Assembly (NCBI RefSeq): GCF_014174215.1
Contig: NZ_JABEQL010000031.1
Span: forward strand, 1 to 44,609
DNA: 44,609 nt
Direction: 5' to 3'
From: Gluconacetobacter tumulicola
GTDB taxonomy: Bacteria > Pseudomonadota > Alphaproteobacteria > Acetobacterales > Acetobacteraceae
Part shown: one piece after another, positions 1-44,609 of the stretch
How positions within the stretch are numbered: position 1 is the first letter of the stretch
Layout of the letters: each line of letters opens with the position of its first letter
Made by a program: the position numbers and the translations under genes
Notes under the pieces: generated by a model
What the model saw: the letters and a program-made list of their open reading frames with translations, nothing else
What the model was told of the DNA's origin: nothing
Database searches by the model: none

Positions 1-109
1 CGCCCGCCAGGCAAAAATACGACGCAGTCAGCTTGCAGGACAAACACATGCACAAGAAAACTTATTCGAAACAGTCATATAGACAGATGGGTGTTGTGAA
101 GCAGGATTG

Positions 110-217
110 TACAATGCCGTCGGGCCCCACACCAGCCTCAATGGCATGACGCCGGAGGCTTTCGCCCAACACGCCGGCAAGGCATACAACAACCTACAGA
201 CCCTAACTCAGAACTGA
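110..217 (+). pseudogene. IS3-family transposase (OrfB), C-terminal remnant
   Basis: The frame ending at the TGA at 215-217 translates as YNAVGPHTSLNGMTPEAF followed by about 14 more residues. This matches the end of the DDE integrase domain of IS3-family OrfB transposases, usually YN..RPH.SL...TP..F. The conserved Arg of the RPH motif is Gly here, and the frame runs into a TAG at 80-82, so only the last roughly 35 codons survive. It is a dead fragment directly followed by a piece of a different transposase, so the left edge is insertion-sequence scrap. Confidence 0.7.
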
Positions 218-240
218 GGGCACGTTGGGGGCAGGGTCAC

Positions 241-375
241 TTGCAAAGCAAGGAAGTTGCCGCACGTTTGGGCATGCATGAACACACGGTCGGCAAGTGG
301 CGACGGCGGTTCGTCGAGAGTGGCGTTGAAGGTCTGACCGACGAATACGCGCCACGATGTCAGCCAGTCAAAAAT
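241..375 (+). pseudogene. IS630-family transposase, N-terminal helix-turn-helix remnant
   Basis: From TTG at 241 the frame reads LQSKEVAARLGMHEHTVGKW and then RRRFVESGVEGLTDEYAPR. This is the helix-turn-helix DNA-binding segment typical of IS630-family transposases (VA.RLGV...TV.KWR.RF...G..GL.D). Homology fades after about codon 43, and no DDE catalytic domain follows. The frame is also open upstream of 241, back into the preceding IS3 scrap. From 376 to 452 I see nothing recognisable before the end of the LysR gene. Confidence 0.6.
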
Positions 376-452
376 ATCTGCATTACCCAATTCAGAAGCG
401 TCGGCGGAAGCGTCGCTATCTTCCTCCCGCAGCTTGTCCCTGCGGCTCGAAG

Positions 453-1472
453 TTATAATAACTGCATAGTCAGGCTGGCGCTTCGAAAAGCGCTGTCGTC
501 CTGCGCTTCGTGTCCTCCCTTGTCGATACTGACCTGACAGCCGGAAGCCGTTAACGCGCCTGCCGCGACCTCAATAAAGAAGTGCCGAAACCAGGCCAGG
601 CGTCTGTCCGCGTGATCAACCCGACGATAGAGCATCGAGATCGGCTCCACAGGCAGTTTCAGTGGCGGTGCACATACCTGGAGGCCATAGAGGCGCGCCA
701 TGCACCGGGCGACCGTCTCCGGGACGGTCGCGACGGCCGGGACGGCCTGGAGCACCGGCGCAACCGCCGCGAAGCGCGAGACACTGGCGACGATCTCGCG
801 GCGCAGCCCCAGATTGTCGAGCAAGGCATCTATGCCCGTTGTCACATTTCCTTCTGACGACACCACGACATGCTGCGCCTGCGAGTAATCAGCCAGACTC
901 AAGGGTGTCGCCACGCGGACTTGTTCAGGGTCATAGAGGCACAGCAGGTGTTGATCGAACAGAAACTCGCGCATGTGCCAAGACGCGGGCTCATCGTGAA
1001 CTGCAACGCTGAAGTCATAAGCGCCATTTTCGAGGAACTGCACGGAATCCCGTTTCGTCGAGGCGACCGCGACGACGCGTGCGCGAGGCGCCGCCTTACG
1101 AAGGCGCGCCGTCAACGCACCGAAGAACGCCATCTCCAGATTATCGCACATTCCGATACGAAATTCGCCACACCATGTCGCCGGGTCAAAGGCTTCGGGC
1201 GCGCGAACGGCGCGTTCGATATTGGCGAGCGCATCCTCGATCGCCGGGGCAATCTCGAGCGCTCGTGGGGTTGGCTGCAATCCGCGCCCGACACGCACGA
1301 ACAGTTCGTCTCCAAGCGCGTCCCGCATTCGTCGGAGCGCGCTCGAAAGACCAGGCTGACCGATCAGGAGCCGCTCGGCGGCGCGGCTGACGTTCTGCTC
1401 CTCCATCAGCACCGAGAAAGCGTGCAGGAGATTGAGGTCGAGGTTCCGGAGCGTGACGTCTCTTATCTTCAT
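453..1472 (-). CDS. LysR-family transcriptional regulator
   Basis: A 339-residue protein. Residues about 10-70 form the LysR winged helix-turn-helix (LLHAFSVLMEEQNVSRAAER, then QPGLSSALRRMRDALGDELFVR), followed by a periplasmic-binding-fold effector domain. It is close in style to NodD/LinR-type members. The ATG at 1472 fits the usual start just before the N-terminal LNLLHAF motif. The gene is divergent from a D-2-hydroxyacid dehydrogenase and probably controls that gene and possibly the downstream plus-strand genes, which is inference from LysR-divergon logic. A dyad lies 5 bases upstream of its start. The last 25 or so residues (from ASGCQVSIDK) look like non-family read-through, so the original 3' end may have been altered near the IS remnants. 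The effector is unknown. Confidence 0.85.
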   Translation of the reverse strand: MKIRDVTLRNLDLNLLHAFSVLMEEQNVSRAAERLLIGQPGLSSALRRMRDALGDELFVRVGRGLQPTPRALEIAPAIEDALANIERAVRAPEAFDPATWCGEFRIGMCDNLEMAFFGALTARLRKAAPRARVVAVASTKRDSVQFLENGAYDFSVAVHDEPASWHMREFLFDQHLLCLYDPEQVRVATPLSLADYSQAQHVVVSSEGNVTTGIDALLDNLGLRREIVASVSRFAAVAPVLQAVPAVATVPETVARCMARLYGLQVCAPPLKLPVEPISMLYRRVDHADRRLAWFRHFFIEVAAGALTASGCQVSIDKGGHEAQDDSAFRSASLTMQLL

Positions 1473-1476
1473 GAGA

Positions 1477-1498
1477 GATAGTTACCATTCTTACTATC
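1477..1498. promoter_or_regulatory. Candidate LysR-type operator in the divergent promoter
   Basis: The dyad GATAGT-N10-ACTATC lies immediately upstream of the LysR start codon. It includes a T-N11-A spacing, the usual shape of LysR recognition boxes. Its position suggests autoregulation and control of the divergent dehydrogenase, whose start is about 90 bases away through AT-rich DNA. Assignment is by position and symmetry only. Confidence 0.45.
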
Positions 1499-1587
1499 AA
1501 TTTGCAAATATATACCGACCGATCCATATTTTTCGGTGGAAAGCCTATGTTCAGGCAATCATGCGTGGGCGAGATCGGATTGCGATA

Positions 1588-2538
1588 ATGACTCGAATTG
1601 CAGTGCTGGATGATTATCAGAGCGTGGCCCTTCAAAGCGCCGATTGGTCGGCTGTTCAAGCGCGAGCGGAAGTGGTCGTATTTGAGGATCATCTGGAGAA
1701 TTCCGAGGCATTGATCGAACGGCTTCTGCCTTTCGACGCAGTGTGCGTGATGCGCGAGCGCACGCCGCTCACTGCGGAAATTCTGGAACGTCTACCCAAT
1801 CTCAAATTCATCGGTTCCAATGCCTCACATAATGCGTCCATCGCCCTTGCCGCAGCAACGAAGCGCGGCATCGTCGTCAGCTTCACCGGCGGACGGGGGA
1901 ATGGTGCGCCGGAACTGACCTGGACGCTGATTCTTGCCGCTGCACGCAATATGCAGGCGGAAACGGAATCCTTCCGGTCAGGCGGGTGGCAGACTGGTCT
2001 GGGTTCCGATCTCGAAGGGGCAACCCTTGGCATCATGGGGCTGGGGAAAATCGGCTCTCGCATGGCTGCCGTTGGCTGCGCCTTCGGTATGAAGGTCATC
2101 GCCTGGAGCGAGAACCTGACTGCCGAGACAGCGCAGGCGGCTGGCGCGACGCTGGTCGACAAAGCGACGCTACTTAGGGAGGCGGATTGGCTCACGCTTC
2201 ATCTGGTCCTCTCCGAACGTAGTAGAGGCATCATAGGCGTCGAGGAATTGCGCCAGATGAAGCCAACCGCATGGCTTGTGAACACATCGCGCGGCCCCTT
2301 GGTCGATGAAGAGGCGCTCATCGACGCGCTTGCTCGTCGTGTCATCGCTGGGGCGGCGCTCGATGTCTACGATACCGAACCGCTGCCGCCGAACCATAAG
2401 CTACGCCGCCTCGACAACGTCGTGGCGACCCCGCATGTCGGTTTCGTCACCAAAGGCACCTACGAGGCGTTCTATGGCGAGACTGTGGAAAATCTTCTGG
2501 CGTGGATGGACGGTTCTCCAATCCGCGTCATGACCTGA
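1588..2538 (+). CDS. D-2-hydroxyacid dehydrogenase family protein
   Basis: A 316-residue NAD(P)-dependent oxidoreductase of the D-isomer-specific 2-hydroxyacid dehydrogenase family (SerA-like fold). The Rossmann motif GLGKIG is at about 151-156. The catalytic triad is present as Arg235 (NTSRGPLVD), Glu264 (DVYDTEPLP) and His283 (TPHVGF). After the second beta strand the sequence is VIAWSEN, without the Asp that usually favours NAD, so NADP use is possible. I chose the ATG at 1588 because it begins the family-typical MTRIAVLDDYQ; the frame is open further upstream through non-homologous AT-rich sequence. It is the first gene of the plus-strand run facing the LysR gene. The substrate is unknown. 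Confidence 0.85.
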   Translation: MTRIAVLDDYQSVALQSADWSAVQARAEVVVFEDHLENSEALIERLLPFDAVCVMRERTPLTAEILERLPNLKFIGSNASHNASIALAAATKRGIVVSFTGGRGNGAPELTWTLILAAARNMQAETESFRSGGWQTGLGSDLEGATLGIMGLGKIGSRMAAVGCAFGMKVIAWSENLTAETAQAAGATLVDKATLLREADWLTLHLVLSERSRGIIGVEELRQMKPTAWLVNTSRGPLVDEEALIDALARRVIAGAALDVYDTEPLPPNHKLRRLDNVVATPHVGFVTKGTYEAFYGETVENLLAWMDGSPIRVMT

Positions 2539-2668
2539 CCTCGCAGTTTCCTAACTCACGCACTCCCATCTCGCTCATGTTCACGCTCTTTGCTGGGTGG
2601 AAAGGAATGGTCATGCTTTCATTTTGCGTGATGCTTCGATTGCGGCATATCATCGGCAAGGCCATCCG

Positions 2669-3847
2669 ATGACAGTCACGCGCACTGGCTCTCCATCTGC
2701 GCTGTCGCATTCCAATCAGCTCGGCCGTGGCCTGGTTGCGACCATGTCGGTCGCAACCGGCCTTGCTGCCGCCAGTCAATATTACAACCAGCCTGTGCTT
2801 GGGCTGATTGGTGACGGCTTCGCCGTCGGCGCCCATGTCAGCATCGTCGCGACAGCAACCCAGATTGGCTACGCGCTGGGGCTGCTTCTTCTGGTTCCGC
2901 TCGGCGATCGGGTCGATCGACGCCGGTTGATATTGCTGCAGTGCCTGGGCCTGACTCTCACGATGCTCGCCGCAAGCGCGGCTACTGAACTGAGCGCTCT
3001 CACGGTAGCCTCGGTGATGATTGGCGTCTTTGCGACGATCGCCCAGCAGATCCTTCCATTCGCCGCAGAACTCGCCCCGGCCGACGAACGCGAACGCGTG
3101 CTGGGAACGATTACAAGCGGATTACTGATTGGCGTTCTTCTGGCGCGCACCCTGAGTGGCTTTGTCGGCGCCTGGCTTGGTTGGAGGGCGGTGTTCGCAG
3201 TGGGCGCCGTCATCGCCGCATTGATGTTCGCAGGACTGGCCGCCCAGTTGCCGCGCAGTCGCCCGGAAACAAGCGAGCCCTACACGCAATTGCTGCTCTC
3301 TCTGCTTCGCGCGGCGCGGAATTCCCGCGTACTCCGACGCGCCACATTGACACAGAGCCTGCTGTTTTTTGGTTTCAGCGCATTTTGGACAATTCTGGCG
3401 CTGTTGCTGCAAGGGCCACGTTTCAATCTGGGAAGTGGTATCGCGGGACTGTTTGGCGCCCCGGCATTGCTTGGCGTCATCCTTGCTCCGCCCGCCATCA
3501 GAATCGCGGGGAAGAACGCTGTCCCTGTGGGTGTTGCGCTGGTCATTCTGAGCTTCATCAACATGGGTTTCCTAGCGAATCTCATCAGCATAGGCGTCGG
3601 CGTCGTCCTGCTGGTCGCCGGACTTCAGATCGCGCTGATCAGCAATCAGTCCCGCGTGTTCGCCGTCGCTGGCGCCGCGCGCGGCCGCTTCAATACCGTG
3701 TTCATGGCGACGCAATTCACCTTCGGCGCCGCAGGTTCAGCGGCGGCAAGCATTGCCTGGGAGGCCAGCGGATGGTCCGCCGTCATGATCATGGCCGCCG
3801 TGTCGGCAGCATTGGCGCTTCTCATGCAGATCGGGTCGCGTGCCTGA
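2669..3847 (+). CDS. MFS transporter, DHA-type drug/sugar efflux family
   Basis: About 392 residues with roughly twelve hydrophobic segments. The first helix carries GLAAASQYYNQPVLGLIGD, a signature of a subgroup of bacterial 12-TM major facilitator exporters. The loop between helices 2 and 3 has GDRVDRRRLI, the MFS motif A. The ATG at 2669 was chosen because it gives a short cytoplasmic N-terminus before the first helix. It lies 130 bases after the hydroxyacid dehydrogenase and just before the metallo-hydrolase gene, so it may export the compound processed by this cluster. The substrate cannot be read from sequence. Confidence 0.82.
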   Translation: MTVTRTGSPSALSHSNQLGRGLVATMSVATGLAAASQYYNQPVLGLIGDGFAVGAHVSIVATATQIGYALGLLLLVPLGDRVDRRRLILLQCLGLTLTMLAASAATELSALTVASVMIGVFATIAQQILPFAAELAPADERERVLGTITSGLLIGVLLARTLSGFVGAWLGWRAVFAVGAVIAALMFAGLAAQLPRSRPETSEPYTQLLLSLLRAARNSRVLRRATLTQSLLFFGFSAFWTILALLLQGPRFNLGSGIAGLFGAPALLGVILAPPAIRIAGKNAVPVGVALVILSFINMGFLANLISIGVGVVLLVAGLQIALISNQSRVFAVAGAARGRFNTVFMATQFTFGAAGSAAASIAWEASGWSAVMIMAAVSAALALLMQIGSRA

Positions 3848-3939
3848 TACCCCGCTTACCACTCAAGCCAACTTCCTTCACATGTCTGTTCCGACTCTCG
3901 AAGTCGCCATCTATGAACTGCGCAATCACGGAAAAAAAG

Positions 3940-4785
3940 ATGATAGACAACATTCAGATCGGCGATTTTACATTCGCAACGCTGTTGGATGGCGTTTTTC
4001 CCTGCGGGCCGGAACTGATCCAGGCTGCCGCCTCCACGGAGGGAGAGCAGCTTTTTCTGGGCGCAGGTCTGCCTCCGATCGGACCATCTCCCGAACCGAT
4101 CAATGCTTTTGTGCTGAAACGCGGAAACCGGCTCTGGTTGATTGACGCAGGGTGTGGCCGTCAGCTTGGGCCGGATTTTGGGAAGACGCACGCGGCCCTG
4201 GAAGCCTTGGGTTATAAAGCAGAGGACGTCGAGGCGATCGTCCTCACCCATCTGCATGAGGATCATATCGGCGGCCTGTTGACCGATGATGGCGCGGCCG
4301 CGTTCCCGAACGCCCGGATCATCGTGGTCAGTGAAGAGTTGGCGTTCTGGACTGACCCGACGTCACCAGCCAAAAATCCGGACGAAGCCCAAGCCAAGTT
4401 CGACGTGGTACAATCAGCGCTCAAGCCTTATGAGGGAAAAATAGAAAGCGTGCCTGCAGACTCCGCCATCGAGCCCGGGGTGCGGTTCGTTGCGCTCTTT
4501 GGTCATTCGCCGGGTCATTGCGGGGTCTTGATCGAGGGTGGAGGGCAGAAACTGCTCATGTGGGGTGACATTGCTCATTCAACGCTGTTGCAACTCGCCT
4601 ATCCCCACTGGAGCATCGTGTTCGACTTCGACGAGGGTATGGCCGCCACCACCCGCAGGAAACTTCTGGCGCAGCTTGCCAAGGAAGATACGCTGATCGC
4701 CGGATCGCATGTTCGAGGCATCGGCAGAATCCGCAGCAAGGAAGACGGATATGTTCTGCAATTGATAGAGCCTGGCATCGCTTGA
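3940..4785 (+). CDS. Metallo-beta-lactamase-fold hydrolase (lactonase-like)
   Basis: A 281-residue soluble hydrolase of the MBL superfamily. The zinc signature HLHEDH is at 104-109, followed by His193 (SPGH), Asp210 (WGD) and His257 (GSH), so the di-zinc site looks complete. The IGDF start and the overall layout resemble the group that includes AHL lactonases and related esterases, but MBL sub-function is hard to assign. The ATG at 3940 (MIDNIQIGDF) matches the family N-terminus; an in-frame ATG at 3913 is an alternative. The gene stands 92 bases after the MFS transporter. About 170 bases follow before the next gene, AT-rich, with no feature I can support. Confidence 0.8.
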   Translation: MIDNIQIGDFTFATLLDGVFPCGPELIQAAASTEGEQLFLGAGLPPIGPSPEPINAFVLKRGNRLWLIDAGCGRQLGPDFGKTHAALEALGYKAEDVEAIVLTHLHEDHIGGLLTDDGAAAFPNARIIVVSEELAFWTDPTSPAKNPDEAQAKFDVVQSALKPYEGKIESVPADSAIEPGVRFVALFGHSPGHCGVLIEGGGQKLLMWGDIAHSTLLQLAYPHWSIVFDFDEGMAATTRRKLLAQLAKEDTLIAGSHVRGIGRIRSKEDGYVLQLIEPGIA

Positions 4786-4955
4786 TCTCAGGGCGTTCTG
4801 CTTCTGTCGGGTATCGGTCAATCCATATGTTATTGACTTATTGTTGCGCTCAGAGTTATTGATTGATCGATACATGGGTTGGTGCAAAATGCAGGCTCGC
4901 CATTATTGGCAACCGGATCGTACGCCTTTCATCCCGTTCCCAATGAGGTCCTCTA

Positions 4956-5672
4956 GTGACTGATCCCGACGGCAAATCAATCCTCGTAATTGGCGGTAGC
5001 CGTGGTATCGGGGCCGCTATCGTGCATCGCTTCGTTGCGGACGGCGCACAGGTTACCTTTACCTACGTCTCATCCCGCGTTGCCGCTGAGACATTGACCA
5101 CCGAGACGGGCAGCAAAGCCCTGCAGGCGGACAGCGCCGACCGGGACGCCCTTATTGAGCTTATCACCGCACACGGTCCTTATCGATGTGTTGGTCGTCA
5201 ATTCCGGGCTCCTTGGAGCAGGCGATCCGCTGGAAGTGGCGCCAGACGATATCGACCCGCCTGTTTCGTATCAACATTCACGCTCCCTACCACGCGGCCG
5301 TCGCTGCCGCCCGGCATATGCCGGACGGTGGTCGCATCATCTTCATTGGCTCGACGAATGCTGACCGCACGCCGATGAGCGGCCTCGCCGCCTATGGCGC
5401 CAGCAAGGCTGGCTCGAAAGGGAATGGCCAAAGGATTGGCGCGTGATTTCGGGGCGCGCGGCATCACCGTGAATGTCGTTCAGCCTGGACCGACCGATAC
5501 TGACATGAACCCTTCGGACGGCCCTCTGAAAGACGTGATGCACAGCTTCATGGCGATCAAGCGCCACGCCACCGGCGCAGAGATCGCAGGTCTGGTGGCT
5601 TATCTCGCGGGCCCCGAGGCCAGCATCATAACAGGCGCCGCATACAGCATCGATGGCGGTTTTGCTGCGTGA
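4956..5672 (+). pseudogene. BdcA-like short-chain dehydrogenase, broken by three frameshifts
   Basis: Pieced together over three frames, this reads as a full SDR very like E. coli BdcA (YjgI). Frame 1 from GTG 4956 gives ILVIGGSRGIGAAIVHRFVA. A second frame gives IDVLVVNSGLLGAGDPLEVA, a third gives RLFRINIHAPYHAAVAAARH up to the active site YGASKAG, and the first frame returns for GLARDFGARGITVNVVQPGP to the stop at 5670-5672. The shifts lie near 5178, 5257 and 5420, each equivalent to one extra base, so together they restore the original frame. As written it cannot make the protein. BdcA is reported to bind cyclic-di-GMP and promote biofilm dispersal in E. coli. Assembly error at short homopolymers is a possible alternative to real decay. 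Confidence 0.8.
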
Positions 5673-5716
5673 CTTCTTATTATTGGCGCAACAATTTTCT
5701 CAACTGGACGTAAAGC

Positions 5717-6607
5717 ATGACCAATCCATCCAATAGCGCCGTAAAGTTCGGCACATTCAAGATAGGCGACGATATCGAGATCAATCGTCTCGGTTATGGA
5801 GCGATGCAGATCACCGGAAAGGGTATCTGGGGATCACCTGCCGACCCAGAGGAAGCTATTCGAACACTAAAGCGCGTTCCAGAGCTGGGCATCAACTTCA
5901 TCGATACAGCTGACTCCTACGGACCAGACATTTCGGAGTGGTTGATCAAGGATGCGCTACATCCTTATGCCAAGGGCCTCGTCATCGCGACGAAGGGCGG
6001 ATTGACCCGTAGCGGTCCCGATATCTGGCAACCGGTTGGACGACCGGAGTACCTCATCCAGCAGGTGCACAAGAGTTTGCGCAATCTGGGCGTCGAACAG
6101 ATCGATCTTTGGCAATTGCACCGCATTGATCCCAAAGTTCCCGCTGATGAACAATTTGACGCCATCAAATCGATGATCGGTGACAAGCTCATCCGTAATG
6201 CCGGCCTGAGCGAAGTCTCTGTGCCTGACATCAAGGCGGCGTCGAAGTTCTTTGACGTCGTTACTGTTCAGAACAGGTATAATCTGATTGATCGCACGAA
6301 CGAGTCGGTCCTCGATTATTGCACAGAGCAGGGCATCGGATTTATCCCATGGTTCCCGCTTGCCGCAGGCGATCTTGCAAGACCGGGCTCATTGCTTGAC
6401 GCCATTGCTGCGAAATACGGCGCCACGCCGAGCCAAATCGCGCTGTCCTGGGTGCTGAAGCGCAGTCCCGTCATGCTGCCGATTCCCGGAACGTCCAAAG
6501 TCACGCATCTCGAACAAAATGTCGCCACAGCTAATATCGTACTGTCGGATGCGGATTTCGCTGCGCTCGACAGTGAAGGCCTGAAGGCATTCGAGGCTGC
6601 CGCCTGA
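5717..6607 (+). CDS. Aldo/keto reductase
   Basis: A 296-residue NADPH-dependent aldo/keto reductase with a complete catalytic tetrad: Asp63 and Tyr68 in DTADSYG, Lys93 in ATKGG and His135 in QLHRID. The C-terminal cofactor loop [11 protein letters not shown] is present. It is most like the E. coli YdbC (PdxI, pyridoxal reductase) subgroup. That resemblance suggests an aldehyde or pyridoxal-type substrate but does not prove it. It sits 45 bases after the broken BdcA-like gene and 43 before an intact SDR, on the same strand, so co-transcription is likely. Confidence 0.87.
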
Positions 6608-6649
6608 TATGTAGCGCTTCCCACCAAACCGATTACAGGAGCAGCAGAG

Positions 6650-7399
6650 ATGACAGGTCGTTCAACTGACAAGGTTGCCATTGTTACGGGTGGATCACGA
6701 GGAATCGGTCGCGCGATCTGCCTTCGTCTGGCGCAGGAAGGCTGGTCCGTCGCAGTGGGTTATGTAACGCAGAAAGAGGCCGCCGACGAGGTTGTCGAGA
6801 CGATACAGGCGTCAGGCGGACGAGCGGCGGCCATTCAGTCCGATATCGGCGATCCAGACGCGATCCCGCAACTGTTCGACCGTGCGGCCGAGGCGCTCGG
6901 CCCGCTCGGCCTCTTCGTCGCCAACGCCGGTATGACTGGAGATGCGATCCGCATTGACGAACAGACGCCTGAGAAACTTCGGCGACTGATCGATGTCAAT
7001 CTGCTTGGCGCGATGCTGGGGGCTGGCGAAGCCGTCCGGCGTCTTTCGACCCGTCACGGCGGTGCGGGCGGCGCCATTATCCTGCTGTCGTCCGTGTCGG
7101 CGCGGCTCGGCGGGCTCTCGGGGCAAGTGGCCTACGCCACTACGAAGGGTGCAATCGAGACGTTCACCCGCGGCCTCGCCAATGAGGTTGGACCCGAAGG
7201 CATTCGTGTCGTCGCAGTGGCTCCAGGGCTGACGGCTACTGACATGCTGCCTGATGGCGCAGAGGCTATTGCACGGACGAGCGTGCCTCTGCGCCGGGTC
7301 GGGGAGGCGTCGGAAGTGGCGGAAGCAGTCGCCTGGGCTGCGTCGTCCGCTGCTTCCTATGTGACGGGCACGACAATCACAGTGTCCGGTGGACGTTAG
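6650..7399 (+). CDS. SDR family oxidoreductase (FabG-like)
   Basis: A 249-residue classical short-chain dehydrogenase. The cofactor motif TGGSRGIG is at 13-20, NAG at 92-94, catalytic Asn117 in DVN, Ser148 in LLSSVS, and Tyr162/Lys166 in YATTK. The C-terminus VTGTTITVSGG is the usual SDR ending. The ATG at 6650 follows a good AGGAG about 10 bases upstream. The FabG-like sequence is common to many catabolic 3-oxoacyl or polyol dehydrogenases, and its place in this accessory cassette argues against a role in fatty acid synthesis. Confidence 0.87.
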   Translation: MTGRSTDKVAIVTGGSRGIGRAICLRLAQEGWSVAVGYVTQKEAADEVVETIQASGGRAAAIQSDIGDPDAIPQLFDRAAEALGPLGLFVANAGMTGDAIRIDEQTPEKLRRLIDVNLLGAMLGAGEAVRRLSTRHGGAGGAIILLSSVSARLGGLSGQVAYATTKGAIETFTRGLANEVGPEGIRVVAVAPGLTATDMLPDGAEAIARTSVPLRRVGEASEVAEAVAWAASSAASYVTGTTITVSGGR

Positions 7400-7434
7400 A
7401 TTCTCAACATTCGGCAAACAGGACGGTGACAAGA

Positions 7435-8154
7435 ATGAGTCTGAAAGACAAGCGAGTTGTCGTGCTCGGCGGTACGTCTGGTATCGGTTTTGCGGTCGCC
7501 GCCGCAGCGGCGCGCGAGGGCGCGAGGGTGGTCATCGGATCGAGCCGCAGGCAGCGAGTTGACGCCGCCCTGTCAGAGCTGCCGGACGGCAGCGAAGGTC
7601 ATGTCGTCGACTTGACTGATCACGGAGCGGTCGAGCGGTTTTTTAACGAACTGGGTGCGTACGATCATCTGGTTTACACCGCAGGTGAGCCCCTCTTGCT
7701 TCGCAGCCTCGCCACGATTGATCTGTCTGAGGCAAGGCGATTCTTTGAAACCCGTTACTGGGGCGCTTATGCGGCTGCCAAATTCGGAAGCGCAGGCGTC
7801 AGGCCGGGCGGATCAATCGTGTTGACGTCCGGAACCGCGAGCCAACGACCTGGCCCCGGTTGGTCGGCTGTCGCAGGTGCGCTGGCCGCAATGGAAGGAC
7901 TATGTCGCGCTCTAGCGATAGAGCTTGCGCCTATCCGAGTGAACGTTGTCACGCCGGGCCTCGTCCGAACTGAGCTCTGGCGAGAGATGGATGAACTCGA
8001 ACGCGACCAACTCTACAAAGGCGCATCCGAGAATCTGCTGGTCCGCCATGTCGGTGAGGTGCATGAGATCGCGCAAACCTATATATATCTCATGAATCAA
8101 ACCTATGTCACCGGACAGACTATGATCACGGATGGCGGCGCCTCACTGGTGTGA
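7435..8154 (+). CDS. Divergent SDR lacking the YxxxK active site
   Basis: A 239-residue Rossmann protein with LGGTSGIG at 11-18 and an SDR-like C-terminus (YVTGQTMITDGGASLV). The Ser is present (TSGT, 131-134), but aligning it with the neighbouring SDR places Val146 and Leu150 (VAGAL) where the catalytic Tyr and Lys should be, and the usual Asn region reads TRYWGAY. It is therefore either catalytically altered or a binding/scaffold member. I recall a small SDR subgroup with a similar GTA..RP.PGW pattern. I chose ATG 7435 over GTG 7426 because the GGACGG at 7421 is then well spaced. Its last 29 bases overlap the end of the convergent acyltransferase gene. Confidence 0.75.
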   Translation: MSLKDKRVVVLGGTSGIGFAVAAAAAREGARVVIGSSRRQRVDAALSELPDGSEGHVVDLTDHGAVERFFNELGAYDHLVYTAGEPLLLRSLATIDLSEARRFFETRYWGAYAAAKFGSAGVRPGGSIVLTSGTASQRPGPGWSAVAGALAAMEGLCRALAIELAPIRVNVVTPGLVRTELWREMDELERDQLYKGASENLLVRHVGEVHEIAQTYIYLMNQTYVTGQTMITDGGASLV

Positions 8155-9121
8155 CGCGCCAACGACGGGTCGCTACCTCACAGTTAGGGGGGAGGGATTT
8201 CGGCCAGCGACGGTGCAGCCACAGCCAGGTGCCGGGGCGGGCGCGGACCCAGTGTTCCAGCCGGTCGTTGACCGCCTGCGTCAGGGCCAGGATGTCGGCC
8301 TGCCGGTCGCCGCTGTCGGGCAGGTCCAGCTTGGGTTCGACATGGATGCGCAGGCGGGCCGGGCCCAGCCGTTCGACATAGCCGGGGATGACGGGGCAGC
8401 GATAGCGCAGGGCCATGGCGGCCAGGGCCGGGGCGGTCATGGCCGGGAGGCCGAACAGCCGGGCCTCGATCCCGTCATTCATCTTTTGGTCCACCAGCAT
8501 GCCCAGGCGGCCGCCCCGGGCGATATGGGCCAGCGCGCCGCGTGCGCCGCGTGCACCCTTGGTGAACATGGGTACCGGTTCGCCCCCCGTTGCCTTGTTC
8601 ATGGCCGCCTCGCGCAGGGTGCGGATCATGTCGTCGACCAGCGGATTGCCGGCGGCGCGGTAGAACGAGGCGAAGGGCAGCCCGTGGCGGGCCACGCCGG
8701 GGGGCAGCATTTCCCAGTTGCCGATATGGCCGGACATGAAGATCACCGGGCCGTCGCATGCCACCTGTTCGGCCAGATGCTCGGCACCGACGACATCCCA
8801 GCCGGGGCCGGAGGCCGGATTTTCCGGCAGGGCGGCGAGATGCGGAAACTCGCCCACCGTGCGGCCCAGATTGTCCCAGACCGCGCGGATGACCGCCCGG
8901 CGGGCTGGGGCGTCGAGTTCCGGCATGGCCAGCCGCAGGTTGGCGTCGGCCACGCGCGAGACCGGCAGGAGCGGGCCGATGGCGCGGCAGAGCGCGCCGC
9001 CGGCATTCGAGGCCCGCACCGGACCCAGGCGGCGCAGCAGGGCCAGGGCGGCGCGTGCGGCGAAGGCTTCGATCCGCATCAGGCGGGTGATGGGGCGGGT
9101 TTCGTCGCGGGGCTGGGTCAT
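8126..9121 (-). CDS. LpxL/HtrB-family lipid A acyltransferase
   Basis: About 331 residues of the lysophospholipid acyltransferase superfamily, Kdo2-lipid A lauroyl/myristoyl type. It acts at the inner membrane, adding secondary acyl chains to lipid A. The catalytic HX4E appears as SGHIGNWEM, and downstream LVDQK and GYVERLGPAR fit the family. The ATG at 9121 overlaps the lpxK stop as ATGA, which fixes the start and implies translational coupling; the gene is last in the waaA-lpxK-acyltransferase operon. The last 15-20 residues (NCEVATRRWRVTPVRRRHP) are basic, unlike the family, and run into the 3' end of the convergent SDR gene. The original stop may have been lost at the island junction. Confidence 0.83.
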   Translation of the reverse strand: MTQPRDETRPITRLMRIEAFAARAALALLRRLGPVRASNAGGALCRAIGPLLPVSRVADANLRLAMPELDAPARRAVIRAVWDNLGRTVGEFPHLAALPENPASGPGWDVVGAEHLAEQVACDGPVIFMSGHIGNWEMLPPGVARHGLPFASFYRAAGNPLVDDMIRTLREAAMNKATGGEPVPMFTKGARGARGALAHIARGGRLGMLVDQKMNDGIEARLFGLPAMTAPALAAMALRYRCPVIPGYVERLGPARLRIHVEPKLDLPDSGDRQADILALTQAVNDRLEHWVRARPGTWLWLHRRWPKSLPPNCEVATRRWRVTPVRRRHP

Positions 9122-10101
9122 CGGGGGGCGCTTTCCAGCCATTGGTCCAGCAGGCGTTCCGGTGCGGCGGGGTCGGCCCATGAGAGGCCGACGCCGACGG
9201 TGCGGATCCGGGCTCGGAATGCCTGGGGCAGGCGGGCTGCGTCCTTTGGGGTGGTCAGCAGTGCCGCGCCGTGGGTCGCGGCCAGCGCCAGCAGGCGCTT
9301 CAGGTCGCGGGGCGTGTAGGGGTGATGGTCGGCGAAGGGGACGCAGGCTGCCGGCGTGATGCCCTGGGCGCGCAACCCGTCGAAGAATTTCTCGGGCCGG
9401 CCGATGCCGGCGAAGGCGATGGCCGGCTGGCCGGCCAGCAGCGGGGTGGCGTCCTGCATGGCCAGGTCGGCGCGCAGGACCGGCAGGTGGCCCGGCAGGC
9501 GGGCGAGGGCGCGGGTGCGGTCGTCGCCGATCAGGATGGCGGCGTGGGCGCGGGCGGCGCCGGTCGCGACCGGTTCGCGCAGCGGGCCGGCGGGGATGAC
9601 GCGGCCGTTGCCGAAGCCGCTGGCACCGTCGATGACCAGCAGCTTCATGTCCTGGTGGAGGCCGGGATTCTGGAACCCGTCATCCATCACCAGGCAATCC
9701 GCGCCCTCGGCGATCGCGGCCCGGGCGCCGGCGGCGCGATCGGCCGAGACATGGGTGGGGGCGAGGGACGCCAGCAGCAGGGCCTCGTCCCCGACATCGG
9801 CGGCGGTGTGGCGGGTGGGATCGACCCGCAGCAGGCCGGCGCGGCGGCGGCCATAGCCACGCGTGAGCACATGCACCTGCCGGCCGCGTGCGACCAGCCG
9901 TGCCACCAGATCGAGCGCCAATGTCGTCTTGCCCGCGCCGCCGGCTGTCAGGTTGCCGCAGCACAGGACCGGGATGGGCGCATGCCAGCCCGGCTGGCGG
10001 ACTCGCCGGGCGGTGGCGTGGGCGTAGAGGGTGGCGGCGGGGGCCAGAAACCGGGCCGGCCAGTCGCCATCGCTATCGGACCAGAAGCGGGGCGCGCGCA
10101 T
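9118..10101 (-). CDS. lpxK: Tetraacyldisaccharide 4'-kinase
   Basis: LpxK phosphorylates the 4' position of the tetraacyl disaccharide to give lipid IVA, at the cytoplasmic face of the inner membrane. The 327-residue protein has a single N-terminal hydrophobic stretch and the family P-loop in CCGNLTAGGAGKTTLALDL. Other conserved pieces are TRGYGRR, GDEALLLA, VMDDGFQNP and AFAGIGRPEKFF. The ATG at 10101 overlaps the stop of the upstream waaA fusion as TGATG, so the longer upstream frame is rejected. Length and motif order are normal. Confidence 0.95.
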   Translation of the reverse strand: MRAPRFWSDSDGDWPARFLAPAATLYAHATARRVRQPGWHAPIPVLCCGNLTAGGAGKTTLALDLVARLVARGRQVHVLTRGYGRRRAGLLRVDPTRHTAADVGDEALLLASLAPTHVSADRAAGARAAIAEGADCLVMDDGFQNPGLHQDMKLLVIDGASGFGNGRVIPAGPLREPVATGAARAHAAILIGDDRTRALARLPGHLPVLRADLAMQDATPLLAGQPAIAFAGIGRPEKFFDGLRAQGITPAACVPFADHHPYTPRDLKRLLALAATHGAALLTTPKDAARLPQAFRARIRTVGVGLSWADPAAPERLLDQWLESAPR

Positions 10102-12077
10102 CAGCGTGCGTCCATCAGGGCCAGCAGGCGCGTGGCCAGACGGGTGGGGAGGGTGGAATCGGCGCGGGTGGCGGCCTCTGCCCGGTGTCCGGCTTCGGCG
10201 CGGCGGGCGGGGTCGGCCAGCATGATGTGGATCCATTCGGCCAGCGCGCCGGCGTCGGGCACCACGCGTACCGCGTCTCCCAGCCGGGCGAAGGCGTCGA
10301 GGAAATTTTCCGTCAGGGGGCCGGTGGCCAGGGCAGTGCCGAAGCGGGCGGGTTCCAGCGGGTTGTGGCCGCCGCGCCGGCCGGGGCCGGGCAGGCTGTT
10401 GCCGATGAAGACGATCGGCACGACGCGATAGAACAGGCCGAGTTCGCCCAGTGTGTCGCAGATCCAGAAGCTGTCGTTCGGGCCGGGTTCCTGACCGGCC
10501 GCGCGGCGGGGGGCGTTGCCCAAAGTTTCGGCAATGGCCGGGCCGCGTTCGGGGTGGCGGGGGACGATGATGGTCAGCAGGTCGGGATGGCGCGCGCGGA
10601 GCTGCCGGGCGGCGTCGGCCACCTGCTCTTCCTCGCCCTCATGGGTTGCGGCGGCCAGCCAGACCGGGCGGTCGGCCAGCAGGGTGCGTAGTTGGTCGAT
10701 CGTGTCCGGGTCGGCCGGCAGGGGTGGGGCGGCGTTCTTCAGGTCACCCGGTATGTCGATCCGCGTGGCGCCCAGTGCCCGGAGGCGGGCGGCGTCGAGG
10801 TCCGAGCGGGCGGCGATCCACGTGAAACGGCCCAGCATGCGGTCGGCCAGGCCGGGCAGGCGGCTCCACCCGGCGCGCGCGCGGTCGGACAGGCGGGCAT
10901 TCAGCAGGGCCAGCGGGATGCCCGCGCGGTGGCAGGCCTCGATCAGGTTGGGCCAGAGTTCGCTTTCGGTCAGCGCGACGGCGTGGGGGCGCCAGTGGCG
11001 GAGGAAGCGGCCGATCCAGCGGGGGACATCCAGCGGCACGAACTGGTGGATCACTCGCGCGCCCTCCGCCGTGCCGGCCAGTCGCTGCTCCAGCAGGTTG
11101 GCGGCGGTGACGGTGGCGGTGGTGACCAGCACGTGCAGGTCGGGCGCGCGGGCCAGCAGCTCCGTGATCACGGGCAGGATCGACAGGGTTTCGCCCACGC
11201 TGGCGGCATGCAGCCAGACCAGCCTGCCGGCTGGACGGGGGCGGGCGGTCAGGCCCATGCGCTCGCGCTGGCGCCCGCGCACTTCCTTGCCCCGTGCCAG
11301 GCGGCGGTGCAGCAGCAGGGTCAGGGCCGGGGCGAGCAGGGTGGCCAGGCCGGCCCATACATGTTGGATTGCGCACGCGCGGGTGGGGGTGGCGGCGTGC
11401 ATGGCGGCGTCGAGCGCGGTGGCGAGGTGGGCGGGGGCGGTGTCCTGATCCTCGCGGGTGACGGCGATCGGTGCGCCGCAGACGATCCGGCCGCGCCCGA
11501 AGGGCAGGGGGATCATCATGCGGTCCCAGCCGCCCAGCCGCCAGCTTGCGCACCAGCCGCCCACCGGTACGATCGGCGCGCCGGACAGGCGGGCCAGGCC
11601 GATGACCCCCTGTTCGACCTGCCGGCGTGGGCCCCGCGGGCCGTCGGGGGTGATGACGATCGGGTCGCCGCCCCGGATCAGGGCCAGCAGCTGGCGCAGT
11701 GCCGCCGCCCCGCCCTTGTCCTTGCCCTTGCGGTCGGTGGAACCGGCGATGGTGCCGGCGCCCCATGGTGCGATGATGTCGGCGATCAGCCGGCCGTCGC
11801 GGTTGCGGCTGATCAGGACATGGGGCCGGAGTGTCGGATTGCGGGCGGTGGACCACCAGAGCAGCGCCGGGGTCAGGGCCAGCGCTTCATGCCAGAACGC
11901 GACCAGAACGGAGTGTTCACCCTGCCCGGTCAGCAGCGGATAGGCGTCGGGGTGGATGTCGAACGTCCAGCGCGTGGTGCCGATCGCCAGCCGCAGATAG
12001 GAGCGCAGCAGGCCGATCGCCGCCGCGCGGGCCGCGCCCGTCGCCGTCAGGCGTTTCAGCATGGCGCGTCGTGTCAT
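10101..12077 (-). CDS. waaA: DUF374-WaaA fusion: acyltransferase-like domain plus Kdo transferase
   Basis: One 658-residue frame holds two proteins that are usually separate. Residues about 1-230 are a DUF374/LPLAT-like domain (FWHEALAL with His63, GSTDRKGKDKGG, ITPDGPRGPRR). Residues about 238-658 are a complete WaaA/KdtA, the transferase that adds Kdo to lipid IVA, with a membrane anchor (LATLLAPALTLLLHRRLARG), LHAASVGE containing the catalytic Glu at about 296, LTESELWPN, and GGHNPLEPA near the C-terminus. The ATG at 12077 (MTRRAMLKR) was chosen because the longer frame reads through a T/A-rich repeat. It is first in the operon with lpxK. I see no frameshift at the joint, so the fusion looks real. 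Confidence 0.9.
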   Translation of the reverse strand: MTRRAMLKRLTATGAARAAAIGLLRSYLRLAIGTTRWTFDIHPDAYPLLTGQGEHSVLVAFWHEALALTPALLWWSTARNPTLRPHVLISRNRDGRLIADIIAPWGAGTIAGSTDRKGKDKGGAAALRQLLALIRGGDPIVITPDGPRGPRRQVEQGVIGLARLSGAPIVPVGGWCASWRLGGWDRMMIPLPFGRGRIVCGAPIAVTREDQDTAPAHLATALDAAMHAATPTRACAIQHVWAGLATLLAPALTLLLHRRLARGKEVRGRQRERMGLTARPRPAGRLVWLHAASVGETLSILPVITELLARAPDLHVLVTTATVTAANLLEQRLAGTAEGARVIHQFVPLDVPRWIGRFLRHWRPHAVALTESELWPNLIEACHRAGIPLALLNARLSDRARAGWSRLPGLADRMLGRFTWIAARSDLDAARLRALGATRIDIPGDLKNAAPPLPADPDTIDQLRTLLADRPVWLAAATHEGEEEQVADAARQLRARHPDLLTIIVPRHPERGPAIAETLGNAPRRAAGQEPGPNDSFWICDTLGELGLFYRVVPIVFIGNSLPGPGRRGGHNPLEPARFGTALATGPLTENFLDAFARLGDAVRVVPDAGALAEWIHIMLADPARRAEAGHRAEAATRADSTLPTRLATRLLALMDAR

Positions 12078-12137
12078 GGGTTCGGCGGTAGCATGCGCGA
12101 CTGTTGGGCGGAAGGGGTGCGCGGGGGATGAGCGTTT

Positions 12138-12256
12138 CTTCTTTTTCTGAAGAAAAAGAAGCAAAAAGACTTTGATTCGTTCAGGAGCCTTGTGCCGGGG
12201 GCACACGATGTCCCTGAACGAAGAGAAGTTTTTTGGTTCTTTTTTCAAAAAAGAAC
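12138..12256. repeat. T/A-rich double-hairpin intergenic repeat, copy 1
   Basis: The element starts with a perfect 11-bp inverted repeat (CTTCTTTTTCT, GA, AGAAAAAGAAG; 12138-12161) and ends with a perfect 10-bp one (GTTCTTTTTT, C, AAAAAAGAAC; 12236-12256). Between them TTCGTTCAGG (12176) pairs with CCTGAACGAA (12213), so the whole unit can fold on itself. A second copy with the same ends lies at 27700-27818. It separates the DUF934 gene from waaA and could terminate transcription on either strand. Confidence 0.85.
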
Positions 12257-12263
12257 AGAGAGA

Positions 12264-12770
12264 TCAGAGCACTCGGCGCAATGTCGCGCCTTCGGCGCGC
12301 TCGCCCAGCACCGAGGGCTGGTAGGCGGTGCGGAAGCGTGTGTGGGCGCGGGCCCAGACTTCCGGATCGCTGCCGGGAGGCAGGTCGACGGTCGAGACGC
12401 CGCAGCGGAGCAGGAACTCGTACTGGTCGGGCAGGGGCTTGCCGGTGGCGCGGATTTCGCCGGTGAAGTGCAGGTGTTCGCGCAGGGCGCGGGCCTGGCT
12501 GAAGGCGCGGCCGTCGCGGAAGATCGGGAAGGTGACGGCCACCAGCGACAGGCGGGGCAGGACGGTGCGCAGCGTGTCGATTTCCGTGTCCTGCGGGATC
12601 GCGACGCCCAGTTTCTCGCCGGGCGCGCGGGCTAGCCCTTCTTCCAGCCGGGAGAGCGGCACGATGACCGGGCCGGTGGCGGGGAGGGGGGATTCGGCGT
12701 CGAGGGTGGTCCAGGCGTCGGGGACGAGCCGTCCGTTTTCAAGCAGTGGCCCATTTTCATGCAGTGGCAT
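12264..12770 (-). CDS. DUF934 family protein of the sulfite reductase operon
   Basis: A 168-residue protein matching the DUF934 family, often described as an oxidoreductase probably involved in sulfite reduction; its biochemical role is not settled. Recognisable family pieces are VIVPLSRLEEGL, FPIFRDGRAFSQARALRE and GEIRATGKPLPDQYEFLLRC. I chose the ATG at 12770 (MPLHENG), which overlaps the end of cysI by 14 bases; the longer upstream frame is antisense-type shadow inside cysI. It is the last gene of DUF2849-cysI-DUF934, the standard alphaproteobacterial arrangement, and is followed by the T/A-rich repeat. Confidence 0.85.
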   Translation of the reverse strand: MPLHENGPLLENGRLVPDAWTTLDAESPLPATGPVIVPLSRLEEGLARAPGEKLGVAIPQDTEIDTLRTVLPRLSLVAVTFPIFRDGRAFSQARALREHLHFTGEIRATGKPLPDQYEFLLRCGVSTVDLPPGSDPEVWARAHTRFRTAYQPSVLGERAEGATLRRVL

Positions 12771-14451
12771 AGACGGCATCCTTGAACAGGGCGGCGCCCA
12801 GGCGCCGGTAGGTATCCAGGAAGCGCTCGCCCCCGGTGCGGTGGACCAGATAGGCATCGACCAGGCGGGCGATGGCGTCCACGGTCGCGTCCTCGGGCAG
12901 GGCTGGGCCGAGGATCTGGCCGACCGAGGCGTCGCTGCCTGGCGAGCCGCCCAGCGTGAGCTGGAAATATTCCTCGCCCTTCTTGTCCACGCCCAGGATG
13001 CCGATATGGCCGGCATGGTGGTGGCCGCAGGCATTGATGCAGCCCGAGATCTTGATCTCGATCGGGCCGATCGTCTCCTGCAGTTCGGGGCTGGCGAAGC
13101 GGGCGCTGAGCTTCTGGGCGATCGGGATCGAGCGCGCATTGGCCAGCGAGCAGTAATCGAGCCCCGGGCAGGCGATGATGTCGCCGATCAGGCCGATATT
13201 GGCCGCGGCGAGGTCGGCCCCGCGCAGGGCCTGCCAGACGGCATAAAGTTCGTCCTGCCGCACATGGCCCAGCACGAGGTTCTGCATGTGGGTGACGCGG
13301 ATTTCGCCGAACGCGTAGCGGTCGGCGAGGTCGGCGATGAGGTCCATCTGCGCTGACGTGGCGTCGCCGGGGATGCCGCCGGCGGGCTTGAGCGAGATGA
13401 CGGCCGAGATGTAGCCGGGCGCGCGGTGCGGATGCGTGTTGGTGCGGACCCAGCGGTCGAAGGCCGGGTCGGCGCGGCGGGCGCGGTCGAACTGGGCGGC
13501 CGCATCGTCGGGCGCATGCAGGTCGGGCGTGCCGAAGCGGGCGCGGATGGCGGCGACGGTTTCGGGCGGCAGGCGGTAGCGGGCGCGGTTCATGGCTGCG
13601 AATTCGGCATCGACGCGGGCGCGGTAGCCTTCGGTGCCCAGCGCCTGGACCAGGATCTTGATCCGCGCCTTGTAGATGTTATCGCGGCGGCCGTACTCGT
13701 TATAGACGCGGACCATGGCCTCCAGATAGGCCAGCAGGTCTTCTTCCGGCAGGTCGTCGCGCAGATGCACGCCGACGATGGGGGTGCGGCCCATGCCGCC
13801 GCCCACGAAGACGTCGAACTGCGTGCCGCCGTCCGGCGCCGGCTTGGCGACCAGGCCGATATCGTGGAAGCGGGCGGCCACGCGGTCGTTCGGGCTGCCG
13901 CTGATCGCGATCTTGAACTTGCGCGGCAGGAAGGTGAATTCCGGGTGCAGGGTGGACCATTGCCGCAGGATTTCGGCATGGACGCGCGGATCGACCAGTT
14001 CGTCCTTTGCGGCGCCCGCGAACTGGTCGCAGGTCACGTTGCGGATGCAATTGCCGCTGGTCTGGATGGCGTGCATGTCGACATCGGCCAGGCGGGCCAG
14101 GATGTCGGGCGTGTCTTCCAGCTTGATCCAGTTGAACTGGAGATTCTGGCGAGTGGTGAAATGGCCGTAATCGCGGTCGTAGGTGCGGGCGATATGGGCC
14201 AGTTCGCGCAGCTGGCGGGAATCCAGCACGCCATAGGGAACGGCGATGCGCAGCATGTAGGCGTGGAGCTGCAGATACAGGCCGTTCATCAGGCGCAGGG
14301 GCTTGAACTCGTCCTCGGACAGGGTGCCGGCGATGCGGCGGGCCACCTGGTCGCGGAACTGCTCGACCCGGTCGGCCAGGAAGGCGCGGTCGACCTGATC
14401 GTAGCCGTAATGCCCGACGGGCAGCGCGGGTGCTGGGATGGTGTCAGGCAT
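12757..14451 (-). CDS. cysI: Sulfite reductase hemoprotein (nitrite/sulfite reductase family)
   Basis: A 564-residue siroheme/[4Fe-4S] enzyme that reduces sulfite to sulfide in assimilation. The cluster ligands are visible as Cys428 and Cys434 (CPGLDYC) and Cys471 and Cys475 (GCINAC), followed by GHHHAGHIGILG. The first half carries the siroheme-binding GHFTTRQNLQFNWI and TSGNCIRNVTCD. No CysJ flavoprotein gene is seen nearby, so the electron donor is probably ferredoxin or another partner; DUF934/DUF2849 proteins commonly travel with such CysJ-less enzymes. The start ATG overlaps the DUF2849 gene by 8 bases, indicating coupling. Confidence 0.93.
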   Translation of the reverse strand: MPDTIPAPALPVGHYGYDQVDRAFLADRVEQFRDQVARRIAGTLSEDEFKPLRLMNGLYLQLHAYMLRIAVPYGVLDSRQLRELAHIARTYDRDYGHFTTRQNLQFNWIKLEDTPDILARLADVDMHAIQTSGNCIRNVTCDQFAGAAKDELVDPRVHAEILRQWSTLHPEFTFLPRKFKIAISGSPNDRVAARFHDIGLVAKPAPDGGTQFDVFVGGGMGRTPIVGVHLRDDLPEEDLLAYLEAMVRVYNEYGRRDNIYKARIKILVQALGTEGYRARVDAEFAAMNRARYRLPPETVAAIRARFGTPDLHAPDDAAAQFDRARRADPAFDRWVRTNTHPHRAPGYISAVISLKPAGGIPGDATSAQMDLIADLADRYAFGEIRVTHMQNLVLGHVRQDELYAVWQALRGADLAAANIGLIGDIIACPGLDYCSLANARSIPIAQKLSARFASPELQETIGPIEIKISGCINACGHHHAGHIGILGVDKKGEEYFQLTLGGSPGSDASVGQILGPALPEDATVDAIARLVDAYLVHRTGGERFLDTYRRLGAALFKDAVYATA

Positions 14452-14782
14452 GGGCTTCGAGCTCGGCTGCGGGCGTGAAATCGGGATGGACGGTGGGGCC
14501 GAAGGCGCGGATGCGCTCGCGCACCGTCACGGGAGTCGGCGTTGCGGCCTCGGGATCCACCTGCACGCCATAGACGCCGACCAGCCCGTCGGCCTGCTGG
14601 CGGCCGGCGGCGTGGGCGATCGCGGCCTCGATCTCATCATTGGGGATGATCCCGGCGTCGTCGATCAGCGTCGACCATGTGCCCTCTTCCACCTGCCAGA
14701 CGATGCGCCCGTCCAGCAGCCGGTTGGCGGTGATCACGCTTGAACCGCCCGCCTCGCGGCGGTTGTTCCTGACATCGCTCAC
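14444..14782 (-). CDS. DUF2849 domain protein, first gene of the cysI operon
   Basis: A 112-residue small soluble protein. The conserved region is VITANRLLDGRIVWQ and DGLVGVYGVQVD, characteristic of DUF2849 proteins found next to cysI in alphaproteobacteria. The molecular function is unknown. I take the GTG at 14782 as start because AGAGGA lies about 8 bases upstream. Its end overlaps the cysI start, and a 25-bp dyad lies about 95 bases upstream of it. Confidence 0.85.
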   Translation of the reverse strand: MSDVRNNRREAGGSSVITANRLLDGRIVWQVEEGTWSTLIDDAGIIPNDEIEAAIAHAAGRQQADGLVGVYGVQVDPEAATPTPVTVRERIRAFGPTVHPDFTPAAELEAHA

Positions 14783-14829
14783 TGGTCAGTCCTCTTTTAC
14801 CCGATCCGGCCGGTGCCGACAGGATGTCG

Positions 14830-14844
14830 CCCTGTTCTACAGGG
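14830..14844. promoter_or_regulatory. Small hairpin in the leader of the DUF2849-cysI operon
   Basis: CCCTGT-TCT-ACAGGG forms a perfect 6-bp stem with a 3-base loop, between the upstream dyad and the GTG start. It would lie in the 5' leader of the mRNA. No U-tract follows on the transcribed strand, so a terminator is unlikely. Confidence 0.25.
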
Positions 14845-14877
14845 TCATTAGGGGTTTCGTGGGGCCAATACAAGAGG

Positions 14878-14902
14878 AATGCACGATTATTAATCGTGCA
14901 TT
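14878..14902. promoter_or_regulatory. Sulfur-regulon operator candidate, cysI operon copy
   Basis: A perfect 12-bp dyad with a single central base. Its outer half-sites, AATGCACGA and TCGTGCATT, are separated by 7 bases. The same half-sites with the same spacing occur upstream of cysH at 18555-18579, with one base changed. Position, symmetry and recurrence at both sulfur-assimilation promoters suggest the binding site of a dimeric regulator. The regulator is not in this window. Confidence 0.6.
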
Positions 14903-14930
14903 ACACTCTTCGTATGGGGCCGCCCTCCGG

Positions 14931-16808
14931 CTAGGAGCGGCGGCGGGTGCCCTCGGCCAGCACGACGCTGTCGGCCACGTAGGCGGCCAGACGATCCGCG
15001 ACCTCGCCCACGCTGCCCGTGCCGGTGGGCAGGTGCAGGTCGGGGCTGGCGGGGGTGTCGTACGGGGCGTCGATCCCGGTGAAGCCGGTGATGCGGCCGG
15101 CGCGGGCGGCCTGGTACAGGCCCTTGGGGTCGCGGGCCTCGCAGGTCGCCTGGTCGGCATCGACGAAGATTTCGTGGAAGCCTTCGCCCACCACCTGGCG
15201 CGCCAGCTCGCGGTCGGCGGCGCGCGGCGAGATCAGCGCCACCAGCACCACCTGGCCGGTTTCGGCCAGGATGCGGGCGACGGCGGCGGCGCGGCGCACA
15301 TTCTCGGTGCGGTCGGCCTCGGAGAAGCCCAGATCGGCGCACAGGCCGGCGCGCAGCGTGTCGCCGTCCAGCACCGAGACGTCGATCTTCTGCCCGAACA
15401 GGCGGGATTCCGCCGCGCGGGCGATGGTGCTCTTGCCGGCGCCGGGCAGGCCGGTCATCCAGAATACGCCGCCGCGATGGCCGCGTGCCTGTGCGCGGTC
15501 CCACAGCGAGACGGTGCTGTCGGTGGGGTGGATGGCCTTGGTGCCGCTGGCGATGTCTGCCGGGCCGATCAGCGGCGCGCCGCCGACGATGCGCTGGTGA
15601 CGGTCGACCAGGACGCCGCGCCCGTCGGTGGTGCCGGGGGTGAAGGCGTCGAACAGGATGCTTTCCGACGCCGCCAGGGTGATCTCGGCGAAGCCTTCGG
15701 GCGGGACGTGATCGGAGGCGTGTTCCGTCAGATCGTCCAGCCGCACCACGGAGTCGATGGAGGCGATTGTGACCTGATGCTCGGCGGTGGCCAGGCGCAG
15801 GCGGAAGCTTTCGCCCACGCGCAGCGGCTCCTGGCGCAGCCAGAACAGGCGCGAGCGGATGCGCGCGGTGCGGATCGGCGCTTCTTCCGGCCGATGCAGC
15901 AGGTCGCCGCGATCGGGGATCACGTCCGGTTCCAGCGTGATGGCGACCGACTGGCCGGCCACGGCGGAGATCTGCGGCGCGGTGTGCCAGCTTTCGATCG
16001 AGGCGACGCGGGCGGTGGTGCCGTGGGTGCCGATGACCAGCGTGTCGCCGACCGTGATGCGGCCGCGCTCGATGCGGCCGGCGACCACGCGCTTGCTGTC
16101 GAAGCGATAGACATCCTGCACCGGCAGGCGCAGCGGCAGGTCGGCGCGGCCGGCGGGCGAGGGCACCAGGGCCAGGGCCTCGGTCAGGGTCGGGCCCTTG
16201 TACCATGCCATCTGCGGCGAGCGGGAGGCGATATTGTCGCCCTCGCGCGCCGAGGCGGGGATGAACAGGCTGGGTTCGATTTCGAGCTGCTTCAGCAGTT
16301 CGGCGACCGACTGTTCGGAGGCGGCGATCTTCTGCTCGTCATAGTCCAGCAGATCCACCTTGTTCATCAGCACGATGACGTGGCGGATGCCGATCAGGCG
16401 CAGCAGCATGGCATGGCGGCGTGTCTGTTCCTGTGCGCCCTCGGCGGCGTCGACCACCAGCACGGCGGCTTCGGCATCGGCGGCGCCGGTGATCATGTTG
16501 CGCAGGAACTGGCGGTGGCCCGGCGCATCGACGATCACGAACTGCCGGTTGCCCAGCAGGAACGGGATGCGGGTGGAATCGACGGTGACGCCCTGGTCGC
16601 GCTCGATCTGCAGGCTGTCGAGCAGGAAGCTCCATTCCACCTTCAGCCCGCGCTTGCGGCTGGATTCGATGATCTGCGCCACCCGGCCTTCGGGCAGGTT
16701 GTCGGTGTCATGCAGCAGGCGGCCGATCAGGGTGGATTTGCCGTGATCGACATGGCCGACGATGACGATGGGAGTGGCCGCGTCCTGGCGGAGGATATCG
16801 TTGCTCAT
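14931..16808 (-). CDS. cysNC: CysN-CysC fusion: sulfate adenylyltransferase large subunit and APS kinase
   Basis: A 625-residue bifunctional enzyme. The CysN part is a translation-factor-like GTPase that drives ATP sulfurylase with CysD (P-loop GHVDHGKST at about 18-26, [14 protein letters not shown], then EF-Tu-like beta-barrels). From about residue 447 an APS kinase domain follows ([31 protein letters not shown]) and makes PAPS. I start at ATG 16808 (MSNDILRQD). A GTG at 16838 overlapping the cysD stop as GTGA is a serious alternative that adds ten residues. It is third in cysH-cysD-cysNC. Because the reductase here looks APS-specific, the kinase may serve sulfation or storage rather than reduction. 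Confidence 0.92.
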
Positions 16809-16834
16809 GGTGTGTCTCGATCCGTCCGCTGGGT

Positions 16835-17629
16835 TCACAGATAGCCGGCGACGCGCAGCCGCTCGAACGCATCTTCCGATTCATGGTCCATGGCGCGGCC
16901 GGCGCGCTCGGACGTGCGAGTGGTCTGCAGTTCGGCGATCACTTCGGCCACCGTCGCGGCGTCGCTCTCGATCGGGCTGGTGATGTCCTGGTCGCCCAGC
17001 GAGCGGTAGCGCTTGCCGTTCCTGGAGAAATACAGGTCGACCAGCGGGATGCCCTCGCGCTCGATATAGCGCCAGATGTCGATCTCGCGCCAGGACAGCA
17101 GCGGGTGGACGCGGATATGCACGCCCTCTTCATGCGGGGTGGCGTACTGGTCCCAGAATTCGGGGGGCTGGTTGCGGACGTCCCATTTATGGCTCGACCC
17201 GCGCGGGCTGAAGACGCGTTCCTTGGCGCGGGTGGCCTGCTCGTCGCGGCGGATGCCGGCGATGACGCCTTCCAGCTTGTATTTCTCGATCATCGTCGCC
17301 AGCCCTGCGGTCTTGCGCGCGGCGGAGCGCGCGGCCGGGGGCAGGGTCGGGTCGATCTCTTCGACCGGCGGGCAGTCGCCCAGCAGCAGTTCAAGCTCCC
17401 ACTTGCGGGTATATTCGTCGCGGAAGCGGTACATCTCGGGGAATTTCTTGCCGGTATCGACATGCATCACCGGGAAGGGCACCCGGCCGAGGAACGCCTT
17501 GCGCGCCAGCCACACCATGACGTTGGAATCCTTGCCCAGCGACCACAGCATCGCCAGCGGCTTCAGCTTCCGGTACGCCTCGCGCAGGATGTAGATGCTC
17601 TGGGCTTCGAGTTGGTCGAGATCGTCCAT
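16835..17629 (-). CDS. cysD: Sulfate adenylyltransferase small subunit
   Basis: A 264-residue PP-loop enzyme that adenylates sulfate to APS together with CysN. The SLGKDSNVM pyrophosphate-binding loop is at about 30-38, followed by [38 protein letters not shown] and the C-terminal [20 protein letters not shown], all diagnostic. Length is lower-normal for the family (E. coli is about 302). It overlaps or abuts cysNC depending on that gene's start, and lies 57 bases after cysH. Confidence 0.95.
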
Positions 17630-17686
17630 GGTGGGCGCTACCTTGCAGGTTCGGCAGAAAAGGGTTCGGGGTCGTCGCGGCTGGGC

Positions 17687-18370
17687 TCAGACGTGGATGC
17701 CGCATTCGGTCTTGGCCATGCCGGCCCAGCGGCCGGCGCGAGGGTCCTCGCCCTCGCCGACCGGACGCGTGCAGGGCGCGCAGCCGATCGAGCGATAGCC
17801 CAGGTGGCTGAGCGGGTGGCGGGGCAGGTCGCGGCGCGTCATTTCCGCATCCAGTTCCGCCGCCGTCCAGCGTGCCAGGGGGTTGATCTTGAAGCGGCCA
17901 TCCGCCTGGGGCTCGAGCACCGGCAGGTGGCTGCGCGTGGCAGCCTGGCCGCGCTTGCGGCCGGTGATCCAGGCGTCGAAGGGGATGATCGCCTCGTCCA
18001 GCGGCTCGACCTTGCGCAGGGCGCAGCAGGCATCGGGGTCGAAGGCCCAGAGCTGGCCCTGCGGGTCGCGGGCTGCGATCTGCGCCGGGTCGGGGTGGAT
18101 GTTGCGCACGCCGGTCAGGCCCAGCCGTTCGATGAGCTGGTCACGATAGGCCAGCGTCTCGGGGAAATGCTGGCCGGTTTCCAGGAACAGCACGGGGACC
18201 GACGGGTCGATCTCGGCCGCCAGGGCCAGCAGCACGGCGGATTCGGTGCCGAAGGAGGAGACGAGGCCGATCCGCCCATGCGGGATGCCGGTCAGCGCCG
18301 CGCGCAGGATCGCCGGCGCGTCTTCGCCGGCAGCTTGGATAGCATGGATGATCGTCGGCTCGATATGCAC
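17687..18370 (-). CDS. cysH: Assimilatory APS/PAPS reductase, [4Fe-4S] type
   Basis: A 227-residue thioredoxin-dependent reductase releasing sulfite from adenylyl sulfate. The PP-loop SSFGTESAVLL is at about 38-48. Cys115-Cys116 (CCALRKVEPL), Cys197 and Cys200 (GCAPC) are the four iron-sulfur ligands that mark the APS-using subgroup; Cys223 in TECGIH is the catalytic Cys. This is therefore likely an APS reductase despite the cysH name. The start ATG lies 20 bases from a 162-bp palindromic repeat that occupies its leader, with the shared sulfur operator just beyond. Confidence 0.93.
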   Translation of the reverse strand: MHIEPTIIHAIQAAGEDAPAILRAALTGIPHGRIGLVSSFGTESAVLLALAAEIDPSVPVLFLETGQHFPETLAYRDQLIERLGLTGVRNIHPDPAQIAARDPQGQLWAFDPDACCALRKVEPLDEAIIPFDAWITGRKRGQAATRSHLPVLEPQADGRFKINPLARWTAAELDAEMTRRDLPRHPLSHLGYRSIGCAPCTRPVGEGEDPRAGRWAGMAKTECGIHV

Positions 18371-18390
18371 GGTGCAGACCCATATCCTCG

Positions 18391-18552
18391 GAGGCTGCTT
18401 GCAAAGTCACCCTGCCGGCGATCCGACGCGCATTTGCGGCACTTCGGTGCTCACGGCCATCAAGGCCGCTCCGCTCCGATGCTCAAAAATGCACGCCGGC
18501 CGTGCCGCCATGCGGCACTCTCGCTCGGCAGGCCGACTTTGCAAGCAGCCTC
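18391..18552. repeat. 162-bp palindromic element, copy 1 (in the cysH leader)
   Basis: The outer arms are GAGGCTGCTTGCAAAGTC (18391) and its exact complement at 18535-18552. The middle contains the family core CTTCGGTGCTCACGGCCATC continuing to CCGATGCTC. The arms differ from those of the other copies at 21219, 23080 and 31777, but each copy pairs with itself. On the minus strand it holds ATG and a 17-codon frame starting MAVSTEV that ends in TGA before cysH. The element lies between the cysH start codon and the upstream operator, so it would be transcribed as leader RNA. Confidence 0.9.
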
Positions 18553-18554
18553 TC

Positions 18555-18579
18555 AATGCACGAGAGGTTATCGTGCTTT
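18555..18579. promoter_or_regulatory. Sulfur-regulon operator candidate, cysH copy
   Basis: AATGCACGA-N7-TCGTGCTTT matches the site at 14878-14902 in half-site sequence and spacing, with one mismatch. The seven central bases differ (GAGGTTA against TTATTAA), which shows that the conserved part is the half-sites. It lies 185 bases upstream of the cysH start because the 162-bp element intervenes, and just downstream of a possible promoter on the minus strand, where a repressor could block transcription. Confidence 0.55.
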
Positions 18580-18587
18580 GAGGAGGG

Positions 18588-18615
18588 ATCTAACCATTCT
18601 TCGATCGATATTCAA
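18588..18615 (-). promoter_or_regulatory. Possible sigma-70 promoter of the cysH operon
   Basis: On the minus strand TTGAAT (18615-18610) and TTAGAT (18593-18588) are separated by 16 bases, a plausible -35/-10 pair. Transcription would start near 18581, right at the edge of the operator dyad. The match to consensus is moderate and there is no independent support. Confidence 0.35.
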
Positions 18616-18673
18616 GTGAAATATACGTCTTATTGGCGTGGTATTTTTGGCATGGCACCTATGATGAGGAGGA

Positions 18674-19558
18674 TCAGCGGCTCATCAGCACCGGGATTTC
18701 GGCATTCTCCAGAACATGGCGTGTGACACCGCCCAGGATCAATTGACGCAGGCGGGAGTGGGAATAGGCGCCCATGGCCAGCATGTCGGCACCGAAATCG
18801 CGGCAGGCCGCCAGCAGGCTGGCGCCCACCGTCTCGTCCGGGTCGCCGAATTCCACCAGGTCGGCGTGGATGCCGTGGATGGTCAGGTAGTCGGCGGCAT
18901 CGCGGGCTTCGGGGCCCCGGCGCTGATAATCGCCGGAATAGAGGATGCGCACCGCCTCGGCCTCGGCCGCCCAGGGCAGGATGTGATGCAGGGCCGCCGT
19001 GGCTTCCGACGTGCCGTTCCAGGCGATGCAGATGCGCCGCCCGGCTGTGGTGGGGGCACGGCGGGGGGCGATGACGACCGGGCGGCCGCTGTCGAACAGG
19101 ATGGCGTGCAGGGTCTCGGACGACGAGATTTCCTCGCCCGAATCCGGATGGGGGACCACGGTGACGTCGGACAGGCGGGCGCGGTAGGTCACGACCTCGT
19201 GCTCGCGGCCCATCATGGTGACGAGGCTGGCCGAGGCGCTGCCGATCGGGTTGCCGTGGAAGGGCGGGATGGCGTCGGTGACCGTCACGCCGTTATCGGT
19301 GGTGAACTGCGCGAACACCTCGCGCACGGCCAGCGCCCGGCGTGCGCCCTCGCGCTCGGCGGCGGACATCATGTCCTCGACCATCGCGCCGGACAGGCCC
19401 TCGCCGGCCAGGGGGGCGACGTCGCGGCTGTCGGCGCGCACATGCAGGGCGGCGATATGGCCGCCGAACTGCCGCGCGAAGAGCAGGCCGGTGGCCAGGG
19501 CGGCCTCGGCATTGGACGTCCCGTTCAGGGGTAGAAGGATTTTCTGTATATTCTTCAA
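18674..19558 (-). CDS. Universal stress protein with two Usp domains
   Basis: A 294-residue protein made of two UspA-like folds. The C-terminal domain holds the nucleotide-binding signature as MGAYSHSRLRQLILGGVTRHVLENAEIPVL, with G-x2-G-x9-G-type residues. The N-terminal domain (ILLPLNGTSNAEAALATGLL) is degenerate. Such tandem Usp proteins are linked to stress survival; the specific role is unknown. It follows pdxH by 42 bases on the same strand and is probably co-transcribed. Confidence 0.88.
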   Translation of the reverse strand: MKNIQKILLPLNGTSNAEAALATGLLFARQFGGHIAALHVRADSRDVAPLAGEGLSGAMVEDMMSAAEREGARRALAVREVFAQFTTDNGVTVTDAIPPFHGNPIGSASASLVTMMGREHEVVTYRARLSDVTVVPHPDSGEEISSSETLHAILFDSGRPVVIAPRRAPTTAGRRICIAWNGTSEATAALHHILPWAAEAEAVRILYSGDYQRRGPEARDAADYLTIHGIHADLVEFGDPDETVGASLLAACRDFGADMLAMGAYSHSRLRQLILGGVTRHVLENAEIPVLMSR

Positions 19559-19600
19559 TGTTATTCTCCAGAATCCCAGGAACGTCGTCAGCGGGAAGGG

Positions 19601-20209
19601 TCAGGGGTAGAGGCGCGTCGTCTCCCACCCCGCATCCTTGCCCGTGCGGCGCCATACCGCCCGGTCGTGCAGTCGGTGCGCGCGGTTCTGCCAGAATTCG
19701 ATCCGCTCCGGAATCAGGCGGAAGCCGGACCAGTCGGCCGGTCGCGGAATCGGCGTGCCTTCCGGATAGCGGGCCTCTTCCTCGGCCAGCCTCTGTTCGA
19801 ACACTGCCCGGTCGGCCAGGGGGCGGGACTGGTCGGAGGCGATGGCGCCCAGCCGCGAGAGGCGCGAGCGGCTGGCGAAATAGGCGTCCGCTTCCTCGTT
19901 GGTGACGGGTTCGACCGGTCCCTCGATCCGGATCTGCCGCATCAGGCTCTTCCAGTGGAACAGCAGCGCGGCCTGCGGGTTTTCCAGCAATTCGCCGGCC
20001 TTGCGGCTTTCAAGGTTGGTATAGAAGACGAAGCCGCGCCGGTCGGCGCCCTTGAGCAGGATCATCCGCACCGAGGGCTTGCCGTCGGGCGTGGCGGTGG
20101 CCAGCGCCATGGCATTGGCATCGTTGGGTTCGGCGGCTTCGGCCGCGCGCATCCAGTGGGCGAACAGGGCGAAGGGATCGGACCCCAGGTCGATCAGTGG
20201 CGTGGTCAT
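19601..20209 (-). CDS. pdxH: Pyridoxamine 5'-phosphate oxidase
   Basis: A 202-residue FMN enzyme oxidising pyridoxamine/pyridoxine phosphate to PLP in the cytosol. Family signatures are MALATATPDGKPSVRMILLK, GFVFYTNLESRKAGEL, LLFHWKSLMRQIRIEGPVE, and the C-terminal FRLIPERIEFWQ with DRAVWRR near the end. I start at ATG 20209 (MTTPLIDLGSDPF), five codons inside the longest frame. It is divergent from fabI across a 170-base promoter region. Confidence 0.95.
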   Translation of the reverse strand: MTTPLIDLGSDPFALFAHWMRAAEAAEPNDANAMALATATPDGKPSVRMILLKGADRRGFVFYTNLESRKAGELLENPQAALLFHWKSLMRQIRIEGPVEPVTNEEADAYFASRSRLSRLGAIASDQSRPLADRAVFEQRLAEEEARYPEGTPIPRPADWSGFRLIPERIEFWQNRAHRLHDRAVWRRTGKDAGWETTRLYP

Positions 20210-20379
20210 AGCGGTCGGTCCCATTCTGGCCGGGCGGGGGGTGGAAACATGGCCGGCATGCCACGCATTCGGTGAAACCGGGGCTGCTTCGCCGCTCGGA
20301 TCTTGTCCGACGCGCGCGCTTGTGCAACCACGGCGCCATTCCGATCATGCCATATTCCATCCATTCCGAGGATTCTATC

Positions 20380-21218
<839 letters not shown>

Positions 21219-21219
<1 letters not shown>

Positions 21220-21382
21220 AAACCTGCCCGGAGATGCGCGCTGGTGGCGATCCGGCGCGCGTTTCCTGTGCTCCGATGCTCACGGCCATCAAGGCCGCTC
21301 CGCTTCGGTGCTCGGAAACACACGACGGGCGCGGCCCGTTGGGCCGCTCTCGCTCACCAGCCCACATCTCCGGGCAGGTTTT
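21219..21382. repeat. 164-bp palindromic element, copy 2 (fabI-aroC)
   Basis: The outer arms are AAAACCTGCCCGGAGATG (21219-21236) and its exact complement at 21365-21382, starting on the last base of the fabI stop. The core is as in the other copies, but the two 11-base motifs CTTCGGTGCTC and CTCCGATGCTC are in swapped order. The minus strand carries ATG and a frame beginning MAVSIGAQETRAG. The right arm ends 38 bases before aroC. Confidence 0.9.
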
Positions 21383-21420
21383 GCGGGCGGGTTGGGTGGT
21401 AGTGAAGGGATTATCGGGTC

Positions 21421-22506
21421 ATGTCGGATAACAGTTTCGGGCATCTGTTCCGGGTGACGACCTGGGGGGAGAGTCATGGGCCGGCGATTGGCTGTGTGGT
21501 CGATGGCTGCCCGCCGCGCATCGCGCTGTCCGAGGCCGATATCCAGCCCTGGCTGGACCAGCGGCGGCCCGGCCAGTCGAAATTCACCACCCAGCGGCAG
21601 GAGCCCGATTCCGTCGAGATCCTGTCCGGTGTGTTCGAGGGACAGACGACCGGCACCCCGATCTCGCTGCTGATTCGCAATGTGGACCAGCGGTCGCGCG
21701 ATTATGGCGATATCGCCGAGCGCTATCGGCCGGGCCATGCCGATGTGGCCTATGACCTGAAATATGGCATTCGCGACTATCGCGGCGGTGGGCGGTCTTC
21801 GGCCCGGGAGACCGCGATGCGGGTGGCGGCGGGTGCCGTGGCGCGGCAGGTGCTTGGCGCGGGCGTGCGCATTCGCGGCGCGCTGGTGAAGATCGGCACG
21901 CATGACGTCGACCGGGCGCGCTGGGACTGGGACGCGGTTGGGGACAATCCGTTCTTCTGCCCCGATCCGGAGATGGTGCCGGTGTGGGAAGAGTATCTGG
22001 GCGCCGTGCGCAAGGCCGGGTCTTCGGTCGGTGCGGTGGTCGAGATCGTGGCTGAGGGCGTGCCGCCGGGGCTGGGGGCGCCGATTTACGGCAAGCTCGA
22101 TTCCGATCTGGCGATGGCGCTGATGAGCATCAATGCCGTGAAGGGGGTCGAGATCGGTGACGGGTTCGCTGCTGCTGCCCTGACCGGCGAGGAAAATGCC
22201 GACCCGATGCGGATGGAAGATGGGCGGCTGATCTTCGGCGCCAACCATGCGGGTGGTGTGCTGGGTGGGATTTCCACCGGCCAGCCTTTGGTGGCGCGGT
22301 TTGCGGTGAAGCCGACCAGTTCGATTCTCACGCCCGTTCCCTCGGTGACGCGGAGTGGGGAGAATGTCGAGGTCTCGACGCGCGGGCGGCATGATCCGTG
22401 CGTGGGGATTCGGGCTGTGCCGGTCGGTGAGGCGATGATGGCGTGTGTGCTGGCCGATCATCTGCTGCGTCACAGAGGACAGACCGGGCACGATCCGCGC
22501 GCCTGA
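21421..22506 (+). CDS. aroC: Chorismate synthase
   Basis: A 361-residue FMN-dependent enzyme converting EPSP to chorismate at the end of the shikimate pathway. The three family signatures are all present: [17 protein letters not shown] at about 15-31, [20 protein letters not shown] in the first third, and [16 protein letters not shown] near the C-terminus. Length is typical. It starts with ATG 38 bases after a palindromic repeat, and its stop codon lies inside a hairpin shared with the convergent OsmC gene. Confidence 0.96.
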
Positions 22507-22560
22507 CCCAAAATGCGCGCTGGTGGCGATCAGGCGCTCACCAGCGCGTTTTTGGTCAGG
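22502..22560. terminator. Bidirectional hairpin between aroC and the OsmC gene; core-less palindromic element
   Basis: CCTGACC then CAAAATGCGCGCTGGTG (from 22502) pairs with CACCAGCGCGTTTTTGGTCAGG up to 22560, leaving a short loop. Both gene stops lie in the stem: the aroC TGA at 22504-22506 and the OsmC TGA at 22556-22558. The arms resemble the inner arms of the copies at 21219 and 31777 (GCGCGCTGGTGGCGATC and CGCTCACCAGC), with the roughly 100-base core missing. The U-rich side GTTTTTGG suits termination. Confidence 0.75.
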
Positions 22561-22987
22561 CCTTCAGCGTCGCTTCCAGCGTGATTTCGGCCTTGAGCAG
22601 TTTGGAGATCGGGCAGCCGGCCTTGGCCTTGGCGGCGAGGTCCTGGAACTGTTCCTCGGTCGCGCCGGGGATGGTGGCCGTGAGGGTCAGGTGGGCGGCG
22701 GTGACCGCGAAGCCGTCGGGCTGCTTTTCCAGCGAGATGACCGATTTGGCGTCCAGCGCGGTGGCGGTGAGGCCGGCGCCGCCGAGGATGCCCGACAGGG
22801 CCATGGCGAAGCAGGCGGCATGGGATGCGCCGATCAGTTCCTCGGGGTTGGTGCCGGCCACGCCTTCGAAGCGGGTGTTGAAGCCGTAGGGCAGGGCGGA
22901 CAATGCGCCGCTTTCGGTTGAAATGGTGCCCTTGCCGTCCTTCAGGCCGCCTTCCCAGTGGGCGGTGCCGAATTTCTTGATGGTCAT
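22556..22987 (-). CDS. OsmC/Ohr-family peroxiredoxin-like protein
   Basis: A 143-residue OsmC-family protein, a thiol peroxidase group that detoxifies organic hydroperoxides. The two redox cysteines are present in SHAACFAMAL and KAGCPISKLL, and the N-terminus KKFGTAHWEGGLKDGKGTIS is typical of the OsmC branch. The ATG at 22987 is the family start. The same frame is open upstream to 23221 and begins inside the palindromic element at 23080-23242, but that extension has no family match. Confidence 0.9.
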   Translation of the reverse strand: MTIKKFGTAHWEGGLKDGKGTISTESGALSALPYGFNTRFEGVAGTNPEELIGASHAACFAMALSGILGGAGLTATALDAKSVISLEKQPDGFAVTAAHLTLTATIPGATEEQFQDLAAKAKAGCPISKLLKAEITLEATLKA

Positions 22988-23079
22988 GGCGTCGGTTCCT
23001 TCGATGGTTGGCGGAGTGCCCGACCATAACGCGGTGCCGCGTGGGAGGGACCTGCCGGAGCGCACACGATCCGGTGAAA

Positions 23080-23242
23080 GAGGCTGCTGCAAAAGCCCCG
23101 CTGGCGGCGGCCTGACGGCGGTTTCCTGCGCTTCGGTGCTCTCGGCCATCAAGGCCGCTCCGCTCCGATGCTCAAAAACCACCGCCAGACGCGTGGCTGG
23201 CGCCACGCTTCCGCTCACCATCGGAGCTTTTGCAACAGCCTC
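23080..23242. repeat. 163-bp palindromic element, copy 3 (OsmC-metX divergent region)
   Basis: The outer arms are GAGGCTGCTGCAAAAGC (23080-23096) and GCTTTTGCAACAGCCTC (23226-23242), complementary except for one G-T pair. The core is CTTCGGTGCTCTCGGCCATC on to CTCCGATGCTC. On the minus strand a frame begins MAESTEAQETAVRPPPAG and reads on, in frame, to the OsmC gene. The rest of 22988-23360 shows no riboswitch or RNA gene that I can recognise. Confidence 0.9.
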
Positions 23243-23360
23243 TGCGCATGGGATAATGGATTTGGGCGCAGCCTCCTGTTGCGTGTGTTCGGCGCTGGTG
23301 CCATAGGACGACCGACCGTGACGGGGATGTTGCCCGCGCCCTGCAATCGTTCATGACGGA

Positions 23361-24530
23361 ATGCCTGCCCGCGCAATGGACCAGACAACGCCCACCCAGA
23401 TCGAGCATGCGCACATGCTGTTTCCCGAGGGGATGCAGCTTGAATGCGGTTTCCGGCTGGCGCCGGTGCGGGTCGCGTATCGGACCTATGGCACCCTGTC
23501 GGCGGCGCGGGATAATGCGATCGTGGTCTGCCATGCCCTGACGGGCGACCAGTATCTGGCCGAAACCCACCCGCTGACCGGCAAGCCGGGCTGGTGGAGC
23601 CGCATGGTCGGGCCGGGGCTGCCGATCGATACCGACCGGTTCTTCGTCATCTGCATGAACGTGCTGGGCGGCTGCATGGGCTCGACCGGGCCGCGCGATC
23701 CGCGCCCCGACGTGGCGGGCGAGCCGTGGGGCACCGATTTTCCGCCCATCACCATCCGCGACATGGTGCGCGCGCAGAAGCTGGTGGTCGATGCGTTGGG
23801 CATTGCCCGGCTGTTCGCCGTGGTCGGCGGCTCGATGGGCGGGATGCAGGTGCTGGAATGGGCTGCCACCTTCCCCGACATGGTCTTCGCCGCCATGCCG
23901 ATCGCGACCTCGCCCTTTCATTCGGCGCAGAACATCGCCTTCAACGAGGTGAGCCGGCAGGCGATCTTCGCCGATCCCGACTGGCATGGCGGGCGCTACT
24001 GGGAGCAGGACGCGGTGCCGGCGCGCGGGCTGGCGGTGGCGCGGATGATGGCGCACATCACGTACCTGTCCGAAGAGGCGCTGACGCGGAAATTCGGCCG
24101 CCGGGTGCGGCGCGACCCGTATAACCAGGCGGGGGCGATGTCGCTGTTCGGCGAGATCTTCGAGGTGGAGAGCTATCTGCGGCATCAGGGATCGTCGTTC
24201 GTGCGGCGGTTCGATGCCAATTCCTATCTGACCATCACGCGGGCCATGGATTATTTCGACCTGGGCGCCGACCATGACGGGGACCCGTCGCGGCCCTTCC
24301 ATGGCACGCGCACGCGCTTCTGCATCGTCTCGTTCACCTCCGACTGGCTGTTCCCGACCTCGCAGGCGCGGCTGCTGGCCCGGGCGCTGAACCGCGCGGC
24401 GGCCAACGTGTCGTTCGTCGAGATCGACAGCGACAAGGGGCATGATGCCTTTCTGCTCGATGAGCCGGATTTCGACCGGACGGTGCGCGGCTTCCTGTCC
24501 GGCGCCGCCGAACATGCACGGATCGGCTGA
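23361..24530 (+). CDS. metX: Homoserine O-acetyltransferase (MetX)
   Basis: A 389-residue alpha/beta hydrolase acylating homoserine in methionine synthesis. The nucleophile is Ser158 in [10 protein letters not shown]; the acid Asp is in SDWLFPTSQ and the His in [10 protein letters not shown]. Further family pieces are [19 protein letters not shown] and [20 protein letters not shown]. Substrate choice between acetyl- and succinyl-CoA cannot be read with certainty. An ATG at 23376 ([13 protein letters not shown]) is an alternative start. MetW follows 3 bases after the stop. Confidence 0.93.
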
Positions 24531-24533
24531 CCC

Positions 24534-25139
24534 ATGCGCCTTGACCAGCGGCTGATTGCCGACATGATCCGTCCCGGCACGCGGGTGCTCGACATCGGCA
24601 GCGGTGACGGGGCGTTGCTGGATTACCTGTTCCGCACCCGAGGCTGCGATGCGCGGGGGATCGAGATCGACATGCGCGAGGTCACGCGCTCGGTCGCCCA
24701 CGGGCTGCCGGTGATGCATGGCGATGCCGACCATGATCTGGCGCATTATCCCGACGAGGCGTTCGATTATGTGGTGTTGCAGCGCACCTTGCAGGCGGTC
24801 GAGCGGCCGCGCGAGGTGCTGCGGCAGATGCTGCGGATCGGACGGCATGCCATCGTCTCGTTCCCCAATTTCGGCCATTGGCAGTTGCGGCTGAAGCTGT
24901 TGACGAGCGGACGGATGCCGATGACGGCGGTGTGGCATACGCCGTGGTACCAGACGCCGAACATTCATCCGTGCACCATCCTCGACTTCCTGATGCTGTG
25001 CCGCGAGGAAGGCTATGTGGTCGAGCAGTGGATGGCGGTGGACGAGGATGGTGAGCGCGCGCCGTGGCGCCGCTCCATCCGGCTGGCCAATCTGTTCGGT
25101 GAGCAGGCGCTGTTTCTATTACGCCGCCGGGGACATTGA
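24534..25139 (+). CDS. metW: Methionine biosynthesis protein MetW
   Basis: A 201-residue class I SAM-methyltransferase fold. The SAM loop is VLDIGSGDGALLDYL, followed by GIEID and the MetW-typical ISFPNFGHW-like VSFPNFGHWQLRL and TPWYQTPNIHPCTILDF. MetW is found beside MetX across proteobacteria and is thought to support its activity. The 3-base gap after metX indicates one operon and coupled translation. Confidence 0.94.
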   Translation: MRLDQRLIADMIRPGTRVLDIGSGDGALLDYLFRTRGCDARGIEIDMREVTRSVAHGLPVMHGDADHDLAHYPDEAFDYVVLQRTLQAVERPREVLRQMLRIGRHAIVSFPNFGHWQLRLKLLTSGRMPMTAVWHTPWYQTPNIHPCTILDFLMLCREEGYVVEQWMAVDEDGERAPWRRSIRLANLFGEQALFLLRRRGH

Positions 25140-25169
25140 GCTGTTGCTACAGACACTGACGGACCTGTC

Positions 25170-26087
25170 GTGACGGGCGGCCCTGCCGTTCTGGTCGGGA
25201 TCGACGGGGGTGGGACGCGGGCGCGCCTGCGGCTGGCGACGCCGGAGGGTGTTCTGCTGGCCGAAGGGGAAGGCGGACCCGCCAATATCGCCACCGATGC
25301 CGGGCAGGCGTGGGATTCGATTGGTCAGGCGCTGGATCTGGCGCTGTCGCGGGCGGGCCTGTCGGGTGCGGAATGCCGGCTGGTTGCCGTGGCTGGGCTG
25401 GCGGGGACCGAGGTGAGCGGGGCCGTGGCGCGGTTCCTGGCCCGGCCGGCGCTGTTCGCGCGCCTCGATATCGTCTCGGATGCCTATACGTCCTGCGTCG
25501 GGGCCCATGCGGGCGAAGACGGGGCCATGATTGCGGCCGGAACCGGGATGGTGGGGCTGGCTATCGTCGGCGGGGCCACCCGGCGGGTCGGGGGGTGGGG
25601 CTTTCCGCAGGGGGACGAGGGTGGCGGGGCCTGGATCGGGCTGGAGGCTGTCCGGCTGATGCTGCGCGCGGGTGATGGCCGGGCGCGGCCCACGCTGTTG
25701 AGCGAGGCGGTGCGCGCGCGGCTGGCGGATGAGGGGGCGGAGCCGATGCTGTGGGCGGTTGGTGCGCGGGCTGCAGATTTCGCCCGGGTGACGCCGCTGG
25801 TCTGCGCGCTGGCGGAGCAGGGGGACGTGCAGGCGCGGGGGCTGCTGGCCCGTGCCGGGGCGGAGGTCGAGGCGCTGCTGGCCGCCCTGCGCGCGGCGGA
25901 CGGTTTCGGGGCGCTGCCCTGCTGCCTGCTGGGCGGGCTGGCGCCGGTGCTGCTGCCTTATCTTTCCGCCGGTGCGCAGGCCGGTCTGTCGGTGCCGAGG
26001 GGGCATGCGATCGACGGTGCGATGCTGCTGGCGCGGCGGCTGCATGAGGCCGCCCCGGAGGCGCCCGGAGACAGCCAGCCGGAATAA
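25170..26087 (+). CDS. BadF/BadG-type ATPase, N-acetylglucosamine kinase-like
   Basis: A 305-residue sugar-kinase/hsp70-fold protein. The N-terminal phosphate-1 loop is VGIDGGGTRARLRL, the adenosine side holds IAAGTGMVGLAI, and GWGFPQGDEGGGAWIG is the GxGxxxGDEGS-type segment of BadF/N-acetylglucosamine kinases. It most likely phosphorylates an amino sugar, possibly recycled from peptidoglycan; the exact substrate is not provable. It begins with GTG 30 bases after metW and may share that transcript without a functional link. Confidence 0.8.
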   Translation: MTGGPAVLVGIDGGGTRARLRLATPEGVLLAEGEGGPANIATDAGQAWDSIGQALDLALSRAGLSGAECRLVAVAGLAGTEVSGAVARFLARPALFARLDIVSDAYTSCVGAHAGEDGAMIAAGTGMVGLAIVGGATRRVGGWGFPQGDEGGGAWIGLEAVRLMLRAGDGRARPTLLSEAVRARLADEGAEPMLWAVGARAADFARVTPLVCALAEQGDVQARGLLARAGAEVEALLAALRAADGFGALPCCLLGGLAPVLLPYLSAGAQAGLSVPRGHAIDGAMLLARRLHEAAPEAPGDSQPE

Positions 26088-26366
26088 GGACTTGCGGTGG
26101 GGAGCGCATGCGGGTAGAAGCCTCGCCCGTGGACGGTCCCCGCCTGTCCCGTATCTGGACTTGTACGCGCGTGCCTTATTGATGCGGGGGGCACGGACTG
26201 GACGGACAAGAGACCCTTTCTGACCCACGGATTACGGTGAATGACAGCGTGCCCTGCCAGGCAGGGGCGCGAACCGTGCGTCGTGTTTTCCTTTCAAGTC
26301 TTTCCGGATGCTCATCCTGTCGTGAGGAATCCGGCCATTGCCGAGTGCCCGGAGGCGCTTCATTTC
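26088..26366. other. Leader region upstream of the DEAD-box helicase gene
   Basis: No coding feature that I can support. It includes a perfect 7-bp stem CCCTGCC-A-GGCAGGG (26252-26266) about 100 bases before the helicase ATG. RNA-helicase genes often have long structured leaders, so a regulatory leader is possible but unproven. Confidence 0.3.
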
Positions 26367-27641
26367 ATGACGACTTTTGCCGACCTTCAGCTTGCCGAGC
26401 CGTTGCTGCGCGCGCTGAACGAGGAAGGATACACCACCCCGACCCCCATCCAGGCCGGGGCCATCCCGCACCTGCTGGCCGGGCGGGACCTGCTGGGCCT
26501 GGCGCAGACGGGCACCGGCAAGACGGCGGCCTTCGCGCTGCCGATCCTGCATCGGCTGCTGACCCATCATCGCCGTGCCGCCCCCAAGGGCGCGCGCGTT
26601 CTGGTTCTGGCGCCGACGCGCGAGCTGGCATCGCAGATCGATGAGAGCTTCAAGGCCTATGCCCGCCATATGCGCCTGAGCCATGCCGTGATCTTCGGCG
26701 GTGTCGGCCAGGGCCGGCAGGTCGAGGCGATGCGCCGTGGCGTCGACGTGCTGGTTGCCGCCCCCGGCCGTCTGCTGGATCTGATGGGCCAGGGCCATAT
26801 CGACCTGTCCGGGCTGGAAGTGCTGGTTCTGGACGAGGCCGACCGGATGCTGGACATGGGCTTTGTCCGCGACATCCGCCGCATCGTGGCCGAGCTGCCG
26901 CGCGACCGGCAGACGCTGCTGTTCTCGGCGACCATGCCGCGCAGCATTGCCGAGCTGGCGCATGGCCTGCTGCGCGACCCCGCGACCGTGCAGGTCACGC
27001 CGCCGTCCAGCACCGTCGACCGTATCCGCCAGGCGGTGATGTTCGTCGATACCGACAAGAAGCGTGACGCGCTGCAGATGCTGGTGGACTCGCCCAAGGT
27101 CGAGCGCGCCGTGGTGTTCACGCTGATGAAGCATGAGGCCAACAAGGTCGCCGCCTTCCTGAACGACCACGGTATCGTGGCCGAGGCGATCCATGGCAAC
27201 AAGTCGCAGGGTGCGCGCGAGCGGGCGATGTCGGGTTTCCGTTCCGGTGCCGTCAAGGTGCTGGTGGCGACCGACATTGCGGCGCGCGGCATCGACGTCG
27301 ATGACGTCACGCACGTCTTCAACTACGACCTGCCCAACGTGCCGGAGAGCTATGTTCACCGGATCGGCCGTACGGCCCGCGCCGGGCGTGAGGGCTGGGC
27401 GGTGTCGCTGTGCGATGCCGAGCAGCGGGCGTGGCTGCGCGATATCGAAAAGGCGATCGGCAAGCCGATCCCGGTGGTGATGGAGCATCCGTACCATTCC
27501 GAGGCGGCCGAGAAATCGACCATGCGGCCGCCGGTATTGGGCGGCGGCGGTGGCCGGGGCCGTGGGGGTGGCGGCGGTGGCCGCAACCAGTCCCGCTCGG
27601 GCGGCGGGCAGCATCGTGGCGCTCCGCGTCGCGTTGCCTGA
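26367..27641 (+). CDS. rhlE: DEAD-box ATP-dependent RNA helicase, RhlE type
   Basis: A 424-residue RNA helicase for RNA unwinding in ribosome assembly or decay. In order: Q-motif (GYTTPTPIQ), Walker A AQTGTGKT (46-53), PTREL, GG, TPGR-like APGR, DEAD (156-159), SAT (187-189), and in domain 2 ARGID and HRIGRTARAG. The C-terminal tail is a glycine/arginine (RGG-like) stretch, as in RhlE. The ATG at 26367 (MTTFADLQLAEPLLRAL) is the family start; the longer frame is leader. A hairpin follows the stop. Confidence 0.92.
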   Translation: MTTFADLQLAEPLLRALNEEGYTTPTPIQAGAIPHLLAGRDLLGLAQTGTGKTAAFALPILHRLLTHHRRAAPKGARVLVLAPTRELASQIDESFKAYARHMRLSHAVIFGGVGQGRQVEAMRRGVDVLVAAPGRLLDLMGQGHIDLSGLEVLVLDEADRMLDMGFVRDIRRIVAELPRDRQTLLFSATMPRSIAELAHGLLRDPATVQVTPPSSTVDRIRQAVMFVDTDKKRDALQMLVDSPKVERAVVFTLMKHEANKVAAFLNDHGIVAEAIHGNKSQGARERAMSGFRSGAVKVLVATDIAARGIDVDDVTHVFNYDLPNVPESYVHRIGRTARAGREGWAVSLCDAEQRAWLRDIEKAIGKPIPVVMEHPYHSEAAEKSTMRPPVLGGGGGRGRGGGGGGRNQSRSGGGQHRGAPRRVA

Positions 27642-27644
27642 TTG

Positions 27645-27685
27645 AAGGGGGCGCTCCGTTGGAAGACGGGGCGCCCTTTCTTCTT
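27645..27685 (+). terminator. Rho-independent terminator of the helicase gene
   Basis: Four bases after the stop, GGGGGCGC (27647-27654) pairs with GCGCCCTT (27671-27678, two G-U pairs), followed by a T-rich stretch TTTCTTCTTT. The loop is long at 16 bases. Confidence 0.6.
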
Positions 27686-27699
27686 TGGGGGGAAGGTCT

Positions 27700-27818
27700 C
27701 TTCTTTTTCTGAAGAAAAAGAAGCAAAAAGACTTTTATTCGTCTTGGGTCATCGTATGGCCCAGCAAAAAACTCCTGAACGAATCAAAGTTTTTTGGTTC
27801 TTTTTTTCAAAAAAGAAC
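27700..27818. repeat. T/A-rich double-hairpin intergenic repeat, copy 2
   Basis: It begins with the identical 24-base hairpin of the copy at 12138 (CTTCTTTTTCT, GA, AGAAAAAGAAG), continues with CAAAAAGACTTT, and ends with CTGAACGAATCAAAG and the GTTC-T7-C-A6-GAAC stem at 27797. The centre differs from copy 1 (here it contains TTGGGTCATCGTATGGCCCAG, itself a partial dyad). It lies between convergent genes, and the MFS gene ends inside it. Confidence 0.85.
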
Positions 27819-29253
27819 ATCCTGTCAGAATACCCATGGCCGGCATGATCGCGAACAGCGCGAACACCCAGAATGCCGCCCTTTCGGCCCCCACCATGCC
27901 GCCAGGGTCTGCCAGGCCGGCAATGTTGGCGATCATGCCGGCCCAGGCACCGGCCAGTGCCGTGGTGTAGAGCTGCACCGTGGTCAGGGAGGCCGAGGCC
28001 AGGTCGCGGTCGGCGGGCTGGGCGGTGAGCAATACGCGCGTCAGCAGATGCGGCCACGCCGTGCCGACGCCCAGGCCCACCATCAGGAACGTGACGCAGA
28101 CGGGCGCCATCGCCTGCCATGCGCCATCGGTGGGCACGGACAGATAGAAGGCCAGGAAGAGAATGCCGGCCAGCCCCAGCGCGGGGGCGGCGACCAGGGC
28201 GCATGCGACGCGGGCAGGTGGGGCGCCGGCATTGAGGATCGAGCCTGTGGACCAGCCGGCGGCCATCAGTACCGACAGATAGCCGGCGGTAAGGGGGGGC
28301 TGGCGGTGCAGATCCTGCAAGAAGAGCGGCGCGAAGATCTCGATCACTTCCACGGTCAGGGCCAGGCAGCCCATCAGGGCGTATAAGGGGGCCAGACTGG
28401 AGCCCCAGACCAGCGCGCGTGCGGGCAGCAGGCGCGTGCCGCCCTGCCGTTCGAGATGGGCGAGGCAGGCGAACAGGCCCAGCACGATCAGGCATCCGGC
28501 CAGGTTTTCCCATCCATGCGGGCTGGCGCCGGCCACGGCCAGGCACAGCACCGAGCCGACCATCAGCGCGATCTGCCGCCAGGCGATGCCGGGGAAGCTG
28601 CCGGCTTCGACACCGGTGGTGCGCGGCAGCACGCAGGTTGCGAGCGTGGCGAACGGGATCGACAGCGCCGCCAGCGTCCAGAAGGCGGCGCGCCAGACGC
28701 CCAGCCCCGCGAACAGGCCGCCAATGGCCGGCCCGATCAGCGTGGCGACGCCCCACATCGAGGACAGCATGCTCATGGCCCGTGGCCACAGGCCGGGCGG
28801 GAAGACCAGCCGGATGACGGCATAGGCCATCGAGACCAGCAGGCCCGAGCCGACCCCCTGCATCATGCGCCCGGCCAGCATCACCGGCATGGCGGGAGCG
28901 GTGGCGCACAGCACGGCGCCGGTGGCGAAGATGGCGACCGCGATTGCGTAGGCGGTGCGGGGGCCGAAACGGCCCAGCGCGCGCGCCGACAGCGACGAGC
29001 CGACGATCGAGGCCGCGACGAAAAGCGATGTGTTCCACGTGTAATAGCGCATGCCGCCGATATCGCGCACCGCCGAGGGCAGCACGGTCATGGCCATGTA
29101 CAGGTTGATGGCATGCAGCACGACGCCGGCGGAGAGGGTGATGGAGCGCGCCGCGTTGCCGCCGGAAAACAGGGCCCCCCAGCCGGTCGCGGCGCGGGCC
29201 GGCCGTGCCGCGGAATGGGGGAGGGGTGTCCCCGACGGGGTATCAGAGCTCAT
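27784..29253 (-). CDS. MFS transporter with about 14 membrane helices
   Basis: A 489-residue major facilitator of the multidrug (DHA2/EmrB-like) type, with roughly fourteen hydrophobic segments. The N-terminal half carries ALGRFGPRTAYAIAVAIFAT (motif A-like) and GRMMQGVGSGLLVSMAYAVI (motif C/G-like). No EmrA-like partner is adjacent, and the substrate is unknown. The last eleven residues, CSFLKKRTKKL, are encoded by the T/A-rich repeat, so the original 3' end was replaced when that element arrived. A positively charged tail in the cytosol is probably tolerated. Confidence 0.82.
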   Translation of the reverse strand: MSSDTPSGTPLPHSAARPARAATGWGALFSGGNAARSITLSAGVVLHAINLYMAMTVLPSAVRDIGGMRYYTWNTSLFVAASIVGSSLSARALGRFGPRTAYAIAVAIFATGAVLCATAPAMPVMLAGRMMQGVGSGLLVSMAYAVIRLVFPPGLWPRAMSMLSSMWGVATLIGPAIGGLFAGLGVWRAAFWTLAALSIPFATLATCVLPRTTGVEAGSFPGIAWRQIALMVGSVLCLAVAGASPHGWENLAGCLIVLGLFACLAHLERQGGTRLLPARALVWGSSLAPLYALMGCLALTVEVIEIFAPLFLQDLHRQPPLTAGYLSVLMAAGWSTGSILNAGAPPARVACALVAAPALGLAGILFLAFYLSVPTDGAWQAMAPVCVTFLMVGLGVGTAWPHLLTRVLLTAQPADRDLASASLTTVQLYTTALAGAWAGMIANIAGLADPGGMVGAERAAFWVFALFAIMPAMGILTGCSFLKKRTKKL

Positions 29254-29317
29254 GAACGCTGCCTGTTACTGTCCGACAGCCCACTGTGCAACCTGCGGGA
29301 TGGGAGGGATGCGGCTG

Positions 29318-31846
29318 CTATCCGTGGCTTTCGTCGTGGATGGGCCAGTAGATCGGCGGCTGGAGAAGCGGGCCGGGCCGGGCGAACAGATAGCCTTGCC
29401 CGTAATCGCAGCCCAGTTCCCGCAGGATGGCGGCCTGGGCCTCGGTCTCGATTCCCTCGGCGACGACCTGCTTGTGCAGGGCCTTGCCGAGCGAGATGAC
29501 CGAGCGGACGATCTCGTGCGCGTTGCGGGCCGGCATCGTGAGCTGGCGGACGAAGGACCGGTCGATCTTGATGATGTCGACGGGGAAGCGCAGCAGATGC
29601 ACCAGCGACGCGTAGCCGGTGCCGAAATCGTCGAAGGCGATGCGGATGCCGGCCGTGTGCAGGACGTGCAGGGCCTCGGCGATCTCGTCGGACGCATGGT
29701 CGAGGGCGATGCCTTCCGTGACCTCGACGCAGAGCCGGTGGGGCGGGACCCCGGCCTCCTGCAGGCGATTGAGAATGTGCCGCCCCGCCGCCGCCCCGCG
29801 CAGATGCACGCCGGTGAAATTGACCGCGATATAGGCCAGCCCGTCGCCGACATCGGACAGCGCGCTCAGGGCGATGGAGATGACTTCGTCCTGCAGCCGG
29901 GGGCCGATCGTCTCGTCCATCAGCAGGATCTGGAAATCGGGCGGCGCCAGCAGGCCGAGTTCCGGATGGTTCCAGCGCAGCAGGGCTTCGTTGCCGCGTT
30001 GGCGGCCGGTCTTCAGATCGATCAGGGGCTGGTAGTAGAGCGTGAATTCCCCCGCCGCGAGGGCGTGGGGGGCGTCGGCCAGCAGCCGCGCGGCCAGGCT
30101 GTCGGCGCGGTCGAATTCCGCGGTGTAGGGCTGCCTGCGCCCGCCGCCGCGCTGCTTGGCCCAGTACAGCGCCCGGTCTGCCCGATGCATGGCGGAGACC
30201 GGGGAGCCGTTGCATTCCGTCTGTCCCACGCTGAACCAGAGCGACAGGGTGCGGCCGGATTGGGACCAGGGTTCTCCCTGAAGGGCATCGAGCCTTTCGA
30301 GCAGCGCCTGTTCCACCGATCGGGGCACGAGGATGCCGAATTCGTCGCCCCCCAGCCGGGCGAGGGCGGTGCCGTCGGGAACGATCTGGCCGAGGCGCAT
30401 GGCCATGTGACGCAGCAGATTGTCGCCCAGCTCCTGACCATAGGAATCGTTGACCGATTTCAGGTGATCCACGTCGATCAGCAGCAGCGTGGTCAGCGGG
30501 TCGGCCTGGTCGAGCGCCGCCTGGAACGCGGCGCGATTGTCCAGCTGGGTCAGATGGTCGGTCATTGCCGCGCGGCGCAGCGTTTCGGCTTCGGTCTGCA
30601 TCACGGCCATCGCGCGAGCTGCCCTGTCGCGCGCGCGCCCGATATCGCGCAGCCGACAGGCGACGGTGACCGACAGCGCGACCGCTTCGAAGGCGATGCA
30701 GGCGAATGTCGCCATGTCGATCGTGTCGCTCTGGGGCAGGAAGCCCATATTGCGGGCCAGCCGCACCATGAAGACCGCAATGACGGGCAGCCAGCCCAGC
30801 AGGAAGAACCAGATGATCCGGCTTCGCCTGCGGATGGCGACGGCAATCGTCGCGGCAATCCACACGACGTCCAGGATCAGCACGGCATTGAAGACGCGAT
30901 CGGTCCATACGGGCGGGAGCAGCGTGTCGGCCGCCGCGGCGAAGCCGGCGAGGGTCGAGAGAACGGTCAGGACATAGCCTGTCCACAGCAGGTATTTGTG
31001 GCGGGCCTCGAACTCGATGAGGGTCAGCAGGAGCATGGTTCCGGCGGCGACCGTGGCACCCAGGAAACAATCGCTGAGCCTGACCGCCAGCGGGCCGGTC
31101 AGGCGGTCGTCGAACAGGCCGAGGAAATTCGTCCAGGAAAGGCAGTAGCCCAGCGTCAGCACGGTCCACACGGCATACCAGATCTGGAAACGATCGCGGC
31201 GCCCGTTATAGGTGGCCAGGTTGTAGACCATCGCGGAGATCAGGGCCCCGATCAGCACCCCGATCAGGATCAGCCAGGCCATGCTCCGCGCGGCTTCCTC
31301 ATCAGGGGTGCGGGCTTCGATCTTGCGGATGAAGATGGCGCCGTCGAGATGATGAAAGCCGATCGACAGGCTGGAGATTTCGACACCGGGGGAATCGAAG
31401 GCGAATCGCAGCAGGCCGCCGGGGGCCCAGTCATGGCCGACCCCGCCGTCGGCATAACTGTAGTTCTGGATGCTGCCGTCGCTGTTCGTTGCGGCGACGG
31501 TTATGCGATCGAAACGATTCTCGTCGAGAAGCAGCGCCCAGCCCGCAGGCAGGTCCTTCAGCACGGACGGGTCGGAGAGATGCAGCCAGACCCATCCGTC
31601 CGTCCTGGGCGGCGTTGCGCAGCCCCGGATGCTGTAGGCAGACCGGGCCAATTGCTCCACCATGCCGGCGGCGCCGTCCAGGCAGATGGACGGGTGCAGG
31701 TCCAGAGGGTCGGCATGGGCCGGCACGCCCAATGGCGAGATCAGCATTGACAGCAGGATCGCCAATGCACCTTTGAGAGCCCGTTTGGAAATGCGCGCTG
31801 GAGGCGGTCCGACGCGCGCGTCCTGCGCTTCGGTGCTCACTTCCAT
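29318..31846 (-). CDS. Membrane-bound GGDEF-EAL protein with a 7TM-DISM-like sensor
   Basis: An 842-residue cyclic-di-GMP enzyme. A secretory signal (about 22-46, ending PAHA) is followed by a periplasmic 7TMR-DISM-type domain, about seven to eight membrane helices at 190-400, a GGDEF domain (LGGDEFG at 498-504) and an EAL domain. The EAL catalytic set is intact: E620 in NEALLRW, N676, E711 in VEVTEG, D739-D740 in DDFGTGY, K760 in IKIDRSF, and E797/E800 in AEGIET. No RxxD inhibitory site precedes GGDEF. Both activities are therefore possible. The ATG at 31846 and first 20 or so residues come from the palindromic element at 31777; a TTG just before the hydrophobic core could be the ancestral start. 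Confidence 0.88.
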   Translation of the reverse strand: MEVSTEAQDARVGPPPARISKRALKGALAILLSMLISPLGVPAHADPLDLHPSICLDGAAGMVEQLARSAYSIRGCATPPRTDGWVWLHLSDPSVLKDLPAGWALLLDENRFDRITVAATNSDGSIQNYSYADGGVGHDWAPGGLLRFAFDSPGVEISSLSIGFHHLDGAIFIRKIEARTPDEEAARSMAWLILIGVLIGALISAMVYNLATYNGRRDRFQIWYAVWTVLTLGYCLSWTNFLGLFDDRLTGPLAVRLSDCFLGATVAAGTMLLLTLIEFEARHKYLLWTGYVLTVLSTLAGFAAAADTLLPPVWTDRVFNAVLILDVVWIAATIAVAIRRRSRIIWFFLLGWLPVIAVFMVRLARNMGFLPQSDTIDMATFACIAFEAVALSVTVACRLRDIGRARDRAARAMAVMQTEAETLRRAAMTDHLTQLDNRAAFQAALDQADPLTTLLLIDVDHLKSVNDSYGQELGDNLLRHMAMRLGQIVPDGTALARLGGDEFGILVPRSVEQALLERLDALQGEPWSQSGRTLSLWFSVGQTECNGSPVSAMHRADRALYWAKQRGGGRRQPYTAEFDRADSLAARLLADAPHALAAGEFTLYYQPLIDLKTGRQRGNEALLRWNHPELGLLAPPDFQILLMDETIGPRLQDEVISIALSALSDVGDGLAYIAVNFTGVHLRGAAAGRHILNRLQEAGVPPHRLCVEVTEGIALDHASDEIAEALHVLHTAGIRIAFDDFGTGYASLVHLLRFPVDIIKIDRSFVRQLTMPARNAHEIVRSVISLGKALHKQVVAEGIETEAQAAILRELGCDYGQGYLFARPGPLLQPPIYWPIHDESHG

Positions 31847-31940
31847 ACAGGCCGCTCCGCTCCGATGCTCGGAAACATACGCCGGGCGCAGCCCGTTCCA
31901 GGCCGCTTTCGCTCACCAGCGCGCATTTCCAAACAGGCTC
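31777..31940. repeat. 164-bp palindromic element, copy 4 (5' end of the GGDEF-EAL gene)
   Basis: The outer arms are GAGCCCGTTTGGAAATGCGC (31777-31796) and GCGCATTTCCAAACAGGCTC (31921-31940), 19 of 20 paired, and pairing continues inward through GCTGG/CCAGC. The core has CTTCGGTGCTCACTTCCATA and CTCCGATGCTC; the GGCC inner dyad is partly lost. On the minus strand ATG (31846-31844) opens the frame MEVSTEAQDARVGPPPARIS, which runs into the signal peptide of the GGDEF-EAL protein. Confidence 0.9.
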
Positions 31941-32338
31941 CGAGCATCAGAAGGTCTTTATCCGTATTGCGGCTTCCGCCGTAGCCAGGGGGAGGACAGG
32001 CTGATTGATTCCCACGATTGACCTTATACTGAGTGTTGAGGTGCGGTATCGTGTGTGGTCCTGAGACGTCAGGCAAGGTCCATATGGACGATTCCTGCCT
32101 GGTTCATTGTTCGTGAGCGGCAAATATAACTAAAGAGCCGCAACAGCATATGCGCTCGGCGTGCGCTGGTCGAGAGGCGAGTGAGGATGGCTTGCCGGGC
32201 CGCCGGCCGATGATCATGCGCCCCGTGGGGAGGCCTGTGCCTGTACCCTGGCGCGCCTTTATTGTATCGGGTGTGGAATTTTTATCCTTTTGCATCCCGT
32301 CCGGTGATTCAGGGCCTTTTCATGTTCGGGATGGCATT
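31941..32338. other. 398-base intergenic region with a 32-base dyad
   Basis: No gene recognised. A dyad at 32070-32101 has CAGGCA outside, TGCCTG outside, and the 12-base palindrome GTCCATATGGAC at 32078-32089 inside. It lies about 225 bases upstream of the GGDEF-EAL start and could be an operator for that gene. An AT-rich stretch near 32270-32300 lies beyond the 3' end of glgP, with a weak long-loop stem (GCATCCCG/CGGGATGG). Confidence 0.3.
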
Positions 32339-34855
32339 TCATCGCTGCCAGGCGATATGCGTGCTCTCCAGCGGGATCGCCACGCCGCAATGGGCCGGGA
32401 TGACGCGCACGGTATAATCCGTCGCCGGCCGGTCCAGCCCGGTCGTTACTGTATAATGGGTCATGCCGTTCGCGTCGGGGCAGCCGTCGAGGGGGATGGT
32501 CGTGACGAAGGGCGGGCCGCCATCGACGGGGTTGGCGTAGAGCTGCACCTGGATCGCGTCGGGTGGAATGTGCCCGAGGAAGAGTGATACCGCCACGTGG
32601 CGCTGCCCGTCCTGTTCGGAGATCGTTACCGATTCGATGCGCATCTGGGGCCAGCATGTGTCGAGCATGTCCTGCCATTGCAGGATGTCGTGCGCCGCCT
32701 GTCCGCCATTGGCCAGGCGTGCATGGTAGCGGGTGGCCGCCGGCAGGTAGAAATGGTCGGTATAATCGCGCACCACGCGGTTGGCGGAAAAAAGTGGTGT
32801 CAGGCGCGCCATGCTTTCGCGCATCCGTGCGACCCATGCGGCGGGAATGCCCTGGGCATCGCGGGCGTAGAAGGACGGAGCGATTTCGGATTCGAGCAGG
32901 GTGTACATCGCATCGGCCTCAGCCGCGTCCACCGCCGGGTCCTCGCCATGTTCGCGCCCGTCGCCCAGGGCCCAGCCGAGTTCGGGCGCGTAGGCCTCGG
33001 CCCACCAGCCATCCAGTTCGGACAGGTTCAGCCCTCCATTGACCAGCACCTTCATGCCGCTGGTGCCGCTGGCCTCCCACGGGCGGCGGGGGGTGTTGAT
33101 CCACAGATCGACCCCCTGGACCAGGATTTCGGCCAATGCCAGGTCGTAATCGGTCATGAAGACGACGCGGCCGCGGATATCTGGCCGTTGCGAGAAGGCG
33201 ATCCAGTGGGTGATGAGCTCCTGCCCCGCGATGTCGGCGGGGTGGGCCTTGCCCGCCAGCACCAGCTGCATGGGCCGATCGGGGTGGGACAGCAGGCGGG
33301 CCAGGCGGTCCGGATCGTGCAGCAGCAGGTCCGGCCGCTTGTAGGTCGCGAAGCGGCGGGCGAAGCCGAGCGTCAGCACGTCGGGGCTCAGGGCCGGGAC
33401 CGGCCGGCCCGACAATCCGGCGGCGTCGGCATAGCTCTGCCGCTCGGCATACAGGGCGGAGATCTTGCCGATGAAGGAGCTGCGCGCCTGACAGCGGGTG
33501 AACCACAGGATGCGGTCGTCCAGTGCGCGGATGCGGTCGGCCACGCCTTCCTGCGTGCCGCGCCAGCGCTCGGTGCCGGCGGCTTCGGTCCAGAGCGCGT
33601 CGGCCTCGATCGAATCCCAGCTTGGTGTATGCACGCCGTTGGTCACGTGGCCGACCGGGACCTCGGATTCGGGCCAGCGGGGGAAGAGGGGCGCGAACAG
33701 GCGGCGGCTGACCGCGCCGTGCAGGCGTGACACGCCGTTGACCGCGCCGCTGGCGCGGATGGCCAGCCAGGTCATGTTGAAGGGCTCGCCCTGATCGTCA
33801 GGATTGGCGCGGCCGAGGGCCAGCAATGTGTCCAGTGGAATGTCGAGCTGGTTCTTGGCGTAATTCGAGAGATAGGTCCGGAGCAGGTCGGCCGGAAACC
33901 GGTCGAAACCGGCCGGTACGGCGGTATGGGTGGTGAACAGCGTGCCCGCCCGTGCGATGGTCAGGGCCTGGCGGAAGGGGATCTGCAGCCGCTGCATCAG
34001 GCCGTGCGCGCGTTCCACCGCGGCGAAGGCGGCGTGGCCCTCGTTGAGATGGCAGACATCCGGCTGGTAGCCGAGCATGTCGAGCAGACGCCAGCCCGCG
34101 ATGCCCAGTGTGAGTTCCTGGCGCAGCCGAAGGTCGTCGTTGCCGCCATAAAGCTGGGTCGTCACGCAGCGCACGGCCGCCGGATTGGCCGGGTCGTTGG
34201 TATCGAGCAGATAGAGCGTCGCGCGCCCGACGATGGCCTTCCAGGCCCGGACCCAGACATGCCCCTGGCCGAAACGGAACGGAATCCGCAGCACGTCGCC
34301 ATCTTTCGTCAGGACGGGACTGACGGGCAGTTGGGACGGGTCGTTGAAAGGATAGAGCGCCTGCTGCCGCCCGCCCGGTGTCAGTTCCTGCCGGAAATAG
34401 CCCTGGGCGAACAGCAGGCCGACCGCCACCACGGGCACGCCGAGGTCGCTGGCCGCCTTGAGCTGGTCGCCCGCCACGTTGCCCAGCCCGCCCGAATAGA
34501 TCGGCAGCGCCTCGCTGAGCATGTATTCCATGCTGAAATAGGCCACGCAGGACAGGGCGGATGTGTCGTGCGTCTGGGCGAACCAGGTCGGGCGGCGCAG
34601 GCGTTCGGCCTGGGCGGCCATGGCATCGCCGACCGCGCGGCGAAAGGCGGGCTTGCCCAGCAGTGCCTTGAGATGCGCGCGCGAGGCGTTGTTCAGCGTC
34701 GTCCACGGATTCCGGGTGTGGGCCCAGCAATCCGTGTTGATCTGGTGCCAGAGCGCGTCGGTCGCGTGGTTCCAGCTCCAGAGCAGATCCAGCGCGAGGC
34801 TGTTCAGCGCGCGTTCCGCCGCGCGTGGGGTCAGCGTGGGACTGTCGGCCGCCAT
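32339..34855 (-). CDS. glgP: Alpha-glucan phosphorylase (glycogen phosphorylase)
   Basis: An 838-residue GT35 enzyme that releases glucose 1-phosphate from glycogen. It belongs to the shorter alpha-glucan family phosphorylases with a DUF3417-like N-terminus (LALDLLWSWNHATDALW). The PLP-binding lysine is in EASGTSGMKVLVNGGLNLSE, preceded by the family pieces AYFSMEYMLSEALPIYSGGL, LNEGHAAF, TNGVHTPSW and GFARRFATYKRPDLLL. A strong GGAGAGG lies just before the ATG. It follows glgX by 27 bases, so the two form an operon. Confidence 0.93.
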   Translation of the reverse strand: MAADSPTLTPRAAERALNSLALDLLWSWNHATDALWHQINTDCWAHTRNPWTTLNNASRAHLKALLGKPAFRRAVGDAMAAQAERLRRPTWFAQTHDTSALSCVAYFSMEYMLSEALPIYSGGLGNVAGDQLKAASDLGVPVVAVGLLFAQGYFRQELTPGGRQQALYPFNDPSQLPVSPVLTKDGDVLRIPFRFGQGHVWVRAWKAIVGRATLYLLDTNDPANPAAVRCVTTQLYGGNDDLRLRQELTLGIAGWRLLDMLGYQPDVCHLNEGHAAFAAVERAHGLMQRLQIPFRQALTIARAGTLFTTHTAVPAGFDRFPADLLRTYLSNYAKNQLDIPLDTLLALGRANPDDQGEPFNMTWLAIRASGAVNGVSRLHGAVSRRLFAPLFPRWPESEVPVGHVTNGVHTPSWDSIEADALWTEAAGTERWRGTQEGVADRIRALDDRILWFTRCQARSSFIGKISALYAERQSYADAAGLSGRPVPALSPDVLTLGFARRFATYKRPDLLLHDPDRLARLLSHPDRPMQLVLAGKAHPADIAGQELITHWIAFSQRPDIRGRVVFMTDYDLALAEILVQGVDLWINTPRRPWEASGTSGMKVLVNGGLNLSELDGWWAEAYAPELGWALGDGREHGEDPAVDAAEADAMYTLLESEIAPSFYARDAQGIPAAWVARMRESMARLTPLFSANRVVRDYTDHFYLPAATRYHARLANGGQAAHDILQWQDMLDTCWPQMRIESVTISEQDGQRHVAVSLFLGHIPPDAIQVQLYANPVDGGPPFVTTIPLDGCPDANGMTHYTVTTGLDRPATDYTVRVIPAHCGVAIPLESTHIAWQR

Positions 34856-34882
34856 GTCACCTCTCCGTAGCTGTGGTTCCTG

Positions 34883-36955
34883 CTATTCCGTGATCGTGTC
34901 GTGCCGCCCGCGCAGTAGGACGCGGATCGAGCGGGCCTGTGCGGGCAGGCGCGCCATGTCGCCGACCGGCGGTGCCGTTTCGGCGGCGAGAATGTCGGCG
35001 GGCGGGGCGGCGGCGGTGTCGATGAGGCTGCGCCATGGCGCGCCGCCCCGTGCGGCCTCGGGCAGGGCGAAATGCAGCGTGTCGTCCCAGCCGTTGATGA
35101 AGACATAGAGATCGTCATCCTCCATCGCCGTGCCCCGCAGGAAGAAGGCCAGGCTGCGCGAGACCGGGCGCAGATCCGGGTCGCCGCCATCGACGCCGTG
35201 CCACGAGACATCGTCGCGCCAGCCGACGCTGCGCGCGATCGAGGGGTGGGCGGTGCGAAAGGCGATCAGCATGCGTACGAAACGCAGCAGGGCGCTTTCG
35301 TTTTCCGTCAGGCGCCAGTCGAGCCAATTGGTTTCGTCATCGCGGTCATAGGGGTTGGGGTCGCCGCCCCGGCTGTGGCCGAATTCGTCGCCCGCCTGGA
35401 ACATCGGCGTGCCGTTGGCCATCATCAGCAGGCAGAAGGCGTTGCGCGTCTGGCGGCGGCGCAGGGCCAGGACCTGTTCGGGCGCGCCCTCGGTGCCTTC
35501 ATGCCCGCAATTGGCGGCGATCTGGCCTGGATCGTCGAACGAGAACAGGTCGCGCAGCGTCAGCCCGTCATGGCTGGCGATGTAATTGACGCTCTGATAG
35601 GGGCGCGCGGCATGGGCGCGGTCGTCGGGGAACAGGTCGGTGCTGCCGTAGAGGCGGGTCATCAGCACCGGCACGCAGCCATCGTCACCGCGCAGGAAGC
35701 AGCGGATATCGTCGCGGAAATGGGCGTTCCATTGCCGCCAGCTCCGGCCCGGAAAGGCCCGGCCCAGTTGCATCAGCGAGCCGTCGCCGACCCAGGGTTC
35801 GGCGATCAGCCGTGTCTGCCACCATTGGGATGCGGTGGACAGTTCGGTGATGATCGGCGGTTCCGCGAGATTGACGCGGCCGTTTTCGTCGACCGAGAAC
35901 ATCGAGGCCAGGTCGAAGCGCAGGCCGTCGATGCCCATCTCCGCGATCCAGAACCAGGCGCTGGACAGGATGAGCTGCCGCACCACCGGCGCCGCCACGT
36001 CCAGATCGTTGCCGCAGCCGCTGCGATTGGTGGGGCGGAACGGGGTGCCGGGTGTGCTGGAATAATAGCTGGGATTGTCGATGCCGCGATAGGACCAGAC
36101 CGGGCCGCCCGGATGGTCCTCGGCGGTATGGTTGTAGACGACGTCGAGAAAGATCTCGATCTCGGCTTCATGCAGGGCGGCGACCATCGCGCGGAATTCG
36201 CGCCATGCCGTATCGACCGCGCCGTCCGAGGCGTAGCCCGCGTGGGGCGAGAAGAAATTGAGCGGCATGTAGCCCCAGAATGTGCCGTGGACCGGGTCGC
36301 GCTGGAAGACCGGCATCAGTTCCACCGCCGTTATTCCCAGCGCCTTGAGATAGGGGATGCGCGCCGTCAGCGCGGCGTAGCTGCCGCGCTGCGCCTCCGC
36401 CATGCCGGAGGAGGGGTGGCGGGTGAAGGCGCGGACGTGAAGCTCGTAGATGATGAGGTCGTGATCGTGGCGACGGGGGCGCTGGATGGCGGGCGGGCTG
36501 GCGCCGGTGCGATCGGGCAGGACGCCCAGCGGTGCGCGGCCGGCCGTCGGCCCCGGCCGGCAGGCCGCCGCGCGGTCGAAGTCGGGCGGGAAGAACACGC
36601 CGCGCGCATAGGGGTCGAGCAGCAGTTTCTCGGCGTCGAACAGCAGCCCCTCTTCCGGCCGGTGCGGGCCGGCGACGGAATAGCCGTAATAACAGGCGTC
36701 GCCGGCCTGCCCGGCCGGTACGCGGGCATGCCACATGTCGCCCGTCTTGTTGTGCGGCATGCGGACGGGCAGGCGCAGGCAGGGGGTGATGAGGTCGTCC
36801 GCGCGATAGAGCAGCAGGGTGATGGCGGTGGCGTTGCGCGAGAAGAGGCTGAAATTGAACGCCTGTTCCTCGGGCAGCCAGACGGCGCCGGGCGGGAAGG
36901 GCGCGCCATCGGCCGAGGTGAAGCTCCTGCTGACCGGCAACGGCGCGTTCGGCAT
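34883..36955 (-). CDS. glgX: Glycogen debranching enzyme (GH13 isoamylase type)
   Basis: About 690 residues. An N-terminal CBM48 (NFSLFSRNATAITLLLY) is followed by a GH13_11 catalytic barrel: YELHVRAFT, DVVYNHTAE, the nucleophile Asp in GIDGLRFDLAS, the acid Glu in RLIAEPW, and the transition-state Asp in YIASHDGLT. It cleaves alpha-1,6 branch stubs left by GlgP. I prefer ATG 36955 (MPNAPLPVSR) over GTG 36970. It is the first gene of glgX-glgP, divergent from a polyol dehydrogenase. Confidence 0.9.
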   Translation of the reverse strand: MPNAPLPVSRSFTSADGAPFPPGAVWLPEEQAFNFSLFSRNATAITLLLYRADDLITPCLRLPVRMPHNKTGDMWHARVPAGQAGDACYYGYSVAGPHRPEEGLLFDAEKLLLDPYARGVFFPPDFDRAAACRPGPTAGRAPLGVLPDRTGASPPAIQRPRRHDHDLIIYELHVRAFTRHPSSGMAEAQRGSYAALTARIPYLKALGITAVELMPVFQRDPVHGTFWGYMPLNFFSPHAGYASDGAVDTAWREFRAMVAALHEAEIEIFLDVVYNHTAEDHPGGPVWSYRGIDNPSYYSSTPGTPFRPTNRSGCGNDLDVAAPVVRQLILSSAWFWIAEMGIDGLRFDLASMFSVDENGRVNLAEPPIITELSTASQWWQTRLIAEPWVGDGSLMQLGRAFPGRSWRQWNAHFRDDIRCFLRGDDGCVPVLMTRLYGSTDLFPDDRAHAARPYQSVNYIASHDGLTLRDLFSFDDPGQIAANCGHEGTEGAPEQVLALRRRQTRNAFCLLMMANGTPMFQAGDEFGHSRGGDPNPYDRDDETNWLDWRLTENESALLRFVRMLIAFRTAHPSIARSVGWRDDVSWHGVDGGDPDLRPVSRSLAFFLRGTAMEDDDLYVFINGWDDTLHFALPEAARGGAPWRSLIDTAAAPPADILAAETAPPVGDMARLPAQARSIRVLLRGRHDTITE

Positions 36956-37195
36956 GGCCCTGCTCGCCACGGATGGGGTTCGCGCGTAGCTTAGCGGGAT
37001 CGGGGCGGAAAGGCGAGAAAATCCGGCGGCGAGCGGGAATGTTTTCCGGTTTTTTCTGTTGTTATATCGTGATGAAAGATCATTAAAAATAAAGGGAAAT
37101 ATTGGAGTTTGTTTTGAATGTGTGAAAAATCTTGAATTTTCCTGATAATTCCTGTTTAATTGATTTTACTAATAAAGCTTATGGAGGTTGATGTT
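36956..37195. promoter_or_regulatory. AT-rich divergent promoter region with a strong SD for the polyol dehydrogenase
   Basis: From about 37030 to 37180 the DNA is much richer in A/T than its surroundings, as expected for a promoter in this genome. GGAGG at 37183-37187 lies 8 bases before an in-frame TTG at 37196 and overlaps an in-frame ATG at 37181 that has no SD of its own. This favours the TTG as start. Confidence 0.5.
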
Positions 37196-38683
37196 TTGCG
37201 ATTGAGCCGTTCCGCATTATCCAGTCTGCCCGCTGCCGTCTACAGGCCGCAATTCGATCCGGCCCTGTTGAAATCCGGGCTTTTGCATCTGGGATGCGGA
37301 AGTTTCCATCGCGCGCATCAGGTCGCGGCGACGCAGGCGGCCATCCATCACGCAGGGGAGGACGGGCTGCGCTGGGGCATTGTGTCGGCCACGATGCGTC
37401 GGCCGCTGCTGGCCGAGCAATTGCGGGAGCAGGAGAATTGCTACACGCTGCTGACCCGCGAGCCGGACGGCACGGTGGCCTCCGTGATGGCGGCGATCTC
37501 GGAAGCCGTTTTTGCCGGGGCCGATCCGGCGGCGTTGATCGGCCGGATTGCCGATCCGCTGATCAGGGTGGTGACGCTGACGGTGACGGCCAGCGGTTAT
37601 CATATCACGGCCGAAGGACGGCTGGACCCGGAATCCGCCGCCATTCGCGAGGATCTGGAGCGGCCGTTTCCCCGGACCGCGCCCGGCATCCTCGTGGCGG
37701 GGCTGGATCTGGTGCGGCAGCGCGGGGGCGTGCCGCCCGTGGTGCTGAGCTGCGACAATGTGGCCGAGAATGGCGATACGCTGCGGCAGGTGGTGATGGA
37801 TTACGCATCGCTGCGCGGCGACGATGCGCTGTCGGCGTGGATTGGCGCGCATGTGGTCTTTCCCAACACGATGGTCGACCGGATTACGCCGCCGTTCCAG
37901 GAGGCGGATCTGGACGATGCGCGGCTTCTGCTGGGGGGCGTGGAAGATGCGATCCCGGTTTCGGCCGAGCCGTGGTTTCAGTGGATCATCCAGAATTTCG
38001 ACGGTGAGCGGCCGGTCTGGGAGGCGCATCCGGGCACCCGTTTCGTGCGCGATGTCAGCGTGTTCGAACGGGCGAAACTGCAGATGCTCAATGGCACGCA
38101 CATGATCCTGGCCTATGCCGGGGGGCTGGCGGACCTGCCGACGGTGGCAGAGGCCGCGACCGATCCGGCGCTGGGGACGATCGCCACGCATTTCATGCGT
38201 CATGAGCAGTCGGCCGGGGTCGATCTGTCGGACGAGGATCTGGATTCCTATGCCGCCGGGCTGATGACGCGGTTTCGCAATCCGGGCATCGCGCATGATG
38301 TGGAGCGGATCGGGCGCAACGGGTCGGCGAAGATGGCCGCGCGGGTGATTGCGCCGATGCGCGAGAATCTGGAGGCCGGTCGCCCGGTGACGGGGGCCGT
38401 GCTGCTGATTGCGTGCTGGATCCGCTGGTTTGCGCTGCATGAGCAGGAAGCCCTGGAAATCGGCCTGACGGACCCGCGTGCGGATGTGCTGCGGCAGATC
38501 TGCGCCGATGCGCGGGACGATCATCGGGCGCAGGCGGAAGCGTTTCTGGCGATGGAGGAAGTGTTCGGGCCGCCTCTGCCGGATCATGACGGGCAGGTTG
38601 CGGCCATTGCGGACATGCTGCGGCGCCTGACGGATGGTGATGTGCGGGCTGTGCTGCGTGAGGTTGCGAAAGCCTGTTCGTAA
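37196..38683 (+). CDS. Mannitol dehydrogenase family polyol/fructuronate oxidoreductase
   Basis: About 495 residues of the long-chain mannitol dehydrogenase family, NAD-linked, interconverting polyols such as mannitol with ketoses. Visible are LLHLGCGSFHRAHQ (Rossmann loop), LSCDNVAENGDTLR, VVFPNTMVDRITPP and the active-site region AKLQMLNGTHMILAY, with the catalytic Lys-x4-N-x2-H pattern. I choose the TTG at 37196 because of the GGAGG 8 bases upstream; ATG 37181 would add five residues. It stands alone, divergent from glgX. Its 3' end is repeated, with an internal deletion, at 44210-44453. Confidence 0.88.
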   Translation: MRLSRSALSSLPAAVYRPQFDPALLKSGLLHLGCGSFHRAHQVAATQAAIHHAGEDGLRWGIVSATMRRPLLAEQLREQENCYTLLTREPDGTVASVMAAISEAVFAGADPAALIGRIADPLIRVVTLTVTASGYHITAEGRLDPESAAIREDLERPFPRTAPGILVAGLDLVRQRGGVPPVVLSCDNVAENGDTLRQVVMDYASLRGDDALSAWIGAHVVFPNTMVDRITPPFQEADLDDARLLLGGVEDAIPVSAEPWFQWIIQNFDGERPVWEAHPGTRFVRDVSVFERAKLQMLNGTHMILAYAGGLADLPTVAEAATDPALGTIATHFMRHEQSAGVDLSDEDLDSYAAGLMTRFRNPGIAHDVERIGRNGSAKMAARVIAPMRENLEAGRPVTGAVLLIACWIRWFALHEQEALEIGLTDPRADVLRQICADARDDHRAQAEAFLAMEEVFGPPLPDHDGQVAAIADMLRRLTDGDVRAVLREVAKACS

Positions 38684-38694
38684 AGGTGCCTGAA

Positions 38695-38726
38695 TCCATC
38701 CCGGTTATGATGATAGCCGGGATGGA
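38695..38726. terminator. Bidirectional terminator after the polyol dehydrogenase gene
   Basis: CCATCCCGG (38696-38704) pairs perfectly with CCGGGATGG (38717-38725), extended inward by TAT/ATA. It lies 12 bases after the stop and between convergent genes. No long U-tract is present on either side. Confidence 0.6.
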
Positions 38727-38766
38727 AAGCGTGCGTGTGCCGGCGGCTTTGGGCGGCCTCCCGTAT

Positions 38767-39336
38767 TCAGGACGATGGATCGGATTTTCCGCCCACACGC
38801 ACGATGCTGGCCTGGGAGCCGTTTACGCCTTCGCTCACGACCAGGTGTACCGGACTGCCGACCCGCAGGCGATCAAACCCGTCGTCGGCCACGCTATGGC
38901 GATGGAAATAGACCTCTCGCCCGTCATGCGTCGTAATAAAGCCGTGATCCGCCTCGGCGACGAACCGGGCAACGTGGCCCTCCAGCCAGAGGGGCTCGTG
39001 GTGCTTGACCTGGGTTCCGCGGATGCGGACATGGTCTTCCAACTGCCGGATGGCAGCGTCGAACGCATCCCGCACGGCGACATAGGCATCTTCATGTGCA
39101 TGATCCTGCGACCCTTCGCGCCCGACGACGATGTCGCCTCCTGGCACGGTGATGACCAGTCTCACACGATAGAGCTGGCCCTGACGATGGTGCCGGTGGG
39201 GGATCTCGACCGTCACGTGGCATCGCTGGATATCGTGCTCGAACCGCGCCAGAAGTGACGCCTTTTCGCGGATTCTGGCTTCCAGCGTCGATGAGGGCGC
39301 CATATTCCTGAACGTAATCAGCACGGGAATGGTCAT
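38767..39336 (-). CDS. HPF/RaiA ribosome-hibernation domain fused to a cold-shock domain
   Basis: A 189-residue two-domain protein. Residues 1-110 have the HPF/RaiA/YfiA fold pattern, including LEARIREKASLLARFEHDIQ and the helix DAYVAVRDAFDAAIRQLEDHV. Residues 119-182 are a cold-shock (OB-fold) domain: GHVARFVAEADHGFIT holds the RNP1-like segment, EVYFHRHSV the RNP2-like one, and VGSPVHLVVSEGVNGSQASI the last strands. The HPF part would bind the ribosome's decoding site and the CSD RNA. The ATG at 39336 has AAGGA upstream. It differs from standard long HPF, whose C-terminus is a dimerisation domain. Confidence 0.85.
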   Translation of the reverse strand: MTIPVLITFRNMAPSSTLEARIREKASLLARFEHDIQRCHVTVEIPHRHHRQGQLYRVRLVITVPGGDIVVGREGSQDHAHEDAYVAVRDAFDAAIRQLEDHVRIRGTQVKHHEPLWLEGHVARFVAEADHGFITTHDGREVYFHRHSVADDGFDRLRVGSPVHLVVSEGVNGSQASIVRVGGKSDPSS

Positions 39337-39653
39337 GACATCGTTCCTTTGACAGACTTGAACGTGCTGGAACCAGACCGGTTTCGGGCATGATCTTCGG
39401 AGGTCGGCGGCCAGGGATAGGTTACGGCGCGCGCACTCCTGACGGCTGCCCCTCCTTGATCCGGACATGCAATGCGCCAGTTCGCGTTCTGTAGAACGGA
39501 CATGGATCGATGCGTTCAGCGTGAGCGTCTGAAATGATTCTTCTGTCCCCAATAAAATTCAGCTGAGGCGCGCGACGCGGCGCCCGGGGTGCCGTTATCG
39601 CGGCGTGCGGCATACGCGAAGGGTCAGGCGATGGTCGAGGCGCTGGAAGCACG
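39337..39653. other. 317-base divergent intergenic region with a possible gene fragment
   Basis: No complete gene. A 33-codon open stretch after a TAA (39556-39657, plus strand) ends RRAAYAKGQAMVEALEAR and its TGA overlaps the GTG of the next gene. It may be the 3' end of a lost gene; a faint ParA-like look is not enough to assign. CGTTCT-GT-AGAACG at 39485-39498 is a small dyad that may be an operator. Confidence 0.3.
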
Positions 39654-40661
39654 GTGACGCGGGTGGGTCTCCGCCGGGCCGGCGTGGTCGGGGTCGTGCT
39701 GTTGCTGGCGGCGGTCCTGTGGTGGGGGCTGTCGTGGCGTGCGGTGCCGATGACGTTGCAGGGCTATGTCGATGCGGATTTCGTAAGGATCGGTCCGACG
39801 CAGGCCGGGCTGCTGACCGGGCTGCATGTGATGCGCGGCGATCAGGTGCGGGCGGGGCAGGCGCTGTTCGACCAGGACGATGTGGCCGAGCGCGCCGCGC
39901 GTGACCAGGCAGCGCGCCAGGCCGAGGAAAGCGCGCGCCAGTTGGCAAACCTGCAAGGCCCTGCCCGCGAGACCGAAATCCGCCAAGCGGCGTCGAACCT
40001 GGCGGACGCCGAGGCGACGCGTGACCGCGCGCGGGCCGACCTGCGCCGGCTGGAGGCGGCGGCCCCGGCTGGCGCCGCGACGATGCAGGCGCGTGACGCC
40101 GCCCGCGCCGCCTGGCGCTCGGCCGAGGCCCGCGTCGCGGGGCTGCGCGCCGCGCTGGACCAGGCACGCGCTCCCAGCGGCCGAACGGAGCAGATCTTCG
40201 CCCAGGCGGCGACGGCGGCGGCGGCGCGCGCGGCCCTTGCGATCATGGACTGGCGATTGTCGCAGCGCCATGTCGTGGCGCCCGATACCGGCGTCATCGC
40301 CGATATCATGGCCTGGCCGGGCGAAGTGCTGGACGCCGGCACGCCGGTCATCTCGCTCCTGCCGCCGGGGCATATCGTGATCCGCCTGTTCGTGCCGGAG
40401 GGCATGCTGGCGCGCATTCATCCGGGTGACAGGGTGGGGCTGGCTTGTGATGGCTGCCCGTCCGGGCTGGAGGGGTATGTGGATTTTATCGCGCCGCATG
40501 CCGAATACACACCGCCGCTGATCTACAGCGACCAGAGCCGGGCCAAGTTGGTCTATATGGTCCAGGCGCGGCCGCGCACCGGCCAGGCGGAGATGCTCAA
40601 TCCGGGCCAACCGGTGACGGTCAGTCCGCCGTGGGCCACCAGGCGGGGGAATGGGCGATGA
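39654..40661 (+). CDS. HlyD-family periplasmic adaptor of an ABC exporter
   Basis: A 335-residue membrane-fusion protein, YbhG-like. One N-terminal membrane anchor (VVGVVLLLAAVLWWGLSW) is followed by a lipoyl half-motif (GLLTGLHVMRGDQVRAGQALF), an Ala/Arg/Glu-rich coiled-coil hairpin at about 80-200, and the second lipoyl half (HVVAPDTGVIADIMAWPGEVL). It would bridge the ABC permease and the outer-membrane factor. It starts at GTG within GTGA, and its stop overlaps the ATPase start as ATGA. First gene of the exporter operon. Confidence 0.88.
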   Translation: MTRVGLRRAGVVGVVLLLAAVLWWGLSWRAVPMTLQGYVDADFVRIGPTQAGLLTGLHVMRGDQVRAGQALFDQDDVAERAARDQAARQAEESARQLANLQGPARETEIRQAASNLADAEATRDRARADLRRLEAAAPAGAATMQARDAARAAWRSAEARVAGLRAALDQARAPSGRTEQIFAQAATAAAARAALAIMDWRLSQRHVVAPDTGVIADIMAWPGEVLDAGTPVISLLPPGHIVIRLFVPEGMLARIHPGDRVGLACDGCPSGLEGYVDFIAPHAEYTPPLIYSDQSRAKLVYMVQARPRTGQAEMLNPGQPVTVSPPWATRRGNGR

Positions 40662-41581
40662 ACGGCCCGAAGCCCGAGGATTACGTCATAGACGTCCATG
40701 ACCTTCGCAAGGATTTTGGGACGCTGCGCGTGGTCGACGGGCTGAGCCTGCGCGTGGCACGGGGCGAGATCTGCGGCTTCCTGGGCGCGAATGGCAGCGG
40801 CAAGACCACGACCATTCGCATGTTGTGCGGGCTGCTGGTGCCCGATGCGGGGCGCGGGACCTGCCTGGGGCTGGACATCATCCGCGATGCGCCGCGCATC
40901 CGCCGGCAAGTCGGCTACATGACGCAGCGCTTCAGCCTGTATGAGGACCTGACGGTGCGGGAGAACCTGGAGCTTGTCGCCGGGATCTATGAACTGTCGG
41001 ACCCGCGCGGCGCGGTCGATGCCATGCTGGACCGCATGGAGCTGCGCGGCCGGGCCAGCCAGTTGGCCGGCCAGTTGTCGGGCGGCTGGAAGCAGCGGCT
41101 GGCGCTGACGGCCTGCGTGCTGCACCGGCCGGCGCTGCTGCTGCTGGACGAGCCGACGGCGGGGGTGGATGCGCGGGCGCGGCGCGCATTCTGGGACCTG
41201 ATCCACGACATGGCCGGCGGCGGGCTGACGGTGCTGGTGTCCACCCATTACATGGATGAGGCGGAACGCTGCGCGCGCGTGGTCTACCTGGCCGGCGGGC
41301 GCATCGTCGTCCAGGGCAGCGCCGGGGAGTTGCTGGCCCGTGTCGGGCTGGTGACGTTCGAGGGCACGGGCGACGGGGTCGAGGACGCGGTGCGGCGGCT
41401 GCGCGAGGCGCCCGGGGTCGAGGCCGCGACCGTCTTCGGCCGGGCGCTGCATGTCGCGGGGATGGACCGCGCGCGGCTGGAGGAGGCCATTCATGCGCAG
41501 GGGGGCGGGCTGGCATGGCAGGAGGTGCCGCCCCGGCTGGAGGATGTGTTCATCCATCTGCTGGGGCAGGAGGACGGGTGA
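40658..41581 (+). CDS. ABC exporter ATP-binding protein
   Basis: A 307-residue single nucleotide-binding domain. Walker A GANGSGKT is at 43-50, Q-loop near Gln90, signature LSGG at 140-143, Walker B LLLLDEPT with Asp164-Glu165, and H-loop His197. A C-terminal extension fits drug-type ABC-2 exporters. Related YbhF proteins carry two such domains; this has one and probably dimerises. Start ATG 40658 overlaps the adaptor stop by 4 bases; the stop overlaps the permease start. Confidence 0.92.
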   Translation: MNGPKPEDYVIDVHDLRKDFGTLRVVDGLSLRVARGEICGFLGANGSGKTTTIRMLCGLLVPDAGRGTCLGLDIIRDAPRIRRQVGYMTQRFSLYEDLTVRENLELVAGIYELSDPRGAVDAMLDRMELRGRASQLAGQLSGGWKQRLALTACVLHRPALLLLDEPTAGVDARARRAFWDLIHDMAGGGLTVLVSTHYMDEAERCARVVYLAGGRIVVQGSAGELLARVGLVTFEGTGDGVEDAVRRLREAPGVEAATVFGRALHVAGMDRARLEEAIHAQGGGLAWQEVPPRLEDVFIHLLGQEDG

Positions 41582-42705
41582 TGGGCATGCTGTCCGCCCG
41601 CCGGCTGCGCGCGCTGCTGCGCAAGGAATGGCTGCAGGTGCGGCGCGACCCGATGACCCTGCGGCTGATCATCGCGCTGCCGGTGATGCAGTTGCTGATC
41701 TTCGGCTACGCCATCAATTCCAACCCGCACGACCTGCCGACCGGGGTGTTGATGGCGGAGCCGTCGCGTTACGAGCGCACCATCGTCGCCGCGCTGCGCA
41801 ATACCGGCTATTACCGGACCCGCCTTGTCGGGTCGGAAGCCGAGGCGGAGGCGGATATCGCGGAAGGGCGGCTGCTGTTCGTCGTCGACTTCCCGCCGGG
41901 CTTCGACCGTGCGGTGGACCGGGGCGAGGCGCCGTCGGTCCTGGTCGATACCGACGGCACCGACCCGACGGCGGTGGGCTATGCCACCGCCGCGCTGTCC
42001 GGCCTGGGCGACGTGCTGGCGCGCGACCTGCCGCCGGCAAGGCGGGGCATGGCGTTGCCGGTGCCATTCCGCTTCGTGGTGCATACCCGCTACAATCCCG
42101 AGCAGTTGACGGTGTTGAACGTGGTGCCCGGGCTGATCTGTGTCGTGCTGATGATGTCGACGCTGATGCTGACCACGCTGGCCATCACGCGTGAGCGCGA
42201 GCGCGGGACGATGGAGAACCTGCTGGCCATGCCGGTGCGGCCGGTCGAGGTCATGCTGGCGAAGATCGCGCCCTATATCGGCATCGGCTACCTGCAGGTG
42301 CTGGTCATCCTGCTGATCGCGGTGCTGCTGCTCCACCTGCCGGTGCATGGGTCGATCCTCCTGCTGTTCGGGGTGCTGGGGGTGTTCATCGCCAGCAACC
42401 TGGCCTTGGGGATCACCTATTCCACGCTGGCGGCCAACCAGATGCAGGCGCAGCAGATGGCGCAGTTCACCATGCTGCCGTTCATGCTGCTGTCGGGCTT
42501 CGTCTTTCCCTTCCAGGGCATGCCGCGCTGGGCGCGCGTGATCGGCGAAGGGATGCCGACGACCCACGCCATGCGCATCGTGCGCGGGGTGCTGCTGAAG
42601 GGAAACGGGCTGGCGGAGATCCTGCCCGACCTGTGGCCGATCGTGCTGTTCACGCTCTGCACGGTCGCGGTCGCCGTGCGCTTCTATCGGGAAACGCTGG
42701 ATTGA
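41581..42705 (+). CDS. ABC-2 type exporter permease
   Basis: A 374-residue permease, YbhS/YbhR-like. One N-terminal helix (LIIALPVMQLLIFGYAINSN) is followed by a large extracytoplasmic domain (about 45-170) and five C-terminal helices. The family segment LTTLAITRERERGTMENLLAMPVRPVEVMLAKI is clear. Only one permease gene is present, so a homodimer is likely. ATG 41581 shares its A with the upstream TGA; the stop likewise overlaps the next ATG (TGATG). Confidence 0.92.
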   Translation: MGMLSARRLRALLRKEWLQVRRDPMTLRLIIALPVMQLLIFGYAINSNPHDLPTGVLMAEPSRYERTIVAALRNTGYYRTRLVGSEAEAEADIAEGRLLFVVDFPPGFDRAVDRGEAPSVLVDTDGTDPTAVGYATAALSGLGDVLARDLPPARRGMALPVPFRFVVHTRYNPEQLTVLNVVPGLICVVLMMSTLMLTTLAITRERERGTMENLLAMPVRPVEVMLAKIAPYIGIGYLQVLVILLIAVLLLHLPVHGSILLLFGVLGVFIASNLALGITYSTLAANQMQAQQMAQFTMLPFMLLSGFVFPFQGMPRWARVIGEGMPTTHAMRIVRGVLLKGNGLAEILPDLWPIVLFTLCTVAVAVRFYRETLD

Positions 42706-44180
42706 TGCGCCAGGCCGTCCGGGCGGGGTGCGTCGCGGGCCTCGCCTGGGTGGGGGGCTGCACGGTGGGGCCGGCCTTCCACGCCCCGCGCGCCGAGGTG
42801 CCGGCGGCGTGGCATGATGTGTCGGCCCATGGCGGTGGTGTCGCGTTGGTGGCGCGGCCCGATCCCGGCTGGTGGCGGATGTTTCACGACCCGGTGCTGG
42901 ACGCGTTGGTGGCGCGGGCCATGGCGGGCAATCCGGGTTTTCAGGAAAACAGGGCGCGCATTGTCCAGGCGCGGGAGCAGGAGGCCGCCCAGCGCGCCGC
43001 GGGCCTGCCGGAGCTGGGAACCTCGGCGCGCTATACGCGCGAACGGCTGGGCGAGGCGGGATTGTTCTCGGTGCTGGGGGGCGCGGGCAGCGGCACGGGG
43101 CAGCCGGCATTCCTGGGCGGGATCGGCGGCCTGACGCAGGGGACGGACCTGTATCAGGTCGGGTTTGACGCATCGTGGGAACTGGACCTGTTCGGCCGGG
43201 TGCGGCGGTCGGTGGAACAGGCACGGGCGCAGGTGGCGGTGCAGACCGCCCGCCAGGGCGATGCGCGGCTGACGCTGCAGGGCGATGTTGTGCGGACCTA
43301 TCTGCAATGGCGGGCGACCCAGGCGCTGCTGGACGCGGCGGGCGAGGTGGCGGCGGCGCGGGCGCGGACGGCGGCGCTGCGGGCGTTCCAGCGCCGACTG
43401 GGGCTGGCAGACGGCACGGATGTCGACCTGGCCGGCGCGGCGCTGGCGCGGGCGCAGGAGCAGGCGGCCGGATTCCAGCGACAGGCGGGACAGGCACTGA
43501 ACCGGCTGGCCATCCTGACCGGGCAACCGCCGGGGGAGCTGGATGGCCCGCTTGCCGCATTGCGTCCCCTGCCGGACCCGCCGCCGCGCGTGCCGGTGGT
43601 GCTGCCGGCGGCGCTGGCCCGCCTGCGGCCTGATATTCGCGCGGCCGAGGCCGATCTGCACGCCGCCACCGCCGGGGTCGGCGCGGCGGTGGCGCAGCTT
43701 TATCCCGACATCACGCTGTCCGGGCAGGTCGGCCAGCGCACGCTGACGCTGGGCAGCCTGGCGGACTGGGGCAACACGTTCTACCAGTTCGGCCCCGCGA
43801 TTTCCCTGCCGCTGTTCCAGGGCGGGCGGCTGCGGGCCGCGATCCGGTTGGCCCGCGCACAGCAGCAGGAGGCCGCCCTGACCTATCGCCAGCGCGTGCT
43901 GGACGCGCTGGGCGAGGTGGAGGATGCCCTGGTCGCACTGCGCACCGACCGCGCGGCGCGGGAGAGCGACCGGGCGGCGGTGGCCAGCATCAACGCCCGG
44001 CTGGCCCTGGCCCGAACCCGCTATCGCGACGGGACCGGCGACGCGCTGGCGGTGCTGGACGCACGGGCTGATCTGAGCACCGCGCAGCAGGACGACATCC
44101 AGGCGCGGCTGGCGGTGCTGCTGGACGTGGTGGCGCTGTGCAAGGCGACGGGCGGCGGCTGGCCGGAGGCCGGGGGCTAG
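42705..44180 (+). CDS. NodT-type outer-membrane efflux lipoprotein
   Basis: A 491-residue TolC/OprM-like outer-membrane factor. The signal ends in VGGC with Cys19 as probable lipid attachment, then TVGPAFHAP, the usual NodT start. Two repeats of long helices follow, with GFDASWELDLFGRVRRSVEQ, LARLRPDIRAAEADLHAATA and FQFGPAISLPLF-like YQFGPAISLPLFQGGRLRA. It completes the adaptor-ATPase-permease-channel set, whose cargo is unknown. Translationally coupled to the permease gene; a hairpin follows the stop. Confidence 0.92.
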   Translation: MRQAVRAGCVAGLAWVGGCTVGPAFHAPRAEVPAAWHDVSAHGGGVALVARPDPGWWRMFHDPVLDALVARAMAGNPGFQENRARIVQAREQEAAQRAAGLPELGTSARYTRERLGEAGLFSVLGGAGSGTGQPAFLGGIGGLTQGTDLYQVGFDASWELDLFGRVRRSVEQARAQVAVQTARQGDARLTLQGDVVRTYLQWRATQALLDAAGEVAAARARTAALRAFQRRLGLADGTDVDLAGAALARAQEQAAGFQRQAGQALNRLAILTGQPPGELDGPLAALRPLPDPPPRVPVVLPAALARLRPDIRAAEADLHAATAGVGAAVAQLYPDITLSGQVGQRTLTLGSLADWGNTFYQFGPAISLPLFQGGRLRAAIRLARAQQQEAALTYRQRVLDALGEVEDALVALRTDRAARESDRAAVASINARLALARTRYRDGTGDALAVLDARADLSTAQQDDIQARLAVLLDVVALCKATGGGWPEAGG

Positions 44181-44202
44181 CATCCTTTCGGATGGGGGTT
44201 TT
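44181..44202 (+). terminator. Short terminator after the exporter operon
   Basis: CATCC-TTTC-GGATG directly follows the stop codon, then GGGGTTTT. A 5-bp stem with a short T-run is weak but well placed. Confidence 0.4.
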
Positions 44203-44209
44203 CAGCGGA

Positions 44210-44453
44210 CACGCACATGATCCTGGCCTATGCCGGGGGGGGGGGGCGGATCTGCCGACCGTGGCAGATCTGCGCCGATGCGCGGGACGATCATTGTGCG
44301 CAGGCGGAAGCGTTTCTGGCGATGGAGGACGTGTTCGGGCCGCCTCTGCCGGATCATGACGGGCAGGTTGCGGCCATTGCGGATATGCTGCGGCGTCTCA
44401 CGGATGGGGATGTGCGGGCTGTGCTGCGTGAGGTCGCGAAAGCCTGTTCGTAA
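44210..44453 (+). pseudogene. Deleted partial copy of the mannitol dehydrogenase gene
   Basis: The first 31 bases match the intact gene from 38095, then a run of twelve G replaces GGGGGGCTGG. At the hexamer GGCAGA the sequence jumps to the intact gene's 38493 and runs to its TAA and a few bases beyond. I count 8 mismatches in 194 bases (44263-44456 against 38493-38686). The 347-base deletion plus the 2-base G insertion keeps the frame, giving a meaningless 78-codon frame from ATG 44217. The Rossmann and catalytic parts are absent. Confidence 0.9.
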
Positions 44454-44609
44454 AGGCGCGCGCGACCGCGGCTATGGCCGGGGAAGAACGAACCCGCTGC
44501 GCGGGAATGGTGTAGCGTGGCTGTCTGTCACCACGGCGTGAAACAGGTGTTTTATTTGAAGCTGACCTGATGGTCCGCCGCACTCTGGCTTGTGTCCAAC
44601 ACAAGGAGC
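44454..44609 (+). promoter_or_regulatory. Right-edge leader with a strong Shine-Dalgarno sequence
   Basis: No gene in these bases. A small stem CCCGC-TGC-GCGGG lies near 44495. The window ends with AAGGAG at 44603-44608, ideally placed for a start codon a few bases beyond the edge. A plus-strand gene therefore probably begins just outside the window. Confidence 0.45.

What the first reader, a model, noticed from the sequence alone, without database searches (positions are those of the whole stretch)
18391..31940. A family of 162-164 bp palindromic elements whose arms co-vary
Four copies (18391-18552, 21219-21382, 23080-23242, 31777-31940) share the core CTTCGGTGCTC...GGCCATCAAGGCCGCTCCGCTCC...GATGCTC. 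Their outer arms differ strongly: GAGGCTGCTTGCAAAGTC, AAAACCTGCCCGGAGATG, GAGGCTGCTGCAAAAGC and GAGCCCGTTTGGAAATGCGC. In every copy the other end is the complement of its own arm (18/18, 18/18, 16/17, 19/20). Length stays nearly fixed. Complementary change suggests selection for a fold, or a replication mechanism that copies one arm onto the other. I know of no description of this element, and it encodes no transposase, so it would be a non-autonomous or RNA-acting unit.
Basis: seen in the sequence. Interest (0 to 1): 0.75.

Follow-up and report, generated by a model that had tools for sequence, protein, structure and literature searches.

The report
Foldback mobile repeat at gene ends
A 162-base hairpin-forming DNA repeat is scattered in about a hundred copies through an acetic-acid bacterium, often starting right at the stop signal of a gene, and repeats with the same folded core but quite different arms occur in distant members of its bacterial class.

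Summary
In detail: four 162-164 bp copies with complementary but mutually different ends. The genome gives 113 matches to a covariance model; all 14 genomes of the genus (Gluconacetobacter) have matches. It is mobile: related species have exact empty sites and insertion duplicates 3 bp (TNA within CTNAG). Its arms resemble the termini of IS5-family elements of the genus, which have TNA duplications too. It behaves as a foldback MITE, the arms being its ends.

Covariation is real (38 of 59 pairs). Between orthologous copies double changes are concentrated in few loci (28 of 46 have none), and modules reassort, which fits exchange between copies. G-U does not exceed A-C, so RNA-level selection is not supported on the strand modelled.

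Three things go beyond an ordinary MITE. A core with conserved mismatches and freely changing stems recurs in distant Alphaproteobacteria. About half the copies in three species start within 1 bp of a stop codon, almost always in one orientation. Two loci look like transcription terminators.

No mobilising enzyme is proven; no IS with identical ends was found. I found no published description; Brucella Bru-RS repeats are the nearest candidate and were not compared.

The parts
18391..18552 (+). Element copy 1 (162 bp)
   Evidence: CM R1 166.0 bits; absent at the same place in G005, G001, G006, G007, G010, G004
18388..18390 (.). Left target duplication of copy 1 (now TCG, from TCA)
   Evidence: empty sites read ..CC-TCA-ATGCACG
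18553..18555 (.). Right target duplication of copy 1 (TCA)
18425..18495 (+). Core (long arm P2 with the conserved mismatches) of copy 1
   Evidence: alignment A7, pairs
21220..21381 (+). Element copy 2, directly after the fabI stop codon
   Evidence: CM R1 186.4 bits; FabI by NF006019 over its cut-off; site shared by G003, G005, G001, G006, G010 with differing contents
21217..21219 (+). fabI stop codon TGA = left target triplet of copy 2 (right triplet 21382-21384 now TGC)
21254..21324 (+). Core of copy 2
23080..23242 (+). Element copy 3 (163 bp); of the twelve genomes aligned, found in the window genome, G003 and G005; no recognisable target duplication
   Evidence: CM R1 158.2 bits
23114..23184 (+). 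Core of copy 3
31777..31940 (+). Element copy 4 (164 bp)
   Evidence: CM R1 151.3 bits; absent in G005, G001, G006, G007, G010
31774..31776 (.). Left target duplication of copy 4 (TGA; right 31941-31943 now CGA)
   Evidence: empty site ACCTTTGAACATCAG in G006 and G010
31811..31881 (+). Core of copy 4
   Evidence: same offset as copies 1 and 3
22502..22560 (+). Remnant of the same element lacking its core, overlapping the aroC 3' end
   Evidence: aroC by TIGR00033 over its cut-off

Best explanation
The element is a foldback MITE: a non-coding DNA element whose ends are terminal inverted repeats of the IS5-family type. Shown: many copies, insertion polymorphism with exact empty sites, 3-bp TNA duplication within CTNAG, and IS5-family ISs in the genus with ends of like type and the same TNA duplication. 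Inferred: such transposases move it in trans. The arms co-vary because both ends must fit one transposase and because paired modules (stem alleles) are exchanged between copies by ectopic gene conversion, which swaps both strands of a stem at once; this is supported by double changes concentrated in few orthologous loci, copies that look chimaeric and reassorted modules, but not proven. The internal core is kept by selection on a folded single strand (extruded DNA hairpin or RNA): its stems change freely while loop bases and T.T mismatches are conserved in distant Alphaproteobacteria. What reads that fold is unknown. About half of the copies start right after stop codons; some old copies look like terminator hairpins.
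For: Empty sites at copies 1 and 4 and a G005-only insertion at the stop codon of a DEAD-box helicase gene; duplications TCA, TGA, TGA. 17 of 83 copies keep identical 3-bp flanks, 7.7 expected, maximum of 2000 shuffles 14; TNA at 44 left and 26 right flanks; target CTNAG. 6 of 30 DUF4096 loci examined have IS ends starting GAG with identical TNA flanks; two of their transposases scanned are IS5 family NF033580 over the cut-off, with PF13340 and PF01609. Orthologous loci vs G003: 74 two-sided Watson-Crick changes, 131 one-sided, in 46 loci; 6 loci hold 50 of the 74, 28 have none. At the L092/L241 locus the G003 copy is 99.4% identical to another G003 copy, as exchange predicts. G001 halves look chimaeric at two loci; all eight tip x P3 combinations occur in the own genome. 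Core: 12 of 16 pairs with double changes, T.T mismatches kept.
Against: None of the six ISs with GAG ends lies in the own genome (they are from G001, G004, G012, G013), and none has ends identical to an arm over 18 bp; the closest shares the first 12 bases. Arms not starting with GAG (34 of 81 copies) are matched to no IS. For the locus with most changes (L049) no close donor was found among the copies held: nearest other copy 87%, while the G003 version is 95% identical to the G006 orthologue. Only 17 of 83 copies keep an identical duplication. In distant genomes stop codons TAA and TAG also adjoin the element by eye, which TNA targeting does not explain. An internal structure conserved across a class is unusual for a MITE.
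Confidence: 0.66

Rival explanations
1. RNA element: the folded transcript (3' UTR module, terminator or small RNA) is the selected unit, and covariation is compensatory evolution of the RNA.
For: Left edge within 1 bp of an in-frame stop codon of a coding-like frame in 40/81 (G000), 44/90 (G003), 23/40 (G006) copies; right edge 6, 4, 1; moved edges 0.4-0.7%: an orientation-locked 3'-end location. Tips AAAACCTG/CAGGTTTT fixed in six species at fabI; a hairpin remnant after a stop codon in G007. Core loops conserved across the class. The A-C excess by cells (142 vs 77, p=1.3e-5) would fit the opposite strand as the RNA.
Against: No G-U excess on the modelled strand; the A-C excess rests on five columns (74 vs 91 without them, p=0.21); class-wide core G-U 6, A-C 5. 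In the G003 orthologue comparison one-sided mismatches (83) outnumber wobbles (45). Sense orientation after genes does not agree with the opposite strand being the RNA. No Rfam match. A T-run of 4 or more at the right edge is rare: 7/81, 6/90, 7/40.
Confidence: 0.2
2. Arm-to-arm copying: replication template switching within the palindrome rewrites one arm as the complement of the other.
For: At L049/L175, flanks 97.5 and 96% identical, 11 two-sided and 0 one-sided pair changes and no close donor found among the copies held; 72 of 83 copies have at least 15/18 paired outer bases.
Against: T.T mismatches of the core are not turned into T-A in any of the 26 class-wide sequences nor in the combinations listed for the three genomes; no excess of palindrome extension into flanks, L008 with 9 bp being the exception; 28 of 46 loci have no double change; one apparent flank rewriting (L231) is explained by a deletion between GCCTGA repeats (my reading).
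Confidence: 0.15
3. Stop-codon-targeted insertion: an unknown machinery places the element at stop codons in a set orientation, independent of a TNA preference.
For: Strong left/right asymmetry in three genomes; neighbours on the left read toward the element in 63 of 83 copies, on the right in 31 of 83. In 40 distant loci a stop lies within 5 bp of the fold's left boundary in 12, of the right in 2, control 4.4%, p=0.013.
Against: Loss of harmful insertions would also enrich gene ends; copies away from stops include TGA and TCA targets, so a target preference for CTGA cannot be told from selection; boundaries are rough and a long-ORF test in distant genomes showed no bias (20 vs 17).
Confidence: 0.15

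Closest known systems
Bru-RS1 / Bru-RS2 palindromic repeats of Brucella (alphaproteobacteria)
   Same: Palindromic, 103-106 bp, dispersed, intergenic, tied to an IS (IS711) with a reported preference for inserting into them (passages of PMC10800456, PMC2266754, PMC2267715).
   Different: Shorter; no Bru-RS sequence was seen here, so a shared core is neither shown nor excluded.
IS5-family MITEs (IS1031-like group)
   Same: Short, non-coding, ends of IS5 type, 3-bp TNA duplication, ISs with like ends in the genus. That the IS1031 group uses TNA is recalled.
   Different: The whole element folds; the core is conserved in distant genomes; ends differ widely between copies; gene-end location in one orientation.
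REP/REPIN-RAYT systems
   Same: Abundant extragenic palindromes with mismatched hairpins, mobile in trans (recalled; PMC3116915 and PMC2817692 seen in the search listing only).
   Different: REPINs are shorter (recalled); no RAYT partner was searched for; here TNA duplications and IS5-type ends occur.
ERIC / RU elements of enterobacteria
   Same: About 100-170 bp mobile repeats in intergenic regions (start of the abstract of PMC2759123; palindromic nature recalled).
   Different: No sequence comparison made; another class of bacteria.

Membership tests
MITE | Short, non-coding, multi-copy | tested here: met
   113 CM matches in the own genome at E<=0.01 (150 of 5356 first-look candidates scored), most full length, a few weak or antisense duplicates; open frames cross it but none is a transposase by reading
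MITE | Terminal inverted repeats | tested here: met
   72 of 83 copies have at least 15/18 paired outer bases
MITE | Target-site duplication and empty sites | tested here: met
   three insertions with empty sites and TCA/TGA/TGA duplications; copy 3 has no recognisable duplication; 17 of 83 copies keep identical triplets
MITE | Related autonomous element with matching ends | tested here: inconclusive
   IS5-family ISs with GAG ends and TNA flanks at 6 of 30 loci, none in the own genome, none identical to an arm over 18 bp; 9 own-genome PF01609 loci showed no matching ends
MITE | Mobilisation by that transposase | not testable with these tools
   needs an experiment
Structured RNA family | Covarying base pairs | tested here: met
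Structured RNA family | Excess of G-U over A-C on the modelled strand | tested here: not met
Structured RNA family | Transcript | not testable with these tools
   no RNA data
Bru-RS | Sequence identity of the core | not tested
   no Bru-RS sequence was seen
REPIN | RAYT (TnpA_REP) partner | not tested
   not searched

The most novel reading that the evidence does not exclude
An Alphaproteobacteria-wide family of folded-strand elements with a mismatched core (GC-T-NCGN-T-GC on both strands of the hairpin, variable apical stem) and exchangeable arms. It is placed in a fixed orientation directly at the stop codons of genes and acts there as a portable mRNA 3'-end module, borrowing the transposon ends of whatever transposase its host carries.
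Probability: 0.25. Interest if true: 0.82.

Novelty: new variant of a known kind. Interest (0 to 1): 0.62.

Why it matters
A core recognisable by its mismatches and loops while its stem bases change links repeats of Acetobacteraceae with repeats in other alphaproteobacterial families and gives a searchable model for them. It offers a test case for two open questions: how both ends of a transposon change together, and whether mobile hairpins at gene ends are kept as transcription or mRNA-stability modules. The stop-codon adjacency makes predictions testable in culturable acetic-acid bacteria.

Tried and rejected
Rejected or unsupported: (1) RNA-strand preference: counts lean to A-C over G-U (hint of the opposite strand) both on 30 copies and on 92 rows (p=1.3e-5 by cells), but the column test is p=0.30 and without five columns the excess is gone. 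(2) Palindrome spreading into flanks: no excess in 89, 99 and 44 copies; L231 looked like copying of a gene end but fits a repeat-mediated deletion. (3) IS partners among 9 PF01609 loci of the own genome: no matching ends found. (4) A long-ORF test for gene orientation in 41 distant loci did not discriminate (20 vs 17); the boundary test on 40 loci did, weakly. There the fold boundary was placed inside the three-way junction for L080-L083, so they counted as misses although L082 and L083 show TGA at the edge by eye. (5) PMC4686929 mentions MITEs only in general (passages).

Selections: one search took 75 sources and kept E<=1e-6, giving 101 matches, 93 distinct, of the 113. Copies shorter than 150 or longer than 175 nt were left out (83 left); one search also needs 200 bp of flank (81, 90, 40). 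One search keeps loci whose two flanks share enough 11-mers with one target (46 of 83 for G003, 12 of 83 for G006); 99 of 136 G003 copies and 44 of 66 G006 copies were targets. One antisense duplicate (L123) was dropped. Gene calls rest on open frames and codon-position G+C, on open-frame length, not on annotation.

Weak R3 matches outside the class (best E 1.6e-9) were not inspected. The genome sets were searched with strict filters and per-genome caps, so counts are lower bounds.

Papers: passages of PMC4686929, PMC2267715, PMC10800456, PMC2266754, PMC5082802 were seen; all others only in search listings. The original Bru-RS paper (1994) was not seen. 'No published description' rests on the searches in the held open-access library only.
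Full report
WHAT WAS CLAIMED AND WHAT IS THERE. The four copies exist as described; arms pair 18/18, 18/18, 16/17 and 19/20 and differ between copies. Copies 1 and 2 fold with z-scores of -9.94 and -10.55 against shuffles. The fold has an outer stem P1, a three-way junction, a long arm P2 with fixed mismatches and a GGCC apical stem, and a short hairpin P3.

COPIES. blastn with copy 1 gives 51 matches in the own genome, 40 of 171 candidates scored. Covariance model R1 (30 copies, 59 pairs) gives 113 matches at E<=0.01 in the own genome (150 of 5356 candidates scored), and 136 in G003 and 66 in G006 at E<=1e-6 (150 scored each). Among 60 relatives, the own genome included, 20 have matches: all 14 of the genus and 6 others. 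Endobacter medicaginis carries an exact 30-base core.

IT IS MOBILE. Aligning the region with eleven other genomes of the genus gives empty sites. Copy 1: CC-TCA-ATGCACG empty, TCG-element-TCA filled. Copy 4: TGA empty, TGA-element-CGA filled. G005 has an extra copy at the TGA stop codon of a DEAD-box helicase gene (RhlE-like, below the curated cut-offs) where the window has none, flanked by TGA on both sides. Copy 2 is older, its site filled in six of the twelve genomes; copy 3 in three. Across 83 copies 17 keep identical 3-bp flanks (7.7 expected, maximum of 2000 shuffles 14); TNA stands at 44 left and 26 right flanks; the wider target is CTNAG. Of 30 DUF4096 loci examined in the genus, six show IS ends starting GAG with identical TNA flanks, for example GAGCCCGATCCGAAAGTT with TTA, TAA or TCA; they lie in G001, G004, G012 and G013, none in the own genome. 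One IS end shares its first 12 bases with element arms, including the right arm of copy 4. Two of these transposases were scanned and are IS5 family. So the arms look like transposon ends; that these enzymes move the element is inferred.

COVARIATION. It is strong by the shuffled and slid controls, but two facts matter. First, comparing 46 orthologous loci with G003 (this region 96-97% identical between the genomes), two-sided Watson-Crick changes (74) are far more than independent change would give (my arithmetic from the 131 one-sided changes: about one). They are uneven: six loci hold 50 of them (6 to 11 each), 28 loci have none. For G006, 12 loci give 45 two-sided and 57 one-sided changes. 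L049/L175 has flanks 97.5 and 96% identical, 11 two-sided and no one-sided changes; the G003 version is 95% identical to the G006 orthologue, so the change probably lies on the own lineage, and no donor closer than 87% was found among the copies held. At another changed locus the G003 copy is 99.4% identical to a second G003 copy. At copy 2 the tips AAAACCTG/CAGGTTTT stay in six species while the inside switches between alleles. G001 looks chimaeric at two loci. All eight tip x P3 combinations occur in the own genome. Exchange between copies explains this best. Second, G-U does not exceed A-C: 77 vs 142 cells, 19 vs 27 columns, p=0.30. The A-C lean is carried by five columns. This argues against RNA-level selection on the modelled strand and is inconclusive for the other.

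STOP CODONS. The left edge lies within 1 bp of an in-frame stop codon of a coding-like frame in 40/81 (own genome), 44/90 (G003) and 23/40 (G006) copies; the right edge in 6, 4 and 1; moved edges 0.4-0.7%. Left neighbours read toward the element in 63 of 83 copies, right neighbours in 31 of 83. Gene calls are crude (open frame plus codon-position G+C), but both edges were treated alike. TNA targeting plus loss of harmful insertions can enrich gene ends, but the orientation bias needs an asymmetric target choice (CTGA over CTCA) or selection; the copies away from stops are too few to decide. At fabI and at the DEAD-box gene the stop codon is the same in genomes without the insertion. At the L049 locus the G007 orthologue is reduced to a hairpin right after the stop codon; with the fixed tips at fabI this suggests co-option as terminators in some copies. 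Terminator function is inferred, and T-runs at the right edge are rare overall.

CLASS-WIDE CORE. Model R2 (18 diverse copies) finds matches in 11 of 289 genomes of the class, the own genome included. A core model R3 (26 sequences, 71 positions) finds 109 of 398 genomes of the phylum at E<=0.001; the 21 below 1e-10 are all of the same class, five of them sources of the model. The weaker ones, among them all those outside the class, were not inspected. In the core 12 of 16 pairs show double changes, while many loop bases are invariant and two T.T mismatches are kept in 24/26 and 25/26 sequences, the rest being T.G or G.T. Plasmids of Sphingobium, Shinella, Phyllobacterium and others hold DNA 60-90% identical to one such element over part of its length (33 records; two looked up). 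In 40 distant loci a stop codon lies within 5 bp of the left fold boundary in 12 and of the right in 2, control 4.4%, p=0.013; an earlier long-ORF test showed no bias (20 vs 17). So the stop-codon link outside the genus is suggestive only.

VERDICT. It works like a MITE and meets the MITE criteria that could be decided here; an autonomous partner with identical ends was not found. It differs in its conserved folded core, its changing ends and its gene-end placement. No Rfam family matches. The open-access library searched gave no description; Bru-RS of Brucella, another alphaproteobacterial palindrome tied to an IS, is the nearest candidate and should be compared.

Noticed in passing
window 22502-22560: Remnant of the same element without its core, overlapping the aroC 3' end; G003 and G006 have fuller copies at this place.
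   Followed up: partly
window 12125-12252 and 27687-27813: A second, different repeat pair with self-complementary A- and T-rich stretches, 88-89% alike in the two parts reported.
   Followed up: no
window 38493-38689 and 44263-44459: 197-bp near-duplicate (95%), and a 31-bp exact repeat at 38095 and 44210: probably a second partial copy of the dehydrogenase gene 37160-38683 (fructuronate reductase / mannitol dehydrogenase type, below cut-offs).
   Followed up: no
G000:C3:165362-165997 and G000:C4:198953-199416: Head-to-tail arrays of three to four element copies about 165 bp apart; copies in an array can have different arms.
   Followed up: partly
L008 around 1501-1662: The one copy of 89 whose flanks are complementary for 9 bp beyond the element.
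   Followed up: no
window 31777-31940: A listed open frame (29318..31846, minus strand, long signalling-protein-like frame by eye) starts inside copy 4; automatic start calls there may be wrong.
   Followed up: no
phylum search, outside the class: Weak core-model matches (E 1.6e-9 and weaker) in other Pseudomonadota, some several per genome, not inspected.
   Followed up: no
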